A stretch of DNA of 64,000 nt from positions 2,206,227-2,270,226 of the forward strand of contig NZ_JAUSVL010000001.1 of the NCBI RefSeq assembly GCF_030814695.1. The letters are read 5' to 3'. Of the stretch, positions 1 through 64,000 are shown in pieces. Source of the stretch: Oligosphaera ethanolica (lineage in GTDB: Bacteria; Verrucomicrobiota; Lentisphaeria; Oligosphaerales; Oligosphaeraceae). Each line of letters begins with the position of its first letter. Position 1 is the stretch's first letter. The notes beneath the pieces are model-generated. The model searched no databases and was not told the DNA's origin. It saw nothing but the letters and a program-made list of their open reading frames with translations. The position numbers were made by a program, and so were the translations under genes.

Positions 1-383
1 GCCTGCTCGACGGCATTTCGGCCCAGGGGAATGAGTTGGCAAGAGATGTCGTAATGCAATACGGCGCTGAGTTCGCGGCTGAGTTCGCGGAGGGTCTGCG
101 GCTGGACGGCGCCGGCGTCGGTTTCCGTCAGGACTTTGTCGGCCAGCTCGGTATTGTCCATCGGCGTCATTTCGAGCAAGGCGTCCCACATGGAGGAGGC
201 CGTGCCCATGACCAGAATGCGTTCCGGCGCTTGTTGCAGCTTTTCGCAGTGCTTCAGCAGAGCCAGGAGGAAAAAGCTGCTGGTGAAAGTGAAGCCATCC
301 GCAAACTGGTAGCTGATTTCGCGGTAACGGCCGTTGTCACTTTTGCGTGCTTTGCCGAGAGTGGTGATCAGAATGGACGACAT
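1..383 (-). CDS. TM1812/Csx2-type CARF protein of a type III CRISPR system (3' part outside window)
   Basis: The reading frame starts at ATG 383 and stays open to the left edge, so only the first 127 residues are visible. The start (MSSILITTLGKARK...GRYREISYQF) and the segment VMGTASSMWDAL at about residues 56-67 match the N-terminal Rossmann-like CARF domain of the TM1812/Csx2 family, which binds cyclic oligoadenylate in type III systems. Any C-terminal effector domain, such as HEPN, lies outside the window and cannot be judged. The gene follows the CARF-Lon gene on the same strand after a 169-nt gap. That gap carries its own copy of the shared promoter-like element, so it may be transcribed independently. 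Confidence 0.72.
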   Translation of the reverse strand, partial: MSSILITTLGKARKSDNGRYREISYQFADGFTFTSSFFLLALLKHCEKLQQAPERILVMGTASSMWDALLEMTPMDNTELADKVLTETDAGAVQPQTLRELSRELSAVLHYDISCQLIPLGRNAVEQ

Positions 384-431
384 GGGCTGCCTTTCGGTTT
401 TGGTCGTTCGTAATGCCTGTTGGTTGACAAT

Positions 432-461
432 CTATATAGGGAACCCCACACGCGTTTTTCC
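432..461 (-). promoter_or_regulatory. Shared promoter-like element, copy 1 (TM1812-type gene)
   Basis: On the minus strand GGAAA is followed after exactly 15 nt by CCCTATATAG. The downstream end lies 48 nt before the ATG at 383. Copies with identical spacing precede the 388-aa gene, the MazF-like/sigma pair and cas10. The GGAAA box resembles the -35 box of ECF-type sigma promoters. Use as a promoter is inferred from recurrence and position. Confidence 0.6.
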
Positions 462-552
462 ACGCTGCGGGCGCAAAAAAACAAAAAAAGAAGCGATGGT
501 CATTCGGCGGCGGCCCGCGAACAGGCGCAGTGGCCACGCGCGGCTGGCGCCA

Positions 553-1911
553 TCACCGCCACACGGCGCTGCGGAGTTCGGCCAGAGAGGGCAGGGGGCC
601 GGTGAATTGCCGTGGAGCGCTACCATAGAGATACCCCCAGTTCACGCGTTGGGGTTGGGGGCAGTTGTTGCCGTGGACTTTGCCATTGCGGGGTAGATCG
701 ACGGGGCCCTGCGCGAAATCAATCACTTCCAGCTCATCGGGTTCAGCGTTGATATCGCGGTAGATCATTTTCATGCCCTGGGCTTTTGCTGCGAGCATGG
801 CCGCCTGCCCCATCAAGCGATTGCCGCCCGTGATATTGACCAGCGCAGTCGCTGGGTCGCGCTGGCCAAACTGGTTGCGCAGCAGGACTTCACTCAAGGC
901 CAAGTGATTGGAGGGTATTTCCTGGGTCGTGACGATAAGCGCGACGTGCTTTTGGTCAGCAAAGAACGCCTGCAGGAGATCGGCCTGCGGCTTGGTCTGT
1001 GGCGAATAGTACAAACACAGCTCGCGTGGTTGGATCAGCAGCGGCACACTCAGCGCGGGGGGGAGCGCGCCGCCCACGAGCTGGTGGAGCACGCTTACAG
1101 ATGTGGGAAACTCAAAGTGCTGCTCGAAGACACCGTGGTCGCGAACGTAAATCACGGCGTCGCGCAGACTGCTGGCGGCATAGACGGCGACGGCGGGGTT
1201 CCGGGCGGCGGCGGCAACGGCGAATTCCTGCCAGACGTCGTTGGGGACCAGCCAGTAGCGAGTGGTTCTAGCCGCAAGCTCGGCCTTGTTACCAATAGCA
1301 ACTGAAAGGACATCCCCTTTGCCATCACAGGCGCCGCTGACCGCCCAATAGCTGCCTAGGCGCACGCGCATCGCGCGGTCAGCAATGGCGATTTTGGCCA
1401 TCTCGGCGGCGAGCTGCCAGGAACGGCCCTCCAACGGCGCCGCCGACCAGGACGGCGGCTGGACGAGCAGGCTGCAGTCGGTGGCGACATTCTCGCTGAA
1501 GGCCAGCAGGCGACGGGAGTCCTGGCGCAGCCGGTGGGCAAGAACATAGATTCTCGCCAGTTCGGATGGCTGGCCATTGCAGCCGGCCAGAGGAAAGACG
1601 GCCATGGCGGCGTGGTGCGCGTGTTCGAGGAGCTCGCGCAGACTGTAGTCAAGATGGGGAAACGGCCTGACCGCCAGCAGCCAGGAGGGCAAACGGTCAT
1701 CCGTAACGGCGTCAAGCGCGATGGCCTGCCATAAAGCCAATTCAGCCAGGAGCGCCTGGGCGCGAATATCGAGCTCGCTGACGCGCGGCGATGAATAACA
1801 CGCACGGAAATCCCAGCTAGGAGACGGCTCGTGCTCGAAGCATTCCCAGAGCATGAGCTGGGCGTCGCCCATCAAGAGCTTCTGCAGCGATGGCAGGACT
1901 TGTGCGTTCAT
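553..1911 (-). CDS. CARF-domain protein with Lon-protease-like middle domain (putative cOA-activated protease)
   Basis: 452 aa in three parts. Residues 1-155 are mainly alpha-helical and not recognised. Residues about 158-258 align with the Lon (S16) proteolytic domain: EGRSW with S164 where Lon has its catalytic Ser, SGACDGKGDVL, then GNKAELAA with K209 and a following LVP. S164 and K209 are 45 residues apart, against 43 for the Ser-Lys pair of E. coli Lon. Residues about 295-400 carry VNITGGNRLMGQAA (358-371), the nucleotide-binding motif of Card1/Can1-type CARF domains. The ATG overlaps the stop of the 388-aa gene (ATGA), so the two are translationally coupled. By analogy with CalpL, cyclic oligoadenylate would switch on the protease. 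The Lon assignment rests on one motif-level alignment with a one-residue gap before the Lys. Confidence 0.6.
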   Translation of the reverse strand: MNAQVLPSLQKLLMGDAQLMLWECFEHEPSPSWDFRACYSSPRVSELDIRAQALLAELALWQAIALDAVTDDRLPSWLLAVRPFPHLDYSLRELLEHAHHAAMAVFPLAGCNGQPSELARIYVLAHRLRQDSRRLLAFSENVATDCSLLVQPPSWSAAPLEGRSWQLAAEMAKIAIADRAMRVRLGSYWAVSGACDGKGDVLSVAIGNKAELAARTTRYWLVPNDVWQEFAVAAAARNPAVAVYAASSLRDAVIYVRDHGVFEQHFEFPTSVSVLHQLVGGALPPALSVPLLIQPRELCLYYSPQTKPQADLLQAFFADQKHVALIVTTQEIPSNHLALSEVLLRNQFGQRDPATALVNITGGNRLMGQAAMLAAKAQGMKMIYRDINAEPDELEVIDFAQGPVDLPRNGKVHGNNCPQPQRVNWGYLYGSAPRQFTGPLPSLAELRSAVWR

Positions 1912-3074
1912 AGAACCGCAGTCTCACAGAGCAAAATGGTCAGATCGGCTGCACTAGCAAGCGGCGGGTGTTCGCAGGGTAGCCAGTCGCTGAGCACTAC
2001 GCTGCTATCTTCCTCGTCCACCCGCGCATAGCCACTGGCAAGCAGGGTGCGGCGCTTGCTGTGGATGAAGAGCGCGTCGTAACTCCCCATGGGCAGGTCG
2101 CAATCGGACAAATCCCACAGGAGCGTCCGATACTGATCCGGCTGCAGGGCCGCGAAAGGGCCGCCATAATAGCGGGCATAAACTGCGTCCACGGCGGGGC
2201 CGGTCGTCGCCAAATCGCCATGAGCCATGGCTGGCAATGCCTGGTTGGCTGGCAGCGGCACGCGCCAACAGGGGCTGCGTTGAACTGCCCCGGCGGCGGC
2301 GTACTGGAGCTCCTGCTCGGCAACGCGGAGACGGCGGCGGCGCGAAAAATCCACCGGCTGGATGGTGTTTTCCCGACCGGCCGGCGTGGTGGCTGACGAA
2401 CGCCACGCGGCGTGCTGAGCAAAATGGTCGCATTGTTCCATCCAGGCAAAATCGGCGCTATCCAGGGCTGCGAAACGATCAAGCGTTGCGGCCTTATAGT
2501 CGAGTCGCGGATCATCGGCGCTCTGAATGGGCAAGGCCATGTGCGACAAAATTTCCTCAGGCAGAACCTGGCCGGTTTGAACAAAGGCGAGGGCCTGCCG
2601 CGCCGTCGTCAACTCGCTGTCCGTGAGGGTATCGACGAGCCAGCTGCGGCGCAGGAACAGCGCGTGTATGCTGCGAGCATTCCATAACTGCAGCACGGCG
2701 AGGTAGTCCGTACGGCCGTCATTGAGCAACAGTTCTTCGTCCGTAGCCGGTAGAGGAAAGCGGGAAAAAGGTACAATTAGGTAGCTGGCAGAATCCCACT
2801 GCCGGAGCAACAGCACATGGCAAAGACTATCTGGTTGCGACAAGAGACGAATCTGTCCGGCAGCCAATTTATCCATGGCAAAATCCGCAACCAGGGCCTT
2901 GACGGCGGCGCCATGGCCTATGCTAGTGGCGTGTGGGAGCGTGGGCGGCGGCTCGTCCTCGTCGGCGCTGTCGTCGGAATGCCCTTGCACCGCTAGGTAC
3001 ACCAACAGCTGGTCGATAAAGCGTTTGGTCAAATCCCGCCGCAGGGCGTCGATTCCGCAGTGTTTAGTATTCAT
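1908..3074 (-). CDS. Conserved hypothetical 388-aa protein, possible anti-sigma or protease substrate
   Basis: No domain recognised with confidence. The middle (about residues 88-200) is rich in aromatic and proline residues, with the stretches SYLIVPFSRFPLPAT, LQLWNARS and RRSWLVDTLTD. An acidic linker (SDDSADEDEPPP) lies near residues 33-44. No signal peptide or membrane segment is evident, so it is probably cytoplasmic. It starts with AGGTG before ATG 3074, about 100 nt downstream of a copy of the shared promoter-like element, and its stop overlaps the start of the CARF-Lon gene. Its place between a sigma-like gene and a putative protease makes it a candidate inhibitor of the sigma factor or substrate of the protease. 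That role is inferred from context only. Confidence 0.5.
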   Translation of the reverse strand: MNTKHCGIDALRRDLTKRFIDQLLVYLAVQGHSDDSADEDEPPPTLPHATSIGHGAAVKALVADFAMDKLAAGQIRLLSQPDSLCHVLLLRQWDSASYLIVPFSRFPLPATDEELLLNDGRTDYLAVLQLWNARSIHALFLRRSWLVDTLTDSELTTARQALAFVQTGQVLPEEILSHMALPIQSADDPRLDYKAATLDRFAALDSADFAWMEQCDHFAQHAAWRSSATTPAGRENTIQPVDFSRRRRLRVAEQELQYAAAGAVQRSPCWRVPLPANQALPAMAHGDLATTGPAVDAVYARYYGGPFAALQPDQYRTLLWDLSDCDLPMGSYDALFIHSKRRTLLASGYARVDEEDSSVVLSDWLPCEHPPLASAADLTILLCETAVL

Positions 3075-3177
3075 GATGCACCTGACATTTCACCAGAGAA
3101 GTAACTGACTGCCGTCATGCTGGCCGCAAGACCATGGCATTGCGAAGACGGCGGCCGGTGGCGCATGACTCCCTGTC

Positions 3178-3207
3178 CTATATAGGGACCAAGCGGCGCA
3201 AATTTCC
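3178..3207 (-). promoter_or_regulatory. Shared promoter-like element, copy 2 (388-aa gene and CARF-Lon gene)
   Basis: Minus strand GGAAA, exactly 15 nt, CCCTATATAG. The -10-like decamer is identical to that of copy 1. It sits in the 149-nt gap between the sigma-like gene and the 388-aa gene, with its downstream end about 103 nt from the ATG at 3074. Confidence 0.6.
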
Positions 3208-3223
3208 GGCAGTTGCGGCAGGT

Positions 3224-4204
3224 TCACTGTGCTGCCGCCGGCAAAGCCGTAATCATCGCCAGAAAATCCCGTATGTTCTGGTTATGGGTTGATTGTTCCT
3301 GCAAAGCGTGAACAAGGACTGCGCGGAGAGCGAGAAAGAAGGACACGTTCATCGCTGGGCGACCGCTACTCTGGGCCAACCAGAACGACAACTTCTGCGG
3401 CAGCGCCGCCGCGAGCCGACAGCATGTTGTTTTTTGCCGGCCGACGGCCTTACACAGTTCGGCTGCTGACGCCTTGATGCCATGCAACATCGCCAGGAGG
3501 ATGATAATTTCTTCTTGGCTGAGTATCGCGATCAACTCATGAGCGTGGTACGCGTACTCGACATCGTTGTCAGCGGCGGCTTGATCGGGAGGCAAGGCCA
3601 GTTCATCGACAATCATGTCGCCGAGTGTGCGCGCGTCGTTGTCGGCGACCTGCTGGTCGATGCTCTGGGCATAAAAAAAGCGTCGGACCGTTTTTTGGCT
3701 TTCCTGGTGGATGACTCTCGCGCGGAAGGCCGGAAAATAGGACTCGATCAGCTCATTGCCGACTTCGTTGATCATGCCGCGCGGCCCGAGTAACATGCCG
3801 TTGATGACTTTCATGGGCGGATCTGCGCTGGCGCTAATCTTTGCCCAGACGAAGTCTTTGTGTTCTTTATACTGCCGGCGGCTAGGGCCGTGGCTCGGTT
3901 CCGGCGCGTCGGCCGGATTGCTGTGCTGGTCAGCGCATGCCGGTTGGTCTTTGCTGGCTCGAAACAAATCGAAGGCCTGAATGATGTCATGATCGCTAAC
4001 CGGCCCGTACTGCCCGTTGCTGTTGAGACAGTCACGACGCTCGAGAGCACCATTGTTGACGAGCAGCCGCAACATCTTGCTGACAATGCGCCGCTGGAGA
4101 TAGGACCGCACCGCCGGCGGACAACCATCCACGAAACAGATTTTTTTCCAGGTATTCCAGGCTGCCAGTTCCTCTTCTGGTGACAACAACGACGGGGTAG
4201 TCAT
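3224..4204 (-). CDS. Sigma-factor-like protein (CalpS-like candidate)
   Basis: 326 aa. The C-terminal half has the layout of sigma-70 family proteins. An acidic linker (SIDQQVADNDARTLGDMIVDE, about residues 178-197) of the type that precedes region 4 is followed by a helix-turn-helix-like segment (SQEEIIILLAMLHGIKASAAELCKAVGRQKTT, about 223-254) resembling region 4.2. The N-terminal 60 residues are helical and basic (YLQRRIVSKMLRLLV). The central segment SADPPMKVINGMLLGPRGMI is unfamiliar. The ATG overlaps the stop of the upstream MazF-like gene (ATGA). If it is a sigma factor, the GGAAA-N15-CCCTATATAG sites in this locus are obvious candidate targets. Sequence divergence is high, so this is a probable rather than certain assignment. 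Confidence 0.5.
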   Translation of the reverse strand: MTTPSLLSPEEELAAWNTWKKICFVDGCPPAVRSYLQRRIVSKMLRLLVNNGALERRDCLNSNGQYGPVSDHDIIQAFDLFRASKDQPACADQHSNPADAPEPSHGPSRRQYKEHKDFVWAKISASADPPMKVINGMLLGPRGMINEVGNELIESYFPAFRARVIHQESQKTVRRFFYAQSIDQQVADNDARTLGDMIVDELALPPDQAAADNDVEYAYHAHELIAILSQEEIIILLAMLHGIKASAAELCKAVGRQKTTCCRLAAALPQKLSFWLAQSSGRPAMNVSFFLALRAVLVHALQEQSTHNQNIRDFLAMITALPAAAQ

Positions 4205-4686
4205 CGGCTAAGACCTCCTTCGACCAAAAAACGCGTGAGTTCCTGCGTTTCCTCCGAAGTCAGCTTTGGCTTATGGAGATTGCGTTCAACTTCGGCGCGC
4301 CACTGGCGCGTGTTGCAGAAATTCAGCGGCCGTACAGGCACGGGCCGCAGGATGCTGAAGTAGGTCCGGCGCTCCGGTTCCCTCTTGGCCATGATGTCAC
4401 ATGCCGAAAAACATCGCGAGCGAGCTTTGCTGGTGCCAATCAGCATACTAACGACGTCCTGCAGGCTGCTGGGTGTCCGTCGATTGACGCTGAGCCCAGG
4501 ATGGGCGCGGCGAGTGCTGCGTTGATCATAGCCCGCAACCGTGCGCTTGAGCAGACTTTCCTTGAGAAACCACAGCGTTCCCAGGTGACAGTCGATGCCA
4601 AAGTTGAACAAAACCAGCCAACGTTTTTCTTCGCTTGCTTCCACCGCCTGCTCCCAATTCCACCTGTATGGTCTTCCGCCACCCAC
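4201..4686 (-). CDS. Small protein with weak MazF/PemK-like features (CalpT-like candidate)
   Basis: 161 aa from a GTG at 4686, translationally coupled (ATGA overlap) to the sigma-like gene. The segment HPGLSVNRRTPSSLQ followed by VVSMLIGTSKA (about residues 62-87) resembles the beta-strand core of MazF/PemK RNases, where a 'RPxLVV ... VxVxPLTS' pattern is usual. The C-terminal 30 residues are charged and helical. In the known CRISPR-Lon system the MazF homologue CalpT holds the sigma factor CalpS until it is cleaved. A MazF-like gene fused by overlap to a sigma-like gene fits that plan, but the protein is shorter than I would expect for CalpT. An ATG at 4691 lies in another frame and looks spurious. 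Confidence 0.4.
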   Translation of the reverse strand: MGGGRPYRWNWEQAVEASEEKRWLVLFNFGIDCHLGTLWFLKESLLKRTVAGYDQRSTRRAHPGLSVNRRTPSSLQDVVSMLIGTSKARSRCFSACDIMAKREPERRTYFSILRPVPVRPLNFCNTRQWRAEVERNLHKPKLTSEETQELTRFLVEGGLSR

Positions 4687-4780
4687 GCCATGGTCAGATG
4701 CCCGCTATTGCCGCGCGCCCTAGGACTGTCACTACGGAGTGAACAATAACCAGCACGCCGGCATTGTCAATGCGGCAAGC

Positions 4781-4810
4781 ATACGCAGGGCAAACCAGGA
4801 GGAGATTTCC
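4781..4810 (-). promoter_or_regulatory. Shared promoter-like element, degenerate copy 3 (MazF-like/sigma-like pair)
   Basis: Minus strand GGAAA, exactly 15 nt, CCCTGCGTAT. The first box and spacing match the other copies, but the second box keeps only CCCT and the TA pair. It lies about 95 nt upstream of the GTG at 4686. If real, the sigma-like gene would regulate its own expression. Confidence 0.4.
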
Positions 4811-4920
4811 TTTCTTGCGCAAGAGAAGAGGGAGGAGAGGTTCATGGCCCGCCCCGCAACCAGACGCAATTCCCCCCGCCACAAGCAAAGCGCTTTCTGG
4901 GGTAGCGCCGACGGCTGCGG

Positions 4921-5382
4921 CTAGTTTGGGTCCACAATACAAGCCGTGCCGCCCAGAACAGGCGGGGGCGTTTGCCAGCTCAGGTACAAGACCTGCCAGG
5001 ACATAATCGCGCTCTCCGGAACTTCCTGCCCAGGCGCCGGCCGGAAATTGGCCACATAGTTGGGTGATAACAGCCAGCATTCCTGAAAAGACCGCCCCCA
5101 AAAACAGGGCAGCGCCGAGGCGTCGAGGCTGATGACCGGCCGACGCTGGGGAGGAGTCAAATCGCAGCCCAGATAACGCGATGCGGCCAGCAAGGTGTTG
5201 TCATGGCCCCAAAACGAAAACAGGACGCAATTTTGCAGGGCGCTGAGCAAAGCCGCCCGTTCCCGAGGCACGATAAGCACCGGCCGACGGATTAGACTCA
5301 TGGGAAAGCTGTTGCCAATTAGTAGACCGGGGGACTCGGGTTTAACCGGCAATGGTGATATCGACGATGATGACGCTTGCAC
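4921..5382 (-). CDS. crn2: AcrIII-1/Crn2-type ring nuclease (DUF1874 family)
   Basis: 153 aa from a GTG at 5382. The body follows the DUF1874 pattern: an N-terminal strand with the conserved Asn (LLIGNSF, N24), then WGHDNTLLAA with H60 at the position of the catalytic His, LGCDLTP, RRPVISLD with R81, and ANFRPAPGQEV with R114 ahead of the C-terminal helix. Members such as SIRV1 gp29 degrade cyclic tetra-adenylate, and bacterial Crn2 versions sit in type III loci to turn the signal off. The family's usual acidic residue three positions after the last Arg is Pro here, and there is an insertion near residues 93-107. It lies between cmr1 and the sigma-like cassette, the expected place for a signal terminator. 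The alignment was made by eye. Confidence 0.65.
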   Translation of the reverse strand: MQASSSSISPLPVKPESPGLLIGNSFPMSLIRRPVLIVPRERAALLSALQNCVLFSFWGHDNTLLAASRYLGCDLTPPQRRPVISLDASALPCFWGRSFQECWLLSPNYVANFRPAPGQEVPESAIMSWQVLYLSWQTPPPVLGGTACIVDPN

Positions 5383-5486
5383 AATAATGGCCTCCGCCGG
5401 TTAACGCCCGGCGTGACGGATGGACGGGGACGGCAATGGACGAAGCTGGAAACAAAGAAGGCAATACAGGGAAGGCAATACAGGGA

Positions 5487-6100
5487 GTTCTATTGCCTCT
5501 TTGGCCCCAGTCAGCTTCGCCGACTGGGACCAATGAGGCCGATGAACACGATCATCAATGGCGCGTTACCCAGGGCGGCGCGCGCCTGCAGCGCTGCTTG
5601 CCCTGGGCTGCTATGTTTCGCGCTTTCAGCGCTGCTGCCGCTTCGCGGCAAGGGAGTGCCACGGCAATTGTGTGGTCTTCAGCGGAGAGGGGGCGGCCCG
5701 AGCGTCTTTCTTGTTATCGCGGACAGGCCGGTCGGATCGTCTTTCTTGTTATCGCGGACGGATCGGACGGATCGGACGGATCAGACGGATCAGATGATTG
5801 ATCGGTCCGATCGGTCCGATCCGTCCGATCGGTCTGATGGCAAGGCGCAACATTACGTTCTATTGCCTCTTTGGCCCCAGTCAGCGTCGCCGACTGGGAC
5901 CAATGAGGCCGATGAACACGATCATCAATGGCGCGTTACCCAGGGCGGCGCACGCCTGCAGCGTGCTTGCCCTGGGCTGCTATGTTTCGCGCTTTCAGCG
6001 CTTCTGCCGCTCCGCGGCAAGTAAATGCCACGGCAATTGTGTGGTCTTCAGCGGAGAGGGGGCGGCCCGAGCGTCTTTCTTGTTATCGCGGACGGATCGG
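5487..6100 (+). repeat. Tandem duplication of the dispersed multi-hairpin element
   Basis: The roughly 900-nt gap between cmr1 and crn2 has no credible gene. A segment starting at 5487 recurs at 5857 (offset 370). Each copy contains three hairpins: CCAGTC/GACTGG arms, CCCAGGGC/GCCCTGGG arms, and a short CCGC/GCGG stem. Both copies run into the same tail ending in stacked 9-mers. Related copies occur at 18.8, 34.2 and 42.8 kb. Confidence 0.85.
5754..5840. repeat. Stacked 9-mer repeats forming a long inverted repeat
   Basis: Several units of GGATCGGAC are followed by GATGATTGATC and then the complement GGTCCGATC/CGTCCGATC, so one strand could fold into a long imperfect hairpin. A second, shorter block with the same units lies at 6090-6172. 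No coding signal is seen. Confidence 0.75.
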
Positions 6101-6289
6101 ACGGATCGGACCGATCGGACCGATCGTCGATTTGATCAGTCGGATCAGTCGGATCGTCTTTCTGGTTATCGCGGACGGGTCGTGCCACGTCGCCACCGGC
6201 CCGCGCCACCGGCCCGCGCCACCGGCCCGCGCCGACACGCACCGCCCCGTCGTTTAGCCCACGGTTTTTGGCCCTCAATCGCCAGCAAC

Positions 6290-7381
6290 TTAATCCGGTG
6301 ACAGTTCTTTAACAAGAGATAGCTTCGGGTCCTGTTTCATGCGTTGGTACATTTCCAAACTGACTTTGTGGTGTTCCTCCTTTGTGAATTTTGAACGAAG
6401 AACAACCTCGGCTTGTGGCGGCCAAGCATACTTGTCCACAAAGAACACAAGAGCCTTTTTGAGACCGGTATGAGGGGAACGATATGGCCTAAGAATGACG
6501 GGAGAAGCAAAGCGCTCCATGCCCTCTTCTGCGGGCTCCCAATTCACGGTGGGATTCGCATTTCGATACCGTTGGATAATTGGCAAGCCGAGAGCAGGAC
6601 GGTAAGTCGTTTGTCCTTGTTTCTCGAAGTGAAACCCGACATCGTGGTCATTCTTGGCGTACGAAAAGCCAGGTGCCCCTTCGTTGGGTTCCATGTTATG
6701 ATTGAGGTAGGCCCGCCAGTTGCGTAACCAGGCTGCCAACACCGAAACCGGATCTTCGCGATCCGCCATGGCAATCTCGCGAATACAAAAGCTGTCCGGC
6801 TCTGCAAAATGGCGGATGACCTCTGCAAACGGAGGAATGCGTTGGTCATTGTCGGGAGCGAAGGCCAAAGCGCCCATTGCGCGCCGTGAGCGCATACCCA
6901 ATGAACCCAAATAGCCAAAGAGAAATCCGAGAGCTTCAATATCGGCAACCCACTCAGCATCACCACGCCAATTCAGATACAACTCAAAGCTTGGCAGACA
7001 ATCATCGAAGACGGCGCGTTTGGCCTCTTGAAGCGCGTTTGGATTCTTTTTCTGTTCAGCAGGCCTAAGAGGGAAGAGCAAGTAGTCATAGGATTGTTGC
7101 ATGTCACAAAGATTTTTGGGCGTACTCTGCGCACTACGCATGATGCGTACCCGCACATGCAATTGACTGGCCTGGCATTTGTCTTTCCGTGCTGCACCAA
7201 AGATTGTGTCTTCTTGTTCGCGCAGCCCCATCCCTTTTTGGCGCAGACTGGCAAAGCCTCCGAGCAGGCGAAACCACCAACGCAGCTGGCCGCGTATGGC
7301 CGGCACGCGAATCTCGGCCCGTGTTTTGGGCTGTGCTCCACCACAGAATCCGGGTGAAATCAACTCCAAGTTCATTTTCAT
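6290..7381 (-). CDS. cmr1: Type III-B CRISPR RAMP protein Cmr1
   Basis: 363 aa. The N-terminal glycine-rich start (ELISPGFCGGAQPKTRAEIR) and the family signature IRGQLRWWFRLLGG (about residues 29-42) identify Cmr1 (Cas7 superfamily). A second RAMP fold includes LGSLGMRSRRAMGAL near 160-173. Cmr1 caps the 3' end of the crRNA-target duplex in the Cmr effector complex. The ATG overlaps the cmr6 stop (ATGA), and this is the last gene of the cas10-cmr operon. The repeat-filled 0.9-kb gap that follows suggests transcription could end here. Confidence 0.93.
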   Translation of the reverse strand: MKMNLELISPGFCGGAQPKTRAEIRVPAIRGQLRWWFRLLGGFASLRQKGMGLREQEDTIFGAARKDKCQASQLHVRVRIMRSAQSTPKNLCDMQQSYDYLLFPLRPAEQKKNPNALQEAKRAVFDDCLPSFELYLNWRGDAEWVADIEALGFLFGYLGSLGMRSRRAMGALAFAPDNDQRIPPFAEVIRHFAEPDSFCIREIAMADREDPVSVLAAWLRNWRAYLNHNMEPNEGAPGFSYAKNDHDVGFHFEKQGQTTYRPALGLPIIQRYRNANPTVNWEPAEEGMERFASPVILRPYRSPHTGLKKALVFFVDKYAWPPQAEVVLRSKFTKEEHHKVSLEMYQRMKQDPKLSLVKELSPD

Positions 7382-8718
7382 GTCAAATCCACTCCTGTTT
7401 TACGTGCGGCGTTGCGCAAAGCTTCCACGCGACGGAAGGCCTTGCCATTTTTTTTGTCGTCCGGGCCCTTGGCTTTGAGTGCATCCCGACAATCGCTCGC
7501 CCATTCCTTAGCGAAATGCAGTTTGAAAGCCAAGCAAATCATCCGCTGTTCATCCACTGACAGCGAATCGATTTTCGCAATCATCCCTTTCAAGGCGCCA
7601 AGTTCATCGCCTTTTGGCAGGCTTTTCATGAATTTGGCAAGCTCTTGTTCTTCTGGTGTCATCGACTCAAAGGCCTCCTGTGCTCGCCGTTCTTCCTCGG
7701 CCTTATCACGTTCTTTTTGCAGGGTTTGGGTCTTTGTTTCATTGATTTCCAGCCAGCCGTAGCCAGCGCTCGTTTTAGCGCCAATGCCATACTCGGACAA
7801 GCCCCCGCGTAAGCATTCCCCCCCGAATGCTAGCGGCGAAAACGACACATCTTTCTCAAGCGCCCGCAAAGGCAGCAAGACAAAGAGGAAATCAAGATCG
7901 GCGCAGACTGCTGGGAAAAAGTTGGGTATCGGTGACTCTATATCCAAGGCGATACGATTTTGCCTCTCGTCTTGATAATACTTACTGTGATGGCAATTCA
8001 CGATGTCGGGATCCAGTAGTGAAAGAGAGAGTTTGTTCGGATTCGTCAGAATATCATCAGAGATATGAACACATGCGGGTAGGAAAGCAATGGTGCCGGC
8101 AAAGTTTGTCAGTGCTTTCCATGGTTCATGACGATGCTTGTCAGTGATAATCGTTCCTGTGATATCAGCCAATTTCCGAGCACACTTTTCCCATACAATT
8201 TGCCGATGCTCAGCGCACGCGTAAACGAAAGCACTGAGAGGCTTTTTGTCATTGACTGCCGACGGTTTCGGCTCCGACCAATCTTGTTCCGACCAGCCGA
8301 AGGTCAACGCCGTTTTCAGCAATAATTGGCATTTCGTGGCGTGATCCGTTGCCCCGCGAACTGCCTCTAACGCATATTTCCGGGCAATACCCTTTTGTGC
8401 GCTACCGGGAATCATTGGTGTCCCATGGAAACGATGCAAACACAAGCCGGTATTTTCCAGGATGCCACCAGAATGATTGATCAGCAGTCGGGACTGGGTT
8501 GTCATAACAAACTGCTCGGCACCGGAGATACGATGGAATGGGAACGTAGAAAACGACAGGTTTTTCTTCGTGTTAGCACAACGACAGATTTGCTCTATTT
8601 CCAAGTTCTTGTCTTTTTGACGCTGAACCACGAATTTCTCCAGTCGCAGGGATGGCGACTGGCAGCGTTCGAAGGTGTTTCCGAGGAGATCGACAATATC
8701 CTTAGTTGCGGTTTGCAT
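7378..8718 (-). CDS. cmr6: Type III-B CRISPR RAMP protein Cmr6 with C-terminal extension
   Basis: 446 aa. The start at ATG 8718 is preceded by AGGAG with 6-nt spacing; an ATG 6 nt upstream would touch the ribosome binding site. Cmr6 features are the RAMP segment GTPMIPGSAQKGIARKYAL (about residues 100-118) and the glycine-rich loop GLSEYGIGAKTSAGYGWLEI. After this loop, where most Cmr6 proteins end, about 120 further residues follow. They begin with a charged coiled-coil-like stretch (KERDKAEEERRAQEAF) and continue as a helical domain. It overlaps cmr5 by 17 nt and couples to cmr1. Cmr6 sits next to Cmr1 in the complex; the extension's role is unknown. Confidence 0.9.
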   Translation of the reverse strand: MQTATKDIVDLLGNTFERCQSPSLRLEKFVVQRQKDKNLEIEQICRCANTKKNLSFSTFPFHRISGAEQFVMTTQSRLLINHSGGILENTGLCLHRFHGTPMIPGSAQKGIARKYALEAVRGATDHATKCQLLLKTALTFGWSEQDWSEPKPSAVNDKKPLSAFVYACAEHRQIVWEKCARKLADITGTIITDKHRHEPWKALTNFAGTIAFLPACVHISDDILTNPNKLSLSLLDPDIVNCHHSKYYQDERQNRIALDIESPIPNFFPAVCADLDFLFVLLPLRALEKDVSFSPLAFGGECLRGGLSEYGIGAKTSAGYGWLEINETKTQTLQKERDKAEEERRAQEAFESMTPEEQELAKFMKSLPKGDELGALKGMIAKIDSLSVDEQRMICLAFKLHFAKEWASDCRDALKAKGPDDKKNGKAFRRVEALRNAARKTGVDLT

Positions 8719-9094
8719 CGTCATCTCCTTTTTTTGCGAAGCGGCGGAGGATACTGAGATACGCCATAGCTTCGGCGGTGACAACGCGGAGGGTATCGGA
8801 TTGTTTGCTGCAAAGCCAGGACGCGAAGGCGTCGAGGTCGTCTGTACCGGCGTAGAGAGCGATGTCGCGATCGGCGAGGTGCTTGATGATGGCGCGGAAG
8901 GTCTTGGCGTAGCCGGAATCGGCATTCTTGCCGTCGTGTTCGTCTTCGATGGCGAATGCCAAGGCGCCGATGAAACCGTTCTGCTGGATCATGGCGGGGA
9001 TTTTTTTGACGACCTCGCCATCGTTTTTGCCCTTGATGGACTCTTTGGCGGCCAGGAGCGCATTTTTGGCGCGGATTTGTTCGAGATTTTTCAT
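8702..9094 (-). CDS. cmr5: Type III-B CRISPR small subunit Cmr5 (Cas11)
   Basis: 130 aa from ATG 9094. The all-helical sequence with NGFIGALAFAIE (about residues 38-49) and LRVVTAEAMAYLSILRRFAKK near the C-terminus fits Cmr5, the small subunit that lines the crRNA-target groove. The reading frame is open further upstream but only in sequence that belongs to cmr4. It lies 13 nt after cmr4 and overlaps cmr6. Confidence 0.9.
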   Translation of the reverse strand: MKNLEQIRAKNALLAAKESIKGKNDGEVVKKIPAMIQQNGFIGALAFAIEDEHDGKNADSGYAKTFRAIIKHLADRDIALYAGTDDLDAFASWLCSKQSDTLRVVTAEAMAYLSILRRFAKKGDDDANRN

Positions 9095-9107
9095 GCTTGG
9101 CCTCCGC

Positions 9108-10031
9108 TTAGTTATTGTTATTGATGACATTGACGCTGCACCAGCCGAGGCCGGTGGTGGCGTCGGCGCCGATCTGCAGCACATTGTCGTTTGCGTGCAG
9201 CTTCTCAGCGAGTTTATTGATCATCCCATCGGCCAGTTCGTTCAAGACGACATAGAACATGCATTCGGAAGGCACATTCTCCTGGTTGAAGAGCGCGCCG
9301 CCCTCAGCCGTGCCGGTATCGGGATTGATCTTGACATGCTGGGCGATTTCGCAGGCATTGGTGACGAAGTAGGAGAAGAATTCGTCGGAGACGACCACGA
9401 GGTGGGCGGCCAGTTCTTCCTGCCAGGACTCGTCGTCGCTGAGTTTTTTCAGCGCTGTCACCAGGTCAGCGGGAACATCGCCAGCGCGCTTCAGGCAGTA
9501 TTCTTCGAGGATGACTTTGCCGTCGAAGCCCATGCATTCGGGTGCCAGGCAGGCCTCGGCGTCGTTCAAGGTGGGCAGAGTGAAGGCCAGGCCGGCGTCG
9601 CGTTTGAGGCGAGACAGGGCCAGGGGGCAGGTCAGCCAGGCAAAACCGCCCTTGGCCGAACGCACGGGAAAGGCGAGGATTTTGCCCTCGCCAATGAGGA
9701 GCTTGCCGGACTGGGCGTTCTTGGGATCGCGGTCGGCGCCAAAGAGCTTCGCGAGGTCAGAATCCTTTTTGCGAACACGGCGCGGTTTCGGGGCATTTTT
9801 GCCGGTGCTTACGGCTTCGTCCACCGGCTTTTCGGATTTGTCGTCCGGCACGATTTCTTCTGTCTCCTCTCGCCACAGGTCAGCGAGGACGCCCTTGAGG
9901 CTGGAGCCCGGGATGACCGGGTAGCCGGTATGGCGTTCACGGATAATGGGCAGGTCCACCGCGCCGACGGATGAGCCGGCGCCAATGTGCATGGGGGTGC
10001 GAGTGAAGATTGCGAGCAGCTGTTGTTTCAT
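9108..10031 (-). CDS. cmr4: Type III-B CRISPR backbone RAMP Cmr4 (Cas7), target RNase
   Basis: 307 aa from ATG 10031, with AAGGAGT 7 nt upstream. The longer open frame before this belongs to cmr3. The N-terminus shows the Cmr4 signature HIGAGSSVGAVDLPIIRE followed by YPVIPGSSLKG. D26 falls at the catalytic Asp used for target RNA cleavage at 6-nt intervals, so the backbone is predicted to be active. A Lys/Pro-rich segment near residues 75-95 (KPVDEAVSTGKNAPKPRRVRKK) may be a flexible thumb loop. Cmr4 forms the crRNA-bound filament. Confidence 0.95.
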   Translation of the reverse strand: MKQQLLAIFTRTPMHIGAGSSVGAVDLPIIRERHTGYPVIPGSSLKGVLADLWREETEEIVPDDKSEKPVDEAVSTGKNAPKPRRVRKKDSDLAKLFGADRDPKNAQSGKLLIGEGKILAFPVRSAKGGFAWLTCPLALSRLKRDAGLAFTLPTLNDAEACLAPECMGFDGKVILEEYCLKRAGDVPADLVTALKKLSDDESWQEELAAHLVVVSDEFFSYFVTNACEIAQHVKINPDTGTAEGGALFNQENVPSECMFYVVLNELADGMINKLAEKLHANDNVLQIGADATTGLGWCSVNVINNNN

Positions 10032-10047
10032 GATCATACTCCTTGAA

Positions 10048-11370
10048 TTAGTCCTGATTGCTGGGAATGAGACTGCAAACACCGATACCAAAACCTTTTT
10101 CGCCGTAGAGCGACGACCGCCGGTTGATGCGTCCGGGCGTAGCCTGGGCATCCAGCACCTGCCAGAGGGCAGACAACGCGGCGTGATCGTCACAGGCAAA
10201 GACATAGACCGATCCGGCGGGCACGGCCGCGCGGGTGGGTTTTGCGCCCTGGCCGAGAGCGTCGTCGCCCTCGGCGGCATTTTTTGCATGCAGGTCCCAG
10301 CCGGAAAAGAGCTGGGGCTTGCCGATGCGCGCGGCCACGAGGGTCGCGGCGATGGGTTTTTGCTGCTGCTGTTGCCGGGTGCGCCAGGCGCTGCGGTCTT
10401 CGCCGGGGCGGCGCGCAAGTGCCTCGCCAGGCGCGAGCAGCTGGACGGCGCCGTCTGCCGGGTTGATCCAGGTCGGCAGCCAGCCGCCGGGATGCCCGCC
10501 GGGGTAGCTATCGCTGGCGGCCAGGGACGGGAATACCGCCGGGCTCAGGAGCGTCCAGCGCAGAAGCGTCTTGGCGGAGCTGGTCGCCGGTGCCGCGCTC
10601 TGCGGCAGCTGCCACGTGGCGTGGTCGATGGACATGACGCCCTGTTGGCCGCCGAGAATCAGGTTCGCCGGCAGGCCCAACTGCGCGAAGACATCAACGA
10701 GTTTATCGCCCTGCCCCTTGGGTTTGATCATGCAGGATGCCAAGCAAGCCAGACTGATGTCGTCATGCAGACGCAGATACTCGGCCTGATAGAGCTTGCC
10801 GTCCTCGACGCTGCCACGCTCGGCATCAACGCCAATGCCGATGCGGCGTTCGGCGGCGTAGAGGTCGGGGACCGCCTTGAGCTCAATAGTCTTTCCCTCC
10901 AGGTAGGAGAAGTAGTCGTCAGCAGAAAGCCATTGCGGCAGCTGTTGTTTGCCCAGCACCGGTGTGCTGAACGACCGCGACAGCGGCTGCGGTAAATTGG
11001 TGCCGGCGCAGTCGCTCAAGGTCATGGGCACGATTGTGCCATCTTCGGACATGGCCAGGTCCAGCGGGCAGGGCAGATAGAGCGTGCCGTCCCGGTCATC
11101 GAGCGGAAAGGGCCCGATGCTCTGCAGGGCGCCGAAGCGATCCGAGCTGTGCCGCGTACTGCCGCGTTCGCGATCCGTTTTCCGGTGCTCTGCGCCCTCC
11201 CATTGCTGGCGTTCCGGCCAGTTGCGATGGAAGCAGTTGATCAATGCATTCCACAGCTGGTCGGGCCGTGGCCAATTGGCCCCCAGGCCGGCATCAGATG
11301 CCTCCATGGGCCGCGCATCACGCAGAAAAAGTAGATCGCGGGGTTTGAGTTTCAGGGTGTAATTACTCAT
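10048..11370 (-). CDS. cmr3: Type III-B CRISPR RAMP protein Cmr3 (Cas5)
   Basis: 440 aa. The N-terminus LKPRDLLFLRDARPMEA is the characteristic Cmr3 start, and the final LYGEKGFGIGVCSLIP is the glycine-rich RAMP loop. Cmr3 binds the 5' handle of the crRNA and bridges Cas10 and Cmr4. The ATG overlaps the cas10 stop by 4 nt. A run of Gln (RTRQQQQQKP) sits near residue 340 in a probable surface loop. Confidence 0.95.
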   Translation of the reverse strand: MSNYTLKLKPRDLLFLRDARPMEASDAGLGANWPRPDQLWNALINCFHRNWPERQQWEGAEHRKTDRERGSTRHSSDRFGALQSIGPFPLDDRDGTLYLPCPLDLAMSEDGTIVPMTLSDCAGTNLPQPLSRSFSTPVLGKQQLPQWLSADDYFSYLEGKTIELKAVPDLYAAERRIGIGVDAERGSVEDGKLYQAEYLRLHDDISLACLASCMIKPKGQGDKLVDVFAQLGLPANLILGGQQGVMSIDHATWQLPQSAAPATSSAKTLLRWTLLSPAVFPSLAASDSYPGGHPGGWLPTWINPADGAVQLLAPGEALARRPGEDRSAWRTRQQQQQKPIAATLVAARIGKPQLFSGWDLHAKNAAEGDDALGQGAKPTRAAVPAGSVYVFACDDHAALSALWQVLDAQATPGRINRRSSLYGEKGFGIGVCSLIPSNQD

Positions 11371-14108
11371 TCGTCACCTCTTGTGCCACGATTGATGAAG
11401 GTCTCAGTCATAAACGGCTGGATGAAATCGCCCAAATGCTTAAGAGAAGCGCCGGCCGATGCAGCGGTGGCCGGCTTCTGGTCGGCAGCCTGCACGGGCT
11501 TTGTCTCGGCGCATTCGTCAAGCCAGTCGTTCATGTCTTGGCGGAGGGCCATTTTGTCCTCTGGCCTGAGGTCGGCGCCCTGCCGTGACAGCACGTGATC
11601 GACTTCTTTCATGACGATTTCGCAAAGCGTGTCGCGATCAATGGTCAGGTTCTTGTCCTTATCCAGCCGGTAGGGCGCCAGCAACGCCGCAAGGGCGTAG
11701 GGGAAGCGCTCAGAGAGCTGGCCGGCGGCGCTGCCGTTGCCATTCTTGTCGTCTCTGGCGCTGAGCTGTTCGAGACGGGTCATCAGTGGCAGTGCGGCAC
11801 TCGTCCATTTGCAGCCCCACTGAATGATTTCGCCTGAGCGCTTATAGAGTGAGAAGGCCACGGCCGCCCGGCCATAGTGATGTTTTGCCCGGTGCTCAGC
11901 CGCCTGGGCTTCTCGCACCAGCATTTGCAGGGGGGCCTGGAAATGGCCGATGGCGATGCCAATTGATACCTCCGCGCGTTCACCGGGCATCTGCAAGGGA
12001 TAGCCCGCCGCACCGTGTACCATGCCTTCTGGCTCGACATTCAGGGGGTAGTTGCTCGGTTCTTCGGGGCATTTACCGCGGAAGAGTTCACGCAGGGCCT
12101 TGGCGCAGGCCAGCGCGCGGTCGGCCGGCAGCATGGCCAGGACGTCATCGCCGCCGGCGTAGATCAGCTGGCCATCGTGGGCCTCGACGACTGGGCGGGC
12201 AATCCAGGTGGCGAAATTGGCCAGCGCCTCGCTGAATTGCAAATGGTAGGACGGCGTGAGCAGGCGCCGCAACTCGGCGCAGTGGTGGGCCTGCAGCAGG
12301 GGCTCCAGGTAGCGCCGGGCGGGCTCTGACAGCTGGTCTAGGAATGCCGGCGTATTCATGCCCGACACCCACTTGCCCATTTCGTCGCCATCCATGGCCA
12401 GCACGGCGACATACTTGCCGTGGCGTTGATTACCCTTGGCAATATCTTCGACGGAATCGAATTTGAGGACGTCCTGGAAATCGCCAGAATCCAGTCCCAA
12501 AGCATCACGGAGGTACGGCACGATATTGTCGCGGCACCACAGGCGTTTGATGAGATTCATGGCACCGTAGCTATGCCCCGCCGTGGTGAAGAGATTGCCA
12601 TTGTCCTTACCGTAGTGTTCGCGCAGGTAATCCCAGAATTTCTCGTCGCCGATGACTTCTTCCTTGCCCGAGAGGGAGTCCTTGATGCTGCTGGTTGGGC
12701 ATGGGTCATTCCAGGCAGCGAAATCGCGGGTGTTGCGCCGGGCGGCGAGTTTGGCATCGACCAAAGCGTAGTGCGCTGACCAGAGAATGCCGGGGTTGTT
12801 GAGGCGGTCTTTGAGTTCTTTATCCGTGTAGTAGCGCTCGTCGCGGTCGGCCTGCGGCAGCCATTGTTCGGCGAGAGCGAGGACCGTGTTGAGCAGGTCG
12901 AGCGGCGTGTGGTCGGCGCCATGGGTCTCTTTCGCCGGCTTCTGTCGCTGATTCACCGGCAGTTTGGCAAAGTGCTTGAGGCATTCTTCCCGTTCCAGCC
13001 ATGGCTGTACGGCCCAGGTGATTTGCGGGAAGGCCTCAATTTGCGCATGCCAGCGTTTGCGCCATTGCTCAAGGCCTGTGCAACCGGCGGCTTGTGCCTC
13101 CCGGTCGATCCACGCCCAGACAGCGTCGCCAATCCGCTTCAGCTCGTCGCGCAGGGCTTTTTCGGCGGCTTGGGCGAGGTCTTCGGCGCGGTCGGCGGGT
13201 ACCAGAGCGAGGAAGCGATTGGGCAACGTGGGTGTCGTCAGCCAGCGGGCAGCCGGCGAGGCGGCAGCGGTCATACCAGACCGGACGGCGTCATTTTTTT
13301 CGTGGAGGATGCGTTCCCAGAGACTCTGTTTCTTGTCGCCGCTGTTGAAGGTGACCGCGTACATGGACTCGCGGTGGAGCGCATCGAAGATGCCATTGCC
13401 ACGCAGGTTCGGAAAGATCATGGCGTCTGGCCCGACGGCGTCACTGACGGCTTTCATGGCGTGGCCCATGAGCCATGATAGCAGGTACGATCCGCTCCAG
13501 AGGTCGCGGGTGCTGCGGGCCTGAGCGATGAAGTCCTGGACCGGGCCGAGCTGGAAGAGAAGCATGGCCGGGCGCAGCACGCTATCGACGGCACAGCCGG
13601 CCAGCGCGGAAGTGGCGCTGTTATGTATCCAGATGCTGTGGTCAGGTATGCGGGTGTCAGCCGGCAACAAGGCCAGATCAAAATCCTGTCCGGCGGTCGC
13701 GGCGTTTTCCAGCCAACGCCGCCAGTACAGAAAGAAGGCCTTATGTGGGTCGTCCGTATCAATACCGCCGATAGCACCCTGAAGGATGTCATGGACCAGG
13801 CCGGCCTGGTTGAGTAGCTTGCCGACGGGCAATTCGTAGGGCGTCGACGATAGCGGATGAATGACCTTGCCGCTTTCCGAGGCGCGGAAAATCGTTGCGC
13901 ACTTGCCTTTGGCGAAGGCGAAGCGGTCGGCGGCGGCGGCGAAATGATCTGCGGCCTTGACGACATGCTGTTCGAACATGTCCGGCTCGACCAGGCCGGC
14001 GCCGACTTGAAAACGCCTGGCGCTTTCTTCGTGGTCGTGGATCGCCAGGCACTTGTCTGGCGGATCATGAAGAAGGGCCGCCAATTTTGTCTGCCAGGAT
14101 GATGTCAT
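11367..14108 (-). CDS. cas10: Type III-B CRISPR signature protein Cas10 (Cmr2)
   Basis: 913 aa, preceded by GGAG 7 nt before ATG 14108. An N-terminal LLHDPPDK (H14-D15) is the Cmr2-type HD-like start. SARSTRDLWSGSYLLSWLMGHAM near 196-218 is typical of the first palm. YAGGDDVLAML places the GGDD motif at residues 652-655, so cyclic oligoadenylate synthesis is expected once target RNA is bound. The C-terminal 150 residues form the helical domain 4. It is the first gene of the cmr operon. A copy of the shared promoter-like element lies about 350 nt upstream. Confidence 0.96.
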   Translation of the reverse strand: MTSSWQTKLAALLHDPPDKCLAIHDHEESARRFQVGAGLVEPDMFEQHVVKAADHFAAAADRFAFAKGKCATIFRASESGKVIHPLSSTPYELPVGKLLNQAGLVHDILQGAIGGIDTDDPHKAFFLYWRRWLENAATAGQDFDLALLPADTRIPDHSIWIHNSATSALAGCAVDSVLRPAMLLFQLGPVQDFIAQARSTRDLWSGSYLLSWLMGHAMKAVSDAVGPDAMIFPNLRGNGIFDALHRESMYAVTFNSGDKKQSLWERILHEKNDAVRSGMTAAASPAARWLTTPTLPNRFLALVPADRAEDLAQAAEKALRDELKRIGDAVWAWIDREAQAAGCTGLEQWRKRWHAQIEAFPQITWAVQPWLEREECLKHFAKLPVNQRQKPAKETHGADHTPLDLLNTVLALAEQWLPQADRDERYYTDKELKDRLNNPGILWSAHYALVDAKLAARRNTRDFAAWNDPCPTSSIKDSLSGKEEVIGDEKFWDYLREHYGKDNGNLFTTAGHSYGAMNLIKRLWCRDNIVPYLRDALGLDSGDFQDVLKFDSVEDIAKGNQRHGKYVAVLAMDGDEMGKWVSGMNTPAFLDQLSEPARRYLEPLLQAHHCAELRRLLTPSYHLQFSEALANFATWIARPVVEAHDGQLIYAGGDDVLAMLPADRALACAKALRELFRGKCPEEPSNYPLNVEPEGMVHGAAGYPLQMPGERAEVSIGIAIGHFQAPLQMLVREAQAAEHRAKHHYGRAAVAFSLYKRSGEIIQWGCKWTSAALPLMTRLEQLSARDDKNGNGSAAGQLSERFPYALAALLAPYRLDKDKNLTIDRDTLCEIVMKEVDHVLSRQGADLRPEDKMALRQDMNDWLDECAETKPVQAADQKPATAASAGASLKHLGDFIQPFMTETFINRGTRGDE

Positions 14109-14460
14109 GAATTACTCCTCTCTAAATGATGGTTCGTCACAAAACAACGGACATGAGCCGATTGTCAAATCGTGCATAAGCCAATCTTGCCGTGTGGTGC
14201 AAAGACCACGGCGCAGCAGCCATTTCATGGTCGCGCGGCGGCGTCTCTTCCCTGGAGAACGTCGAGCATAAGTAAAGCGGAACAGATGGGTATTGCAAGC
14301 CGTCGGCGTTTCTTTTTCCTGGCCTTTGTGGGCTCCTGTTGTGCGCACTGAAGCGGCCCAATTTGTATCGTTGTCGGTGTATTGCATGGGGTATCTCCGG
14401 GACTGTTGGTTTTGCGTTGCGAGGGCGGCTAACGACGCACCCCCGACACTTCTTTCTGCT

Positions 14461-14490
14461 GCATATAGGGCCGCAAGATGGCGCTTTTCC
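14461..14490 (-). promoter_or_regulatory. Shared promoter-like element, copy 4 (cas10-cmr operon)
   Basis: Minus strand GGAAA, exactly 15 nt, CCCTATATGC; eight of the ten positions in the second box match copies 1 and 2. It lies 353 nt upstream of cas10, implying a long leader if used. No other gene lies between it and cas10. Confidence 0.55.
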
Positions 14491-15140
14491 AGGCCCGGGA
14501 TATTTTTTCCCAAAATTTATGGACGCTCTGGACGCAATGGACGCAATGGACGCGGAAGTTTTGTCCGCAGATGGCGCCGATTGACGCAGATTGTTTGAGG
14601 GAATTCGCCAAAAAATGGATTCAACCGCCGGATATGGAAAAGCGCATGTACGGTGGCGTGGAAGGGCACGGGGCGAAATCCACGTTGCCCCATCCGATCG
14701 GCCGGGAAACGGGCGCGCGAGTGGACAGGCCGGGAAACGTCTGCGTGGGGCCGTTCGAGTGTCGTGCGAGGAGCTGACCTCTCGTGACGGTGCGGGAGGG
14801 ACGCCCGCACCACGGCCGAAATACACGCAGGCGAGACGCCGGGCACCACGGCCTTCCCTTGGCGATTGGGCTAGGCGGCCGCTTGCGGGCCTTTCCGTCC
14901 TATGCCGCGCCGCTTGCGGCGCGGATTCCCCGCGCCGCCCGTTCTGTGCCGCGCCGCCGTTCTGTGCCGCGCCGCTTGCGGCGCGGATTCCAGCGCGGAT
15001 TCCCGCGCGGCGCCGGCGGTACGCGCCTGTTGTTTTTTGGGCGGCGCGGGCTAGATTCACTGAGGCTTTGTCGCTATGGACAAAAACACACGCCAATAGG
15101 CGCGATTCCATGCTCATTATATCGTCGGGGAGTTGACACT
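14491..15140. other. Intergenic region with simple repeats, no gene seen
   Basis: The gap between divergent cas10 and the SIS-glycosidase gene holds short stacked repeats (GGACGCAAT units near 14521-14556) and GC-rich palindromic units (GCGCCGCTTGCGGCGC type) near 14910-15000. Open frames across it have no family resemblance or start signals. A ribosome binding site (GGGGAG) at about 15126 belongs to the next gene. Confidence 0.6.
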
Positions 15141-18100
15141 ATGGACGAAAAGATTCGCAGACAGGCCGATCAGTTCATCAATGAAGAGAGCCAATTCCAC
15201 CTGGGCTTTCTGCCGACGGAGCAATCCAACCCGCTGACGCACGGTTTGGAGGACGATTTTCGGCGCTCGCCGCTGGCGGGCGTGCGCACACTGCAGCGGG
15301 TTGACCGCGAAGTGCTGGCGATGGCGCAACGGGTATTGGCGGCGGCGCCCTACGCGCGGCTGGTCGACTGCGGCGAGCGAACCATTCGGAGCGGCGGCCG
15401 GATCATCTTTTCTGGCTGTGGCGCGACGGGCCGTCTGAGCATATTGCTGGAGGGCATGTGGCGCGACTGCTGCGCCAAGGACGGCGCGGCAACGCCCTAT
15501 GCCGACCAGGTGGAGAGCATCATGACCGGCGGCGACTACGCGCTGGTGCGCTCGGTGGAATTTTTCGAAGATTACGCGGCCTTTGGTCGTCGGCAGGTCC
15601 AGGATGCGGGCATGAGTTCCAAGGACATGCTAGTGGCTATTACCGAGGGCGGCGAGACCTCGTCGGTCCTGGGCACGGTCGACGAAGCGTTGGCGCGTGG
15701 TGCGGCGGTCTTCCTGCTCTTCAACAATCCGGCCGAGCTTTTGGCGGAACGCTTGGAGCGTTCGCGGCGGGCGATTCGCGATCCGCGCGTCTGCGTGCTT
15801 GATCTCAGCTGCGGTCCCATGGCGCTGGCGGGGTCGACGCGCATGCAGGCGACCACCGCCGAGCAGCTCATTGCGGGCGCCGCCCTGGAAAGTGTCATGC
15901 ACCGGCTCCTTGGTCGGCCCCAGCGCGACTACGCCACGGACTTTGCGGCGCTGCTCAGCTCACTGGAGCGCGACGACAATGCCCAGGCCATCGCCGATTA
16001 CATGGCATTCGAGGCCGACGTCTATCGCCAGAAGGGCAAAGTCACCTACTTCGCCAATGATTTCATGCTCGACATCTTCACCGACACCACCGAGCGCTCG
16101 CCGACCTTCATGCTGCCGCCTTTCCGCCGGCGGGACAACAAGAGCGCGCCGGCGTCATGGGCCTTTGTCAAGAATCCCCTCGGTGACACCGCCGAGGCCT
16201 GGTCGCGGAGCATGCACCGGCCGTTGCGCTGCCTCAACTGGAACGTCGCCGACTACGACGCCATGGGCACTGCGGACAAGATTCGCAGCAATCCGCCCGC
16301 GCTCAGTGCCGCTGATCTCCTGCAGTTCCCCATCGGCGCCGAAGAGCTCGACGAGCGCTGCGATCAAGCCGCCGATGCCGCCGTGATGGTCATACTTGCG
16401 GATGACGCGCCGCTGCGCCAGGCTTACGCCGCGCTCCGCCCGCGCTTCCAGCGCCATGCCGTGCTGGCACTGACCCCGCAACGCGACCTCCCCGATGCGG
16501 TCGTCATCAACGCGGCCGACGCCAGTGGCGCGCTTGGGCTGATGAAGCACCTCGCGCTCAAGCTCGTGCTCAACACCGTCTCGACAGGCACCATGGCTCT
16601 CCTGGGGCGCATCACCGGCAACTGGATGAGCTGGGTCGATTGCACCAACAAGAAACTCCTCGACCGCGGCACTCGCCTCCTGGTGGAAATTGCGCAGGTG
16701 GACTATCGCCAGGCCTGCGAGACGCTCTTCGCGGCGTTGGACGCCCTCAAACACTTCAGCGGCGAAAAGCCCTCGCCAGTGCAAGTCGCTCTGCAATGGC
16801 TGCGCCGTCAGACGCCAGCGACCCTCGCTGATTTCCTCCGCGACGCCGACGAAGGCTGGCGCGTCGTCATCGGCAAGGCCGGCGGCGCCGCACCGCAGCG
16901 CTACAGCTCGACGGATATGCTGCGCCGCAGGCAGGACATCTGCGCCGACGGCAAGAGCGCCACGATCGTCTGGGAGGGCCATCCCGTCCTAGGCGAGACC
17001 TTCCGCGCCACGGCGACGTGGACGCAGTGCGCCGACGGCCGCTTCGAGGGCCGCTGGGAATGTGACGGCTACACAGGCGACGAGTTCTTCGAGGAAGTCC
17101 ACTTCCCGATCATCCGCGCGCCTTTTGACCGCAGTTCACGCATTTTGCTCGGCAGCTGGGACACGGGCTTACTACTGCATGACGCCACGCTTCCCGGCCC
17201 CGGCGCAACCCGGCACGACGCCTTCCGGTCCATGCAGTTCAACGCGCTGCTCAATACAGCCGGCCCCTGCGTCTATGTGGACCATCGCGATCCGGACTGG
17301 TATAGCAAGGCCAGTGAATTCACGGTAGCGGCTGACAGCTGGTCCGCGACCTACAGAGGCATCTTCATGGTCGGCGCCGGCGCTGCGCCGACGGCGGGCT
17401 GTGCCGTGCCCTATCCGTCCAGCGTGGCCTATTTTGCCGGCGACTGGTATGACGCCGCGCAGATCTACAAGCCATGGGCCTGCGCGCAGTCGTGGTGGGC
17501 GTCCCGGCCAACGGCGAATCCCATGCGGGACATCGCCATGTGGGTTTGGAACCGCGGGCTGATCGAAGACGTTGTGCCCACAGTTGAGAAACTCCAGCAG
17601 GACGCCGGCGTGCCGGTGGCCCTCGACTGGTACTGGTGGCACAACAACGCCTACGACACCGACTACCCCAATTTCTGGCCGCCGCGTGAAGGCGTCGGGC
17701 CGTTCCGGGCCGCCGTCAAGCGCCTGCGTGATCAGGGCATCTACAGCCAGGTGTACGTCAACGGCGTCTGCTGGGACCTCGATGGCGTCGATTTTGAAGA
17801 GGGCGGTCGCGACGGCGTAGTCGTCAGACGCGACGGCACGCCGAATGCCACGGCCTTCAACAAGTATAACCTGCACCGCCTGGCCTATATGTGCGGCGAG
17901 GCACCGGCTTTCCACGACCGCATCAGCGCACTGCTCGGCGAGCTCAAGGCCAGCGGCCTCAATGGCCAATATCTCGACATGATTGGCTGCGCTTACCACA
18001 TACCCTGCTACAACCCCGCCCATAAACACAGCAAAGGCGGCGGTAACTACGTGGTGCAGGGCTACCGGGGCCTGCTGGAGCGACTCCACCGCGAGTTGCC

Positions 18101-18782
18101 AGACTACCCCCTGACCACCGAGACCGCGCACGAGGCCTACATGGACCTCTTCGATGGCTCTATCATCTGCAATTCGACCTCCAGCGAGCACCTCGGCATC
18201 ACGCCCGACACCCTGCCGCTGTTCACCGCCGTGTACCACGGCAAATACGCCTTTTTTGGCAATTACGCCCATCCCGACGGCATACCGCCATGGGACCCCA
18301 AGTGGCCCGCCGCCGACCGCTGGCAGCATGAGCAGCCGTGGCACAAACTCTATCCGGACCAGTTCGCTATTGAGCTCGCGCGCACCGTCGTCTGGGGTGC
18401 CCAGCCCATGATCTGCCATATCCGCCCGGCAGTCCAGAAAGACCCGGAATTCGCGGACATTTATCGCTTCATCCTCGACACCGCGCGCTTCTACCACGCC
18501 CAACGCGCTTTCCTCTTTGATGGCCAGATGCTCTCGCCCGACGGCTTTGCGTGCGACAGCCGCAGCGTGTCCTTCATGGCCCGCATGATCTTCACCAAAG
18601 AAGCCCAGTGCCGAATCGTCACCAAGGAGCAGCCCGCCGTCCTCCATTCCTGCTGGCAGGCCCCTGACGGCCGCAAGGCGCTCATTCTGGCCAACTACGG
18701 CAGCGACGAGCAGGCGTGGTCCTTCCGCGGACTGAGCGGCCGGCTGGCGCCGCGCAGCTATGCCTGCGTCGATTTGCCCTGA
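15141..18782 (+). CDS. Fusion of MurQ-like SIS sugar-phosphate domain and DUF6259-type glycoside hydrolase
   Basis: 1,213 aa from ATG 15141 with GGGGAG about 9 nt upstream. Residues 1-580 resemble MurNAc-6-phosphate etherase/GCKR-type SIS proteins: IFSGCGATGRLSILLEG (about 92-108), AITEGGETSSVLGT, LAGSTRMQATTAEQL (about 232-246), and a second SIS-like half with LVLNTVSTGTMALLGRITGNWM. From about residue 630 on a TIM-barrel-like region follows, with VALDWYWWHNNAYDTDYPNFWP, YVNGVCWDLDG and GQYLDMIGCAYHIPCYN, resembling DUF6259 glycosidase-like proteins. The join is in one frame with no stop. No signal peptide is seen, so a cytoplasmic role on imported amino-sugar or glycoside substrates is plausible. 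The substrate is unknown. Confidence 0.75.
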   Translation: MDEKIRRQADQFINEESQFHLGFLPTEQSNPLTHGLEDDFRRSPLAGVRTLQRVDREVLAMAQRVLAAAPYARLVDCGERTIRSGGRIIFSGCGATGRLSILLEGMWRDCCAKDGAATPYADQVESIMTGGDYALVRSVEFFEDYAAFGRRQVQDAGMSSKDMLVAITEGGETSSVLGTVDEALARGAAVFLLFNNPAELLAERLERSRRAIRDPRVCVLDLSCGPMALAGSTRMQATTAEQLIAGAALESVMHRLLGRPQRDYATDFAALLSSLERDDNAQAIADYMAFEADVYRQKGKVTYFANDFMLDIFTDTTERSPTFMLPPFRRRDNKSAPASWAFVKNPLGDTAEAWSRSMHRPLRCLNWNVADYDAMGTADKIRSNPPALSAADLLQFPIGAEELDERCDQAADAAVMVILADDAPLRQAYAALRPRFQRHAVLALTPQRDLPDAVVINAADASGALGLMKHLALKLVLNTVSTGTMALLGRITGNWMSWVDCTNKKLLDRGTRLLVEIAQVDYRQACETLFAALDALKHFSGEKPSPVQVALQWLRRQTPATLADFLRDADEGWRVVIGKAGGAAPQRYSSTDMLRRRQDICADGKSATIVWEGHPVLGETFRATATWTQCADGRFEGRWECDGYTGDEFFEEVHFPIIRAPFDRSSRILLGSWDTGLLLHDATLPGPGATRHDAFRSMQFNALLNTAGPCVYVDHRDPDWYSKASEFTVAADSWSATYRGIFMVGAGAAPTAGCAVPYPSSVAYFAGDWYDAAQIYKPWACAQSWWASRPTANPMRDIAMWVWNRGLIEDVVPTVEKLQQDAGVPVALDWYWWHNNAYDTDYPNFWPPREGVGPFRAAVKRLRDQGIYSQVYVNGVCWDLDGVDFEEGGRDGVVVRRDGTPNATAFNKYNLHRLAYMCGEAPAFHDRISALLGELKASGLNGQYLDMIGCAYHIPCYNPAHKHSKGGGNYVVQGYRGLLERLHRELPDYPLTTETAHEAYMDLFDGSIICNSTSSEHLGITPDTLPLFTAVYHGKYAFFGNYAHPDGIPPWDPKWPAADRWQHEQPWHKLYPDQFAIELARTVVWGAQPMICHIRPAVQKDPEFADIYRFILDTARFYHAQRAFLFDGQMLSPDGFACDSRSVSFMARMIFTKEAQCRIVTKEQPAVLHSCWQAPDGRKALILANYGSDEQAWSFRGLSGRLAPRSYACVDLP

Positions 18783-18830
18783 GGTCACAAGCTGAGCAAT
18801 GCCGTCGCATGTTACACACAAGGAGTGTGA

Positions 18831-19075
18831 GTTCCATTGCCTCTTCGGTCCCAGTCAGCTTCGCCGACTGGGGCCGAAGAGGCCGAGGAACATGGCCATA
18901 AATGGCGTTTTACCCAGGGCGGCGCGCCCCTGCGGGGCGCTTGCCCTGGGCTGGTATGTTTCGCGCTTTCAGCGCTTCTGCCGCTCCGCGGCATTGGCAG
19001 ACCGGTTACGGCTGAAGGCACCCGCAGCGCTTCTGCCGCTTCGCGGCATTGGCAGACCGGTTACGGTTGAAGACA
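18831..19075 (+). repeat. Dispersed multi-hairpin element plus 56-nt duplicated tail
   Basis: 18831-18993 is a copy of the element also found at 5.5, 5.9, 34.2 and 42.8 kb, with long CCTCTTCGG/CCGAAGAGG and CCCAGGGC/GCCCTGGG stems. After it, a stretch beginning CAGCGCTTCTGCCGC and ending in GGTTACGG occurs twice in tandem, at about 18969 and 19025. The 414-nt gap holds no gene. Confidence 0.85.
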
Positions 19076-19196
19076 CACAGTAAGATACCCAGTGTGGTTA
19101 TTGCATAGGTCAGAAGCCTTGTCGAATCGTCATGCAACGCATCTCGCTCCATTTCGGGAGTCACCAACCAGTCGCGCAAGCAAGGGAGAAATTGCC

Positions 19197-21182
19197 ATGA
19201 AGCCGCTCAAATGGTGCCTGTTTTTCGACTTTCACACCATGCCGGCCAACCCCGATGTCGGCAAGGACTTTGACGCCGAGGCGCTGGCGGCGCTATTTGC
19301 GCAAGCCGGCGTGGACTACGTGGTTTTTCCAGCCCGCTGCAATCTCGGGGTGGCGTATTACCCGACGAAGCTCGGCATACCCCATCCGTCGTTGCATCGC
19401 GACATCCTGGGCAGCCTGACCAGCGCCTGCCACCGCCGCGGCATCCGCGTCAGCGCCTACATCAACCTCGGCCTCAGCCATGAAGAGGGCCTGCGGCACC
19501 GCGACTGGCTCGTCTTGCCGCAGAATGGCGAGACCTACAGCAAAGATCCCCTGAACAGCTTCTTCCGGCAGATGTGCTACCTCAGTGACTACGGCGAACA
19601 CGCCATCGCCATGGCGAAAGAGGCCGTGGCGACCTGCGGCGTCGACGGGCTTTTCCTGGACTGCATGAACACGCGGCCCTGCATTGGCAAGGAATGCCTG
19701 GACGCGATGGCCAAGGAGGGCGTCGACTGGCAGGACTCGCGGCAGTTGCACGCCTTCAACCAGCGCAAGATTGTCGGCATGGCCAAGCGCCTGGCGGATG
19801 CGGTGCGCACGGTCAAGTCCGACCTGCTGCTGTATTTCAACGGCGTGGGCTACGAGGCGCAGCAGTCCATCGGCAGCTATCTGGAGTTCGAATGCCTGCC
19901 CACGGGCGGCTGGGGTTACGAGACGCAGGCGGTGGGCTTCCGCTATCTGCGCACCTTCGGCAAGCCCGTGCTCAATATGACCGGCCGTTTTCACCGTTCC
20001 TGGGGCGACTTCGGCGGCATCCGTACCGAGGCGAGCCTGGAGTACGACTGCCTTAACGGCCTGGCCAATGGCATGCGGCCGACGATCGGCGATCACTTCC
20101 ATCCCCGCGGCGACATCAACCGCGCCGTCGCCGCCCTGGACACCCGCATCTACCAGCGACTGCAGAAGCTCGAACCGTGGCTGGAAGATGCCAAGCCCCT
20201 GACGGAAATCGCCGTGCCCACGCTCAGGCCTTACCCGGGCTACGACTACCTCGCTTCCGAAGAGCGCGACGACTACAACCGCGACTTCACCGCCATCAAA
20301 GGCGCGACGCGTATGCTCTGCGAGCTCAAACAGCAGTTCGACGTGCCATCGCCCATCAGCTCCTGGGAAAACTACCGCGTGCTGGTCCTCGCTGACAGCG
20401 TCATCCTGGACGGCGACTGCCGGCAGCGCGTGGCCGATCATCTCGCTCGCGGTGGCGTGGTCATCGCCAGCGCCCAGGCCGGCCTGGACCGCGACCGGCG
20501 CGACTTCGCGCTCCCCGAGTGGGGCCTGCAATACCACGGCGACGAGGCAACGGAAACGACTTTCCTGCAAGCCGGGCCGGAGCTTGCCGCCGGGTTACCG
20601 GATATGCCTATGGCCTTCTACGAGCGCGGCGTGGTCGTCAGCGCCAAGCCGGGCACGGCCGTGTTGGGCACGGTTGTCGAGCCCTATTACGATCGGCACT
20701 GGGACGGGCGCCACGGCTTTGTCTATCTGCCGCCGGACAAGGACAGCGGCAGGCCGGCGGTGACCTGCAACCGCCAGGTCGGCTATCTCTCGCACCCGGT
20801 TTTCACCAGCTACTACAAGCACGGCTCAGTGCCCATGCGGCAGCTCGTCGAAAAGCTGCTGGCGCGGCTCTTCCCGCAGCCGCTGCTGCTGACGCCGGGC
20901 GCGCCGTCTTTCATGCGAGCGACGGTCTGTTCGCAGACGGGGCGCCGCATGGTCCACCTGCTGGCCTATCTGCCCGAGACGCGCGGTGCCGGCTGCGCCA
21001 TGATCGAAGAGCCACTGCTGGTCGAACAGCAGCGCATTGCGTTGCGCGAAGACGACCGGGAAGTCCGCGATGTCTACCTCGCGCCGCAGGGCGAAAAACT
21101 GCCCTTCAGCCGCGAAGACGGCTACGTCGTGGTCACAGTGCCGAAGCTGCGCGGCTACGCCCTGGTGGTCTTCGCGGAATAA
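19197..21182 (+). CDS. Putative glycoside hydrolase, GHL6/alpha-fucosidase-like TIM barrel
   Basis: 661 aa from ATG 19197 (AGGGAG 9 nt upstream). The N-terminal WCLFFDFHTMPANPDVGKDF, the Asp-containing strand end GVDGLFLDCMNTRPC (about residues 149-163) and FECLPTGGWGYE fit a TIM barrel of the hypothetical glycosyl hydrolase 6 type. The region around residues 380-520 looks like a beta-galactosidase-trimerisation/glutaminase-like fold (YRVLVLADSVILDG, LARGGVVIASA). No signal peptide is seen. It is a paralogue of the protein at 28565-30556, sharing the motifs ESLPTGGWGY/ECLPTGGWGY and GKFHKSWGEFGG/GRFHRSWGDFGG. Substrate unknown; the adjacent SIS-glycosidase suggests a common catabolic unit. 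Confidence 0.65.
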   Translation: MKPLKWCLFFDFHTMPANPDVGKDFDAEALAALFAQAGVDYVVFPARCNLGVAYYPTKLGIPHPSLHRDILGSLTSACHRRGIRVSAYINLGLSHEEGLRHRDWLVLPQNGETYSKDPLNSFFRQMCYLSDYGEHAIAMAKEAVATCGVDGLFLDCMNTRPCIGKECLDAMAKEGVDWQDSRQLHAFNQRKIVGMAKRLADAVRTVKSDLLLYFNGVGYEAQQSIGSYLEFECLPTGGWGYETQAVGFRYLRTFGKPVLNMTGRFHRSWGDFGGIRTEASLEYDCLNGLANGMRPTIGDHFHPRGDINRAVAALDTRIYQRLQKLEPWLEDAKPLTEIAVPTLRPYPGYDYLASEERDDYNRDFTAIKGATRMLCELKQQFDVPSPISSWENYRVLVLADSVILDGDCRQRVADHLARGGVVIASAQAGLDRDRRDFALPEWGLQYHGDEATETTFLQAGPELAAGLPDMPMAFYERGVVVSAKPGTAVLGTVVEPYYDRHWDGRHGFVYLPPDKDSGRPAVTCNRQVGYLSHPVFTSYYKHGSVPMRQLVEKLLARLFPQPLLLTPGAPSFMRATVCSQTGRRMVHLLAYLPETRGAGCAMIEEPLLVEQQRIALREDDREVRDVYLAPQGEKLPFSREDGYVVVTVPKLRGYALVVFAE

Positions 21183-21318
21183 AAGGCCGGCACGCGGCAA
21201 ATCCGGCCAAGCATCCGCTCGTTGTTCATGCTGAAGACGACAAGCGTAGCGCGTTGCGGTGGCGCCGCGGGGCAAGAATGCCTTGCGGCGCTGGCGCCAT
21301 GATGAGAGGAAGCACGGC

Positions 21319-22281
21319 ATGAACGACCTGATCAGCAGCAGCGATTTGCTGCACATGTACCAGCGGATGGTCAGCATCCGCGCCTTTGAAGAGACCCTCA
21401 GCGGCCTCTTCAGCAAGGGCCTGCTTGGCGGCACGTCCCATTTCTGCATCGGGCAGGAATCCTGCGCGGTCGGCGTCATCAGCGCCGCTCGGGAAAGCGA
21501 CTGGCTGGTGTCGAACCACCGCGGCCACGGCCACCTCCTCGCCCGGGGGTTGGACATCGCCCGGGTGATGGGCGAGCTCATGGGCAAGCTCAGCGGCTAC
21601 TGCGGCGGCCGCGGCGGCTCGCAGCACCTCTGCGCCATGGACCGCTGCTTCCTCGGCACCAACGGCATCACGGGCGGCGGCATACCCATCGCCACCGGCG
21701 CGGCGCTGGCTCTCAAGTACCGCAAGAGCGACAACGTCGCCATCGCCTTCTTTGGCGACGGCGCCAGCAACCAGGGCACTTTCCACGAGAGCCTCAACAT
21801 GGCGTCGCTGTGGAAACTGCCCGTGCTGTTCGTGTGCGAAAACAACCTCTACGGCATGAGCAACCCCGTCAGCAAATCCTGCGCCAGCGGTACCATCGCG
21901 GTGCGGGCGCCGGCCTACGCCATGCACGGCGAGACCCACGACGGCTTTGACGTCGAGCTCGTCCACGAGGTCACCAGTGCGGCCCTCGCGCGCGTCCGCG
22001 CCGGCCAGGGCCCCGAGCTGCTCGAACTCATCACCTACCGGCAATGCGGCCATTCCAAAAACGACGCGCGGGTCTATCGCAGCCGTGAAGAAGAAGCCCA
22101 CATGGCTGAGCGCGACTGCCTGCTGCTGACAGCCAAGAGCCTCCGGCAGCGCGGCGTCAGCCAAGAGGACATTGACGCCGCAGCCGAGGCTGCGCGGCAG
22201 GACGTCGCCGCCGCTGCCGAGGCTGCTCTGGCGGCTCCGGCGGGCGGCCGCGAGCACGCTCTCGACGGGCTCTTCGCGTGA
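21319..22281 (+). CDS. Thiamine-dependent 2-oxoacid dehydrogenase E1 component, alpha subunit
   Basis: 320 aa from ATG 21319. The TPP-binding motif starts at FFGDGASNQGTFHES and ends in CENNLYGMS about 30 residues later. GGRGGSQHL and the C-terminal ECGH-like YRQCGHSKNDARVY are typical of PdhA/AcoA proteins, which decarboxylate pyruvate, acetoin or branched-chain 2-oxoacids. It is followed 34 nt later by the beta subunit. No E2 or E3 gene follows, so the substrate cannot be fixed. Acetoin dehydrogenase-type E1 is the closest in feel. Confidence 0.85.
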   Translation: MNDLISSSDLLHMYQRMVSIRAFEETLSGLFSKGLLGGTSHFCIGQESCAVGVISAARESDWLVSNHRGHGHLLARGLDIARVMGELMGKLSGYCGGRGGSQHLCAMDRCFLGTNGITGGGIPIATGAALALKYRKSDNVAIAFFGDGASNQGTFHESLNMASLWKLPVLFVCENNLYGMSNPVSKSCASGTIAVRAPAYAMHGETHDGFDVELVHEVTSAALARVRAGQGPELLELITYRQCGHSKNDARVYRSREEEAHMAERDCLLLTAKSLRQRGVSQEDIDAAAEAARQDVAAAAEAALAAPAGGREHALDGLFA

Positions 22282-22315
22282 ACAGCAGCGGCCGCAGTGC
22301 CAGAAAGGCCATAGC

Positions 22316-23305
22316 ATGACAGACGACGAACGCACCATCTACTATTCCAAGGCCGTGAACGAGGCCCTTGATGACGAGCTCGCCCGCGATGACAGCGTAA
22401 TACTCATCGGCGAGGACATCGGCTGCTACGGCGGCTCCTTCGGCGTCACCAAGGGGCTCTATGACAAATATGGCGCCGAGCGCCTCTGGGAGACGCCCAT
22501 CTCCGAAAACAGCTTTGTGGGCATCGCGGTTGGCGCGGCGATGATGGGCCTGCGGCCGGTGGTGGAAATCATGTTCATGGATTTTCTGGCGCTGGCGTTG
22601 GACCAGCTGCTCAACAGCGCGGGCAAACTGCACTACATGTACGGCGGGCAGGTGACGGTGCCCATGGTGTTGCGCACGCCGGGCGGCGCCAAAGGCGGCT
22701 ATGGCCCCAGCCATTCGCAGATGCTCAGCAATCTCCTCGTGGGCATACCCGGCATCAAAGTCGTCGCGCCGTCGACGCCGGCGCAGGTAAAGGGCATCCT
22801 CAAGGCGGCGATACGCGATCCCAACCCGGTCGTCGTCATTGAAAACAAACGGCTGTATCCCCAGCGGGGCTACGTCCCGGCGGAGGACTACGTCCTGGCG
22901 CTGGACAAGGCCGTGATCGCCGCGGCCGGGCAGGACATCACCCTCATCAGCTACTCGTCCATGACGCCGGTGTGTCTGGCGGTGAAAGAGGCGCTGAAGC
23001 CGGTGGGTATCGACCTCGAAGTGCTGGACTTGGTCAGTTTGCAGCCGCTGGACAAGGAGAGCATCTTCGCCAGCGTCCGCAAAACCGGCCGGGTGATCAT
23101 CGTGGAAGAGGCCTGCCTCACAGGCGGCGTCGGCGCCGAAGTATCCGCGCTCATCTCCGAACACTGCCTGGACGCCTTGGAAGCGCCGGTCATGCGCGTG
23201 GCTGCCGCCGACATGCCCATACCTTCCGCGCTGGCGCTGGAAAAATTTGTGTTGCCGCAGGCGGAAGACATCGTCGCCGCCGTCAAGCGCATCCGGGAGT
23301 ACTGA
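22316..23305 (+). CDS. Thiamine-dependent 2-oxoacid dehydrogenase E1 component, beta subunit
   Basis: 329 aa from ATG 22316. The N-terminus (YYSKAVNEALDDELARD, VILIGEDIGCYGG, TPISENSFVGIAVGAAMMG) and the C-terminal transketolase domain (VLDLVSLQPLDKESI, VIIVEEACLTGGVGAEVSA) match PdhB/AcoB. It forms the alpha2-beta2 E1 with the upstream subunit, whose gene ends 34 nt earlier. The convergent PHP gene ends 41 nt downstream. No lipoyl E2 partner is present nearby. Confidence 0.87.
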   Translation: MTDDERTIYYSKAVNEALDDELARDDSVILIGEDIGCYGGSFGVTKGLYDKYGAERLWETPISENSFVGIAVGAAMMGLRPVVEIMFMDFLALALDQLLNSAGKLHYMYGGQVTVPMVLRTPGGAKGGYGPSHSQMLSNLLVGIPGIKVVAPSTPAQVKGILKAAIRDPNPVVVIENKRLYPQRGYVPAEDYVLALDKAVIAAAGQDITLISYSSMTPVCLAVKEALKPVGIDLEVLDLVSLQPLDKESIFASVRKTGRVIIVEEACLTGGVGAEVSALISEHCLDALEAPVMRVAAADMPIPSALALEKFVLPQAEDIVAAVKRIREY

Positions 23306-23345
23306 GCAACGCCACGAGCCGCCGGCACATGGCGTCAACGGCGTC

Positions 23346-24236
23346 TCAGGTGCTTTGCGGGCGGCGTGCTGCGATGCGGTCGATGATAGGCTGGAGCAGA
23401 CAGTCCGGCACTTGGAAGGGATGGCCTTTGCCAATGCCGAGCCGGAGGCCGGGGATATTCTCACCATGAAAATCCGTGCCACCACTAAGCAGCAAACCGC
23501 GTTCGCGGGCGATAGACCTGACTGTGTCGGTCTGGCCCTTGGTATGTTCGGGGTAGTACGCCTCAATGCCGTCCAGGCCGCCGGCCTGGAGTTCTTCGAC
23601 GATGCGGAGGCATTTGCTGCCGGTCATGCTATTGCTAGTCATGGGATGCGCCCAGATGCTCACGCCACCAGCGGCGCGAAGCGCCTGCAGGCATTCGGCG
23701 GCACTCGGGACTTTGCGGCCGACGTAGGCGGGCTTGCCGCGGCCCAGGTAGCGATCGAAGGCGTTCCGCATCGTCCGGCACACGCCCATGCGGACCATCG
23801 CCTTGGCAAAATGCGGCCGCCCCAAAACGGCATTTTCATTGCAGGACCGGACCTGCTCCAGGCTCAAGTCGACACCGACTTCGCTCAACTTCACCAGCAT
23901 CTGTTCGTTGCGCTGGTGGCGGTAGTCCACCAGCTGCGCCATCAGCGCGCGCAGCATGGCGTTGGCCGGGTCAATCCCCAGCCCCACCAGGTGGTAATGC
24001 TCGCCGCTGCTCACCGACCCAGCCAACTCCACGCCAGCAAGAAAAGTGATAGCGGGAAATTTCTTTCCGGCATTCATAAATGCTTCGACACCATCTATAG
24101 TATCGTGATCCGTCAATGCGAGAGCGCTAAGTCCCGCGGCGTGAGCCAGAGCCGGCATCTCTTCCGGGGCGACAGTCCCGTCGGATGCCGTGCTGTGGCA
24201 GTGTAAATCAATCATCGGATTGGCAGCCTTTCTCAT
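23346..24236 (-). CDS. PHP-domain phosphoesterase (RNase AM/TrpH-like)
   Basis: 296 aa. The PHP metal-binding motifs are all present: DLHCHSTASDG (N-terminal HxH), ALTDHDTIDG, AGVELA, WAHP near residue 212, and the C-terminal GGTDFHGE. This layout belongs to the YciV/TrpH group, which hydrolyses 3',5'-bisphosphate nucleotides and trims RNA 5' ends. The start could be ATG 24236 or an internal Met eight codons on, just before IDLHCH. It is a single-gene unit convergent with the E1 genes. Confidence 0.85.
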   Translation of the reverse strand: MRKAANPMIDLHCHSTASDGTVAPEEMPALAHAAGLSALALTDHDTIDGVEAFMNAGKKFPAITFLAGVELAGSVSSGEHYHLVGLGIDPANAMLRALMAQLVDYRHQRNEQMLVKLSEVGVDLSLEQVRSCNENAVLGRPHFAKAMVRMGVCRTMRNAFDRYLGRGKPAYVGRKVPSAAECLQALRAAGGVSIWAHPMTSNSMTGSKCLRIVEELQAGGLDGIEAYYPEHTKGQTDTVRSIARERGLLLSGGTDFHGENIPGLRLGIGKGHPFQVPDCLLQPIIDRIAARRPQST

Positions 24237-24358
24237 ACATCAACCAAGATTTCGCCGCCGCCGAGAGCATTTTTGTCTCGTGTGTGCGGACGCGGGGAAT
24301 AGCCCCGCCAGGAAACGGGCCAATATAGCTCCGAATTGCGCTGGAAAGGGATTTGGAC

Positions 24359-26440
24359 ATGAATCTGCGAGTCGTCAAAGGCGATAATCCCGGTCAGGAC
24401 ATCCCGGTCGATGGCGGCGTTTTCGCCATTGGTCGCGAGAAGGACAACGGCTTCGTCATCAATGACCCGGGCATTTCGCGGCACCACTGTGTCTTCCGCC
24501 GCGAAGGCGGCCAGTGGTGGATCGAGGACCTCCAGAGCGTCAACGGCGTTGCCGTCAATGCCGTGAAAATCACAGAGAAGACCCAGCTCAAGCCTGGCGA
24601 CGAGATCACCGTTTTCAACCACATCTTTGTCTTCGAGCCGATGGACGTGGTACCCGTTGCCGCGAATGGCCTCAAGGTGCGCAAGCTCGAACAACTGCCC
24701 GGCGACACGTCGGCCATCGCGCCACCCGGGGCGGTGCCAGCGCCCGCGCCAACTTCAGCGCCAGCGCCCGCCAGCAGCAAGGCTGAACCGGCGGCCAGCA
24801 ATGGCCCCAGCCCGATCATCCTGATTGTGAAGATCGCCATGCTGTTGATCATCCTGGCCCTTGCCGGCTACATGGCCATGCTGATGTTTTCCGGCGATCC
24901 GCAGGCCGGCACCGAGCCCATGGAACTGGCCGCCGCTGGCGAAACCGCCGCCGCCGCTCCCGGCGCTGGGGCAACCGCAACGGCACCCGGCGCCGAACAA
25001 ACGACGGCACTACTTGACCCGGCGACCCTCGACCAGCTGGAGGCACCCGTTGACGAAGCGCCGATGTTTGCCCCGCTGACCGATGCCGCTCCACAGACCG
25101 AGCCTACTCGGCTGCGGCCCCTCCCCCAAGCCAATGCCGGTGAGGGTGAGGGCGACGGCGACGATGACGACGATGGCGCCCCGGCACCACTTGCCACCGG
25201 CGCGGCGGTCAATCTCGTCCTGGTGACCAGCGATCCCAGCGCTGCCGAGGTCTATCTTGACGACCAGCCCGTCGGGACGACGCCCTTGTTGCTGCGTGAT
25301 GCGTCTCCTGGACGGCACATGCTGGCCTTGCGCAAGGACGGCTACGAAGACCTCACCCGGCAGATACAGGTCCCGGATCAGCTGCCGAGCCGGCCCTATC
25401 AACTGCGGCTCAAGGCCGGCACGCTGCTGATCACTTCCGAACCCAGTGGCGCCTGGGTGATGCAAGGCCGGCACTTCCTCGGTTTGACGCCATTGCTGCT
25501 TAGCGACCTGCCCGCCGGCGAACACGAATTCATCTTGCGTGGTCCCGGCTGCGAGCCCCAGAAAGTCGCGGCGTCAGTCAACCCCGCCGCCGGGGAAACC
25601 GTGCGCGCCGAACTGGCTTCGCTGCTCGGCAATATCGAGCTAAACAGCCGGCCACCCGGCTGCCGAGTGTATCTCGATGGCGTCCTCATGGGCGAAACTG
25701 CCGAGATGGAGGGAAACCCCATGCGCGCCGCGCCCTTTATCCTCAAATCCCTGACCGCAGGCCCGGCCTTACTGAAAGTCGAGCATCCCAGTGGCATCAA
25801 CGTCACGGGCAAAATCACGATCCCCAAGGGCGGCACCGTCCGTCAACAGGCGGCCCTGTGGGTGCCGACCCACCGCCTCACCCTCATTGACGGCGCAGTC
25901 AAGTTCGGACTCCTCCTTGAAGAAAACGAGCTTGGCGACGTGGCGCTGGAAGAAGTCGGCCGGCGCAGCGCTCGCTACCTCAAACCACAGATCGCCGAAC
26001 TGCATCGCCTGAGCAACGCTGAAATCACCGATTACATCGCCCAAAGCAACAAAAGTCGCCAAGACGCGGCCGCTGGCGCCGGCGGCGAAGCCTTGGAACT
26101 GGCCCGCAAAGACGACCTGGTCATGAGTGTCGCCGATATGCTCCAGGACCTGCGGCGGCTGACCATCAACGACTTCAATGCCGCGTATCGCGACAAGCAA
26201 ATACGCATCAGCGGCAACTCGTCAACGCGCTATAAAGACAACACCGAGACCATTGTCGTCGAGTTCGGCACCAAGGCCATTCGCTGCACATTTGAAAAAA
26301 ACACGCCCAACGAAGACTGGGAGATCATCTCCCAAGCCGCCAAAGCCAAGACGCCCATATCCGTCCGGGGCTTTTGTGAGGGTCTCAAAAACGACATTGT
26401 CGTCATGAGCAACTGCTCGCTGGTCATGGGATTCCAATAG
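24359..26440 (+). CDS. FHA domain and multi-PEGA membrane protein
   Basis: 693 aa from ATG 24359, with GGAAAGGG upstream. Residues 1-100 are an FHA phosphothreonine-binding domain (FAIGREKDNGFVINDPGISRHHC, then DLQSVNGVAVN). A Pro/Ala linker and one transmembrane helix (IILIVKIAMLLIILALAGYM, about 149-168) follow. After an Ala/Asp-rich linker come three PEGA-type repeats (SDPSAAEVYLDDQPVGTTPL; SEPSGAWVMQGRHFLGLTPL; SRPPGCRVYLDGVLMGETAEM). The C-terminal 170 residues are not recognised. The topology puts FHA in the cytoplasm and PEGA outside. It probably links Ser/Thr kinase signalling to the envelope, but no kinase gene is adjacent. Confidence 0.85.
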   Translation: MNLRVVKGDNPGQDIPVDGGVFAIGREKDNGFVINDPGISRHHCVFRREGGQWWIEDLQSVNGVAVNAVKITEKTQLKPGDEITVFNHIFVFEPMDVVPVAANGLKVRKLEQLPGDTSAIAPPGAVPAPAPTSAPAPASSKAEPAASNGPSPIILIVKIAMLLIILALAGYMAMLMFSGDPQAGTEPMELAAAGETAAAAPGAGATATAPGAEQTTALLDPATLDQLEAPVDEAPMFAPLTDAAPQTEPTRLRPLPQANAGEGEGDGDDDDDGAPAPLATGAAVNLVLVTSDPSAAEVYLDDQPVGTTPLLLRDASPGRHMLALRKDGYEDLTRQIQVPDQLPSRPYQLRLKAGTLLITSEPSGAWVMQGRHFLGLTPLLLSDLPAGEHEFILRGPGCEPQKVAASVNPAAGETVRAELASLLGNIELNSRPPGCRVYLDGVLMGETAEMEGNPMRAAPFILKSLTAGPALLKVEHPSGINVTGKITIPKGGTVRQQAALWVPTHRLTLIDGAVKFGLLLEENELGDVALEEVGRRSARYLKPQIAELHRLSNAEITDYIAQSNKSRQDAAAGAGGEALELARKDDLVMSVADMLQDLRRLTINDFNAAYRDKQIRISGNSSTRYKDNTETIVVEFGTKAIRCTFEKNTPNEDWEIISQAAKAKTPISVRGFCEGLKNDIVVMSNCSLVMGFQ

Positions 26441-26520
26441 CCGCGCAGAATACGGAATCAAGATGGGAAGGGAAGCGCAAGAGGCAAACAGGAACCGGTC
26501 TGTAGCGCTTCAACTGTATT

Positions 26521-28158
26521 ATGAGTATTGAAGGGCAACTCAGCGACTACAAATCCCTGCGGGCTATCACCGGCAATAACTCCGAATGGGCAGAGCTGGC
26601 CAAGGATTGTGTTGCCTTTGCCAATGCCCAGGGTGGACAGCTGCGAATTGGTATTGAAGATGGCGCAAGCGAGCCTCCTGCAGGGCAAAGTGTTCCAACA
26701 GAGTTGATCGAAAAAGTTCGTTCCAGAATTGGCGAATTAACAGTCAACGTGACGGTTGGCGTACAACTCCACCGATCGATAGCCACTGGCGGAGAGCATC
26801 TGGTGATTAGGGTTTCGCGTTCCGTTTCACCGGCTTCGACAACTGACGGGCGTTTTTACCTACGGGTGGGCGACGCCTGCAAGCCGCTGGTCGGCGAGGA
26901 GGTGCAGCGGCTGCTGGCAGAACGCAGCGCCCAGCCATGGGAAACCTTGACCTCGTTGGGGGTCTCGCGAAACGAATATGACCCAGCCCTTCTTGCGTAT
27001 TTCGTTTCCGGCATCCGTGCATCCAACCGGGTCAAGGCTTGCATCAAGGAAAAAAGCGACGAAGAGCTGCTCGACCACTATTATCTAGCCATTGGGACTC
27101 AGCTAACCAACCTGGGTATCCTATGTGTAGGCCGCCGCGAACACCGCGCTCAACTCGGTTCCGCGCCGATCATCCAGTCCATCAAGTACGACGAGGCTGG
27201 GCGCAAGGTCAACAAGCTGCTCTGGGACGATCACACCTTGTCCCCGATGCAACTGGTTGATGTCGTTTGGCGGGACATTGCTGAATTCCGGGAAAGTTAC
27301 GAATTGCCGGATGGGCTTTTCCGCCAACATCTTCCTGTCTACGATGATCGCGTTGTTCGTGAATTTCTGGTCAATGCCCTAGTTCATCGCCCCTACACTC
27401 AGCGCGGAGACATCTACATAAATTTGCACCCTGACCACCTAGAAGTAATCAACCCCGGCCGGTTGCCATTGGGAGTAACCCCGCAGAACATCCTTCATCA
27501 GTCCGTTCGACGCAACAATGAATTGGCGCGAGTTTTTCATGATCTCGGGCTAATGGAGCGTGAGGGCAGCGGTTACGATCTGGTGTACGAGGTGCTTCTT
27601 TCGCAGGGCCGTCCTTTGCCACAACTTGTTGAAGGGCCAGATTACGTAAAGGTGGTCGTTGAAAAGCGCATCGTTAAGCCCGAGGTGATCGACTTTCTGG
27701 TGAAGGCCGATCAGAGCTACCAGCTCCGGCAGCGCGAACGAATCGTACTCGGATTGTTGGCACAGAGTGAAGGCTTGACGGCGCGTGAACTGGCCGTCGC
27801 ATTAGAACTGCCCGATACTGACAAAATAGCGGTCTGGCTGGGCCGCCTGCCGGAAATCGGCATTGTGCGGCAGACCGGGCGCACCAAGGGCACGCGCTAT
27901 TTCGTGGAACCTGAGTTCTTGCGGCGGCAGGAGTTTCCCAGCCGAACCAGCTTGGCTCGTATCGAACCACACCGCTTGGATGCCTTGGTACTTGAGGATA
28001 TTTCGCGATATCCGGGAGCGGCAATAAGCGAGATTCATGAAAGAATAGGGTCGGAAATCAAGCGGCGACAGGTCAAACTGGCGTTGGACCGCCTTTGTGC
28101 CACTGGTAAGATGCGACCGGTAGGAGACAAGCGTGGCCGGAAGTACTGGGCGAGATAA
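26521..28158 (+). CDS. Schlafen/AlbA_2 domain regulator, RecG-like C-terminal ATPase fold
   Basis: 545 aa. The N-terminal 130 residues form an AlbA_2/Schlafen domain (NNSEWAELAKDCVAFANAQGGQLRIGIED, FYLRVGDACKPL). The middle has a HATPase-like module with REFLVNALVHRPYTQRGDIYINLHPDHLEVINPGRLP and GLMEREGSGYDLVYE. Two winged-helix segments follow near residues 415-470 and 495-545. Such proteins are common stand-alone accessory regulators, and some take part in phage defence. The gene is more AT-rich than its neighbours and has no clear ribosome binding site, which may point to acquisition. Confidence 0.82.
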   Translation: MSIEGQLSDYKSLRAITGNNSEWAELAKDCVAFANAQGGQLRIGIEDGASEPPAGQSVPTELIEKVRSRIGELTVNVTVGVQLHRSIATGGEHLVIRVSRSVSPASTTDGRFYLRVGDACKPLVGEEVQRLLAERSAQPWETLTSLGVSRNEYDPALLAYFVSGIRASNRVKACIKEKSDEELLDHYYLAIGTQLTNLGILCVGRREHRAQLGSAPIIQSIKYDEAGRKVNKLLWDDHTLSPMQLVDVVWRDIAEFRESYELPDGLFRQHLPVYDDRVVREFLVNALVHRPYTQRGDIYINLHPDHLEVINPGRLPLGVTPQNILHQSVRRNNELARVFHDLGLMEREGSGYDLVYEVLLSQGRPLPQLVEGPDYVKVVVEKRIVKPEVIDFLVKADQSYQLRQRERIVLGLLAQSEGLTARELAVALELPDTDKIAVWLGRLPEIGIVRQTGRTKGTRYFVEPEFLRRQEFPSRTSLARIEPHRLDALVLEDISRYPGAAISEIHERIGSEIKRRQVKLALDRLCATGKMRPVGDKRGRKYWAR

Positions 28159-28564
28159 TGGATGATTATCGACGGAATCATCGCCAATAAGCAATACGCG
28201 TCGATAGTTTGCGTCGATAATTCACGCTAATTTATTTGCAATCAATTATTTACACTATTGACGTATGATGACTTGCGGTCAAATACAGGAATAACGTGGA
28301 GTCTTAACCGACATGTCCCCACCTCTCCACGGAAGAACCTCTCATTCAGCAGACCATCATCGGGCTCATGGGAGTATCTGTGCTGCCCAGCTGAAATTCC
28401 TGCTGCCTCTCCATCTGCCGCAGGCCGTAGACAAGCGCAAGCCAGTTGCGGGCCTGGCGGTGCCCGCTGCATAAGAAACCGCCCCTTGCCTTAACGCCGC
28501 CCTCACACTACGAACGCGTCCATAGCGTCCATCGCGGTAATCGCTCTCGCCGGGAGGCCTGCGC
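28159..28564. other. Intergenic region with AT-rich segment, no gene seen
   Basis: After the AlbA_2 gene an AT-rich stretch (about 28160-28265) contains GTCGATA-type short inverted repeats. The remainder is GC-rich without a credible frame on either strand. The convergent glycosidase ends at 28565. Confidence 0.5.
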
Positions 28565-30556
28565 TCAGTATTCGACGGCGACCAGCTGTGCCAAGACGAG
28601 TTTCGGCAGCGTGAATGACAGCACGCCGTTTTGCCACTGGTGGGGCACGTCGCTGCCTTCGGGTGCGAGGACGACTCGGCGGGGCTGTTGCTTGGCGCGG
28701 AAGGACACGGCGATATCCTGGAGGGGGACGACGTCCTCAATCACTTCAACGGCGCCGCGTTTGACTGGGGCAGCGTAGAGGAAATGGAGCACGTGGCGTT
28801 TTTCGCTGGCCTGCCAGGTCACGGCGCTGCGTCCGCAAGACGGCAGGGCGGCCTGGAGCAGCGGCTGGGCGTAAAGCCGTTGCAGGCAATTGCTGACCAC
28901 TTGGCGGTGTTGGCGCATGCCTTCGGCGTCATACATGCTGAAAATGGGATGTGCCAGGTAGATGATGCGCCCTTTCTGGAGGGCGGCCGGCCAATCCACC
29001 TGCCCCCCAGGAGGCGTATTGCGATGTGAGCAGAAATGCGCGTAAGTGCGGTTGAACTGCGGCTGGATAGTATGAGCCAGCACGTCGGCGTCCCTGACCT
29101 TGGCTTTAATGCCGCTCTGGTAGAGCAGCACGGGTGAGCGCACCATGCCTTCGCTGAGCGCATCAGTGACATCAAGGTACTCGACATCAAAAGGCGAGGC
29201 TCCCTCGCAGTCGGCGCCGATATCCAGGGCAAATGACCAACCGTCGCTGGCCACGCCGCTCTCATAAGACATAAGCAGGGCGCCGCCGTTTTTGAGGTAG
29301 CGCGTCAGTTTATCGCGCACGCCGTGGTCCAGGCGCCCCTTGTCCGGCATAATGATCAGCCGGTAGGGCGCAAAGTCCATGGTTTCGTCAATGACAGCGT
29401 GGGGTACCTGCAGTTCCATAAGCATCTTGCCGGCGCCCTGGATGGCCTGCTGGCCAGTACGGCTGAAAAACATCTCCATGGTACCGAGGATGGCGACATC
29501 CGAGTAGGGACGGGCGCCTTTGAGCCAATCTTCGCGCTCTTCGAGGTATGCGTAGGCATCGCCAATAACCCGATATGTTTCCGGATCCATGTAGCCGGAC
29601 GGATGCAGCTGGTCGCCCGTGCAGGTCAGACAGCCCAGACTGGCAATCTGCGCGCATTCGTAGCGCAACGCGACGGGGTCTTTGAAGCCACCGAATTCGC
29701 CCCAGGATTTGTGAAATTTACCGGTCATGCCCACGACTTGCAGATCATCGTTCAGCGCAGTGAAATAGCGCGCATTGGGCGGAAAGTGGTCGTAGCCCCA
29801 GCCGCCCGTCGGTAACGACTCGATTTCAATGTGGCTGTCGAAGGGATAAATGTCATGACGGGCGCGGAGGCTCGACCCGTTGTGGTACACGGTCAATGAC
29901 GGATCGACGCCCCACACCAGCTTGGTGGTCGCCTCCAGATAATTGGCATAGACGCCGGCGGCGAACTTCTTCTGGTCGGCCGCATTTTCGGGATTGAGCC
30001 CGGCGGCCAGCATGTCTGCGCGGCACTTGTCGCAGAGGCAGACCGTCTCGCCAGTGATGTCGTACCAGATGCCATTGGGGCGATAGCGTGTGAGGACATC
30101 GCGGGTCACGTCCAGCACCACCTGCAGGTAGTCCGTATTCAGGCACATGCGCTTCCAGCCCCAAGGGCGGGGGCTGTCCGGATGGCCTTCCGGCGGGCTG
30201 TTGACGAACTTGCCGTCGGCGCTGCGCACGCACCACTCGGGATGCTCGCGGCTGGCCTTGTCATTCCAGCCGACCGTGATGTAAATCTCGGCGTTGATGC
30301 CTTCGCGGCGGCAGACATTGAGCATGCCGCCGACCAGATCCTGGCGCAGCTGCGGATGGCTCAGCCCGCGCACTGCGTCGGGATAATAACACCAGCCGTG
30401 GTGGCAGTAGGCGAAGAAATTGATGGAGCGCACCCGACCGCGTTTCAGCATCGCGGCAAACTGCTCTTCACTGAATTCGGCGCCAACGTCCTGGCAATGT
30501 TCGGAGGTGTGGAAGTCGAGGTGGATTTGCCGGTCGGGCAGTGCTGTTTTGAACAT
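28565..30556 (-). CDS. Putative glycoside hydrolase, GHL6/alpha-fucosidase-like TIM barrel
   Basis: 663 aa, paralogous to the product of 19197-21182. Shared features are the N-terminal IHLDFHTSEHCQDVG, YCHHGWCYYPDAVRG, RPNGIWYDITGETVCLCDKC (a candidate nucleophile Asp in YDITGE with two downstream Cys) and IESLPTGGWGYDHFP. A glutaminase-like/trimerisation region with MLMELQVPHAVIDE and LKNGGALLMSYESG occupies about residues 340-480. No signal peptide is apparent. The next gene on the same strand upstream is the GH10-like protein, 52 nt away, so they are probably co-transcribed. The substrate is unknown. Confidence 0.65.
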   Translation of the reverse strand: MFKTALPDRQIHLDFHTSEHCQDVGAEFSEEQFAAMLKRGRVRSINFFAYCHHGWCYYPDAVRGLSHPQLRQDLVGGMLNVCRREGINAEIYITVGWNDKASREHPEWCVRSADGKFVNSPPEGHPDSPRPWGWKRMCLNTDYLQVVLDVTRDVLTRYRPNGIWYDITGETVCLCDKCRADMLAAGLNPENAADQKKFAAGVYANYLEATTKLVWGVDPSLTVYHNGSSLRARHDIYPFDSHIEIESLPTGGWGYDHFPPNARYFTALNDDLQVVGMTGKFHKSWGEFGGFKDPVALRYECAQIASLGCLTCTGDQLHPSGYMDPETYRVIGDAYAYLEEREDWLKGARPYSDVAILGTMEMFFSRTGQQAIQGAGKMLMELQVPHAVIDETMDFAPYRLIIMPDKGRLDHGVRDKLTRYLKNGGALLMSYESGVASDGWSFALDIGADCEGASPFDVEYLDVTDALSEGMVRSPVLLYQSGIKAKVRDADVLAHTIQPQFNRTYAHFCSHRNTPPGGQVDWPAALQKGRIIYLAHPIFSMYDAEGMRQHRQVVSNCLQRLYAQPLLQAALPSCGRSAVTWQASEKRHVLHFLYAAPVKRGAVEVIEDVVPLQDIAVSFRAKQQPRRVVLAPEGSDVPHQWQNGVLSFTLPKLVLAQLVAVEY

Positions 30557-30608
30557 GTTGTGGGGGCTCTCCGCATGGGCGGCCCGAGCGGCCGCACGTG
30601 GTGTTGGG

Positions 30609-32522
30609 TTAATCGGCGTTAATGACTACGGCGATGCCGCTGTCGGTCTTATTGAGCGTAACGGGGCCGACCTTGGTGGCTTTGGCAGGGCGGTCGGCCA
30701 GGGCGGGTATATCGATAGTGGCTTTGATGTCTTTGCCGTCGACTTTGGCGATCAGCTCATAGCTGCCCACGAAGGCGTCGAGCGCGGTCGTACCGTCTTC
30801 GCCAGTGACCAGGTCGGCCTTCGTCAGCCATTCCTCCGTCAGCAGTTTGACGAGCATGGCGCCAGCCGCGCGCGGGGTGAAATCGGCATTGACGTAGGCC
30901 ATGTTGGAATTGAGCAGCGCTGGCGCCCACTGTTCGGCGATGGATACGCTCGCCACTGCGGGATGGGAAAAGAACAGCAGCAGATAATCGCGAAGCATAT
31001 CCGCCTGCCGTTGTTCGTCATCGGTATTCAACGACAGCCCGGCGATATGAATGGGCAGTGACAGCCGGCCGCTGATTTGGTCGAGGCGTTTTTCCATGGA
31101 CTGCGGGCCGACGTCAAGACGCTTAAGCGTCGCGCCCATGACAATGCCATCGACTTTGGTGCCGCCCTGGTTCAGCCAGTCGACGAGCTCAATGGTATCG
31201 GACAGGGGCACGTCAGACAGCGCCGTCAGCGACTGGATGTCGCTCACCATGAGCTTGGCTTCTGGCGCGGCCTTGCGGGCGATCTGGAAAGCCCGGGACA
31301 TGCTATCGACACCGATGTAGTCGTAGATCTCGTAGTAGTCGATGCCGCCGTGAAGCACGGACCATTCGGCCACGCCGGCCTGGTGCTTTTCGGCCAATTT
31401 GCGGATATGGCCGACGAGGGCGTTGGTCAACGCTTCGCGGTCCATGTTGCGGCAATTTACTGGCGCATAGTGATAGGCGGGGACGTAAAGCGCATGCCCG
31501 CGCACGGCGAGACCCGCCGCGCGCGCGGCGGCGACCAAGGCACTGTCCACGTCCTTGCCCCACACGCTGCTGTCACGCCAGATCAGACCGTCGTAGAACG
31601 TGATGAATTGATAGAGGCTGCTTTTTTGGAAAATCCACTCGCGGTATTTTGGCAGTTCCGCCTGTTGTTCCTTGATTTGGCGGGCCAGTTCGGCCAGGGC
31701 AGGTTTGGCCAGCACTTCCGGTGCCAGCAGGGCCATGGACGCCTCGACGCCGAAGCGGAAAGGCCGGGCCGTTTGCCGCAGGGACACGCTGACGCCGGGG
31801 AGGCCTTTGCCGCCCTTCTGCACAGAGACGGTCACCGGCAGCTGCCGGACCTTGGCCAGCCGCGCCTCCTGGATGCCGCGCCAGTCCTTATCGTAGAAAT
31901 CGCCGCCCAGCACTGGCGTGGCGTTGGTCACCAGCGTTTCGGGGTTGACATCGGCCGGGACCATGACGGCTGAAAGGCGCCGCAGTTCCAGTACGCCAGT
32001 CTGCTCGGCAAGGTGGAAAGAGAAGGCCGTCTGCGCTGGCTGGAAGGTCTGGTGTACCGGCACGGCCATGCGCACTTCGTGCCAGCTGTCCACCGGCGAT
32101 GACACATGTAGGGAGAGCAGCTTGGGCCAGGGCGACACTTCCTGCTGCCAGTAGAAATTGAACGAATAACCGGCAGTGATTTTATACTCGAAACTCACAT
32201 AGACCGTGCTGCCCTTTTCAACCACAGTTTCAACCTTCTGCAGCAGTTCCATGGTCCAGGGCCGCGGTGAAGTCTGATTCACCTTGATGCGCAGACTGTT
32301 GACCTCGCCTTCCTCCTTGGCCTTGATGACCGAGATGGTGCCGAGGCCACCGCTGCGTGGCGACCATAGCGCCAGACCGCCGGCCTCGTCGTCAAAGCCG
32401 GCGTTGCGCAACAGCTGCTGCCCCGTCGGCAGCGGCGGCAGCTCTTCCTGCGCAAACAAAGCCGGTACTGCCAGAGTGAATCCCATGACGAGTGTTGCCA
32501 CCAGACCGAAATTTATCTTCAT
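30609..32522 (-). CDS. Secreted GH10 xylanase-like protein lacking the usual catalytic glutamates
   Basis: 637 aa with a clear signal peptide (MKINFGLVATLVMGFTLAVPALFAQ). Residues about 30-200 look like a carbohydrate-binding jelly roll (LLRNAGFDDEAGGLALWS). A GH10-like barrel follows: RPFRFGVEAS, FITFYDGLIWRDS, and AVRGHALYVPAYHY, equivalent to the xylanase RGHxLVWH segment. Where GH10 enzymes have the acid/base Glu in WDVVNE this protein has AEWSVLHGG, and the strand that should carry the nucleophile reads IHIAGLSLN. Both catalytic Glu therefore appear replaced. It may be a binding protein or a diverged enzyme. It is upstream of, and probably co-transcribed with, the GHL6 paralogue. Confidence 0.68.
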   Translation of the reverse strand: MKINFGLVATLVMGFTLAVPALFAQEELPPLPTGQQLLRNAGFDDEAGGLALWSPRSGGLGTISVIKAKEEGEVNSLRIKVNQTSPRPWTMELLQKVETVVEKGSTVYVSFEYKITAGYSFNFYWQQEVSPWPKLLSLHVSSPVDSWHEVRMAVPVHQTFQPAQTAFSFHLAEQTGVLELRRLSAVMVPADVNPETLVTNATPVLGGDFYDKDWRGIQEARLAKVRQLPVTVSVQKGGKGLPGVSVSLRQTARPFRFGVEASMALLAPEVLAKPALAELARQIKEQQAELPKYREWIFQKSSLYQFITFYDGLIWRDSSVWGKDVDSALVAAARAAGLAVRGHALYVPAYHYAPVNCRNMDREALTNALVGHIRKLAEKHQAGVAEWSVLHGGIDYYEIYDYIGVDSMSRAFQIARKAAPEAKLMVSDIQSLTALSDVPLSDTIELVDWLNQGGTKVDGIVMGATLKRLDVGPQSMEKRLDQISGRLSLPIHIAGLSLNTDDEQRQADMLRDYLLLFFSHPAVASVSIAEQWAPALLNSNMAYVNADFTPRAAGAMLVKLLTEEWLTKADLVTGEDGTTALDAFVGSYELIAKVDGKDIKATIDIPALADRPAKATKVGPVTLNKTDSGIAVVINAD

Positions 32523-32618
32523 GCCATCGCCTCCAGTTTCCTGAGCAGCCCGAAGCCGCTCCGAGTGATGTCAAGTGTCTTTATCTATATGCCAAATGCC
32601 AAACGCTATCGCCAGGCA

Positions 32619-33563
32619 TTACATCCGGGCCCCTAATTCCATGTTGACGACAATGCGCAGGCTGGCTGAACGAATACCGACCTGGGAAAAGGGGGTCAGC
32701 TGCGTCATCTGCCGCAACAGCGCTTCGACAGAACGATTCATCGCATCGGAATTGGATCGCTTGGTCAGCTTCCAGCCTGCGACACGACCATTGGCCAGCA
32801 CCGTGAAAGTCACTTCCACCGGCGTCGGCCAGGACTGCTGCAATTCACCCCGTGACGGCTGCTGCCAGCGGGCATAAAAGAGCGGCCGGACAACCTGCTC
32901 CGCGTAGTTCAGCTCATCCGCTTCTTTCTGCGCGTCAATGGCCGCCGGCGAAACTCCGGGCACCGTCGTGGTTTTGGGGAGACCGCGAGTAAAGGCATCG
33001 GCCAACTCAGACTCGCTACGACGAGGCGCTGAAGGCGCGCGTGGCGCCGTCGGTTGGCTCGGCGCGGTCTTCGTCTCAGCGGCCGCCAGACGCTCGCGCA
33101 ATAACTCACGATGGGTCTTCGCCGGCGTGGGCTTCGGGGGTGCCGGCGTGGGCTTCGGGGGTGCGGGCGTGGGCTTCGGGGGCACCGGCGTGGGCTTTGG
33201 CGGCTCGGGCTTCGGGGGCACCGGCTCGGGCTTCGGGGGCACCGGCTCGGGCTTCGGCGGCTCGGGCTTTGGCGACTCGGGCTTCGGCGGCACCGGCTCG
33301 GGCTTCGGGGGCACCGGCTCGGGCTTCGGCGGCTCGGGCTTCGGCGGCTCGGGCTTCGGCGGCTCGGGTTTTGCGACTGTGGGAGGCGCGTCTGGGACCG
33401 CTTCGGGCTCAGCAGCCGAAAGCAGCCGAACTTTAATAGTTTCCAGTTTTTTCGGCGGGGTAACGACAGCGACGAAAAACAGGAAGGCAATGGCACCGAT
33501 ATGAATGGCCACGCTGGCCACATACGCACCAAAAGACCTGACTGTTTTCATTTCCGGGTCCAT
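32619..33563 (-). CDS. tonB: TonB-like energy transducer
   Basis: 314 aa from ATG 33563; an ATG four codons later is an alternative. One N-terminal membrane helix (SFGAYVASVAIHIGAIAFLFFVAVV) is followed by a long periplasmic spacer of PKPEP and PKPTP repeats (about residues 60-140). The C-terminal domain contains WQQPSRGELQQSWPTPVEVTFTVLANGRVAGWKL, typical of TonB/TolA C-terminal domains. It couples proton motive force from ExbB-ExbD to outer-membrane receptors. exbB and exbD lie upstream on the same strand, separated by about 1.2 kb of repeats. The repetitive proline region is a low-complexity DNA tract at 33118-33366. Confidence 0.8.
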   Translation of the reverse strand: MDPEMKTVRSFGAYVASVAIHIGAIAFLFFVAVVTPPKKLETIKVRLLSAAEPEAVPDAPPTVAKPEPPKPEPPKPEPPKPEPVPPKPEPVPPKPESPKPEPPKPEPVPPKPEPVPPKPEPPKPTPVPPKPTPAPPKPTPAPPKPTPAKTHRELLRERLAAAETKTAPSQPTAPRAPSAPRRSESELADAFTRGLPKTTTVPGVSPAAIDAQKEADELNYAEQVVRPLFYARWQQPSRGELQQSWPTPVEVTFTVLANGRVAGWKLTKRSNSDAMNRSVEALLRQMTQLTPFSQVGIRSASLRIVVNMELGARM

Positions 33564-33780
33564 CACCGTCACAAGAATCCTTTGCGTTATCAGGAAAAAA
33601 GGCTGGTAACAGCGTCTGACCGACTCTGCGTGGCACCGTGTGCTCCGGCCGTTCTTGGCGTCAAGGGTATAACCTAAGGCCTGAAGTCGCTGCTGCCACA
33701 TCAGCGGCGCCGGAAGTGGCCGCGCCGGTGAAATCGGTCAGCGATTGATATTAGATGCACGACATGCCCCCCCTCCGACG

Positions 33781-34560
33781 CAGTGAGACGGGACGTGCCG
33801 AACCAATGTGGCGCCCTCCAGGCGCAATTTTAAGTTATCGTCACACCCCTGGTTGCGGCGCCCTCCGGGCGCCTCACCAGGGGTTATGCATGGTCCGGCC
33901 CTCCGGGCCGAACTTGGCCGATCAGACGACTTGCTTTGTTCGATTCGGGCCGAAAACCACCATCATTCGATGGCTATGTTTCTGCGCCGTAACAGATGGT
34001 TAGCTTTGTTCGATTCGGGCCGAAAACCATCATCATTCAATGGCTATATTTTTGCGCCGTAGGCGCTTAACCATGCTTAACCCCAGGCTTTAGCCTGGGG
34101 ACGCAGCCTGCCAACAGACTGTGCCTCGTAGAGGCACCACAGTTTTGGTTATCAATGACTCCTATGAAACCGATGCTCTTCATTTAACGGTATCCATGGC
34201 ACTTGTTGTTTCAACCAAGCAGCCTTTTCTCGTCGTGCATTTCCGCCGCGAGGCGGCAGAAGCGCTGAAAGCGCGAAATATGATAGCCCAGGGCAAGCGG
34301 CGCCGAAGGCGCGAGCCGCCCTGGGTAGCGCGCCATATTGGTCCGTGTTCCTCAGCCTCTTTGGCTTCAGTCGGCGAAGCTGACTGGAGCCAAAGAGGCA
34401 ATGGAACTCATTGATTGCTGCGGCAATTTTGCGCTGTGACCCTTCGTCGCAGGTCTTTTAGGCCGCCCCTTCAGGGCTCTTTTGGGATGGGGCACCTTAC
34501 CCAGGGCGACGCGCCCTGCGGGCGCTTGCCCTGGGCTATCTTAGGGCGCACCTTCGGTGC
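33781..34560. repeat. Cluster of intergenic repeats between tonB and exbD
   Basis: The gap holds GC-rich short palindromes near 33808-33915, a 70-nt unit present twice (33933-33990 and 34003-34060, starting GCTTTGTTCGATTCGGGCC), a perfect 20-nt palindrome at 34081-34100, a reverse-oriented copy of the dispersed multi-hairpin element at 34240-34410, and a partial CCCAGGGC/GCCCTGGG hairpin near 34500-34540. At 34683-34770 there is one tail of the 276-nt unit seen at 48-49 kb. No gene is seen. Confidence 0.8.
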
Positions 34561-34779
34561 TCAAAACCTCGGCGAATGATCTTGTGCATGGTTACCAATC
34601 AACTCATCGCCGGCGATTGCCGCATGCTATGTGAAGAGCATTGCTCCTATGAAATCCGCTGCCTGGTTAGCCACCTATGTGTAATGGCTGGGCGGCGGTC
34701 GGCCGTGGGTTTCCTGCAAATTGTCCCCGGTGTTTTCCCCACCGGGGTGGTTACTGACCGATTACCGCACGGGACGCGG

Positions 34780-35220
34780 TCAGAGCCGTTTGCCCGGCGT
34801 AACTCGTTCTGCTTGGGTAACGAGCGAAATAGTCTCGACATTGGCGTGTTTGGCGGCCCGCATGATTGCGATCACATCTTCATAGGGCCTGGCGCCATCC
34901 GCGCGAATGAGCAGGGACATATTGGGGCGCTGAGCGCGCAGGGAGCTGAACAGTGCATCAAGCTCGTTGAACTGTATCTTCTGGTCGAAATACAGCACCT
35001 GGCCCTCGCGAGTGAGGTGGATGACTACTGACTGGTCTTTGGCGCTCGCCTCGTTCTGCTTGTTGTTCAGCTCGGGCGGCGTGGCATCGACTTTGGTCGA
35101 ATACTCCAACACCGGCACAGTGATGACAAAGATGATCAGCAGCATGAAGGTCAGATCCATCAGCGGTGTGATGTCGATCTCCGACTTCAGCTTGACTCGG
35201 GATGTGCGTCGTCTTGGCAT
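34780..35220 (-). CDS. exbD: Biopolymer transport protein ExbD/TolR
   Basis: 146 aa. A basic N-terminus is followed by the signature EIDITPLMDLTFMLLIIFVIT, with the proton-path Asp in PLMD at the head of the single membrane helix. The periplasmic domain includes VVIHLTREGQVLYFDQ and LLIRADGARPYEDVIAIM. It forms the proton channel with ExbB, encoded 173 nt upstream on the same strand, and drives TonB or a Tol complex. Confidence 0.92.
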   Translation of the reverse strand: MPRRRTSRVKLKSEIDITPLMDLTFMLLIIFVITVPVLEYSTKVDATPPELNNKQNEASAKDQSVVIHLTREGQVLYFDQKIQFNELDALFSSLRAQRPNMSLLIRADGARPYEDVIAIMRAAKHANVETISLVTQAERVTPGKRL

Positions 35221-35393
35221 TACTTCGTTGGCTCCATATCATCACGCCCTAAGGCGATACACGGTCATCGGCCAGCATGGGCCACTCGCAACAAGGACAA
35301 CGGGCTTGGCGTACGCCTTTGCCTCAATCAGCGACCTTGAACCTTGCCGCCGCTAAGCCAGCGGCGCGTCGGAAGCGGCGCCGCGGCCGCTCG

Positions 35394-36185
35394 TCATTGC
35401 AGTTGGTCGCCGCTACTGCCGCTCATCGTCATCGGCGCGGCCTCTGGTGCCGTCATCACATTGACCCGTGCCGATGGCTTGTCCGCATCTTCCAGACGGA
35501 TGCTGGCGAGAAAGTCATCGACAAAGGTTTCCATTTCGACCATGGTCGCCTGGACGCTGCTGACGATGGCGTTGTTGCCAATCAGCGACGGAATGGCCAC
35601 GACCAGGCCGGCGACCGTCGTCAACAAAGCGCCGCTAATCCCTGGTGCGATGGCACTGAGTTCCGGCGTGCCAGTCTGAGCGATGCCAATGAAGGTCGCC
35701 ATCACGCCCCACACTGTCCCGAACAAACCTAAAAAAGGCGACAGCGAGACGATGGTCGAGAGAAAAACCAGGCGGTCCTCGAGGATCAGCGTCTGAATGT
35801 TCAGCGCGCGATTCATCGTGCTGCGGATCTTATCCATCTCAGCGCTGCTGAGCTCGCGTGGCAGATGACAGTGGCGGAAAAAGGCACTCTGCCGGTCAGG
35901 ATGGATTGAGCACACCGCAAACAGTTCTTGAATGCCCGCCGAGGCGATTTCCTTCATCGGGCCGTGGATGTCATCCAGGTGTTGCCCCATACCGACCGGC
36001 GATTTCACCCGTTCGTACAAGCGCAGGAACTTCTTGCAGGACTTTCTTACCGCCAGCACGCCGAAGCCCTTGTCAAGCATGAGCCCCCAGGCATAGAGAC
36101 TCATGAAAAACAGTAGAATGACAATGCCTTTGCCGACCTGGTCACTTTGGAAAAACGCATACTTGAGTGTTTCAAATAGGCCCAT
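35394..36185 (-). CDS. exbB: MotA/TolQ/ExbB proton channel protein
   Basis: 263 aa with three membrane helices (VILLFFMSLYAWGLMLD; LSTIVSLSPFLGLFGTVWGVMATFIGI; ISGALLTTVAGLVVAIPSLIGNNAI). The TolQ/ExbB signatures LGLFGTVWGVM and the Thr/Ser-lined last helix are present. It starts 15 nt after rsmA, so it may belong to the ruvA-ruvB-yicC-rsmA transcript. Its partner is the ExbD encoded downstream. Confidence 0.92.
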   Translation of the reverse strand: MGLFETLKYAFFQSDQVGKGIVILLFFMSLYAWGLMLDKGFGVLAVRKSCKKFLRLYERVKSPVGMGQHLDDIHGPMKEIASAGIQELFAVCSIHPDRQSAFFRHCHLPRELSSAEMDKIRSTMNRALNIQTLILEDRLVFLSTIVSLSPFLGLFGTVWGVMATFIGIAQTGTPELSAIAPGISGALLTTVAGLVVAIPSLIGNNAIVSSVQATMVEMETFVDDFLASIRLEDADKPSARVNVMTAPEAAPMTMSGSSGDQLQ

Positions 36186-36200
36186 GGGGTCACTTGTCCT

Positions 36201-37043
36201 TTAGCTGTTGGAACTCCCTGCCGCCGACAATTCGGCGGCGAGCTGCAAAAATTGCGCTGGGGTAATATCCTCGGCGCGGGCCCCTTCGGCAAGCCCCGCC
36301 GACACAAATGCCTTGGCGACGGCAGCGGCCGGATAGGCCGTGCTCAGAAGCCGCCGCGCCTGCTTGCGGCGTTGGCTGAAAGCCAGCGTCGCCACCCTCG
36401 CCGCCGCCGTCCACTGCGCCGGCGAGGGCCGGTCCGCCCGCAAGCGCAGGCGGACAAACGCGGACATGACGTCCGGCGGAGGGAAAAACACCGCTGGCGG
36501 CACGGTCCGCACCAGCGTCATGTCGTAGCGCAGCGCCAGTCGCACCGTCAGCACGCCATAGTCTTTACTGTGCGCTGCCGCCGTCAGGCGATCAGCCATT
36601 TCCTTTTGCAGGAGCACATGCATGTCCTGCGGCGGATTGGCTAGCGAGCCCATCGTCGCCAGGAAAGGCGAACTGCAGGAATAGGGCAGGTTGGCCACGC
36701 AGCGATAGGGTTCGGCGCCCATCAGCGCAGCGTAGTCTTGCTTGCAGGCATCGCCCTGGATTAGCCGAAAATGCGGTGCCAGGTGGCCGTAGGTCCGCTC
36801 AATGTAGCCCGCCAGGCGCCAGTCGAGCTCCACCGCCGTAACCTCACAGCCGGCAGCCAGCAGCCGCGATGTCAGCACGCCCGTGCCCGGACCGACCTCT
36901 AGCACCCGCTCGCCGGGGCGCAACTCGGCGCCCTTCACCAGCGCGTCGAGCAAATTGGGGTCCAGCAGAAAATTCTGTCCGAGCCGGCGGCTGGGATGCA
37001 CGCCGAGCTCAGTCAATAAAGTACATAATTCCGTCTTATTCAT
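36201..37043 (-). CDS. rsmA: 16S rRNA (adenine1518-N6/adenine1519-N6)-dimethyltransferase RsmA (KsgA)
   Basis: 280 aa from ATG 37043, which leaves the usual 20 residues before RRLGQNFLLD. SAM-binding motif I is VLEVGPGTGVLTSRLL. The catalytic N-L-P-Y motif is VANLPYSCSSPF, and FFPPPDVMSAFVRL and FSQRRKQARRLL are standard. It dimethylates two adenines in helix 45 during small-subunit assembly. A TTG start at 37091 overlapping the yicC stop is possible but would add an unusual leader. Confidence 0.95.
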   Translation of the reverse strand: MNKTELCTLLTELGVHPSRRLGQNFLLDPNLLDALVKGAELRPGERVLEVGPGTGVLTSRLLAAGCEVTAVELDWRLAGYIERTYGHLAPHFRLIQGDACKQDYAALMGAEPYRCVANLPYSCSSPFLATMGSLANPPQDMHVLLQKEMADRLTAAAHSKDYGVLTVRLALRYDMTLVRTVPPAVFFPPPDVMSAFVRLRLRADRPSPAQWTAAARVATLAFSQRRKQARRLLSTAYPAAAVAKAFVSAGLAEGARAEDITPAQFLQLAAELSAAGSSNS

Positions 37044-37083
37044 GCTTGTCCATCGCGCCCTGGCTACGCCGGGCGCGTCGGGC

Positions 37084-37962
37084 CTATTCAATGTTCATGA
37101 TTTGTTCGCGGATGCGCGCCAGTTCGGCCTTGAGGGCCAGCGCCCAGTTCGAGATACTCAGGTCGGCGGTCTTGGCGGCCAGGGTGCTGACCTCGCGGTT
37201 CATCTCCTGTCCGAGGAAATCCAGGTTGCGGCCGGGGTCGTTGTTGCTGACCAGCAGCTCGCCATACTGGTCGAGGTGACTGCGCAGCCGCACGAGCTCC
37301 TCAGTGATATCGGCGCGTTCGGCGAAAAAGGCCAGTTCTTTGGCGAGGCGCTCGTCGTCGAGGGTCAGTTCGACGCCGAGGGCGGCGATGCGCTCGCGCA
37401 GGCGTTGTTTCTGGAGCAGGAGCGCTTCGTCGCCCCGCGCGGTGATTTTGTCCACCAGGTCAATCATGGTCTGTCGGCGCATCAGCAGGTCTTCCTGCAG
37501 CTTGACGCCCTCGCGGTTGCGCATGTCGTCCAGCGCGGTCAAGGCGTCTTTGAGGGCGGCGACGGCGAGGTCCTTGAGGGGCTCGTAGGGCGAACTGGCG
37601 GCTTCGACGACGACGCCGGGCACCGATAGGATGTCCTGCAACGTAATTTCGCCGTTGATGCCGGTCTTTTTGGCGACTTCGCGCAAATTGGCGGCGACGT
37701 GGCAGGCCATATCTAGATCGACTTGCGCCATTTGTTTGCGCGCGGCGGGGTTGAGCACGTAGCTCAGTGCGACATAGAGACTACCGCGGGACAGTTGATC
37801 CTGTATCTGCTGGCGCAGCACGGGTTCAAGCATACTCAGTTCGCGGGGGATGGCGAAGCGCATATCCACTTGCTTGCGGCTGTTGACCGCCGATACTTCC
37901 ACGGTCACCTGATTGCCATCGGCCGATGTAGTTGCGCGACCGTAGCCTGTCATGCTTTTCAT
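37084..37962 (-). CDS. yicC: YicC/YloC family endoribonuclease
   Basis: 292 aa. The N-terminus MKSMTGYGRA and the EVSAVNSRKQVDMRFAIPREL segment are the family hallmark; LDFLGQEMNREVSTLAAKTAD near the C-terminus is the DUF1732 part. YicC-type proteins are endoribonucleases implicated in RNA turnover. It lies between ruvB (48 nt upstream) and rsmA on the same strand, consistent with one operon. Confidence 0.93.
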   Translation of the reverse strand: MKSMTGYGRATTSADGNQVTVEVSAVNSRKQVDMRFAIPRELSMLEPVLRQQIQDQLSRGSLYVALSYVLNPAARKQMAQVDLDMACHVAANLREVAKKTGINGEITLQDILSVPGVVVEAASSPYEPLKDLAVAALKDALTALDDMRNREGVKLQEDLLMRRQTMIDLVDKITARGDEALLLQKQRLRERIAALGVELTLDDERLAKELAFFAERADITEELVRLRSHLDQYGELLVSNNDPGRNLDFLGQEMNREVSTLAAKTADLSISNWALALKAELARIREQIMNIE

Positions 37963-38010
37963 GCCAAATATCCTTCTTTCAACGCGTTAAGCGGCGCCAT
38001 CGCGGCTGGC

Positions 38011-39051
38011 TTAGAACAGCTCCGGCTGCCGGGGCTGTTCACTGACATCGCCGCCTATGCCTTTTATGCCGAAACGCATTTCGGCCTTATTGGTGACGAC
38101 CCGTCCGGCAGGCGTCCGCAGGAGATACCCCTCCTGTATCAAATAGGGCTCGTACACATCTTCAATGGTGCCTTCTTCTTCGCCAACGGCCACGGCGAGG
38201 CTCTTCAAGCCAACCGGCCGCCCGCGGAATTTGACCAGAATGGCCTCGATGATGCGATTGTCCATTTCGTCCAAGCCGTCCTTATCGATATCGAGCATGG
38301 TCAATGCCTGGTCAGCGACAGGGCCGGTAATGATGGACTCGCGGCGCACTTGCGCGAAGTCGCGCACCCAGCGGATGAGGTTGTTGGCGATGCGCGGCGT
38401 GCCGCGGCTGCGCCGCGCAATCTCGTGCAGGCCGGCGGTATCAGCGGCGATATTGAGCACATCGGCGCTGCGAGTGAGGATTTTCTCCAGCTCGTCCACG
38501 CGATAATAATCCAGCCGGCAAGTCATGGTGAAACGCGAACGCAATGGCGAGGAGAGCTTGCCCTGGCGCGTGGTCGCGCCGATCAGGCAGAATTTGGGTA
38601 GATTCAGTCGCACCGAACGGGCGCCGACGCCCTGTTCGAGCATGATGTCGATGACGAAGTCCTCCATAGCGCTGTAGAGATACTCCTCGATCTGGATGGG
38701 CAGGCGGTGAATCTCGTCAATGAAAAGAATGTCGCCTTCATTCAGGCCGGTGAGCATGCCGGCGAGGTCGCCGGGCTTCTCAATGACGGGCCCGCTGGTG
38801 GATTTGATGCCCGAGCCGCGCGCGTTGGCGATGATATTCGCCAGGGTGGTCTTGCCCAGGCCAGGCGGGCCACAGAGCAGAATGTGCGACAACGCTTCGC
38901 CGCGGTTTGTTGACGCCTCGACCATGATGCGCAGGCGCTCTTTCACCCTGTCCTGACCGGGAAAATCCGCAAAGACCTGCGGGCGCAGCGTGGCCTCGAA
39001 GTTCTCTTCGCGGGCATTCAGCTCAGATGTAATAAAACGTTCATTTGCCAT
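38011..39051 (-). CDS. ruvB: Holliday junction branch migration helicase RuvB
   Basis: 346 aa. Walker [12 protein letters not shown], Walker [12 protein letters not shown], sensor [18 protein letters not shown] and the winged-helix C-terminus ([35 protein letters not shown]) are all intact. It is the hexameric motor that drives branch migration with RuvA, whose gene ends 58 nt upstream. Confidence 0.97.
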
Positions 39052-39109
39052 GGTCGCGTATCTGCTGCCTACTTCTGGCGGATGGTGCCCGGCTGGCTGG
39101 CCGCTGCGG

Positions 39110-39736
39110 TCACGAATTTAAAATCATCAGCGCTTTACGAATCAGCGCTTCGGAGCCCAACGGCTGCTTGCCGGCATCGTCACAGAGTTTCTGAACGACC
39201 TTGGTGGCGACGTCATGCTTGAAGCCCAAAGTGCCCAGCGCCGCAATGGCATCCTGCGCATCGCGAGGCAGCGCGCCCGGCGCTGTAGTCCCGTCGGCCC
39301 CCGCACCGCCAAAGGCCGCTGCCGGCGACACCGCCGTGACCTTGTCGCGCAGTTCCACCACCATGCGTTCGGCTGTGCGTTTGCCCACGCCGCTGATCTT
39401 GGCCAGGCTCTTCAGGTCGCCATCGGTAATGGCACCACAAAAACCGTTCACACTCATGCAGCTGAGGACGTTCAAGGCCAGGCGCGGACCAATGCCGCTG
39501 ACGTGCTCAATCAGCAAGCGGAACAGCTCGCGTTCCTCCTTGCTCACAAAGCCAAAGAGGATGATGGCGTCTTCGCGCACATGGGTGTGGATCAGCAGCG
39601 TGACCGGCTCACCAAGCAGCGGCATCTTGTCGAAGGTGCTTAAGGGCACCGTCACCGCATAGCCGACGCCATGGACATCAACGACGACTTCCGTCAGGTC
39701 GCATACGGCGAGCTTGCCGCTCAGCTGCGCTATCAT
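39110..39736 (-). CDS. ruvA: Holliday junction branch migration protein RuvA
   Basis: 208 aa. The OB-fold start MIAQLSGKL...[25 protein letters not shown], and the helix-hairpin-helix segments [15 protein letters not shown] and [17 protein letters not shown] define RuvA. The C-terminal RuvB-binding domain follows an Ala/Gly linker. First gene of the ruvAB-yicC-rsmA run. Confidence 0.97.
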
Positions 39737-39879
39737 GGCACCGTCCTATTCTCTGAAATACACTAAAAAAGACCGCCCTTCAAGATAAATCTGCCAGCAC
39801 GCATTACAACTATCACCAGGCTAACTGACGACGCTTTTTGAGGCCCGGGCCAAGCGACGGGGGGGGAGTATGGGACGAA

Positions 39880-40125
39880 GGGGAGGAGTATGGGACGTAT
39901 GGGACGTATGGGACAAATAGGACGTATGGGTTTGATCAGTCTGATCGGTCTGATCGGTCCGATCAGTCCGATCGACGACTGACCGACGACTGATCGACGA
40001 CTGACCGACGACTGACCGACGACTGATCGACGACTGATCGACGACTGACCGACGACTGACCGACGACTGATCGACGACTAACCGACGGCTGACCGACGGC
40101 TGACCGACGGCTGACCGACGGCAAT
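39880..40125. repeat. Tandem short repeats (11-nt CGACGACTGAC units and stacked 9-10-mers)
   Basis: 39880-39930 has GGGACGTAT units. About 39935-39967 has GATCGGTCTGAT/GGTCCGAT units like those near 5.8 kb. About 39970-40125 has roughly 14 units of CGACGACTGAC/T, drifting to CGACGGCTGAC at the end. It fills the gap between ruvA and lexA. No gene is seen. Confidence 0.85.
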
Positions 40126-40152
40126 TACCTTCGCGCGCCTTCGGCGCTGCCT

Positions 40153-40773
40153 TCAGAATGTGCGTTGGAGGGCGACGACGACGCCTTGGATGACCAGGTC
40201 ATCGAGCGGGTAGAAGCGTGACTTGTAAGCCGGGTTCGCGGGTCGCAGCTCCCATTTGCCGTCGCTCAAGTACAACGACTTGACAGTAGTTTCACCGTCA
40301 ACCATGGCGATGACGACATCACCGATGGATGCGGTTTCGGTTTGCTTGGCGATAAGCAGATCGCCATCCATGATGCCGAGATCGCGCATGCTTTCACCCT
40401 GGACCCGGAGGCCAAAGAGCTTATGACCACCGGTCTGTCGCGGCAACAGCGTCGGGTCGAAGGAGATGTGCTGTTCGACGTGTTCTTCGGAGAGCAACGG
40501 TGCACCGGCGCTGATGCGGCCGAGAATGGGAATGCTCAGCGACAGCGAGAAATGCCGCGGTTTGTTGCTCTGCGTCAAGGCGAGGCTACGAGCCTTGGAC
40601 GAGCGGTTCACGTAGCCCTTGCGCTGCAGGGCGCGAATGTGGGAAAATACCGTCGCCGACTGGACTTGAAAGTGGTCGCTGATCTCAAAAATCGTCGGTG
40701 CCATGCCCTCTCGATGGGTGAATTCGGAGATGTAGTCCATGATCTCCTGTTGCTTGTCAGTCAGTCCTTTCAT
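40153..40773 (-). CDS. lexA: SOS repressor LexA
   Basis: 206 aa from ATG 40773 (GGGAG 7 nt upstream). The N-terminal winged helix (LTDKQQEIMDYISEF, GMAPTIFEISDHF) is followed by the self-cleavage site A89-G90 in RISAGAP. The serine protease dyad is S128 in QGESMRDLG and K165 in TTVKSLY. It represses DNA-damage genes until RecA filaments trigger autocleavage. The recognition helix (QSATVFSHIRALQRKGYV) differs from gammaproteobacterial LexA, so the operator is likely different. Confidence 0.93.
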   Translation of the reverse strand: MKGLTDKQQEIMDYISEFTHREGMAPTIFEISDHFQVQSATVFSHIRALQRKGYVNRSSKARSLALTQSNKPRHFSLSLSIPILGRISAGAPLLSEEHVEQHISFDPTLLPRQTGGHKLFGLRVQGESMRDLGIMDGDLLIAKQTETASIGDVVIAMVDGETTVKSLYLSDGKWELRPANPAYKSRFYPLDDLVIQGVVVALQRTF

Positions 40774-40920
40774 CGCTGCGCTCCCTTCATTTGCAGTCAA
40801 CGCACTCTCTGGACCACGCCTGCGGCTTAAAGCGCCAGCATGCGTCATTGGAACTATATTAGGCCCCGCTGGTCAACAGCTCGCAAGGCGGGTGGCCTGA
40901 AAAATACCACAATTATATTA

Positions 40921-40936
40921 GCATATATTTATATGC
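40921..40936. promoter_or_regulatory. Inverted repeat between divergent lexA and DUF4159 gene, candidate operator
   Basis: GCATATATTTATATGC consists of two 7-nt arms (GCATATA/TATATGC) with a 2-nt centre, in an AT-rich stretch that could serve both divergent genes. It is a candidate LexA or other repressor site. No experimental or comparative support is available here. Confidence 0.35.
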
Positions 40937-42016
40937 ATGTCAAGAGAAAGTGCTGTCCTGGTGAGGTTAATTTTTGTGCGTAAGCCATTCTTTTTTGTGC
41001 AACGGCTGGTTTTTGCCCTGCTGTTGCCGGCAATTGTGATGACCACGGCGCGAGGAGCCGAGGCCGGTGGCGATGCCGCGCAACCAGCGTCCTCGGCGGC
41101 GGCGCTGGTCGCGACCCGGCCGGAGATCCGCATTGCGCAGCTGTCGCCGAGCGGTGACCCATGGCGGCGCAATTACGCCAATGCCTTGCAGTCGCTGCTC
41201 AGCCATGTTGCCGAGAAGACCTACACCAACGTGGTGCCCGAGCCGGTGCTGATCAACGATTTTACGGACGAGCGCCTGCTGGAATGCCCCTTCGTCTATG
41301 CCAATTTCGCCGATCGCGAGGACTGGACTTTCAGTCCCGCCGAGCAGGCCGCGTTACGGCATTATCTGCAACATGGCGGCTTCATCTTCATTGACGCGGG
41401 CATTACGGCGTCCTTCCTGCGCGATCATCCCGAGCTCGGTCAGCATCACAGTTACGCCGAATGGGATGCCAGCCCGCAGATCAAGGAGGCCTTCGCCGCC
41501 GTCTTCCCCGGCAAGGAATTCCAGCCGTTGCGGCGCAACGACCCGCTGTTCCGCGCCTTCTACCAGGGCCTGCCGGACACGTCGCTCCTGCCCGACACCG
41601 TTCGCACTTACACCGAAGAGGAAAAATGGCCCGACGGCACCTACTCGGCCGCGGCCCTGCGCATCAACGGCCGCATCGCTGTGCTGACCACGCCCATCAT
41701 CGCCATGGGCTGGGGCAAAAATTCGCTGGGACAGTGGACGACCACCATTCGCTTCCGCGTCCTCGAAGGCACCAGCGGCCTGGACAGCTATCTCGAAAAA
41801 GCCGCCTACAGCGGCGCGCGCTTCGAAGTGGTGCGCGAAGACGGCGGCAAGGACGTTATCTACTGCCAGGAACAGGCCCTGCCCGCCTGGGCCAATGAGC
41901 CAGGCGGCAAATGGCGCGTCTTCAGATACTACGGCAGCCGCGAAATCAGCGATTTTGCCCACGTCTTCTACACCCGCCTGGGCACGAACATACTGGTCCA
42001 CGCCCTCACCAACTGA
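40937..42016 (+). CDS. DUF4159 domain protein with N-terminal signal sequence
   Basis: 359 aa. A hydrophobic signal segment (LVFALLLPAIVMTTARGAEA) is followed by the DUF4159 domain, with CPFVYANFADREDWTFSPAEQAALRHYLQHGGFIFIDAG (about residues 114-152) as its core. Members are exported proteins often found near MoxR/DUF58 clusters in PVC bacteria; their molecular function is not known. A GTG at 40976 with GAGG 9 nt upstream is an equally good start and would keep the signal peptide. The operator-like repeat at 40921 lies just ahead of the ATG. Confidence 0.8.
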   Translation: MSRESAVLVRLIFVRKPFFFVQRLVFALLLPAIVMTTARGAEAGGDAAQPASSAAALVATRPEIRIAQLSPSGDPWRRNYANALQSLLSHVAEKTYTNVVPEPVLINDFTDERLLECPFVYANFADREDWTFSPAEQAALRHYLQHGGFIFIDAGITASFLRDHPELGQHHSYAEWDASPQIKEAFAAVFPGKEFQPLRRNDPLFRAFYQGLPDTSLLPDTVRTYTEEEKWPDGTYSAAALRINGRIAVLTTPIIAMGWGKNSLGQWTTTIRFRVLEGTSGLDSYLEKAAYSGARFEVVREDGGKDVIYCQEQALPAWANEPGGKWRVFRYYGSREISDFAHVFYTRLGTNILVHALTN

Positions 42017-42085
42017 CAGGGCCGCGACTGAAGCGTGATATGTTCACCAGTACCGGCGACAGCGGCGCTGCGCTTCGGCAGCCGT

Positions 42086-42592
42086 TTATTTCCATGCCTG
42101 ACGAAGCAGCTCAGCGGTAGCATCCAGCGCTTCCGGGACGACGCGCGGCCCGCCCAGTACGGGCATGAAATTGGTATCGCCCTGCCAACGCGGCACGACG
42201 TGGCCGTGGATGTGGTCTTTGACGCCAGCGCCAGCGGCTTCGCCCACATTGAAGCCGACGTTGAACGCCTGCGGCTGCATGACGGCGCTAAGCACGGCCT
42301 GGGCTTGAATGAGCAGATCCATCATTTCAGCGCGTTCATCGGCATTGAGTTCGCCCATGGTAGCCAGGTGCCGATAGGGCGCCACCAGCAGATGGCCGGA
42401 GTTGTATGGATAGTCATTGAGCAGGACAAAGGCGTGCCGGCCTTTGTAAATCACGTGGTCGCCCAGACAGTCCCGCGCGCCCTTCACGCAGAAAAAACAC
42501 TCGCCGCTCTTGGGGCCGCGAATATAGTCGATGCGCCAAGGCGCCCATACCGGCCGAGTGTCGGCCACGTAATCATGCCGTTCTGCTGACAT
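42086..42592 (-). CDS. HIT-family nucleotide hydrolase/transferase
   Basis: 168 aa. The HIT triad is DHIHGHVVPRW with H127, H129 and H131. A CFFC pair (C32, C35) lies in the N-terminal part, as in zinc-binding HIT proteins. The tail after the triad (FMPVLGGPRVVPEAL) is typical of the Ap4A phosphorylase-like branch. It probably acts on dinucleoside polyphosphates or AMP derivatives. It converges with the DUF4159 gene. Confidence 0.88.
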   Translation of the reverse strand: MSAERHDYVADTRPVWAPWRIDYIRGPKSGECFFCVKGARDCLGDHVIYKGRHAFVLLNDYPYNSGHLLVAPYRHLATMGELNADERAEMMDLLIQAQAVLSAVMQPQAFNVGFNVGEAAGAGVKDHIHGHVVPRWQGDTNFMPVLGGPRVVPEALDATAELLRQAWK

Positions 42593-42760
42593 ACAATGCT
42601 GCCTTTCCGGTCTGCCGTGGAGATGTTAAGCGCGTTACTATAAGGCCGGACAGCTCGACACAAAAGTCCGCAAGGGCAGGAACCCGTTTCGTGGATAATC
42701 GGTCACCCATTGAGAACGGACGCCCAGACATGTCACGACGTCACCCCCGGGTAAGTAAGT

Positions 42761-42926
42761 GAGTTCCATTGCCTCTTTGGCCCCAGTCAGCTGCGCCGAC
42801 TGGAGCCAAAGAGGCCGAGGAACACGGACGTAGTCGCCGTTGTACCCAGGGCGGCGCGCGCTTTCAGCGCTGCTTGCCCTGGGCTGGTATGTTTCGCGCT
42901 TTCAGCGCTTCTGCCGCTTCGCGGCC
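42761..42926 (+). repeat. Dispersed multi-hairpin element
   Basis: Copy of the element with CCTCTTTGG/CCAAAGAGG and CCCAGGGC/GCCCTGGG stems and a terminal CCGC/GCGG hairpin, preceded by GAGTTCCATTG as in the 18.8-kb copy. It occupies the gap between the HIT gene and the XRE gene. No gene is seen in 42593-43005. Confidence 0.85.
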
Positions 42927-43005
42927 AGGGAAACGGGCGCGTTTGACTCAGCCAGAAGCTCTGTGGTTTAATTCTCAATGGGTGACCGATTACTTTCGTG
43001 GGTGC

Positions 43006-43443
43006 TTATTGCGTCGTCTTCTCCGCGGCCATAGCCATGGCGCGTTGTAGCGCCATGGCGGCCGCAGCAGTCAGAGCCAGTTCGAAGTCGGCGAGGGCTT
43101 CCGGATGTTGTTCGCCAAGCAGACAGAGCTGCTCAATTCGCTGCAGGCGCTGCTGCGACGCGTCGTAACTGGGATTGTAGATGCGCTTGCCGCGCAATTC
43201 AGACCGGTAAAGAAGCCGTTCGTCATAACGGCCACCGAGAAAATCGGCCAGGAGCTGCTGCATGGGCAACGTGCAGCAGCAGCATTCGCCCAGCTCCCAC
43301 TTGCGCAAAGTGGACCAGCTGACTCCAAGCGCCTCGGCAAGTCTCTCGTAGCTTAGGCCCAGGGCTAGTCGGCGACTGTGCAGGCGCTGGCTGATTGCAG
43401 GAGTGATGCGACCGTCAAATTCCTCGATGCGTTGTTCTTGCAT
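43006..43443 (-). CDS. XRE-family helix-turn-helix regulator
   Basis: 145 aa from ATG 43443 (GGAGG 6 nt upstream). A single HTH_3 domain lies at about residues 17-70 (SRRLALGLSYERLAEALGVSWSTLRKWE), with an unusual cysteine run (ECCCCTL) directly after it. The C-terminal 70 residues are helical. The four-Cys cluster could bind metal, which would fit the neighbouring nikR, but this is speculation. Targets unknown. Confidence 0.78.
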   Translation of the reverse strand: MQEQRIEEFDGRITPAISQRLHSRRLALGLSYERLAEALGVSWSTLRKWELGECCCCTLPMQQLLADFLGGRYDERLLYRSELRGKRIYNPSYDASQQRLQRIEQLCLLGEQHPEALADFELALTAAAAMALQRAMAMAAEKTTQ

Positions 43444-43696
43444 GGGCACCTCCAATGATCTGGCTTGGACACCGCTGGAGCAGCGAACAGCGCCACTGTA
43501 GCACCCGTGCAAATATAACGCAAGTGTCTTGTAATCAATATCATAAAGACTAATATATTTTCATGCCGGCATGGGATTAGCCGTGAATAGCGAAGACAGC
43601 CGGTGTCAGGCCGAGAACCCGGTAAAGCGCATCGCGCCGCGCCGTGATTACGGCGCGCTGTGGTACGAGATCCCGTCGCGATCCTGGCAAGCTCGG

Positions 43697-44122
43697 TCAA
43701 TGCAATTCTTCGCCGGTGCTGCTCATGCTGAGGGCGGCGTGGAGGATGCCGCGGGGTTGTTTCAAGGCCAGGTAGAGCTTGCGGATTTCGGCTGCGGAGC
43801 CGCTGATCATGATCATCTCGGCGCAGATTTCGTGGCTGAGGTGCACATGGGTGGCGGCGAGGATATGGACATGCGCGTCATGCTGGATTTCCGTTAGGCG
43901 ACCACAGAGTTCGCGCTGGTGGTGATTGTAGAGGATGGTGACTGTCCCCAGCACACCGGCGGCATTCTGCTCCCACTCCTGGTCGACAATGCGTTCGCGA
44001 ATCATGTCGCGGACGTATTCCGAGCGATTCTGGTAGTTGGCGGCGCGGACCAGCCCATCGAGGGCGTGGCCGAGCTCTTCGTCCAGCGACATGCTCAAGC
44101 GAACCAGTTGTTTTTTGGGCAT
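43697..44122 (-). CDS. nikR: Nickel-responsive regulator NikR
   Basis: 141 aa from ATG 44122, with GGGGAC 8 nt upstream. The N-terminal ribbon-helix-helix (QLVRLSMSLDEELGHALDGL...RSEYVRDMIRERI) is followed by the ACT-like nickel domain. All four metal ligands are present by alignment: H81, H92, H94 and C100 (THVHLSHEIC). It represses nickel uptake when Ni is bound. No nik transporter lies in the window. It follows the glycosidase gene by 38 nt on the same strand. Confidence 0.92.
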   Translation of the reverse strand: MPKKQLVRLSMSLDEELGHALDGLVRAANYQNRSEYVRDMIRERIVDQEWEQNAAGVLGTVTILYNHHQRELCGRLTEIQHDAHVHILAATHVHLSHEICAEMIMISGSAAEIRKLYLALKQPRGILHAALSMSSTGEELH

Positions 44123-44160
44123 AGCGACCGTCCCCGTGTTGTCCATCCGGCGTGGTGTTA

Positions 44161-46029
44161 TCAGTTTTGGGCGGTGATGATCTTGCCGTTGAGCCCCGGT
44201 AGTTTGAATGCCACGTGGTCCCAGCTTGACGGCATGGCCGCGCCGACACGGCCGTCCTGGACCAGCAGTTCGTTGATGGCCTGGACAAAACTGCCTTCGG
44301 CCGTCGTGAACCATGGGTGGTGGCCCGTTTCATATATCTCGAATATCTCCGAGAAGCAGCCAGTCGCGGCGGCGGCCTTGCTCAGCAGCGCCAGTGCGGC
44401 GTCGCCATCGCCCAAGCGGGCATAGACAATGGCCATCCATGACGCATACCACGCGCAGACCGCCGTGCCTACCGGGTACATGTTGCCGGCGGTTTCGGCG
44501 ACGGCGAGGAAGTCGTCCAGCGCGCGGCGCTGCAGCGGGTCGTCCTGCGGCAGTGCCGGGAAGGGAAAGATGCCGCTGAAAACAGCGACGCTCTTGTCGG
44601 GACAACCCGGGTAGGGGATGTACTTTTCACCGTCGTTGGGAAGGAAGCGCCGGAGGCCGTCGGCGAGGCGTCGCCATTCGCCGGCCAGTTCCTTGTCTTC
44701 GGCGAGAACGACGGCGGCGTCTGCCGCAGCATTGAGGGTATTGATGGCGCCGCAGCTGGTCATGTAGGCGTTTTCACGGGCGGCGCCGAGGCGCTCCAGG
44801 TCCGTGCATTTACCAACATAGATCCGCCCGGAGGCATCTTCATTGATGGCGTGGACGCGGAAGAATTCCGCGCAGGCGCGCAGCAGCGGATAGCCGGTTT
44901 GTTGCAGATAGTCGCGATCGCCGGTGTAGCGGTAGAAGTCGTTCGCGCAGCAGGCGATGGTGGACATGTGGAAGATGTGCTCCAGCCAGAATCCGGGCGG
45001 GGCGCCTTCGACGCCGGGCACTTCCACGGTCTCCCACACAAAATGGGCGGCACCGCCGCTCTTGCCGAAATAGCGGTGGGCGCGCTGTTGCGCGGCGTCA
45101 AGGTGGCTGCGGCGGAATTCGGGCACCCGACGGGCAACGCCGAAGTGGCCGGAGCTGGCCAGGCCGCGGAACATGAACATTTCGTCGAAGCCGAAGTAGC
45201 GGCCCTCCCAATGGGTCGGGAAAAGGCCGACGGGCATTGACCAGCGGGTGGCGTTGATGCGCAGGTGGTACTGGGAGGTGGCATAGACCTCCTGGAGCTT
45301 TTTGTCAGGCAATTCAACCCAGCCTTCTTCCCAGTACTCGTCCCAAAGTCGGCGCTGCTCGGCGAGGAGGCCGTCGTAACCGAGGGCGAGCAGCTGCGCG
45401 GGAACGCAGTCGTCGAAGGCCATGAACAACGTGATTTCCGGCGCCGAGGAGCGGATGGTCCAGGTGACATCGCAGTCGCCGAGGGGCCCACTGCGGTCCT
45501 CGACCTCCGTCGTGACCGGCTGGTCGGCGACGATGAAAATCGTGCCGCGGTACTGGCTCTGGCCGTCAATGTGGTACTCAATGCCGGTGCCAGGCATGCC
45601 GGTGGCACGCATCCGCCGGCCTTTCAGCGTGTAGGTGAAGACGAAATCGCCCTGGCCGCTCAGGCGGCGGCGGAGAACAACGACGTTGCGATCGAGCAAG
45701 CAGAAGCTGCTGGCCTGCAGTTGCCGGCCATCGGCGTAGGTCGTGGTCGAGGCCACGATGCCGTAGCATGGGTCGAGGCTCTGCTCCCAGTCCACGGCCT
45801 CGCCAGCGCCCTCGGGACCGCACTGGAAGGCGCCGAAGCGCACCAGTGGCCGGGAGCCAAAATCGTAGCGCACGCCCGCACGGCAGATCACCGGCGTCAT
45901 ATGGCCGGAGTACTCGCGCGGCTCCATGGAACCGCAGTAATCAATCTGCAAAGACAGATCGCCATTGCCAATGGGCAGGGGGACATAACGGCGATTCTCG
46001 GCGTCACGGCGTGTGCAGGATATGATCAT
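44161..46029 (-). CDS. Six-hairpin (alpha/alpha) glycosidase-like protein, GH65/GH95 type
   Basis: 622 aa from ATG 46029 (GAGGAAG 6 nt upstream). An N-terminal beta-sandwich (YVPLPIGNGDLSLQIDYCG, about residues 14-32) is followed by an (alpha/alpha)6 region with RINATRWSMPVGLFPTHWEGRYFGFDEMFMFRGL and FWLEHIFHMSTIACCANDFYRYTGD, as in the GH65/GH95/GH36-like six-hairpin superfamily. WEGRYFGFDE is a good candidate active-site segment. No signal peptide, so it is probably cytoplasmic. Its gene lies just upstream of nikR. The substrate is not determinable here. Confidence 0.68.
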   Translation of the reverse strand: MIISCTRRDAENRRYVPLPIGNGDLSLQIDYCGSMEPREYSGHMTPVICRAGVRYDFGSRPLVRFGAFQCGPEGAGEAVDWEQSLDPCYGIVASTTTYADGRQLQASSFCLLDRNVVVLRRRLSGQGDFVFTYTLKGRRMRATGMPGTGIEYHIDGQSQYRGTIFIVADQPVTTEVEDRSGPLGDCDVTWTIRSSAPEITLFMAFDDCVPAQLLALGYDGLLAEQRRLWDEYWEEGWVELPDKKLQEVYATSQYHLRINATRWSMPVGLFPTHWEGRYFGFDEMFMFRGLASSGHFGVARRVPEFRRSHLDAAQQRAHRYFGKSGGAAHFVWETVEVPGVEGAPPGFWLEHIFHMSTIACCANDFYRYTGDRDYLQQTGYPLLRACAEFFRVHAINEDASGRIYVGKCTDLERLGAARENAYMTSCGAINTLNAAADAAVVLAEDKELAGEWRRLADGLRRFLPNDGEKYIPYPGCPDKSVAVFSGIFPFPALPQDDPLQRRALDDFLAVAETAGNMYPVGTAVCAWYASWMAIVYARLGDGDAALALLSKAAAATGCFSEIFEIYETGHHPWFTTAEGSFVQAINELLVQDGRVGAAMPSSWDHVAFKLPGLNGKIITAQN

Positions 46030-46121
46030 GGCTTCCTCGTCGTCCTTTCGTCGTTCGTTGAAAATCCACCGGCCGGTCAACCAGCCGCGTGCAAACTGCC
46101 GCCGCTGGCACCGCCCACTGC

Positions 46122-47831
46122 CTAGTTGCCACTGCGCGCGCCTGCCGCCCGCAGCGCGTGGGCCTTATGCACAGCCTGGGCCGCCAGGCCAAGCAACAGC
46201 AGCGCCAGCACCAGCAGGATGATGCTTACCGCTACCAGCGGCCAGGACTTCTGCCAGTTGTCCATAATCAGACAGACCAGCGCCCAGATGCTGATAATCG
46301 TCATGAAAAACATCGGCAACATGGCAAACAGTACCGGCCGTTTGCCACGAATCAACCACAGCGTCACCGCCAGCAGCGTCAGCGCCGCCAGCAGCTGATT
46401 GGAGGCCCCAAACACCGGCCAGATGCGCAGGCCGCCGCCCGACAGGCCCAGATAGCCCGCCAATATCACCACGATCAGTGTCGCGGTCCAGCGCGATGAC
46501 AAAAAACCGCGGAAGCCACCAGCAGCGGCGGCAGGCGTGACAGGCGCGGCCGCAGTGGCCGCCGGCGATTGCGGCATCAGCAGTTCCTGCCAGACGAAGC
46601 GGGTGAGGCGCGTGGCGGTGTCGAGAGTCGTCAGCATAAAAGCCGATATGGCCAGGCTGACGAAATTGACCCCGACATCGTAGCGGAGGCCGAGTTTGGT
46701 GCTGAAGGTCGCCAGGCCGCGGGCAAAGGCGACCTGCGGCGGCACTTTGTCCGCGCCACTGAGCAGCTGTTCGAAGGCCGACATATCGAGGTAGCCGACG
46801 CTGATCAGCGCGATGATCGCCAGAATGCCCTCGACCAGCATGCCGCCATAGGCCACCGGCAGGACATGGCGTTCGCTGGCGAGCTGCTTGGCAGAAGTCC
46901 CCGAGGCCACCAGCGCATGGAAACCCGAGCAGGCCCCGCAGGCCACCGTCACAAACAACAGCGGAAACAGCTTGGGAATGGTTTTTCCCGACACCGCGAA
47001 GGCCGGCATGGCCATTTCCGGCCGATACAGGAAAATGCCCGCAATGCCCAATATCATCATGGCGTACAGGAGGTAGGAATTGAGGTAGTCACGCGGCTGC
47101 AGCAACACCCACACCGGAATGATCGAGGCAACGGCCGCATAGTAGAGCAGCATGATAATCCACGCGGACGTCGCCCGCTGCGCCGTGCCCAGCGCCGCCA
47201 CCAGATCCAGGGGGATCAGCGTCCCCAGCCACACGCAGGCAAACAGTATCGGCACAAAAATCAGGCTCGCCTCGGCCAGACTCAGAATCTTGCGACCGAC
47301 GGCGACGCCAAACAGCGGCGCCATCGCAATGAACAGCACGGACGCCGTGGCCACGGCCGGCGTGGCGACAAAACACTGCGCGACCAGTAGCGCAAAAATC
47401 GCCACCACCAGGATCAGCGCCGCAAAGCAGAAGGACAGGAAGAGCTGCCGGCCGAAATAGCCCAGCTCGCGCTCAATGGCGTAGGCAATGGAACGACCGT
47501 CGTTGCGCACCGAGAGGAACATCGCCGCAAAATCGTGCATGGAGCCAATGAAAACGCAACCCAGCAATATCCACAGGCAGGCCGGCCCCCAGCCAAGGTA
47601 AGCAGCCACAATCGGCCCGACAATCGGCCCAGCGCCGGCAATGGACGCAAAATGATGCCCGAAAAGCACCATCATCGGCGTCGGCACGTAGTCGATGTCG
47701 TCTCGCAGGCGCTTGGATGGGCATTCGCGTTTGCTCTCAATGCCGAAGATGGCCTTGAGTTTCCGGCCGTAAATGCAGTACGCCAGCAGAAAATAGACCA
47801 GAGTAACACCCAACAATGTCGCGCCGTTCAT
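46122..47831 (-). CDS. cstA: Carbon starvation protein CstA (peptide/pyruvate transporter family)
   Basis: 569 aa from ATG 47831 (AGGAG 8 nt upstream). A multi-spanning membrane protein with the CstA signatures DDIDYVPTPMMVLFGHHFASIAGAGPIVGPI and GCVFIGSMHDFAAMFLSVRN, and a C-terminal LDTATRLTRFVWQELL. CstA proteins import peptides or pyruvate under carbon limitation. It is a single gene followed by the six-hairpin glycosidase on the same strand (92-nt gap). Confidence 0.93.
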   Translation of the reverse strand: MNGATLLGVTLVYFLLAYCIYGRKLKAIFGIESKRECPSKRLRDDIDYVPTPMMVLFGHHFASIAGAGPIVGPIVAAYLGWGPACLWILLGCVFIGSMHDFAAMFLSVRNDGRSIAYAIERELGYFGRQLFLSFCFAALILVVAIFALLVAQCFVATPAVATASVLFIAMAPLFGVAVGRKILSLAEASLIFVPILFACVWLGTLIPLDLVAALGTAQRATSAWIIMLLYYAAVASIIPVWVLLQPRDYLNSYLLYAMMILGIAGIFLYRPEMAMPAFAVSGKTIPKLFPLLFVTVACGACSGFHALVASGTSAKQLASERHVLPVAYGGMLVEGILAIIALISVGYLDMSAFEQLLSGADKVPPQVAFARGLATFSTKLGLRYDVGVNFVSLAISAFMLTTLDTATRLTRFVWQELLMPQSPAATAAAPVTPAAAAGGFRGFLSSRWTATLIVVILAGYLGLSGGGLRIWPVFGASNQLLAALTLLAVTLWLIRGKRPVLFAMLPMFFMTIISIWALVCLIMDNWQKSWPLVAVSIILLVLALLLLGLAAQAVHKAHALRAAGARSGN

Positions 47832-48031
47832 GTTCAGAACTCCTGTGTTCATCTTGTCCGGGCACCACCATGATCCATGGCGGGCCACACATGACGCTTA
47901 CAGGCCAGGCGGTCTGTCGTCCTTTGCGCGGGCGGGGCGGCTGCTATCCATACGGCCACTCAAGCAAAGCGCTAATATAAATCACCCGCCAGCCATACAA
48001 GCCGCAGGCGCAAAAATCGGCGCCCCCCAGC

Positions 48032-49190
48032 GTAATCGGTCAGTAACCACCCTGGTGTTTTCCCCACCGGGGTGGTTACTGACCGATTACGTCTCGCGGC
48101 CGTGGAGTGGGCGTCTCGCCCACTCCGACAAGACGGCTCATTAAACCGTCCTCGTCATCCACGCCGACCGTACCCGGCCCGTCTCCCCCGCCGCACGAGC
48201 CGTGCACACAGCGGCTGGAAGCCGCTGCTACTCTGGGCCCGCTATGACTCCGCTGCCGCAAAGGTCGGCGGAAATCAAGGTCGAATGGCTGGGCGGCGAC
48301 TGGCCGTGGGTTTCCTGCAAATTGTCCCCGATGTTTTCCCCACCGGGGTGGTTACTGACCGTTTACGTCTCGCGGCCGTGGAGTGGGCGTCTCGCCCACT
48401 CCGACGAGACGGCTCATTAACCCGCCCCGATCATCCACGCCGACCGTACCCGGCCCGTCTCCCCCGCCGCACGAGCCGTGCGCACAGCGGCTGGAAGCCG
48501 CTGCTACTCTGGGCCCGCTATGCCTCCGCTGCCGCAAAGGTCGGCGGAAATCAAGGTCGGATGGCTGGGCGGCGGCGGGCCGTGGGTTTCCGGCAAATTG
48601 TCCCAGCGAAGCGCCGGGGTGTACACTTACCGATTACGTCTCGCGGCCGTGGAGTGGGCGTCTCGCCCACTCCGACAAGACGGCTCATAAAACCGTCCTC
48701 GTCATCCACGCCGACCGTACCCGGCCCGTCTCCCCCGCCGCACGAGCCGTGCGCACAGCGGCTGGAAGCCGCTGCTACTCTGGGCCCGCTATGCCTCCGC
48801 TGCCGCAAAGGTCGGCGGAAATAGAGGTCGAATAGCTGGGCGGCGACTGGCCGTGGGTTTCCTGCAAATTGTCCCCGGTGTTTTCCCCACCGGGGTGGTT
48901 ACTGACCGATTACGTCTCGCGGCCGTGGAGTGGGCGTCTCGCCCACTCCGACAAGACGGCTCATTAAACCGTCCTCGTCATCCACGCCGACCGTACCCGG
49001 CCCGTCTCCCCCGCCGCACGAGCCGTGCACACAGCGGCTGGAAGCCGCTGCTACTCTGGGCCCGCTATGCCTCCGCTGCCGCAAAGGTCGGCGGAAATAA
49101 AGGTCGAATAGCTGGGCGGCGACTGGCCGTGGGTTTCCGGCAAATTGTCCCCGGTGTTTTCCCCACCGGGGTGGTTACTGACCGATTACG
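48032..49190 (+). repeat. Four-copy tandem array of ~276-nt units with flanking inverted repeat
   Basis: Units begin (GTCTCGCGGCCGTGGAG) at 48091, 48367, 48638 and 48914, giving spacings of 276, 271 and 276 nt. Each ends in a GGTGGTTACTGACCGATTAC-type segment. At the left end this 20-nt segment (48071-48090) is the exact inverse of 48032-48051. Reading frames through the array exist only because the period is divisible by three. A tail of the same unit occurs at 34683-34770, so it is dispersed. It is not a CRISPR array: no short repeats with unique spacers. Confidence 0.9.
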
Positions 49191-49283
49191 AAAAATTCTC
49201 TGAAGTCCGGCGTCGCTGCTTGCAATCGACGATTCGGCAGTTAGCTTATATGCCGTTTTCAGCACAAAAGACATTTTCATTGT

Positions 49284-49358
49284 TCCGGCATAGCTCAGCG
49301 GTAGAGTAGGTGGCTGTTAACCACTTGGTCGCTGGTTCGAATCCAGCTGCCGGAGCCA
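49284..49358 (+). tRNA. tRNA-Asn (anticodon GTT), CCA encoded
   Basis: A full cloverleaf can be drawn. The acceptor stem TCCGGCA/TGCCGGA pairs perfectly, the D-loop contains AGCGGTAGA, the anticodon loop is CTGTTAA (GTT) on a 5-bp stem, and the T-arm is CTGGTTCGAATCCAG. Discriminator G and CCA are encoded. It marks the left edge of an accessory island. Confidence 0.96.
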
Positions 49359-49675
49359 TTCTTTTTCGGCTCCATCATTCTGGAGCCTGCGCTTAGCGGC
49401 CTGCCATCCGGTGGGCCGTTTCGCTTTCCGGCCACAAATCCCGCTCAGCCAAAGGGATTTGTGACGCGCGCGCCGCCGCTCTCTCGCCGCCCGGCGCGCT
49501 CTATCCTCCCGCCGTTCCTGCCGCCGTTCGGGCCGAAAACCGCCGCGAGACGGCCAAAACTCTCTGGTGCTCTCGCGCTCTATAGAGACAAAAACTCTAC
49601 GCACCCGCGCGCGGCCCGTTTTCGCCCCGTCTCCGGGACGTCCCGACGGCTCCACCCCCGGCTTATTGAGCGGCC
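49356..49675 (+). repeat. Direct repeat 1, from the tRNA-Asn 3' end (island-associated)
   Basis: Starting in the last tRNA bases (CCATTCTTTTTCGGC), about 320 nt of sequence reappears at 52021-52316 in the same orientation with many substitutions. Shared blocks include GCCTGCGCTTA, CACAAATCCCGCTCA, AACTCTACGCACCCGC and CTCCACCCCCGGCTTATTGA. 49676-49910 has no gene. Confidence 0.75.
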
Positions 49676-49910
49676 CTGTGGCGGTCGCGCCGCGATGCGC
49701 TTGGCGTAGAGCAAGCCAACGCCTCTCTATTGCTCTCGAAGTGCCTGGAATCATGTAACTTGGCCCGTTCACTGTTCCCTCCGAAGCGCTGTTAAATGGG
49801 CTTCCGGCCACGCCCCGCCACGGAGGCGTTGCCGCTGGCGGACCCGCGCCAGCGGCCGACGGTTTTGTCCGCCCGCACCGACAGCCTCGGTAGTTTCCTT
49901 TTAGACGGAC

Positions 49911-49939
49911 TTGACACAGGATGCCCCAAGCGATAAACT
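49911..49939 (+). promoter_or_regulatory. Sigma-70-type promoter of the AbiE operon
   Basis: TTGACA at 49911-49916, a 17-nt spacer, then TAAACT at 49934-49939. It lies 43 nt upstream of the AbiEi start. The -35 box is perfect and the -10 box matches at four of six positions. Confidence 0.6.
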
Positions 49940-49982
49940 AACTATCACTTAAGGATCGTTGGATCAAACGCGAGAGTACAGC

Positions 49983-50783
49983 ATGGACATGCGAACATTC
50001 CTGGCCAAGCACCCGGTGTTCACGCGGGTGGAGATCGAAGAGGCGTTGGGCGAAGACTACTCGACTGACCGGGGAACCGCCAACGCCCGGCTTGCCTATC
50101 ACGTTCGCGCCGGACATGTCGTGCAGCTTCAGCGCGGCCTGTATGCCAGCGTGCCGACCGGAACCGATCCATCCTCGTTCGTTCCCGATCCCTGGCTGGT
50201 GGCGTCGAAGTTGGCGGATGACGCCGTGATCGCCTACCGCTCGGCCTTTCAGTTCCATGGGCGGAGCCATGCCGTATCGGACGATGTCGTATTCCTGAGC
50301 AAGGCCGCCATCAAGCCGCGTCAGATGCATGGGCACCGCTTCCGCCGCGTCCCATATCCACGGGCATTGCGGGACCAGGACCAGGTGTTGTTCGGCGTCG
50401 AGACGCTTGACCGCCTTGGCCAGGATGTCCGTGTTGCCTCCCTGGAAAGATCGCTGGTCGATGTGCTTGACCGCCCGGACCTCGGCGGCGGCTGGGAGGA
50501 AATCTGGCGCTCAGCCGAGTCGGTCGAGTACTACGACATCAGCCAGGTTGTCGAGTATGCCCTGCTTCTGCGTAACGCCACGACGGCCGCGAAGGTCGGC
50601 TTCTTCCTCGAACAGCACCAGGAGCAGCTTACAGTGGCGGCGAGCCAACTCGACAGGCTGCGAGAAGTCCGCTCGCGCCAGCCGCACTACTTGGAGCGTG
50701 GAAGATCAGGCCGACTTGTCGCGGCCTGGAACTTGATCGTCCCCGAGGAGGTGTTGAACCGGACGTGGGAGGCCGAAAGATGA
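49983..50783 (+). CDS. Type IV toxin-antitoxin AbiEi-family antitoxin
   Basis: 266 aa from ATG 49983. An N-terminal winged helix (FTRVEIEEALGE...RLAYHVRAGHVVQLQRGLYA) is followed by the AbiEi_1-like domain (DPWLVASKLADDAVIAYRSAFQFHG; ASLERSLVDVLDRPDLGGGWEEIW). AbiEi antitoxins repress their own operon and counter the nucleotidyltransferase toxin. The stop overlaps the toxin start (ATGA). A strong promoter lies just upstream. Confidence 0.85.
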   Translation: MDMRTFLAKHPVFTRVEIEEALGEDYSTDRGTANARLAYHVRAGHVVQLQRGLYASVPTGTDPSSFVPDPWLVASKLADDAVIAYRSAFQFHGRSHAVSDDVVFLSKAAIKPRQMHGHRFRRVPYPRALRDQDQVLFGVETLDRLGQDVRVASLERSLVDVLDRPDLGGGWEEIWRSAESVEYYDISQVVEYALLLRNATTAAKVGFFLEQHQEQLTVAASQLDRLREVRSRQPHYLERGRSGRLVAAWNLIVPEEVLNRTWEAER

Positions 50784-51745
50784 GGCTCTCACGCGAACGT
50801 CTGATGGCCGAAGCCGAGGCGACCGGATTCCGACCGGAGGTACTGGAGAAGGTCATCCACCTGCTCAATCTACTGACCGTGTTCCAGCGGCATCCGGCGC
50901 TTGGTGGACGCCTCGCACTGAAAGGCGGTACCGCCCTCAACCTGTTCTTCTTCGGCCTGCCCCGCCTGTCGGTCGACATTGACCTGAACTACGTCGGCGC
51001 GGTTGGTCGGGAGGAGATGCTTGCCGACCGTGAAAAGGTGGAGCGGGCCGTGCAGGTCGTCTGCCAGCGCGAGGAACTGTCTGTGGCCCGTGTTCCGAGT
51101 GACCATGCAGGCGGCAAGTGGCGTCTGCGTTACGGCAGCGCGCTCGGCGGCAGCGGTAACCTGGAGGTCGACCTGAACTTCATGTTCCGTGTCCCGCTGT
51201 GGCCGGTCGCCTCGATGAGATCGGTGGATGTGGGCACGTATGCCGCCAGCGGTATCCCCGTCCTCGACCTGCACGAACTGGCGGCGGGCAAGCTGGCTGC
51301 GCTGTTCGCCCGCCAAGCCAGCCGGGACGTGTTCGATGCGCACGGACTGTTGACTGCCGGGGGACTCGACGCCGACCGCCTGCGGCTTGCCTTCGTTCTC
51401 TATGGAGCCATGAACCGCCGCGACTGGCGAACCATCTCGCTGGACGACGTGGGCTGCGATGCTCTCGAACTGGAACACCGGCTCTTGCCAGTGTTGAGCC
51501 GTTCTGTCCGGGAATCGCTCGAAGCAGATTGGGCGGTACGGATGGTCGAGGTCTGCCGGGAGCGCTTGGCCAGTTTGGTGCAGTTCACACCCGAGGAAGC
51601 CGAATTCCTGGATCGCCTGCTCGACCACGGCGAGATCGTGCCCAGTCTTCTGACCGACGACACCCAGATGGGCGCGCGCATTCTGGCCCATCCTCTCCTG
51701 CAGTGGAAAGCGCTGAATGTCCAGCACCACCGTGAGAACCGGTAG
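50780..51745 (+). CDS. AbiEii-family nucleotidyltransferase toxin
   Basis: 321 aa from ATG 50780. The nucleotidyltransferase motif is LALKGGTALNLFFFGLPRLSVDIDLNYVG (GGT followed by DID), and a later conserved Lys segment is LHELAAGKLAALFARQASRDVFD, with K and D typical of AbiEii. Such toxins modify tRNA or other targets and cause abortive infection. Coupled to AbiEi by a 4-nt overlap. It lies within the direct repeats next to tRNA-Asn. Confidence 0.88.
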   Translation: MRLSRERLMAEAEATGFRPEVLEKVIHLLNLLTVFQRHPALGGRLALKGGTALNLFFFGLPRLSVDIDLNYVGAVGREEMLADREKVERAVQVVCQREELSVARVPSDHAGGKWRLRYGSALGGSGNLEVDLNFMFRVPLWPVASMRSVDVGTYAASGIPVLDLHELAAGKLAALFARQASRDVFDAHGLLTAGGLDADRLRLAFVLYGAMNRRDWRTISLDDVGCDALELEHRLLPVLSRSVRESLEADWAVRMVEVCRERLASLVQFTPEEAEFLDRLLDHGEIVPSLLTDDTQMGARILAHPLLQWKALNVQHHRENR

Positions 51746-51747
51746 CC

Positions 51748-51963
51748 ATGCCCCAACGCGCAGGAACAACCGCCCACCGGCCTCCCAGTTCTGCGTATGC
51801 CATCTACACCCGGCAGTCGCGGGTGCGCAATGACATCACGCTGTCGTCCTGTGACGTCCAATTCCAGATATGCCGGGACCATGCCGAGGCGGTCATGCCC
51901 AGAGTCTGCACCTGGTGCGGCCGCCGCGACTCGGCTGGCGGCTCGGCTAGCACCCCGCGCTGA
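51748..51963 (+). pseudogene. Truncated serine recombinase (N-terminal remnant)
   Basis: 71 codons. AYAIYTRQSRVRNDITLSSCDVQFQICRDHAE (residues about 16-48) matches the N-terminal resolvase domain of large serine recombinases, with the Ser of the YxRxS motif in place. After DHAE the similarity stops, and a stop codon follows 23 codons later. It starts 3 nt after the toxin gene and ends near the second direct repeat, so it is probably a leftover of the integrase that mobilised this segment. Confidence 0.65.
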
Positions 51964-52020
51964 ACCTGGCCGTTCAGTCGCCGGTTAACCATTCCGCATT
52001 AGGCATGTCAGTGGTGTTTT

Positions 52021-52316
52021 GAGCCATTCTTTTTCGGCACCGAACCATCGGGGCCTGCGCTTAACGGCCAGCCCCCCGGCGGGCCGTCCCTCTTTCCACC
52101 CACAAATCCCGCTCACCCAAAGAGATTTGCATCACGCGCGCCGCCGCTCTCCCTTCCCCGGGCGCGCTCTATCCTCCGCCCGTCCGCGCCGCCCTGCGGC
52201 CCGCAAACCCGTCCCGGACAGCCAGAACTCTCCGTTGCTCTCTCGTTCCATAGATACGAGAACTCTACGCACCCGCTCGCGGCCCGTTTCCGCGCTCCAC
52301 CCCCGGCTTATTGAAC
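52021..52316 (+). repeat. Direct repeat 2 (right-hand counterpart of the tRNA-Asn-proximal repeat)
   Basis: Begins GAGCCATTCTTTTTCGGC, the same bases that span the tRNA-Asn 3' end and its downstream flank, and follows repeat 1 to CACCCCCGGCTTATTGA. The repeats enclose the AbiE pair and the recombinase remnant. 52317-52438 shows no gene. Confidence 0.75.
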
Positions 52317-52438
52317 AGACAAAGTCGGGCCTAGGCGGCATCGCATATCCTCCGGAAAGCAGGGGCATACGGTTGAAACAGATAGAGGATGAATATGCGA
52401 AGAAAATGAAGAAACGGCTTGCTTGCTTTTGAAAGCCG

Positions 52439-52922
52439 TCAAGAAAATGCAGAAGAAAAAATCGCCCGGAAGTGGGGCCACAACGAATGCCAGAAATGGA
52501 CACTCCCCGCTGCCGCTAATGGTACACTTTCAACTTGGCGTTGACACCAGCTCCCGTCGGATTCCCAGATGATCTCCGTGTCGGGATGATCGCCCAGGTA
52601 GACGAATAGGTAGTCCTGGTGGGCGTTGCGCCGCAGGGGTTCGATATGGCAGAGCTTGCCCCGGCCCTGGGCTTGCCAGAAGAATGCCGAGATGTCGGTC
52701 TGGAGCTGTTGCAACGCCGCCGGAGACAGGTCGGGGGGCTCCTTGGGCAGGCCGTTGCGCTTGTGCCAGGAACGTTCCTGCAGCGAATCCGCGTGGGCCA
52801 GAATGGCGGCCTTGTCCCACACCTCGTCGTGATTGATCAGCATCCACACGGCCTTGTCGTAGCGGCTGTCGAGTGTGTCGAGCGCGGCGGCCACATCGAG
52901 ACCGTGGTGTTCTGCCCATCGG
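52439..52922 (-). pseudogene. 3' part of an unknown gene split by the IS3-family element
   Basis: About 160 codons of open frame from the IS left end. The protein begins RWAEHHGLDVAAALDTLDSRYD and includes INHDEVWDKAAILAHAD and QGRGKLCHIEPLRR. There is no start codon at a sensible place; the frame upstream runs into the IS terminal repeat. The other half is at 54471-54743. If the IS is removed and one base shared at the junction, the frame joins as LGWV-RWAEHHG. The product is a soluble protein of about 250 aa with no recognised domain. Confidence 0.6.
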
Positions 52923-52997
52923 TGAATCGAAATTTTGGCATCATCCCTTAACCGCGATTACATTCAGTCAATCGCCCAGCCATCAAGGAACACCAGG

Positions 52998-53300
52998 ATG
53001 CCAAAATTGAAGTACCAGACTAATCTCAAAGTCCAAGCCATCACCCGCCACTTTCAAGATGGCGAGCCGCTATCCTCAATCTGCGCGGACCTGCGCGTGC
53101 CGCCGGTCGTATGTGAGCAATGGTGCAAGGACGTCATCAGCGGCCTCCCGTCGTTCTTTGACCAGTCCCTCCGCAAGCAGGACCGGCAGAAGGATCGTCG
53201 CATTGAGGAGCTTCACACCGAGCTTGCCCGCAAACAGGATGTCATCGGTGAAATCATGGAGGCGTTCACCACCCTAAAAAAAAAGAATGGGGCAAACTGA
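52998..53300 (+). CDS. IS3-family transposase OrfA
   Basis: 100 aa from ATG 52998. A helix-turn-helix (NLKVQAITRHFQDGEPLSSICADLRVPPVVCEQW) is followed by a leucine-zipper-like helix (QDRQKDRRIEELHTELARKQDVIGEIMEAF). It binds the terminal repeats. The frame ends just after the A-run where ribosomes can slip -1 into orfB to make the OrfAB transposase. Confidence 0.88.
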   Translation: MPKLKYQTNLKVQAITRHFQDGEPLSSICADLRVPPVVCEQWCKDVISGLPSFFDQSLRKQDRQKDRRIEELHTELARKQDVIGEIMEAFTTLKKKNGAN

Positions 53301-53323
53301 GCAATGCGTGGGTTGAGCTCAGC

Positions 53324-54397
53324 GTGCGGGAGGAGGCCATTGCCTTCGTGGACAAGTGGAAGGCAAAGACGGGCCTCGCCGCGAAACTCTTCTGCCAGTG
53401 GATAGGTATTTCGGAAAGCAAGCTGAGCATCTGGCGCACACGCACGGGAATGCCCACGGCCCATGCGCATTTCGTGCCCAGGGAGGACTGTCTTACCCAG
53501 GAGGAGATTGACGCGATCGTGGATTTTTACCTGGACCATACCACCGATGGCTACCGGCGATGCACCTACATGATGATGGATCAGAACATAGCCTGCGCCA
53601 GCCCGTCGACAGTCTATTCGGTGCTCAAGCGCGCCAGTGCGCTTCGTCCCCGAAGCGGCAAGACCGGCTGCAAAGGCAAAGGTTTCCATCAACCATTAGG
53701 CCCGCACCATCATTGGCATACTGATATTACGCACGTCAAGGTTGGTGGCATTTCCGCCAACCTGTGTTCGATCATTGATGGTTACAGCCGCTATTGTGTG
53801 GCACATCGACTCAGCAAGAACGGCGAGGCGCTGGACGTCGAGGCCGTGTTCCAGCAAGGCGTCGAACGCTTTCCTGAGGCGAAAGGCAGAGTGATCAGTG
53901 ACAACGGCAAGCAGTTCGTCTGCAAGGAATACAGGGAACTTCTCACCTTGAGTGGCTTCACCTATTGCAACACCTCGCCATACTATCCACAGTCGAATGG
54001 CAAGCAGGAACGCTTTCACGGCTCACTCAAAAGTGAGCGTCTCAACCGTAAGCATCTTAATGATTTTGACTACGCGGAGAAAGTCATCGATGACTACGTT
54101 GACTACTACAACAATGTCCGGCTTCACAGCGCTATTGGCTATGTCACGCCGCGAGACATGCTGGAGGGTCATGCGCCAGTTATCCAGGCTCTGCGCAGCC
54201 AGAAGCTGAAGGACGCTAGAGAAAGGAGGCGGATGGCGTTCCAGGAAAACAAGCTTAGTTTAACTGCGCACTGCGAAACGGAAGACGGCTCTGCTGGAGA
54301 GCAACCGTCCAGGGATGGCAGTGTAACTACAACGGCTAAGACCGTGCCGGCGGGTAATACCGCCGGTGTCTTGAAAGCCACGGTGTGTGCCGGGTAG
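53324..54397 (+). CDS. IS3-family transposase OrfB (DDE integrase)
   Basis: 357 aa in the -1 frame relative to orfA. The frame is open from the slippery run; GTG 53324 is only a nominal start. The HTH_21-like part (YRRCTYMMMDQ) leads into the integrase core with the catalytic triad in HHWHTDITHV (D), VISDNGKQF (D) and SNGKQERFHGSLKSE (E), spaced as in IS3 enzymes. About 70 residues after the usual end appear to be a poorly conserved tail. Confidence 0.9.
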   Translation: MREEAIAFVDKWKAKTGLAAKLFCQWIGISESKLSIWRTRTGMPTAHAHFVPREDCLTQEEIDAIVDFYLDHTTDGYRRCTYMMMDQNIACASPSTVYSVLKRASALRPRSGKTGCKGKGFHQPLGPHHHWHTDITHVKVGGISANLCSIIDGYSRYCVAHRLSKNGEALDVEAVFQQGVERFPEAKGRVISDNGKQFVCKEYRELLTLSGFTYCNTSPYYPQSNGKQERFHGSLKSERLNRKHLNDFDYAEKVIDDYVDYYNNVRLHSAIGYVTPRDMLEGHAPVIQALRSQKLKDARERRRMAFQENKLSLTAHCETEDGSAGEQPSRDGSVTTTAKTVPAGNTAGVLKATVCAG

Positions 54398-54470
54398 TTC
54401 CATGCCTAAGAAAACTCCGGGGTCCGGGGCAGAGCCCCGGCCAAAAATCGGCAGCCAAAATTTCGATTCA

Positions 54471-54743
54471 GACCCAACCAAGACAGCGGTAGACCGCCTC
54501 CTCGATCAGCAGGCGCACGCCAGCGTCCATCTGGGCGATGGTGTGGATGCCCTGAAGCTCGATGTCCAGATTGCGGCGATCCCCTTCCGGCAGCTTCAGA
54601 TAGGCGTCATAGATGTCCTGGACCTGACGGGGACCAAGGTTCTCCCAGTCCGCGTCGAGGGTGTGTCCATGATGCTCGAAGAAAGCCTTCAGCATCGGGT
54701 TGCCGACCTGGCGGAGGACGGATTTTGGGTTGTATTGCACCAT
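54471..54743 (-). pseudogene. 5' part of the unknown gene split by the IS3-family element
   Basis: 90 codons from ATG 54743 (MVQYNPKSVLRQVGNPMLKAFF), open until the first bases of the IS right end supply a stop (GTC TGA). It matches the 52439-52922 fragment in strand and, allowing for one base at the junction, in frame. The text LIEEAVYRCLGWV leads naturally into RWAEHHG. No known domain. The promoter side is intact, so a truncated protein could still be made. Confidence 0.6.
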
Positions 54744-54809
54744 CGCTTACCTTTCATCTTGGTGTTTGTGAAAGTGCCGGGCCGGGGGTGCCCCGGCCCG
54801 GCGTTAGGC

Positions 54810-55040
54810 TCAGTGTTTGGTGTCTTTCGGGGGACACGGGTCGGGACCGTAGCTGTCCTTGTCCCGAATCTGCCCGTTCGGACGGTGGGTCACCACCTCG
54901 CTCCTTTGGCGGATGGCGATTTCCCTTGCCCGCCCGATGGCGTCTCCCTGTGTTGGATGGATGGAAGTCACGCGGCGATTCCCCTCGCCACGGACTCCCC
55001 ATCCGCCTTCGTGCGGCACGACGTGCTGGTTCTTGCCCAT
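54810..55040 (-). CDS. DUF2188 domain protein
   Basis: 76 aa from ATG 55040, with AAGGAG 8 nt upstream. NQHVVPHEGGWGVRGEGNRR, TQGDAIGRAREIA and the end GQIRDKDSYGPDPCPPKDTKH cover the whole DUF2188 family, small proteins of unknown function common on mobile DNA. It lies upstream of the split gene on the same strand and divergently from the sigma-factor gene. Confidence 0.85.
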   Translation of the reverse strand: MGKNQHVVPHEGGWGVRGEGNRRVTSIHPTQGDAIGRAREIAIRQRSEVVTHRPNGQIRDKDSYGPDPCPPKDTKH

Positions 55041-55228
55041 TGCAGGACTCCTTGTGTTTGGGGACTCCTCGCCGGAAGAACCGCTTCCGGGTCTGGAGGC
55101 CCAGGTTTCATGTTTGGCGACCATTGTGTTTATGGCCTCCAAGGCTATAGTGCGGAGCACTATTCACTTTTGGGGACGGGAATCCCAAAAAATCTTCGCA
55201 CTTCCGCATTCAGTAGTGGACGGCACGC

Positions 55229-55798
55229 ATGGACAGTGACGTTGTCAAACGATTATACGAGGCCGACTGGGACATGCTGGTACCCAAGCTGCTCAGGCAC
55301 GCCAAGTTCAACATCTACGATCCGAGTCGCCTGCTGCCAGGCGGTCAGTCTGCGGAGGACATCGTGCAGGAAGCTGTGGCCAAGGTCATATCCGGGGAAC
55401 GGAAGTGGGACCCGGTGAAGCATCCTGACCTGGAAGCTCATCTCAAGAGCATAATCGACAGCATGCTCAGCAGGAAAGGGCTGTTCGGGTTGAAGGAATG
55501 GGAGGCCATGGCCAACGTGGATGATCCCGAGGAATGGGAACGTATTGCCGCAAGGTGCCAGAACATCGACGGCCTAGCGCATGATGCGGAAGTATTCATC
55601 GCAGCGATGCGCGACAACATGCAGGGCGACGCGGAGCTGAACGACCTATTCGATGCCGTAATCGAGGGTTTTGACAAGCCTGGCGACATTTCCGAACTGA
55701 CCGGGATTCCGGTCGAGCGTGTCTATGAACTGCGACGGAAGCTGGAGCGGCGGCGTTCTGATGTGCTGAAGAAACTGGAGACTACTGATGAACCGTGA
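55229..55798 (+). CDS. RNA polymerase sigma-70-family factor (accessory)
   Basis: 189 aa. QSAEDIVQEAVAKVISGERKWDPVKHPDLEAHLKSIIDSMLS (about residues 40-81) follows sigma region 2, and ELTGIPVERVYELRRKLERRRSDVLKKL near the C-terminus follows region 4. The overall length is that of a small group 4 (ECF-like) factor. The stop overlaps the next gene by 11 nt, making a three-gene unit with the 146-aa protein and the ImmA/IrrE protease. Targets unknown. Confidence 0.75.
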   Translation: MDSDVVKRLYEADWDMLVPKLLRHAKFNIYDPSRLLPGGQSAEDIVQEAVAKVISGERKWDPVKHPDLEAHLKSIIDSMLSRKGLFGLKEWEAMANVDDPEEWERIAARCQNIDGLAHDAEVFIAAMRDNMQGDAELNDLFDAVIEGFDKPGDISELTGIPVERVYELRRKLERRRSDVLKKLETTDEP

Positions 55799-56228
55799 CG
55801 CCTTGAAACAGTGGTGTCGCCTGCACGACTTCTTGAATACACCATCGGGCGATGTCGCCGAAGAGTCGGCACGCCTTACGGATGAAGGTGTCGACGTTCA
55901 GGGCACCGTCGCACGAGTTAAGGACATGGTCCGTAAGGCGTATCAAGCTGATCTGCGGGCGCAAGCGGCAGCCGACCAAGAAGGATCTGTGTGGCGCGCC
56001 CAGGTCGTGAAGACCAAGGTCGCGGGCATGTCGTTGGCTGCCGTCAAGAGAATGCTTCAGTCCTATGCTTTGGGCACTGGATTTGGGCAACCACAGGCGG
56101 CGGCGGTTGCGTTTTTCAGAGACAAGTCGGCTGACGAGTGCTCGGAGGAAGATCTGCGTTCGCTTCTTGCTGATATCATGGCCGCTGAGGAAGGTAATGC
56201 GGAACCTGAGGATACAAACGAGCCGTAG
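55788..56228 (+). CDS. Hypothetical protein in sigma-protease trio
   Basis: 146 aa with no recognised domain. It is highly charged and mostly helical: an N-terminal LKQWCRLHDFL, a central KDMVRKAYQADLRAQAAAD and an acidic tail (ADIMAAEEGNAEPEDTNEP). It overlaps the sigma gene upstream by 11 nt and the protease gene downstream by 32 nt. Its position between a sigma factor and an ImmA/IrrE protease makes it a candidate anti-sigma factor that the protease could remove. That is inference from context only. Confidence 0.55.
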   Translation: MNRDALKQWCRLHDFLNTPSGDVAEESARLTDEGVDVQGTVARVKDMVRKAYQADLRAQAAADQEGSVWRAQVVKTKVAGMSLAAVKRMLQSYALGTGFGQPQAAAVAFFRDKSADECSEEDLRSLLADIMAAEEGNAEPEDTNEP

Positions 56229-57012
56229 TCGAGCAGTCGATCTTCTGCGGGATATCGCGGTTGAACAGCCTGACGAAATCGATCTTGAGCTTCTTGCCTG
56301 GCGGGTTGCACGGTTGCGGATCGAGGAGGGCGCGCTCAAGAATGCTCTTGGGCGTCTGATTCGTGGGACCGATGGTGGCACGATCCGGGTAAGCGGCGAC
56401 ATTCAGCACCGTGGGCGGAAGCGCTTCACGATAGCACACGAAATCGGACATGCCGTGTTGCACGCGCCAGGTACGCCATGGGATGGGCACCGTGAGCTTT
56501 CGACTTGGGACGACTCATCAATAGAGGCCGAAGCCAACGGGTTTGCAGCTGAACTGCTTATGCCTGGCTTCCTGTTTGGGGCCCGCCTCGTCGGTCTCAG
56601 GCCTGAGCACCGAGTAATCGATGCTCTGGCAGAGGACTTTGGCACCAGCAATCTGGCATCTGCCCGACAGTTTGTGGAGTACACACACGAACCAGCCGCG
56701 CTGGTTGTGTGCACCAGGAACGGTGGAAACGGCAATGGCTGGAAATGCTGGTTCCGTCGCGGTTCACACTTCACACACAGGATCAAGCAGGGCCGCCCTC
56801 ATCCTTACACGGCCGCCGGGGAGATCATTGACGGCAAAGGAGAGAGCACCAACGGCCTGGTGAAGATACCCGCCGATGCCTGGCTGGAGAATGTCTCTTC
56901 GGGCAATCGCTCCTGTATTCTGGAGGACTCCAGATCGATCCCGGCGCTTGGCATGGTGGTCTCCCTGCTCTGGATCGACGATGAGATCGAAGAGGAGTGG
57001 AATCGAGACTGA
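56197..57012 (+). CDS. ImmA/IrrE-family zinc metallopeptidase
   Basis: 271 aa from ATG 56197; the frame is open further upstream but lies inside the previous gene. The HEIGH motif is FTIAHEIGHAVLH at about residues 75-87, with the downstream EAEANGFAAELLMP supplying the third ligand. This is the ImmA/IrrE layout, in which a soluble protease cleaves a repressor or other regulator to induce stress or mobile-element genes. The C-terminal 120 residues resemble no family I can name. Third gene of the sigma unit. Confidence 0.85.
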   Translation: MRNLRIQTSRSRAVDLLRDIAVEQPDEIDLELLAWRVARLRIEEGALKNALGRLIRGTDGGTIRVSGDIQHRGRKRFTIAHEIGHAVLHAPGTPWDGHRELSTWDDSSIEAEANGFAAELLMPGFLFGARLVGLRPEHRVIDALAEDFGTSNLASARQFVEYTHEPAALVVCTRNGGNGNGWKCWFRRGSHFTHRIKQGRPHPYTAAGEIIDGKGESTNGLVKIPADAWLENVSSGNRSCILEDSRSIPALGMVVSLLWIDDEIEEEWNRD

Positions 57013-57028
57013 CCCCCGCACGCACGCC

Positions 57029-59959
57029 TCAATCGCCCGACGTCACATCGTCATCCAAGCCCAGTTCACGCAGCGTTGCTTTGGTTTCCTCGATCCGATG
57101 CGGCGGCAATCCGCCCTCGGGGGTGACCTCGAACTTCACCGTCAACTTGAGGTCGCTGTTGGTGGCGAACTTGGCCAGGACCTTGGTGTAGAAGTTCATC
57201 CACTTCTGAGGCGGGACCGCCCCAGACCACTGCATCGTTTTTGCTTCGGCCTTGGGTTTGGGCGGCAGCGGGGATGGAGGAGCGTCCTCCTTGGTGATCA
57301 ACACCGTTGCGTGTGTGTTGAGTCCACCGGCGGTTGCCTCGACGACGAACTCGCCTTCATCCTGACCCGCGCGAAACGCGCCATTCCCATCAATCTCTCC
57401 GCCCTTGGCTAACCACGCTAGGTCGGTCACGGCGATGGGCCTTCCGTGCTGGTCGGTTCCTCTGGCCACAAAGCTGGTGCAGCCGCCAAGGCGTAGCCGA
57501 ACATCCTGTGGCGAGACTGACAAGGCCGTGAGTTTCGGCGGCTCGATGTGCTTCTTGGCTTCCTCAGCAGTGAGGATCACCACATCCTCGGAGATCTCGA
57601 CCTCCATGACAGACATTTCCCGGTCGATCAACAGGGGTTCGTAATGCCCGTCGGGTTTTTTCCCCGCGTAGGCGATGATCCCTTGGCTGACGCCCCTGGC
57701 GATGGTTTCCTTGACTCCTTCGACGCTCAGCAGGCGGGGAAACTCCGGCGAAGCGAAGAATGCATCGCGGACTGCCTTCGTGGTCCACTCGGGGAACCCT
57801 GGCCACTTCCGAACCAGGAAGTTGGGGCTGATGCTCTTCTCAATGTCGCCATCTTCGCGCAGACGTTTGAGGATCACCTCGACGAGAGTGGCTGCCTGGC
57901 TTGAATTGACCAGCCCAAGGTCGATCTTACGCATCTGGTTGTCTTTGCCGAGCAGCAGCAGGAACTTGTAGCTGCGCCAGACGGCTTCCTTGACATCCCG
58001 CCTCGACCGCCGGACTTGCTCGTCCAGTTGACGCTTCTGGCTGTCCTCGATATGGAGGTCATCCTTCTCGGCGTCGATGGCTTCCCAGGCCAGGGCCTTG
58101 CGGGCTTCGTCGCGCAGTGTCTGCCCCGACTCCGCCACACACCAGATGATGGCGCTCTTGAACGTGCGCCCGGATTTGCCGCACTCCCAGGTCATGCTTC
58201 TTGCCAGCGCCTTGGTCTCCGGTTCGTCTTCCATCGAGTGTTCCGGCCCCAGAACCGCCAACGTAAGCGCCGGTCGGTCGGGGATGGCGTTGCTCTTCTC
58301 CGGGAAGAAGATGCGGTCGATGCCTCCCTCTGCCGTAAACACCTTCTGTATCTCAGAACGGACGCGCTCCTCGATGGCCTTTTCCGAGATGCTCGCGCGA
58401 CGGTCCGAGTAGCGCTTGATCAGGTTCTCGGTGGTGCTGAAGCGGTAGCGGTTGCGTTCGACTGAGAGGTAGTAGCACTCCTGGCTTAGCGTCTCCAGCA
58501 CTGTCTCGATGTGACCGATGTCAAGCTCCGGCTCGCCGACCGCCAAGCGGATTTCAGGCACGGTTGCTTCCGCCCGCATCTGGCCGCCGTTGGACTCGAA
58601 GAACACCGTCGTCGCCGCCTTGCGGTGCAGCCGTGCCTTCTTGATATCCTCCGTCGCCTCGCGATCCAGGCGCGTGGCATGCGAGTCGCGCTTGCCGCAG
58701 ATGTCGGTTGTCACGGCACCTTCCAGTTTGGCCTCGCCAAGTTGCTCGAAGGCGGCGGTGCGGAAGAAGGGGTCGTCCAGGGGAGCGGTACCCAGTCCGA
58801 TCAGGGGGTCGCGATGCGCGCCCTTGAAGCCTTCGCTGTACGCCTTGGACACCCAGAGCGCCAGCAGGCGCAAGACGCCACGAGTCTGCTGAAAGCGCGG
58901 AAGCTGCTGCCATTTGCGCTCGAAGACCGACAGCACCACCGGGTGGAACGGATAGGTGGCGCGGAATGCGTCACGCGCGTTGTCCACCGGGAACCATCCG
59001 GGCACCTGCGTCCGGTGCTCTACGGCCCAGTCGGCGAAGGCGGCCACGGTTTTCTCTGCGTCCTTCGTTACCCCGTCCCACTCGAAGAGACGACGGCGGA
59101 TGATCTCTGCCGTTTCGGCCTCGGCCGACATGATGATAGCCTTGCCCAGTCGATCCAAGACCTTCTTGAATCGGTCGTAATCCGCCTGATCCTCGGCATT
59201 CATCTCAAGCTCGCTGGCCGGGATGGATGCCACCAGCACCACCCGGTCTTGTCCGCGCGCTTCCTCGGAGAGGTTTTGCAGGAAGTTGTAGAGCTGACTC
59301 GCCAGACCGCTCTTGCGGTTGCGGCTCACGTAGTTCATTAGCTCGTCCATCAGGATCAGGCACGGCTTGTCCTTCGGCAGGAACGCGCGGATCACCTCGC
59401 CGGACGGCGCGATGAGTTTCGCATCATGCTCCGCGACGACCTTGAAACCTTCCTCGCCGCCGATCTGCCAGGCCAACTCGCCCCACGGCGTCTTGCGCAG
59501 CGGCGTGCCGTCAGTCCCCCCTCGTCCCGTGATCGAATCGAACTCGGTGCCCACGAAGACACCAACCGCAGCCTGTGTGACGTCCGGTACACCCGCCATC
59601 TCCAGGATCGCCTTGACTCCGGTCCAGTTCCGCGCCTCCTTGCCGCCGGTGGCCAGGTGGTACAGCAGTGTCAGCGTGTGCGTCTTGCCGCCGCCGAACT
59701 GCGTCGTCATGTTGAAGACCGCCGACGTTTCCGTCTTGATGCCCGCCATCCGCCGGACCGTCTCCGAGGCTACGGCCAGCAGGCTCTTGGTCAGATAGGT
59801 CTTGCTGAAGAAGCGCGCGGGGTCCTGGTAGTCAGGGTTGGCACGACCGTCGCGTACCTGATCCAGGTGAACGGCAAACTCGGAAGCGTCGAACGGCTTC
59901 CCTTCCCGCAGGTCTTCTCGAGGATAGACGACTTTGTACCAGGGCTGTAGAGTGGCCAT
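57029..59959 (-). CDS. DUF499 AAA+-type ATPase of a methylase-linked defence module
   Basis: 976 aa from ATG 59959 (MATLQPWYKVVYPREDLREG). Walker A is FGGGKTHTLTLLYH at residues 88-101 and Walker B is CLILMDELMNYV near 215. The DUF499 body follows (YPFHPVVLSVFERKWQQLPRFQQTRGVLRLLA). Toward the C-terminus is an Ig-like module (ALSVSPQDVRLRLGGCTSFVARGTDQHGRPI), then a DUF499-type end domain. DUF499 ATPases occur with DUF1156 DNA methylases in predicted phage-defence clusters. That methylase is encoded upstream on the same strand, separated here by two inserted genes. Confidence 0.87.
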   Translation of the reverse strand: MATLQPWYKVVYPREDLREGKPFDASEFAVHLDQVRDGRANPDYQDPARFFSKTYLTKSLLAVASETVRRMAGIKTETSAVFNMTTQFGGGKTHTLTLLYHLATGGKEARNWTGVKAILEMAGVPDVTQAAVGVFVGTEFDSITGRGGTDGTPLRKTPWGELAWQIGGEEGFKVVAEHDAKLIAPSGEVIRAFLPKDKPCLILMDELMNYVSRNRKSGLASQLYNFLQNLSEEARGQDRVVLVASIPASELEMNAEDQADYDRFKKVLDRLGKAIIMSAEAETAEIIRRRLFEWDGVTKDAEKTVAAFADWAVEHRTQVPGWFPVDNARDAFRATYPFHPVVLSVFERKWQQLPRFQQTRGVLRLLALWVSKAYSEGFKGAHRDPLIGLGTAPLDDPFFRTAAFEQLGEAKLEGAVTTDICGKRDSHATRLDREATEDIKKARLHRKAATTVFFESNGGQMRAEATVPEIRLAVGEPELDIGHIETVLETLSQECYYLSVERNRYRFSTTENLIKRYSDRRASISEKAIEERVRSEIQKVFTAEGGIDRIFFPEKSNAIPDRPALTLAVLGPEHSMEDEPETKALARSMTWECGKSGRTFKSAIIWCVAESGQTLRDEARKALAWEAIDAEKDDLHIEDSQKRQLDEQVRRSRRDVKEAVWRSYKFLLLLGKDNQMRKIDLGLVNSSQAATLVEVILKRLREDGDIEKSISPNFLVRKWPGFPEWTTKAVRDAFFASPEFPRLLSVEGVKETIARGVSQGIIAYAGKKPDGHYEPLLIDREMSVMEVEISEDVVILTAEEAKKHIEPPKLTALSVSPQDVRLRLGGCTSFVARGTDQHGRPIAVTDLAWLAKGGEIDGNGAFRAGQDEGEFVVEATAGGLNTHATVLITKEDAPPSPLPPKPKAEAKTMQWSGAVPPQKWMNFYTKVLAKFATNSDLKLTVKFEVTPEGGLPPHRIEETKATLRELGLDDDVTSGD

Positions 59960-60123
59960 TTGAGATTCCCGATTTGAGATTTCCGAATTTACATTATGAA
60001 GACGCGCTGGTGAACCAGTTACAGAACCGTCGTCAGCGCGTCTCTTGTTGCCTTGCCGACGCCGAAACGCACACAAAACGCGCGTTAAACACGCGCCGCG
60101 TGATTATGCCTAGCCCGCGCGTT

Positions 60124-60262
60124 TTACTGCGCGTTTATTCTCCTATATTTCGCCCCTCTACCCATTCCTTCCTGTCTTAACAGCGTTTCATCCCGAAGCT
60201 TACGAAGAAGACGCGACGCCTGATCTTCGCTGCATTTTTGCGTGTTCTCCAACTCACTTCTA
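60124..60262 (-). pseudogene. Winged-helix fragment
   Basis: The frame ending at 60124 reads RSELENTQKCSEDQ and SRLLRKLRDETLLRQ, then EGMGRGAKYRR, which looks like the end of a winged-helix DNA-binding domain. It lacks a start of its own; an open frame continues upstream only by overlapping the Toprim-like gene. It may be the tail of a deleted gene or a frameshifted extension. 59960-60123 otherwise shows no gene. Confidence 0.3.
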
Positions 60263-60829
60263 TCACGCCCCCGACAGCACGGAGCGGATTTTTTCGAATT
60301 GGCCGCATGCTTTAGACAGCGAATCTGGTGGTGTCTCCAACTTCTCCCGCCGCCTGCATTTTTCAGCAAGTATGTCAATTAGTGAATGCGCCTCAGATTC
60401 TTTCATGCGGAAACCCAGTTGCTGTTTGTAGGACATCTCTTCATCAACAGGATCGCCCTGCAACCATTTCAGCCACGTGTCGATGGAACGTTTTGGAATG
60501 ACGCAGCACACAGGCTCATCATTACCGACATCCGGCATCGATGCTTGTTTCAGCGAGTTCTTCAGGTCGTCGGCTCGCTGCTTGACAGTTCTGTTGTCAG
60601 CGTCGACAACGACGATCAGTGCTGTTCCTGCGCTGCGGCTGCGGACAGCCTTCAGTTGTTCCGGATAGTTGGCAATGACGTAAGCAGCTCCCGAACCCGC
60701 GCCCTGGGGATAGTCGAGAACACGGACGGTACGGTTCGCTACGCCCCACTTCTTCAAAAACCGTCGCACGAAAACATCGTGCAGTTTATCTTCACACAGA
60801 ACGATAATTTGTGACGCACGGTTGTTCAT
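60263..60829 (-). CDS. Toprim-like nuclease-type protein paired with AAA ATPase
   Basis: 188 aa from ATG 60829, overlapping the ATPase stop by 4 nt (ATGA). The start IIVLCEDKLHDVFVRRFLKKWG and the later ALIVVVDADNRTVKQR have the Glu and DxD-type acidic positions of Toprim-fold proteins, such as the DUF4276/DUF4435-like partners of OLD-type ATPases. CCVIPKRSIDTWLKWL follows. In such pairs the ATPase senses infection and the Toprim subunit acts as a nuclease. Family assignment is by motif layout only. Confidence 0.6.
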   Translation of the reverse strand: MNNRASQIIVLCEDKLHDVFVRRFLKKWGVANRTVRVLDYPQGAGSGAAYVIANYPEQLKAVRSRSAGTALIVVVDADNRTVKQRADDLKNSLKQASMPDVGNDEPVCCVIPKRSIDTWLKWLQGDPVDEEMSYKQQLGFRMKESEAHSLIDILAEKCRRREKLETPPDSLSKACGQFEKIRSVLSGA

Positions 60830-61935
60830 TCCGTCCACCCCCTTGCGACAGTCTCGGCGGGCGACAATCCTGGTGTTTGTGGCAACTCGTCCCTACATTC
60901 AACGGGTCCGTTTTCCTTGCGCGTGAACCAGCGTTCCGTACCTCTCGCCATTCGGTTGATGACTTCCGGATGGTGGGAGATGATAATGGCTTGGCGATCC
61001 TGATCATCGCAGACATCATGGAGTTCGTCGATCCACGGCTGGATCTCGCGCAATGAGACGAAGTTGTTGGGTTCATCAATGAACAGATTTGTGAATACGC
61101 CCTTCTTCAGTGCTGCCAACAACGTATAGAGCAGGATCAGTTGCCTTTGGCCATCGGACAAGTCGGAGAAATCGAAAACATGATCTTTGTTACCGATCCG
61201 CAAGGTTACCTTCAACATGCGGGAATCCCCTGCATCACGCAGGCTCAGTTCGTCAAATCCCAGGATGACGAGCTCCAGCAATTGCCGTGCGTCGTATCCG
61301 ATCCCCGGCGCTTCCTGTAGAATGTGCCGATACCATTCGCCCAAGTTTTCGCAGTAGCGGCCCAAATCGTGTGACTCGATTCTGGCGGATCCCTTCATGA
61401 CGAAGGGGATCGGCTGCACAATCAGCCATTTGCGCACCTCTTCGCGAAAACGGATCAGCGGCCGATTGTCGCCACGCTCGGCAATGCTCGGGATCATGGA
61501 CCGGCTCCAGTCGGCCGAGAACTTCGTTCCCTCCTCCACCTTCCCAGACCTACTGTTGATCCGGTACAGGTGGGCTTCCGATCCGTCGAAGCGGTAAAAA
61601 GTACTGCCATTCCAAGTAAGTGTTTCCTGCTGAATCCGACAGCGTTCTTCCCCATCCATGTGCTCGATGGCCAACTCGTACTCATAGTCCTTACCGTCGA
61701 TCTCCAATCCGACGCGGAAGGTCTGTACCAACCGCGTATCCCAGACCGTGAGCGAACTGCGCTTGAATACATCGGCCACGTTGTGTGCCGCCAGGACGCG
61801 TTGCAGGCTGCGCAGCGCATCCAGCGCCGAGGTCTTGCCACTGCCGTTGTTGCCCAGCCAGAGCTGATGTTTGGCCAGGGTCACTTTGAAATTCTGGAAG
61901 CAGCGGAAGTTGTCGATATATAGTTTTTTGAGCAT
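60826..61935 (-). CDS. AAA ATPase (AAA_21/OLD-like)
   Basis: 369 aa from ATG 61935 (GGAG 8 nt upstream). LYIDNFRCFQNFKVTLAKHQLWLGNNGSGKTSALDAL is the N-terminal Walker A segment of ABC/OLD-type AAA proteins. The signature-like DLSDGQRQLILLYTLLAAL, Walker B FTNLFIDEPNNFVSL and switch His in AIIISHHPEVI are all present, so it should be an active ATPase. It is coupled to the Toprim-like gene, and the two lie between the DUF1156 methylase and the DUF499 ATPase. Probably an anti-phage pair. Confidence 0.85.
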   Translation of the reverse strand: MLKKLYIDNFRCFQNFKVTLAKHQLWLGNNGSGKTSALDALRSLQRVLAAHNVADVFKRSSLTVWDTRLVQTFRVGLEIDGKDYEYELAIEHMDGEERCRIQQETLTWNGSTFYRFDGSEAHLYRINSRSGKVEEGTKFSADWSRSMIPSIAERGDNRPLIRFREEVRKWLIVQPIPFVMKGSARIESHDLGRYCENLGEWYRHILQEAPGIGYDARQLLELVILGFDELSLRDAGDSRMLKVTLRIGNKDHVFDFSDLSDGQRQLILLYTLLAALKKGVFTNLFIDEPNNFVSLREIQPWIDELHDVCDDQDRQAIIISHHPEVINRMARGTERWFTRKENGPVECRDELPQTPGLSPAETVARGWTE

Positions 61936-61948
61936 CGTCTGTCTCCTT

Positions 61949-64000
61949 TTAGAATCCGAGTCCCTTCTTCCTGGCCAGGATGCCGTCGACCCAGCGCTTC
62001 TCGTCGCTGGCTGTCGGATACAGGGCCGAGAGCGATTGCGCAAGCGTCCAAAAGCGGCCGTCGCGGCCAACGCCTTCTTCGACCAGGAAGCGGCGCAGGG
62101 CCTCGCTGCGACCCGCCGCGAAGAGGATCATCGTCTGGTGGACGCGGTCAAGCGTGGTCTCGCCGACCTTCGGCGCGCCCTTCTCACCCCAGCCCGACTC
62201 GGTCTCGGCCTGTTCCAGTTCCTGAAACATCGGCAGCATCTGCTGGGTATCCTTTTTCTTCTTGCGCCCGACAGGTGCATCGGCCTGATCCTTGCCGAAC
62301 AACGCCTTCGTGCGTTCGGCCACGGGCAACAGCCGCGCCGTCTCGCCTTTGACCTCGACCACGGTGCCAAGGGTCTCAAGGTGTGCGCCCAAGCCTTGGG
62401 CGATCTTACGGGCCGTGTCGTACTCGAGCACGTAGCCGCCGGAAACCTTCTTCTTGGCTGAGCCGCTGTCCTCGTCGGAATCGTCGCCATCCTCAGCATC
62501 GGCCGAGTTGCCGGTTTCCTGGCCATTACCCGAACCAAGTGTCCACAGCCACATGGCGGTCAACCGCGCGTCCTCTTCGAAACCACTGGCATCTGCGCCT
62601 TCAAATACCAGATGCAGAGCCTCCTGTGAAACCGCTGCCCAGACCTGTTCGAGGTAGTCCCGCAGACTGACCTGTTCCCCGCTCGCCTTCTCGACTCGCG
62701 CATAGCGTGAGAACACCTCCAGTGCGGGGCCAAGGCAGGCAAAAATCGCATCAGCGCCGACAACACCCTCTGCCGCCAGGCGTGGCATCCACTCGTGAAT
62801 GCGCTTCGGAAGCTCCGCCAACACTTCGCGCCATTCGCCAACCTTACCCTGAACCAGCGAGCCATCGGGAGCTTCTCTGGGGCGACACACAAGGTGAACC
62901 GATGATGCAAGCACAGCCGAGTTCTGGGCTCGAAGTCGAGCTCCCATCTCAGTGTCGATTGGCCAAGATCCGGTGATAACCCATCCTCCTTGTATCATTG
63001 CCTGTAGCTGGGCTTCCCACCCTGACGTTGACTTGTGTGCAAAAACCACTATGCCAACGCCATCCGGAGATAGCACACGACGGCCATCTGCCATCGCCAT
63101 TCCCATTTGTTGTTCATACCATTGGGCATTCTTATTCGAGTACCGTAATGGATCCCAGCCAGCCATCTCACATAATTCATGGTCCTTAGGGCTGGTGTCT
63201 TCCGTAAAGAGATCTGGATGCTCCGGCGTTAGAGTCCGCCTTAACCACACGTAGAAAAAGTCGGAAAGATCAGCGTAAGGAACTGCGTTGTAATATGGGG
63301 GGTCAGTGGCAAACAACTTAGCACTGTTATCGGGTAGTGGATGCGCCGTAGCAGATGCTCGCTCAACATGCCCTTGAACAATCGTTGATCTCGCGACTCG
63401 TTCGCATACATCCGCGACCCAAGAAAATGCCCCTTCGAAGTTTCCACTTCCATTAGCGAACGGACAAACTTCAGCAAAATCCCAAATCATCCCGAGTGCT
63501 TGCCGACCGTAAGTGTGGTTCAGTTTCTCGCCAGTTAAATGCCAACTACACAAGGACGTGGTGTAGTCAGCCTGCCTATCCATGGCGAGAGAGAGGCAAG
63601 TCTTGAGCGCCGTTGACATCGTGTTATCCTCGGCCATGTTCAAGGTAGCCCCACAATCAACAACCAGTCGTGCGATTGTGCTTATCGACAACGCCTGTCG
63701 CGCTGTAAACAATGTGCCCCAATCAGTGTGTCCATAGATCGGCACATTAAAAACACCACTCATTAGGGGAAGCGGCTCATTCGGCACAAGCGATAGAGGT
63801 CCTTTCCAGGACTGCCCGCGTTTCTCTATTTCGCTTGTTGCATCGCAGACGGCCTTGATATCTGCGTTGGTGGGCAGCCTGTAGAGCCGCCCTTGTTGGT
63901 TTTTGCGCGTGGTGACAACAGCTAGCAATCGGGCATCATTTGCGCCGCCCTTGCGGGCCTTCATCTGCACGCGAACCGAGGCCACCGGCGTGGTAAATCC
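61949..64000 (-). CDS. DUF1156 adenine-specific DNA methylase (5' part outside window)
   Basis: At least 683 codons; the frame remains open at the right edge and the true start is outside. The catalytic DPPY motif is LFATDPPYYNAVPYADLSDFFYVWLRR. GWDPLRYSNKNAQWYEQQMGMAMADGRRVLSPDGVGIVVFAHK and GWVITGSWPIDTEM are typical of DUF1156 family adenine methylases. An acidic linker (SADAEDGDDSDEDSG) precedes the C-terminal DUF. With DUF499 it forms a predicted defence module; its methylation would mark self DNA. It ends 13 nt before the AAA ATPase gene. Confidence 0.88.
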   Translation of the reverse strand, partial: GFTTPVASVRVQMKARKGGANDARLLAVVTTRKNQQGRLYRLPTNADIKAVCDATSEIEKRGQSWKGPLSLVPNEPLPLMSGVFNVPIYGHTDWGTLFTARQALSISTIARLVVDCGATLNMAEDNTMSTALKTCLSLAMDRQADYTTSLCSWHLTGEKLNHTYGRQALGMIWDFAEVCPFANGSGNFEGAFSWVADVCERVARSTIVQGHVERASATAHPLPDNSAKLFATDPPYYNAVPYADLSDFFYVWLRRTLTPEHPDLFTEDTSPKDHELCEMAGWDPLRYSNKNAQWYEQQMGMAMADGRRVLSPDGVGIVVFAHKSTSGWEAQLQAMIQGGWVITGSWPIDTEMGARLRAQNSAVLASSVHLVCRPREAPDGSLVQGKVGEWREVLAELPKRIHEWMPRLAAEGVVGADAIFACLGPALEVFSRYARVEKASGEQVSLRDYLEQVWAAVSQEALHLVFEGADASGFEEDARLTAMWLWTLGSGNGQETGNSADAEDGDDSDEDSGSAKKKVSGGYVLEYDTARKIAQGLGAHLETLGTVVEVKGETARLLPVAERTKALFGKDQADAPVGRKKKKDTQQMLPMFQELEQAETESGWGEKGAPKVGETTLDRVHQTMILFAAGRSEALRRFLVEEGVGRDGRFWTLAQSLSALYPTASDEKRWVDGILARKKGLGF

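What the first reader, a model, noticed from the sequence alone, without database searches (positions are those of the whole stretch)
553..5382. CalpL/CalpT/CalpS-like signalling cassette built from different parts
In the known CRISPR-Lon system, a cOA-activated SAVED-Lon protease (CalpL) cleaves a MazF homologue (CalpT) and frees an ECF sigma factor (CalpS). Here a Cmr locus carries a CARF protein with a Lon-like Ser/Lys domain, a MazF-like small protein coupled by ATGA to a sigma-like protein, and a 388-aa protein coupled by ATGA to the CARF-Lon gene. The sensor is a Card1-type CARF domain rather than SAVED, the sigma-like protein is longer, and a fifth protein is added. If confirmed, this is a separate branch of CRISPR-to-transcription signalling with visible target promoters.
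Basis: partly seen in the sequence, partly recalled or inferred. Interest (0 to 1): 0.93.

Follow-up and report, generated by a model that had tools for sequence, protein, structure and literature searches.

The report
CARF-Lon protease with sigma-factor switch
Beside a complete type III CRISPR locus, this bacterium encodes one protein that joins a CRISPR-signal-sensor domain to a Lon-type protease domain, next to a sigma-factor-like protein and a protein of predicted MazF fold that likely holds the sigma factor back, an order that recurs in related genomes, so that virus detection would likely be turned into a change of gene expression; a similar relay is known, but with a different sensor.

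Summary
The 452-aa protein has a C-terminal Card1/Can2-type CARF domain (profile E 1.6e-8) and an N-terminal Lon domain (E 1.6e-4) whose Ser164/Lys209 align with the catalytic pair of M. jannaschii Lon. The 326-aa protein is sigma-like. The predicted MazF fold is in the 388-aa protein, not the 161-aa one; like CalpT it has an extra C-terminal domain. The 153-aa protein weakly resembles AcrIII-1-type ring nucleases. The order p161-sigma-p388-CARF-Lon is complete in 8 loci and cut by contig ends in 3; 9 of 11 carry cas genes. Sigma/p388 pairs also occur in 16 fetched loci without CARF-Lon; the p388 C-terminal domain was detected in 8 of 10 linked proteins (5 are seeds) and 0 of 16 unlinked ones. 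A promoter-like GGAAA-N18-TATATA follows sigma in 4 of 6 genomes of the family and precedes csx1 here, but shows no genome-wide excess. I read this as a CARF-based branch of Calp-like CRISPR-to-transcription signalling. CARF-Lon fusions were predicted before; my searches found no printed link to a sigma cassette. Ligand, cleavage and anti-sigma activity are untested.

The parts
553..1911 (-). CARF-Lon protein, 452 aa
   Evidence: open frame; profile A6 vs PDB: Card1 E 1.6e-8, M. jannaschii Lon 1xhk E 1.6e-4
1144..1494 (-). Lon-like protease domain, about residues 140-256; Ser164 codon 1422-1420, Lys209 codon 1287-1285
   Evidence: alignment to 1xhk; Ser164 in 20 of 20 and Lys209 in 19 of 20 rows (counted)
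742..1086 (-). CARF domain, about residues 276-390
   Evidence: Card1/Can2 chains; PADLOC CARF models; Pfam CARF_Card1 in 17 of 20 members at E up to 1, best 6e-6
1908..3074 (-). p388, protein of predicted MazF fold with an extra C-terminal domain; likely the CalpT-like anti-sigma factor and protease substrate
2559..2876 (-). MazF-like domain of p388, residues 67-172
1911..2300 (-). C-terminal domain of p388, residues 259-388, seen only in the CARF-Lon/type III-linked form
   Evidence: domain HMM: 3 of 5 non-seed linked proteins at E<1e-3, 0 of 16 unlinked at E<1
3224..4204 (-). sigma-like protein, 326 aa
   Evidence: profile A5 vs SigA E 0.0018, FliA 0.019; the 50 VIA rows shown are sigma factors or chains of transcription complexes, one row unnamed
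3344..3592 (-). sigma region 4-like part, about residues 205-287
4201..4686 (-). p161, conserved partner overlapping sigma by ATGA; function unknown
   Evidence: 12 rows aligned, window included; no known family
4921..5382 (-). p153, possible AcrIII-1/Crn2-like cA4 ring nuclease
   Evidence: the only three PDB matches of its profile are 2x4i, 2j85 and 6scf, E 0.05-0.98; that these form the AcrIII-1 family is recalled
3179..3207 (-). promoter-like element GGAAA-N18-TATATA upstream of p388
433..461 (-). the same element upstream of the csx1-type CARF-HEPN gene
1..383 (-). start of csx1-type CARF-HEPN gene (409 aa, runs out of the window; then cas1, cas2, CRISPR array)
6290..7381 (-). cmr1
7378..8925 (-). 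cmr6 (true start probably further in)
8702..9184 (-). cmr5
9108..10418 (-). cmr4 (homology begins near residue 130 of this open frame)
10048..11370 (-). cmr3
11367..14108 (-). cas10 (Cmr2) with HD-like LLHDPPDK and GGDD motifs

Best explanation
The genes between a type III-B CRISPR operon and its csx1-cas1-cas2 genes encode a Lon-CARF protein, a protein of predicted MazF fold, a sigma-like protein and two small proteins, and likely work as a Calp-like relay in which a Cas10-made cyclic oligoadenylate (probably cA4) would bind the CARF domain, the Lon domain would cut the MazF-fold protein, which is predicted to be an anti-sigma factor, and the sigma factor would be freed. Shown here: the CARF and Lon domains by profile, the catalytic residues in the right places, the recurring gene order, and the link between the extra C-terminal domain of p388 and CARF-Lon or type III genes. 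Predicted: the folds of p388 and sigma. Inferred: ligand, cleavage, its site (most likely the low-confidence linker around residues 214-263 of p388, which would free an N-terminal MazF-like fragment, as CalpT23 is freed) and anti-sigma activity. The freed sigma factor would then likely act on GGAAA-N18-TATATA promoters that drive p388-CARF-Lon and csx1 (cas10 in one relative), which would be a positive loop. p153 would be the off-switch that destroys the messenger. p161 probably assists sigma.
For: CARF and Lon domains with the aligned Ser/Lys pair; weak direct match of the same profile to CalpL (7qda, E 0.034). Sigma by profile and model. MazF fold in p388, the fold reported for the CalpT fragment that stays on CalpS (PMC9704534 and PMC11417357, passages). 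Cassette complete in 8 loci and cut by contig ends in 3 more; cas genes on the same contig in 9 of 11 (for G067 on the CARF-Lon contig). The p388 C-terminal domain HMM finds 3 of 5 non-seed linked proteins and 0 of 16 unlinked ones. Cas10 keeps GGDD. Element GGAAA-N18-TATATA: among spacings 12-24 in the whole own genome the only two copies with N18 lie in this locus; in G000, G261, G249 and G358 together 6 of 12 N18 copies lie in the cassette loci. p153's profile meets only chains that I recall as AcrIII-1-type, and a csx1 gene is next door.
Confidence: 0.68

Rival explanations
1. p388 is a MazF-type ribonuclease toxin kept inactive by its C-terminal domain or by sigma; the Lon domain would free it to shut the cell down, and the sigma factor only regulates the operon.
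For: Predicted MazF fold of residues 67-172; a freed nuclease was the early proposal for the CalpL system (PMC9704534, passages).
Against: p388-like genes stand beside the sigma gene in 16 of the 17 fetched loci without CARF-Lon (L090 has sigma alone; these loci were found through sigma), so the partner has a use without this protease; in the later account CalpT is an anti-sigma factor (PMC11417357, passages). MazF active-site residues were not tested.
Confidence: 0.14
2. One reading: p161 is the inhibitor or substrate and p388 a scaffold for the protease.
For: p161 overlaps the sigma gene by ATGA and is present in all 11 linked cassettes.
Against: No MazF-like signal in p161 (fold not predicted); p161 was not found in 15 of the 16 fetched loci with an unlinked sigma/p388 pair, where a partner for sigma would still be needed.
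Confidence: 0.1
3. CARF-Lon is a broad protease that harms the host on activation, as the 2022 review speculates, and the sigma/p388/p161 genes are only neighbours.
For: Review section on CARF-Lon effectors (PMC9704534, passages); sigma/p388 pairs exist alone.
Against: Gene order kept in 8 complete loci, ATGA overlap of p388 with CARF-Lon in the window, and a p388 domain seen only in the linked form.
Confidence: 0.06

Closest known systems
CalpL/CalpT/CalpS (SAVED-Lon, MazF-like anti-sigma factor, ECF sigma factor; type III CRISPR)
   Same: N-terminal Lon domain fused to a C-terminal cOA-type sensor; MazF-fold protein with an extra C-terminal part; sigma factor; type III locus.
   Different: Sensor is one Card1/Can2-type CARF domain, not SAVED; p161 and a possible ring nuclease are added; the p388 and sigma profiles returned no Calp chain from the PDB (whether CalpS is among the solved chains was not checked); only the Lon part matches CalpL, weakly.
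CARF-Lon fusions listed as predicted effectors (Makarova 2020, not held; named in PMC9704534)
   Same: CARF domain with a Lon protease domain in type III loci.
   Different: The passages I read speculate on host proteins as targets and name no sigma or MazF-fold partner.
Craspase (Csx29/Csx30/CASP-sigma) and SAVED-CHAT protease cascade (recalled; seen only in a listing, and in passing in passages)
   Same: Type III protease signalling, with a sigma factor in the first.
   Different: Caspase-like proteases, other substrates, no Lon domain.
Card1/Can2 CARF nucleases
   Same: CARF domain (E 1.6e-8 and 3.4e-6).
   Different: Nuclease instead of protease (recalled); CARF near the N-terminus.
AcrIII-1/Crn2 ring nucleases
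   Same: p153 aligns with 2x4i around a G-H shared by both.
   Different: Weak score (E 0.05); activity untested; the family name of the three chains is recalled.

Membership tests
Calp system (CalpL) | SAVED sensor domain | tested here: not met
   C-terminal part matches single CARF domains of Card1/Can2; the weak matches to CalpL and other SAVED chains lie at profile positions 80-227 only
Calp system (CalpL) | Lon protease domain with Ser/Lys pair | tested here: met
   1xhk E 1.6e-4, 7qda E 0.034; Ser164 20 of 20, Lys209 19 of 20
Calp system (CalpT) | MazF-fold protein next to the protease gene | tested here: met
   predicted fold, (low-confidence model); ATGA overlap
Calp system (CalpT) | binds and inhibits the sigma factor, cut by the activated protease | not testable with these tools
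   needs biochemistry
Calp system (CalpS) | sigma factor | tested here: met
Calp system (CalpS) | belongs to the ECF group | tested here: inconclusive
   best PDB sequence matches are SigA and FliA; ECF chains appear lower in the VIA list; no sigma family over a curated cut-off
Calp system | encoded in a type III CRISPR locus | tested here: met
Lon/S16 peptidases | Ser/Lys catalytic pair in the Lon fold | tested here: met
   by alignment only; no structure predicted
CARF superfamily (Card1/Can2 type) | CARF Rossmann domain with T-G-G motif | tested here: met
   by sequence profile
MazF/PemK for p161 | profile or fold similarity | tested here: inconclusive
   no sequence support; its structure was not predicted
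MazF/PemK for p388 | profile similarity in sequence | tested here: not met
   no PemK match in 21 members scanned against Pfam, hhalign probability 0.2%; so fold-like, not a family member by sequence
AcrIII-1/Crn2 ring nucleases for p153 | profile similarity | tested here: inconclusive
   three hits only, 2x4i, 2j85, 6scf, E 0.051, 0.19, 0.98

The most novel reading that the evidence does not exclude
A sigma factor with a MazF-fold anti-sigma partner is a phylum-wide plug-in switch: the C-terminal part of the anti-sigma protein is exchanged (none, a CARF-Lon docking domain, a VWA/YfbK domain) so that different sensors can open it. In type III CRISPR loci of Lentisphaeria the sensor is a CARF-Lon protease, and the freed sigma factor drives its own protease, csx1 and in places cas10 through GGAAA-N18-TATATA promoters, so that one foreign RNA would trigger a self-amplifying, cA4-gated immune programme reset by the neighbouring ring nuclease.
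Probability: 0.35. Interest if true: 0.86.

Novelty: new variant of a known kind. Interest (0 to 1): 0.77.

Why it matters
It would show that linking a CRISPR messenger to a sigma factor through a Lon protease is not a single oddity of SAVED proteins: the same logic stands on a different sensor and a different sigma/anti-sigma stock. It gives the predicted CARF-Lon effectors a specific candidate substrate and makes an open question, what genes a CRISPR-controlled sigma factor turns on, testable with a named promoter element.

Tried and rejected
GTPase regulon: two unlinked GGAAA-N18-TATATA sites stand just before homologous GTPase-DUF697 frames in G261 and G358. Rejected: both lie inside a conserved coding stretch, and the homologues in G188, G281 and G349 (by eye) lack the site. 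The GTPase family occurs in 18 of 387 genomes at E 1e-20, of which 5 have the cassette.

Genome-wide regulon: 32 sites against 29 for the reversed pattern in 12 genomes, so no claim. Two of the seven related-locus N18 sites (L035, L047) overlap the 3' end of the upstream open frame, so they count for less.

p161 as MazF, and p388 as MazF by sequence: profile comparisons gave nothing; only the model shows the MazF fold, in p388. No Calp protein is named in the lists for the p388 and sigma models, which excludes nothing.

Divergent CARF-Lon loci (G317, G174, G202): the two genes before CARF-Lon gave E 0.06-1.1 against sigma and p388 profiles in a six-protein search without filters; not counted as cassettes.

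Weak CARF-Lon hits: one search lists 21 of 387 genomes; I use 10 with E under 1e-30, and G202 only as a divergent case; the other 10 match a part of the profile and were dropped. Of the 14 proteins, P0001 (the window's own), P0012 and P0013 (partial) were left out of the 20-row alignment. Of the 26 genomes with sigma hits, the stretches of G247 and G050 were not fetched.

Literature: Rouillon 2023, Makarova 2020 and Shah 2019 are not held and are recalled or cited through others. Searches for CARF-Lon with a sigma link; only PMC9704534 holds the term CARF-Lon.
Full report
WHAT IS THERE. The window lies in a 5.73-Mb, one-contig genome (G000:C1:2206227-2270226). Named relatives that hold the cassette are Lentisphaerae, Oligosphaeraceae and Lentisphaeria MAGs, so the organism is likely of that group. 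On the minus strand run cas10, cmr3, cmr4, cmr5, cmr6, cmr1, a repeat-rich gap, then p153, p161, sigma, p388 and CARF-Lon. Beyond the window follow a csx1-type CARF-HEPN gene, cas1, cas2 and a CRISPR array with at least 49 copies of a repeat (the 30 listed are spaced 72-80 bases apart). Cas10 keeps an HD-like motif and GGDD, so it can likely make cyclic oligoadenylate. p161/sigma and p388/CARF-Lon overlap by ATGA.

CARF-LON. Single-sequence searches gave only CARF matches, all weak. Eleven homologues, eight loci and the window gave a 20-row alignment. Its profile meets Card1 (E 1.6e-8) and Can2 (3.4e-6) with the C-terminal part and, separately, M. jannaschii Lon 1xhk (E 1.6e-4) with residues 140-256; CalpL (7qda) follows at 0.034. 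In the 1xhk alignment Ser164 falls on the Ser of G-D-S and Lys209 on the Lys of N-E-K; that these are the catalytic pair, and the species of 1xhk, is recalled. Ser164 is in 20 of 20 rows, Lys209 in 19 of 20 (counted).

RECURRENCE. In 387 genomes of the phylum the CARF-Lon profile has strong hits (E under 1e-30) in 10 (21 at E 0.001). ORF comparison finds p161-sigma-p388-CARF-Lon complete in 8 loci: the window, G261 (L031/L036), G249 (L037), G281 (L038), L035, G252 (L041), G321 (L042), G015 (L045); and cut by contig ends in G188 (L072), G358 (L074) and G067 (L040+L073). Nine of the 11 have cas genes on the contig: Cmr in G000, G188, G358 and, on the CARF-Lon contig, G067; Cas10 (III-D models among the best) in G261, G252 and G015; Cas1 in G281 and G321. 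The two without are contigs of 4.5 and 5.3 kb. So the cassette is seen with both III-B and III-D-like loci. A second, partial CARF-Lon in G249 (L039) sits beside frames that look like csx1, cas1 and cas2 by eye.

THE PAIR ALONE. Of 17 further fetched loci found through sigma, 16 have a p388-like gene beside it and none has CARF-Lon or a match to the window's cas genes in the stretch fetched (L075-L089, L091; L090 has sigma alone). One of the 16 (L078, G195) also has p161, beside a TPR protein and a Schlafen/AAA protein. One pair has an SSB gene next to it (L076), two more look so by eye (L079, L084). In L082 the p388-like protein continues into a VWA/YfbK protein. An HMM of the p388 C-terminal domain from five linked proteins finds three more, all CARF-Lon-linked (L035 5e-6, G067 1e-4, L041 7e-4), does not find L045 (0.34) or L042 (1.9), and finds 0 of 16 unlinked ones at E below 1 (best 1.4). 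This is my main evidence that the domain serves the protease.

PROMOTER ELEMENT. Reading the gaps I saw GGAAA-N18-TATATA between sigma and p388 in G000, G261 and G249 and before csx1 in G000. In the own genome, spacings 12-24 gave 10 matches (7 for the reversed pattern); the only two with N18 are these. In 31 related loci (424 kb), spacings 10-26 gave 11 matches, 7 with N18; the reversed pattern gave 5, 1 with N18. The seven: G261, G249, G358 (p388 is off the contig) and L035 after sigma, G202 before the gene in p388 position, and two copies in G067; the L035 and G202 sites overlap the end of the upstream frame. G358 has another 145 bases before cas10. Over G000, G261, G249 and G358 that is 6 of 12 N18 copies in the cassette loci. 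Against it: G281 and G188 have none, and 12 genomes together show 32 sites against 29 reversed. So the element is local and the regulon unknown. GGAAA resembles -35 elements of ECF sigma factors (recalled).

MESSENGER. p153's profile (8 rows) meets three solved chains, 2x4i, 2j85 (STIV B116) and 6scf (E 0.051, 0.19, 0.98), which I recall as AcrIII-1-type, cA4-specific ring nucleases. Csx1 is grouped with cA4 effectors, and mixing of messengers in one locus is called very rare (PMC11229360, passages). Hence cA4 is my guess.

VERDICT. It works like the Calp relay on present evidence but is not a CalpL: the SAVED feature was tested and not met. New variant of a known kind. CARF-Lon fusions had been predicted (PMC9704534, passages); the sigma cassette around them I found nowhere.

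Noticed in passing
window 5469-6182: Two long direct repeats (125 and 145 nt, 92-94% alike, about 370 bases apart) with GATCGGACG-type satellites between cmr1 and p153.
   Followed up: no
L075-L089, L091: Sigma-like gene plus MazF-fold partner as a pair without CARF-Lon in 16 fetched loci, beside ssb in L076 and by eye in L079 and L084: a possible phylum-wide stress or DNA-repair switch.
   Followed up: partly
L082:482-2779 (also L087, L088, L089 by eye): The MazF-like partner continues into a VWA/YfbK protein.
   Followed up: partly
L078 (G195): p161-sigma-p388 followed by a TPR protein and a Schlafen AlbA_2/AAA_16/DUF7779 protein: the module may serve another defence sensor.
   Followed up: partly
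G261:C555, G358:C330, G188:C9, G281:C337, G067:C79 and C101: GTPase-DUF697 genes, mostly in tandem, in 18 of 387 genomes; in G252 two other GTPases stand directly before p161.
   Followed up: partly
L042:6382-7593 (G321): AAA-like protein with IetA match beside cas1 and the CARF-Lon cassette.
   Followed up: no
G000, L001-L008: Eight RVT_1 matches of near-equal score in open frames of 412 or 432 aa, spread over the own genome: probably a multi-copy mobile element.
   Followed up: no
window 14784-18782: Very long open frame (1332 aa) directly beyond cas10 on the other strand; not examined.
   Followed up: no
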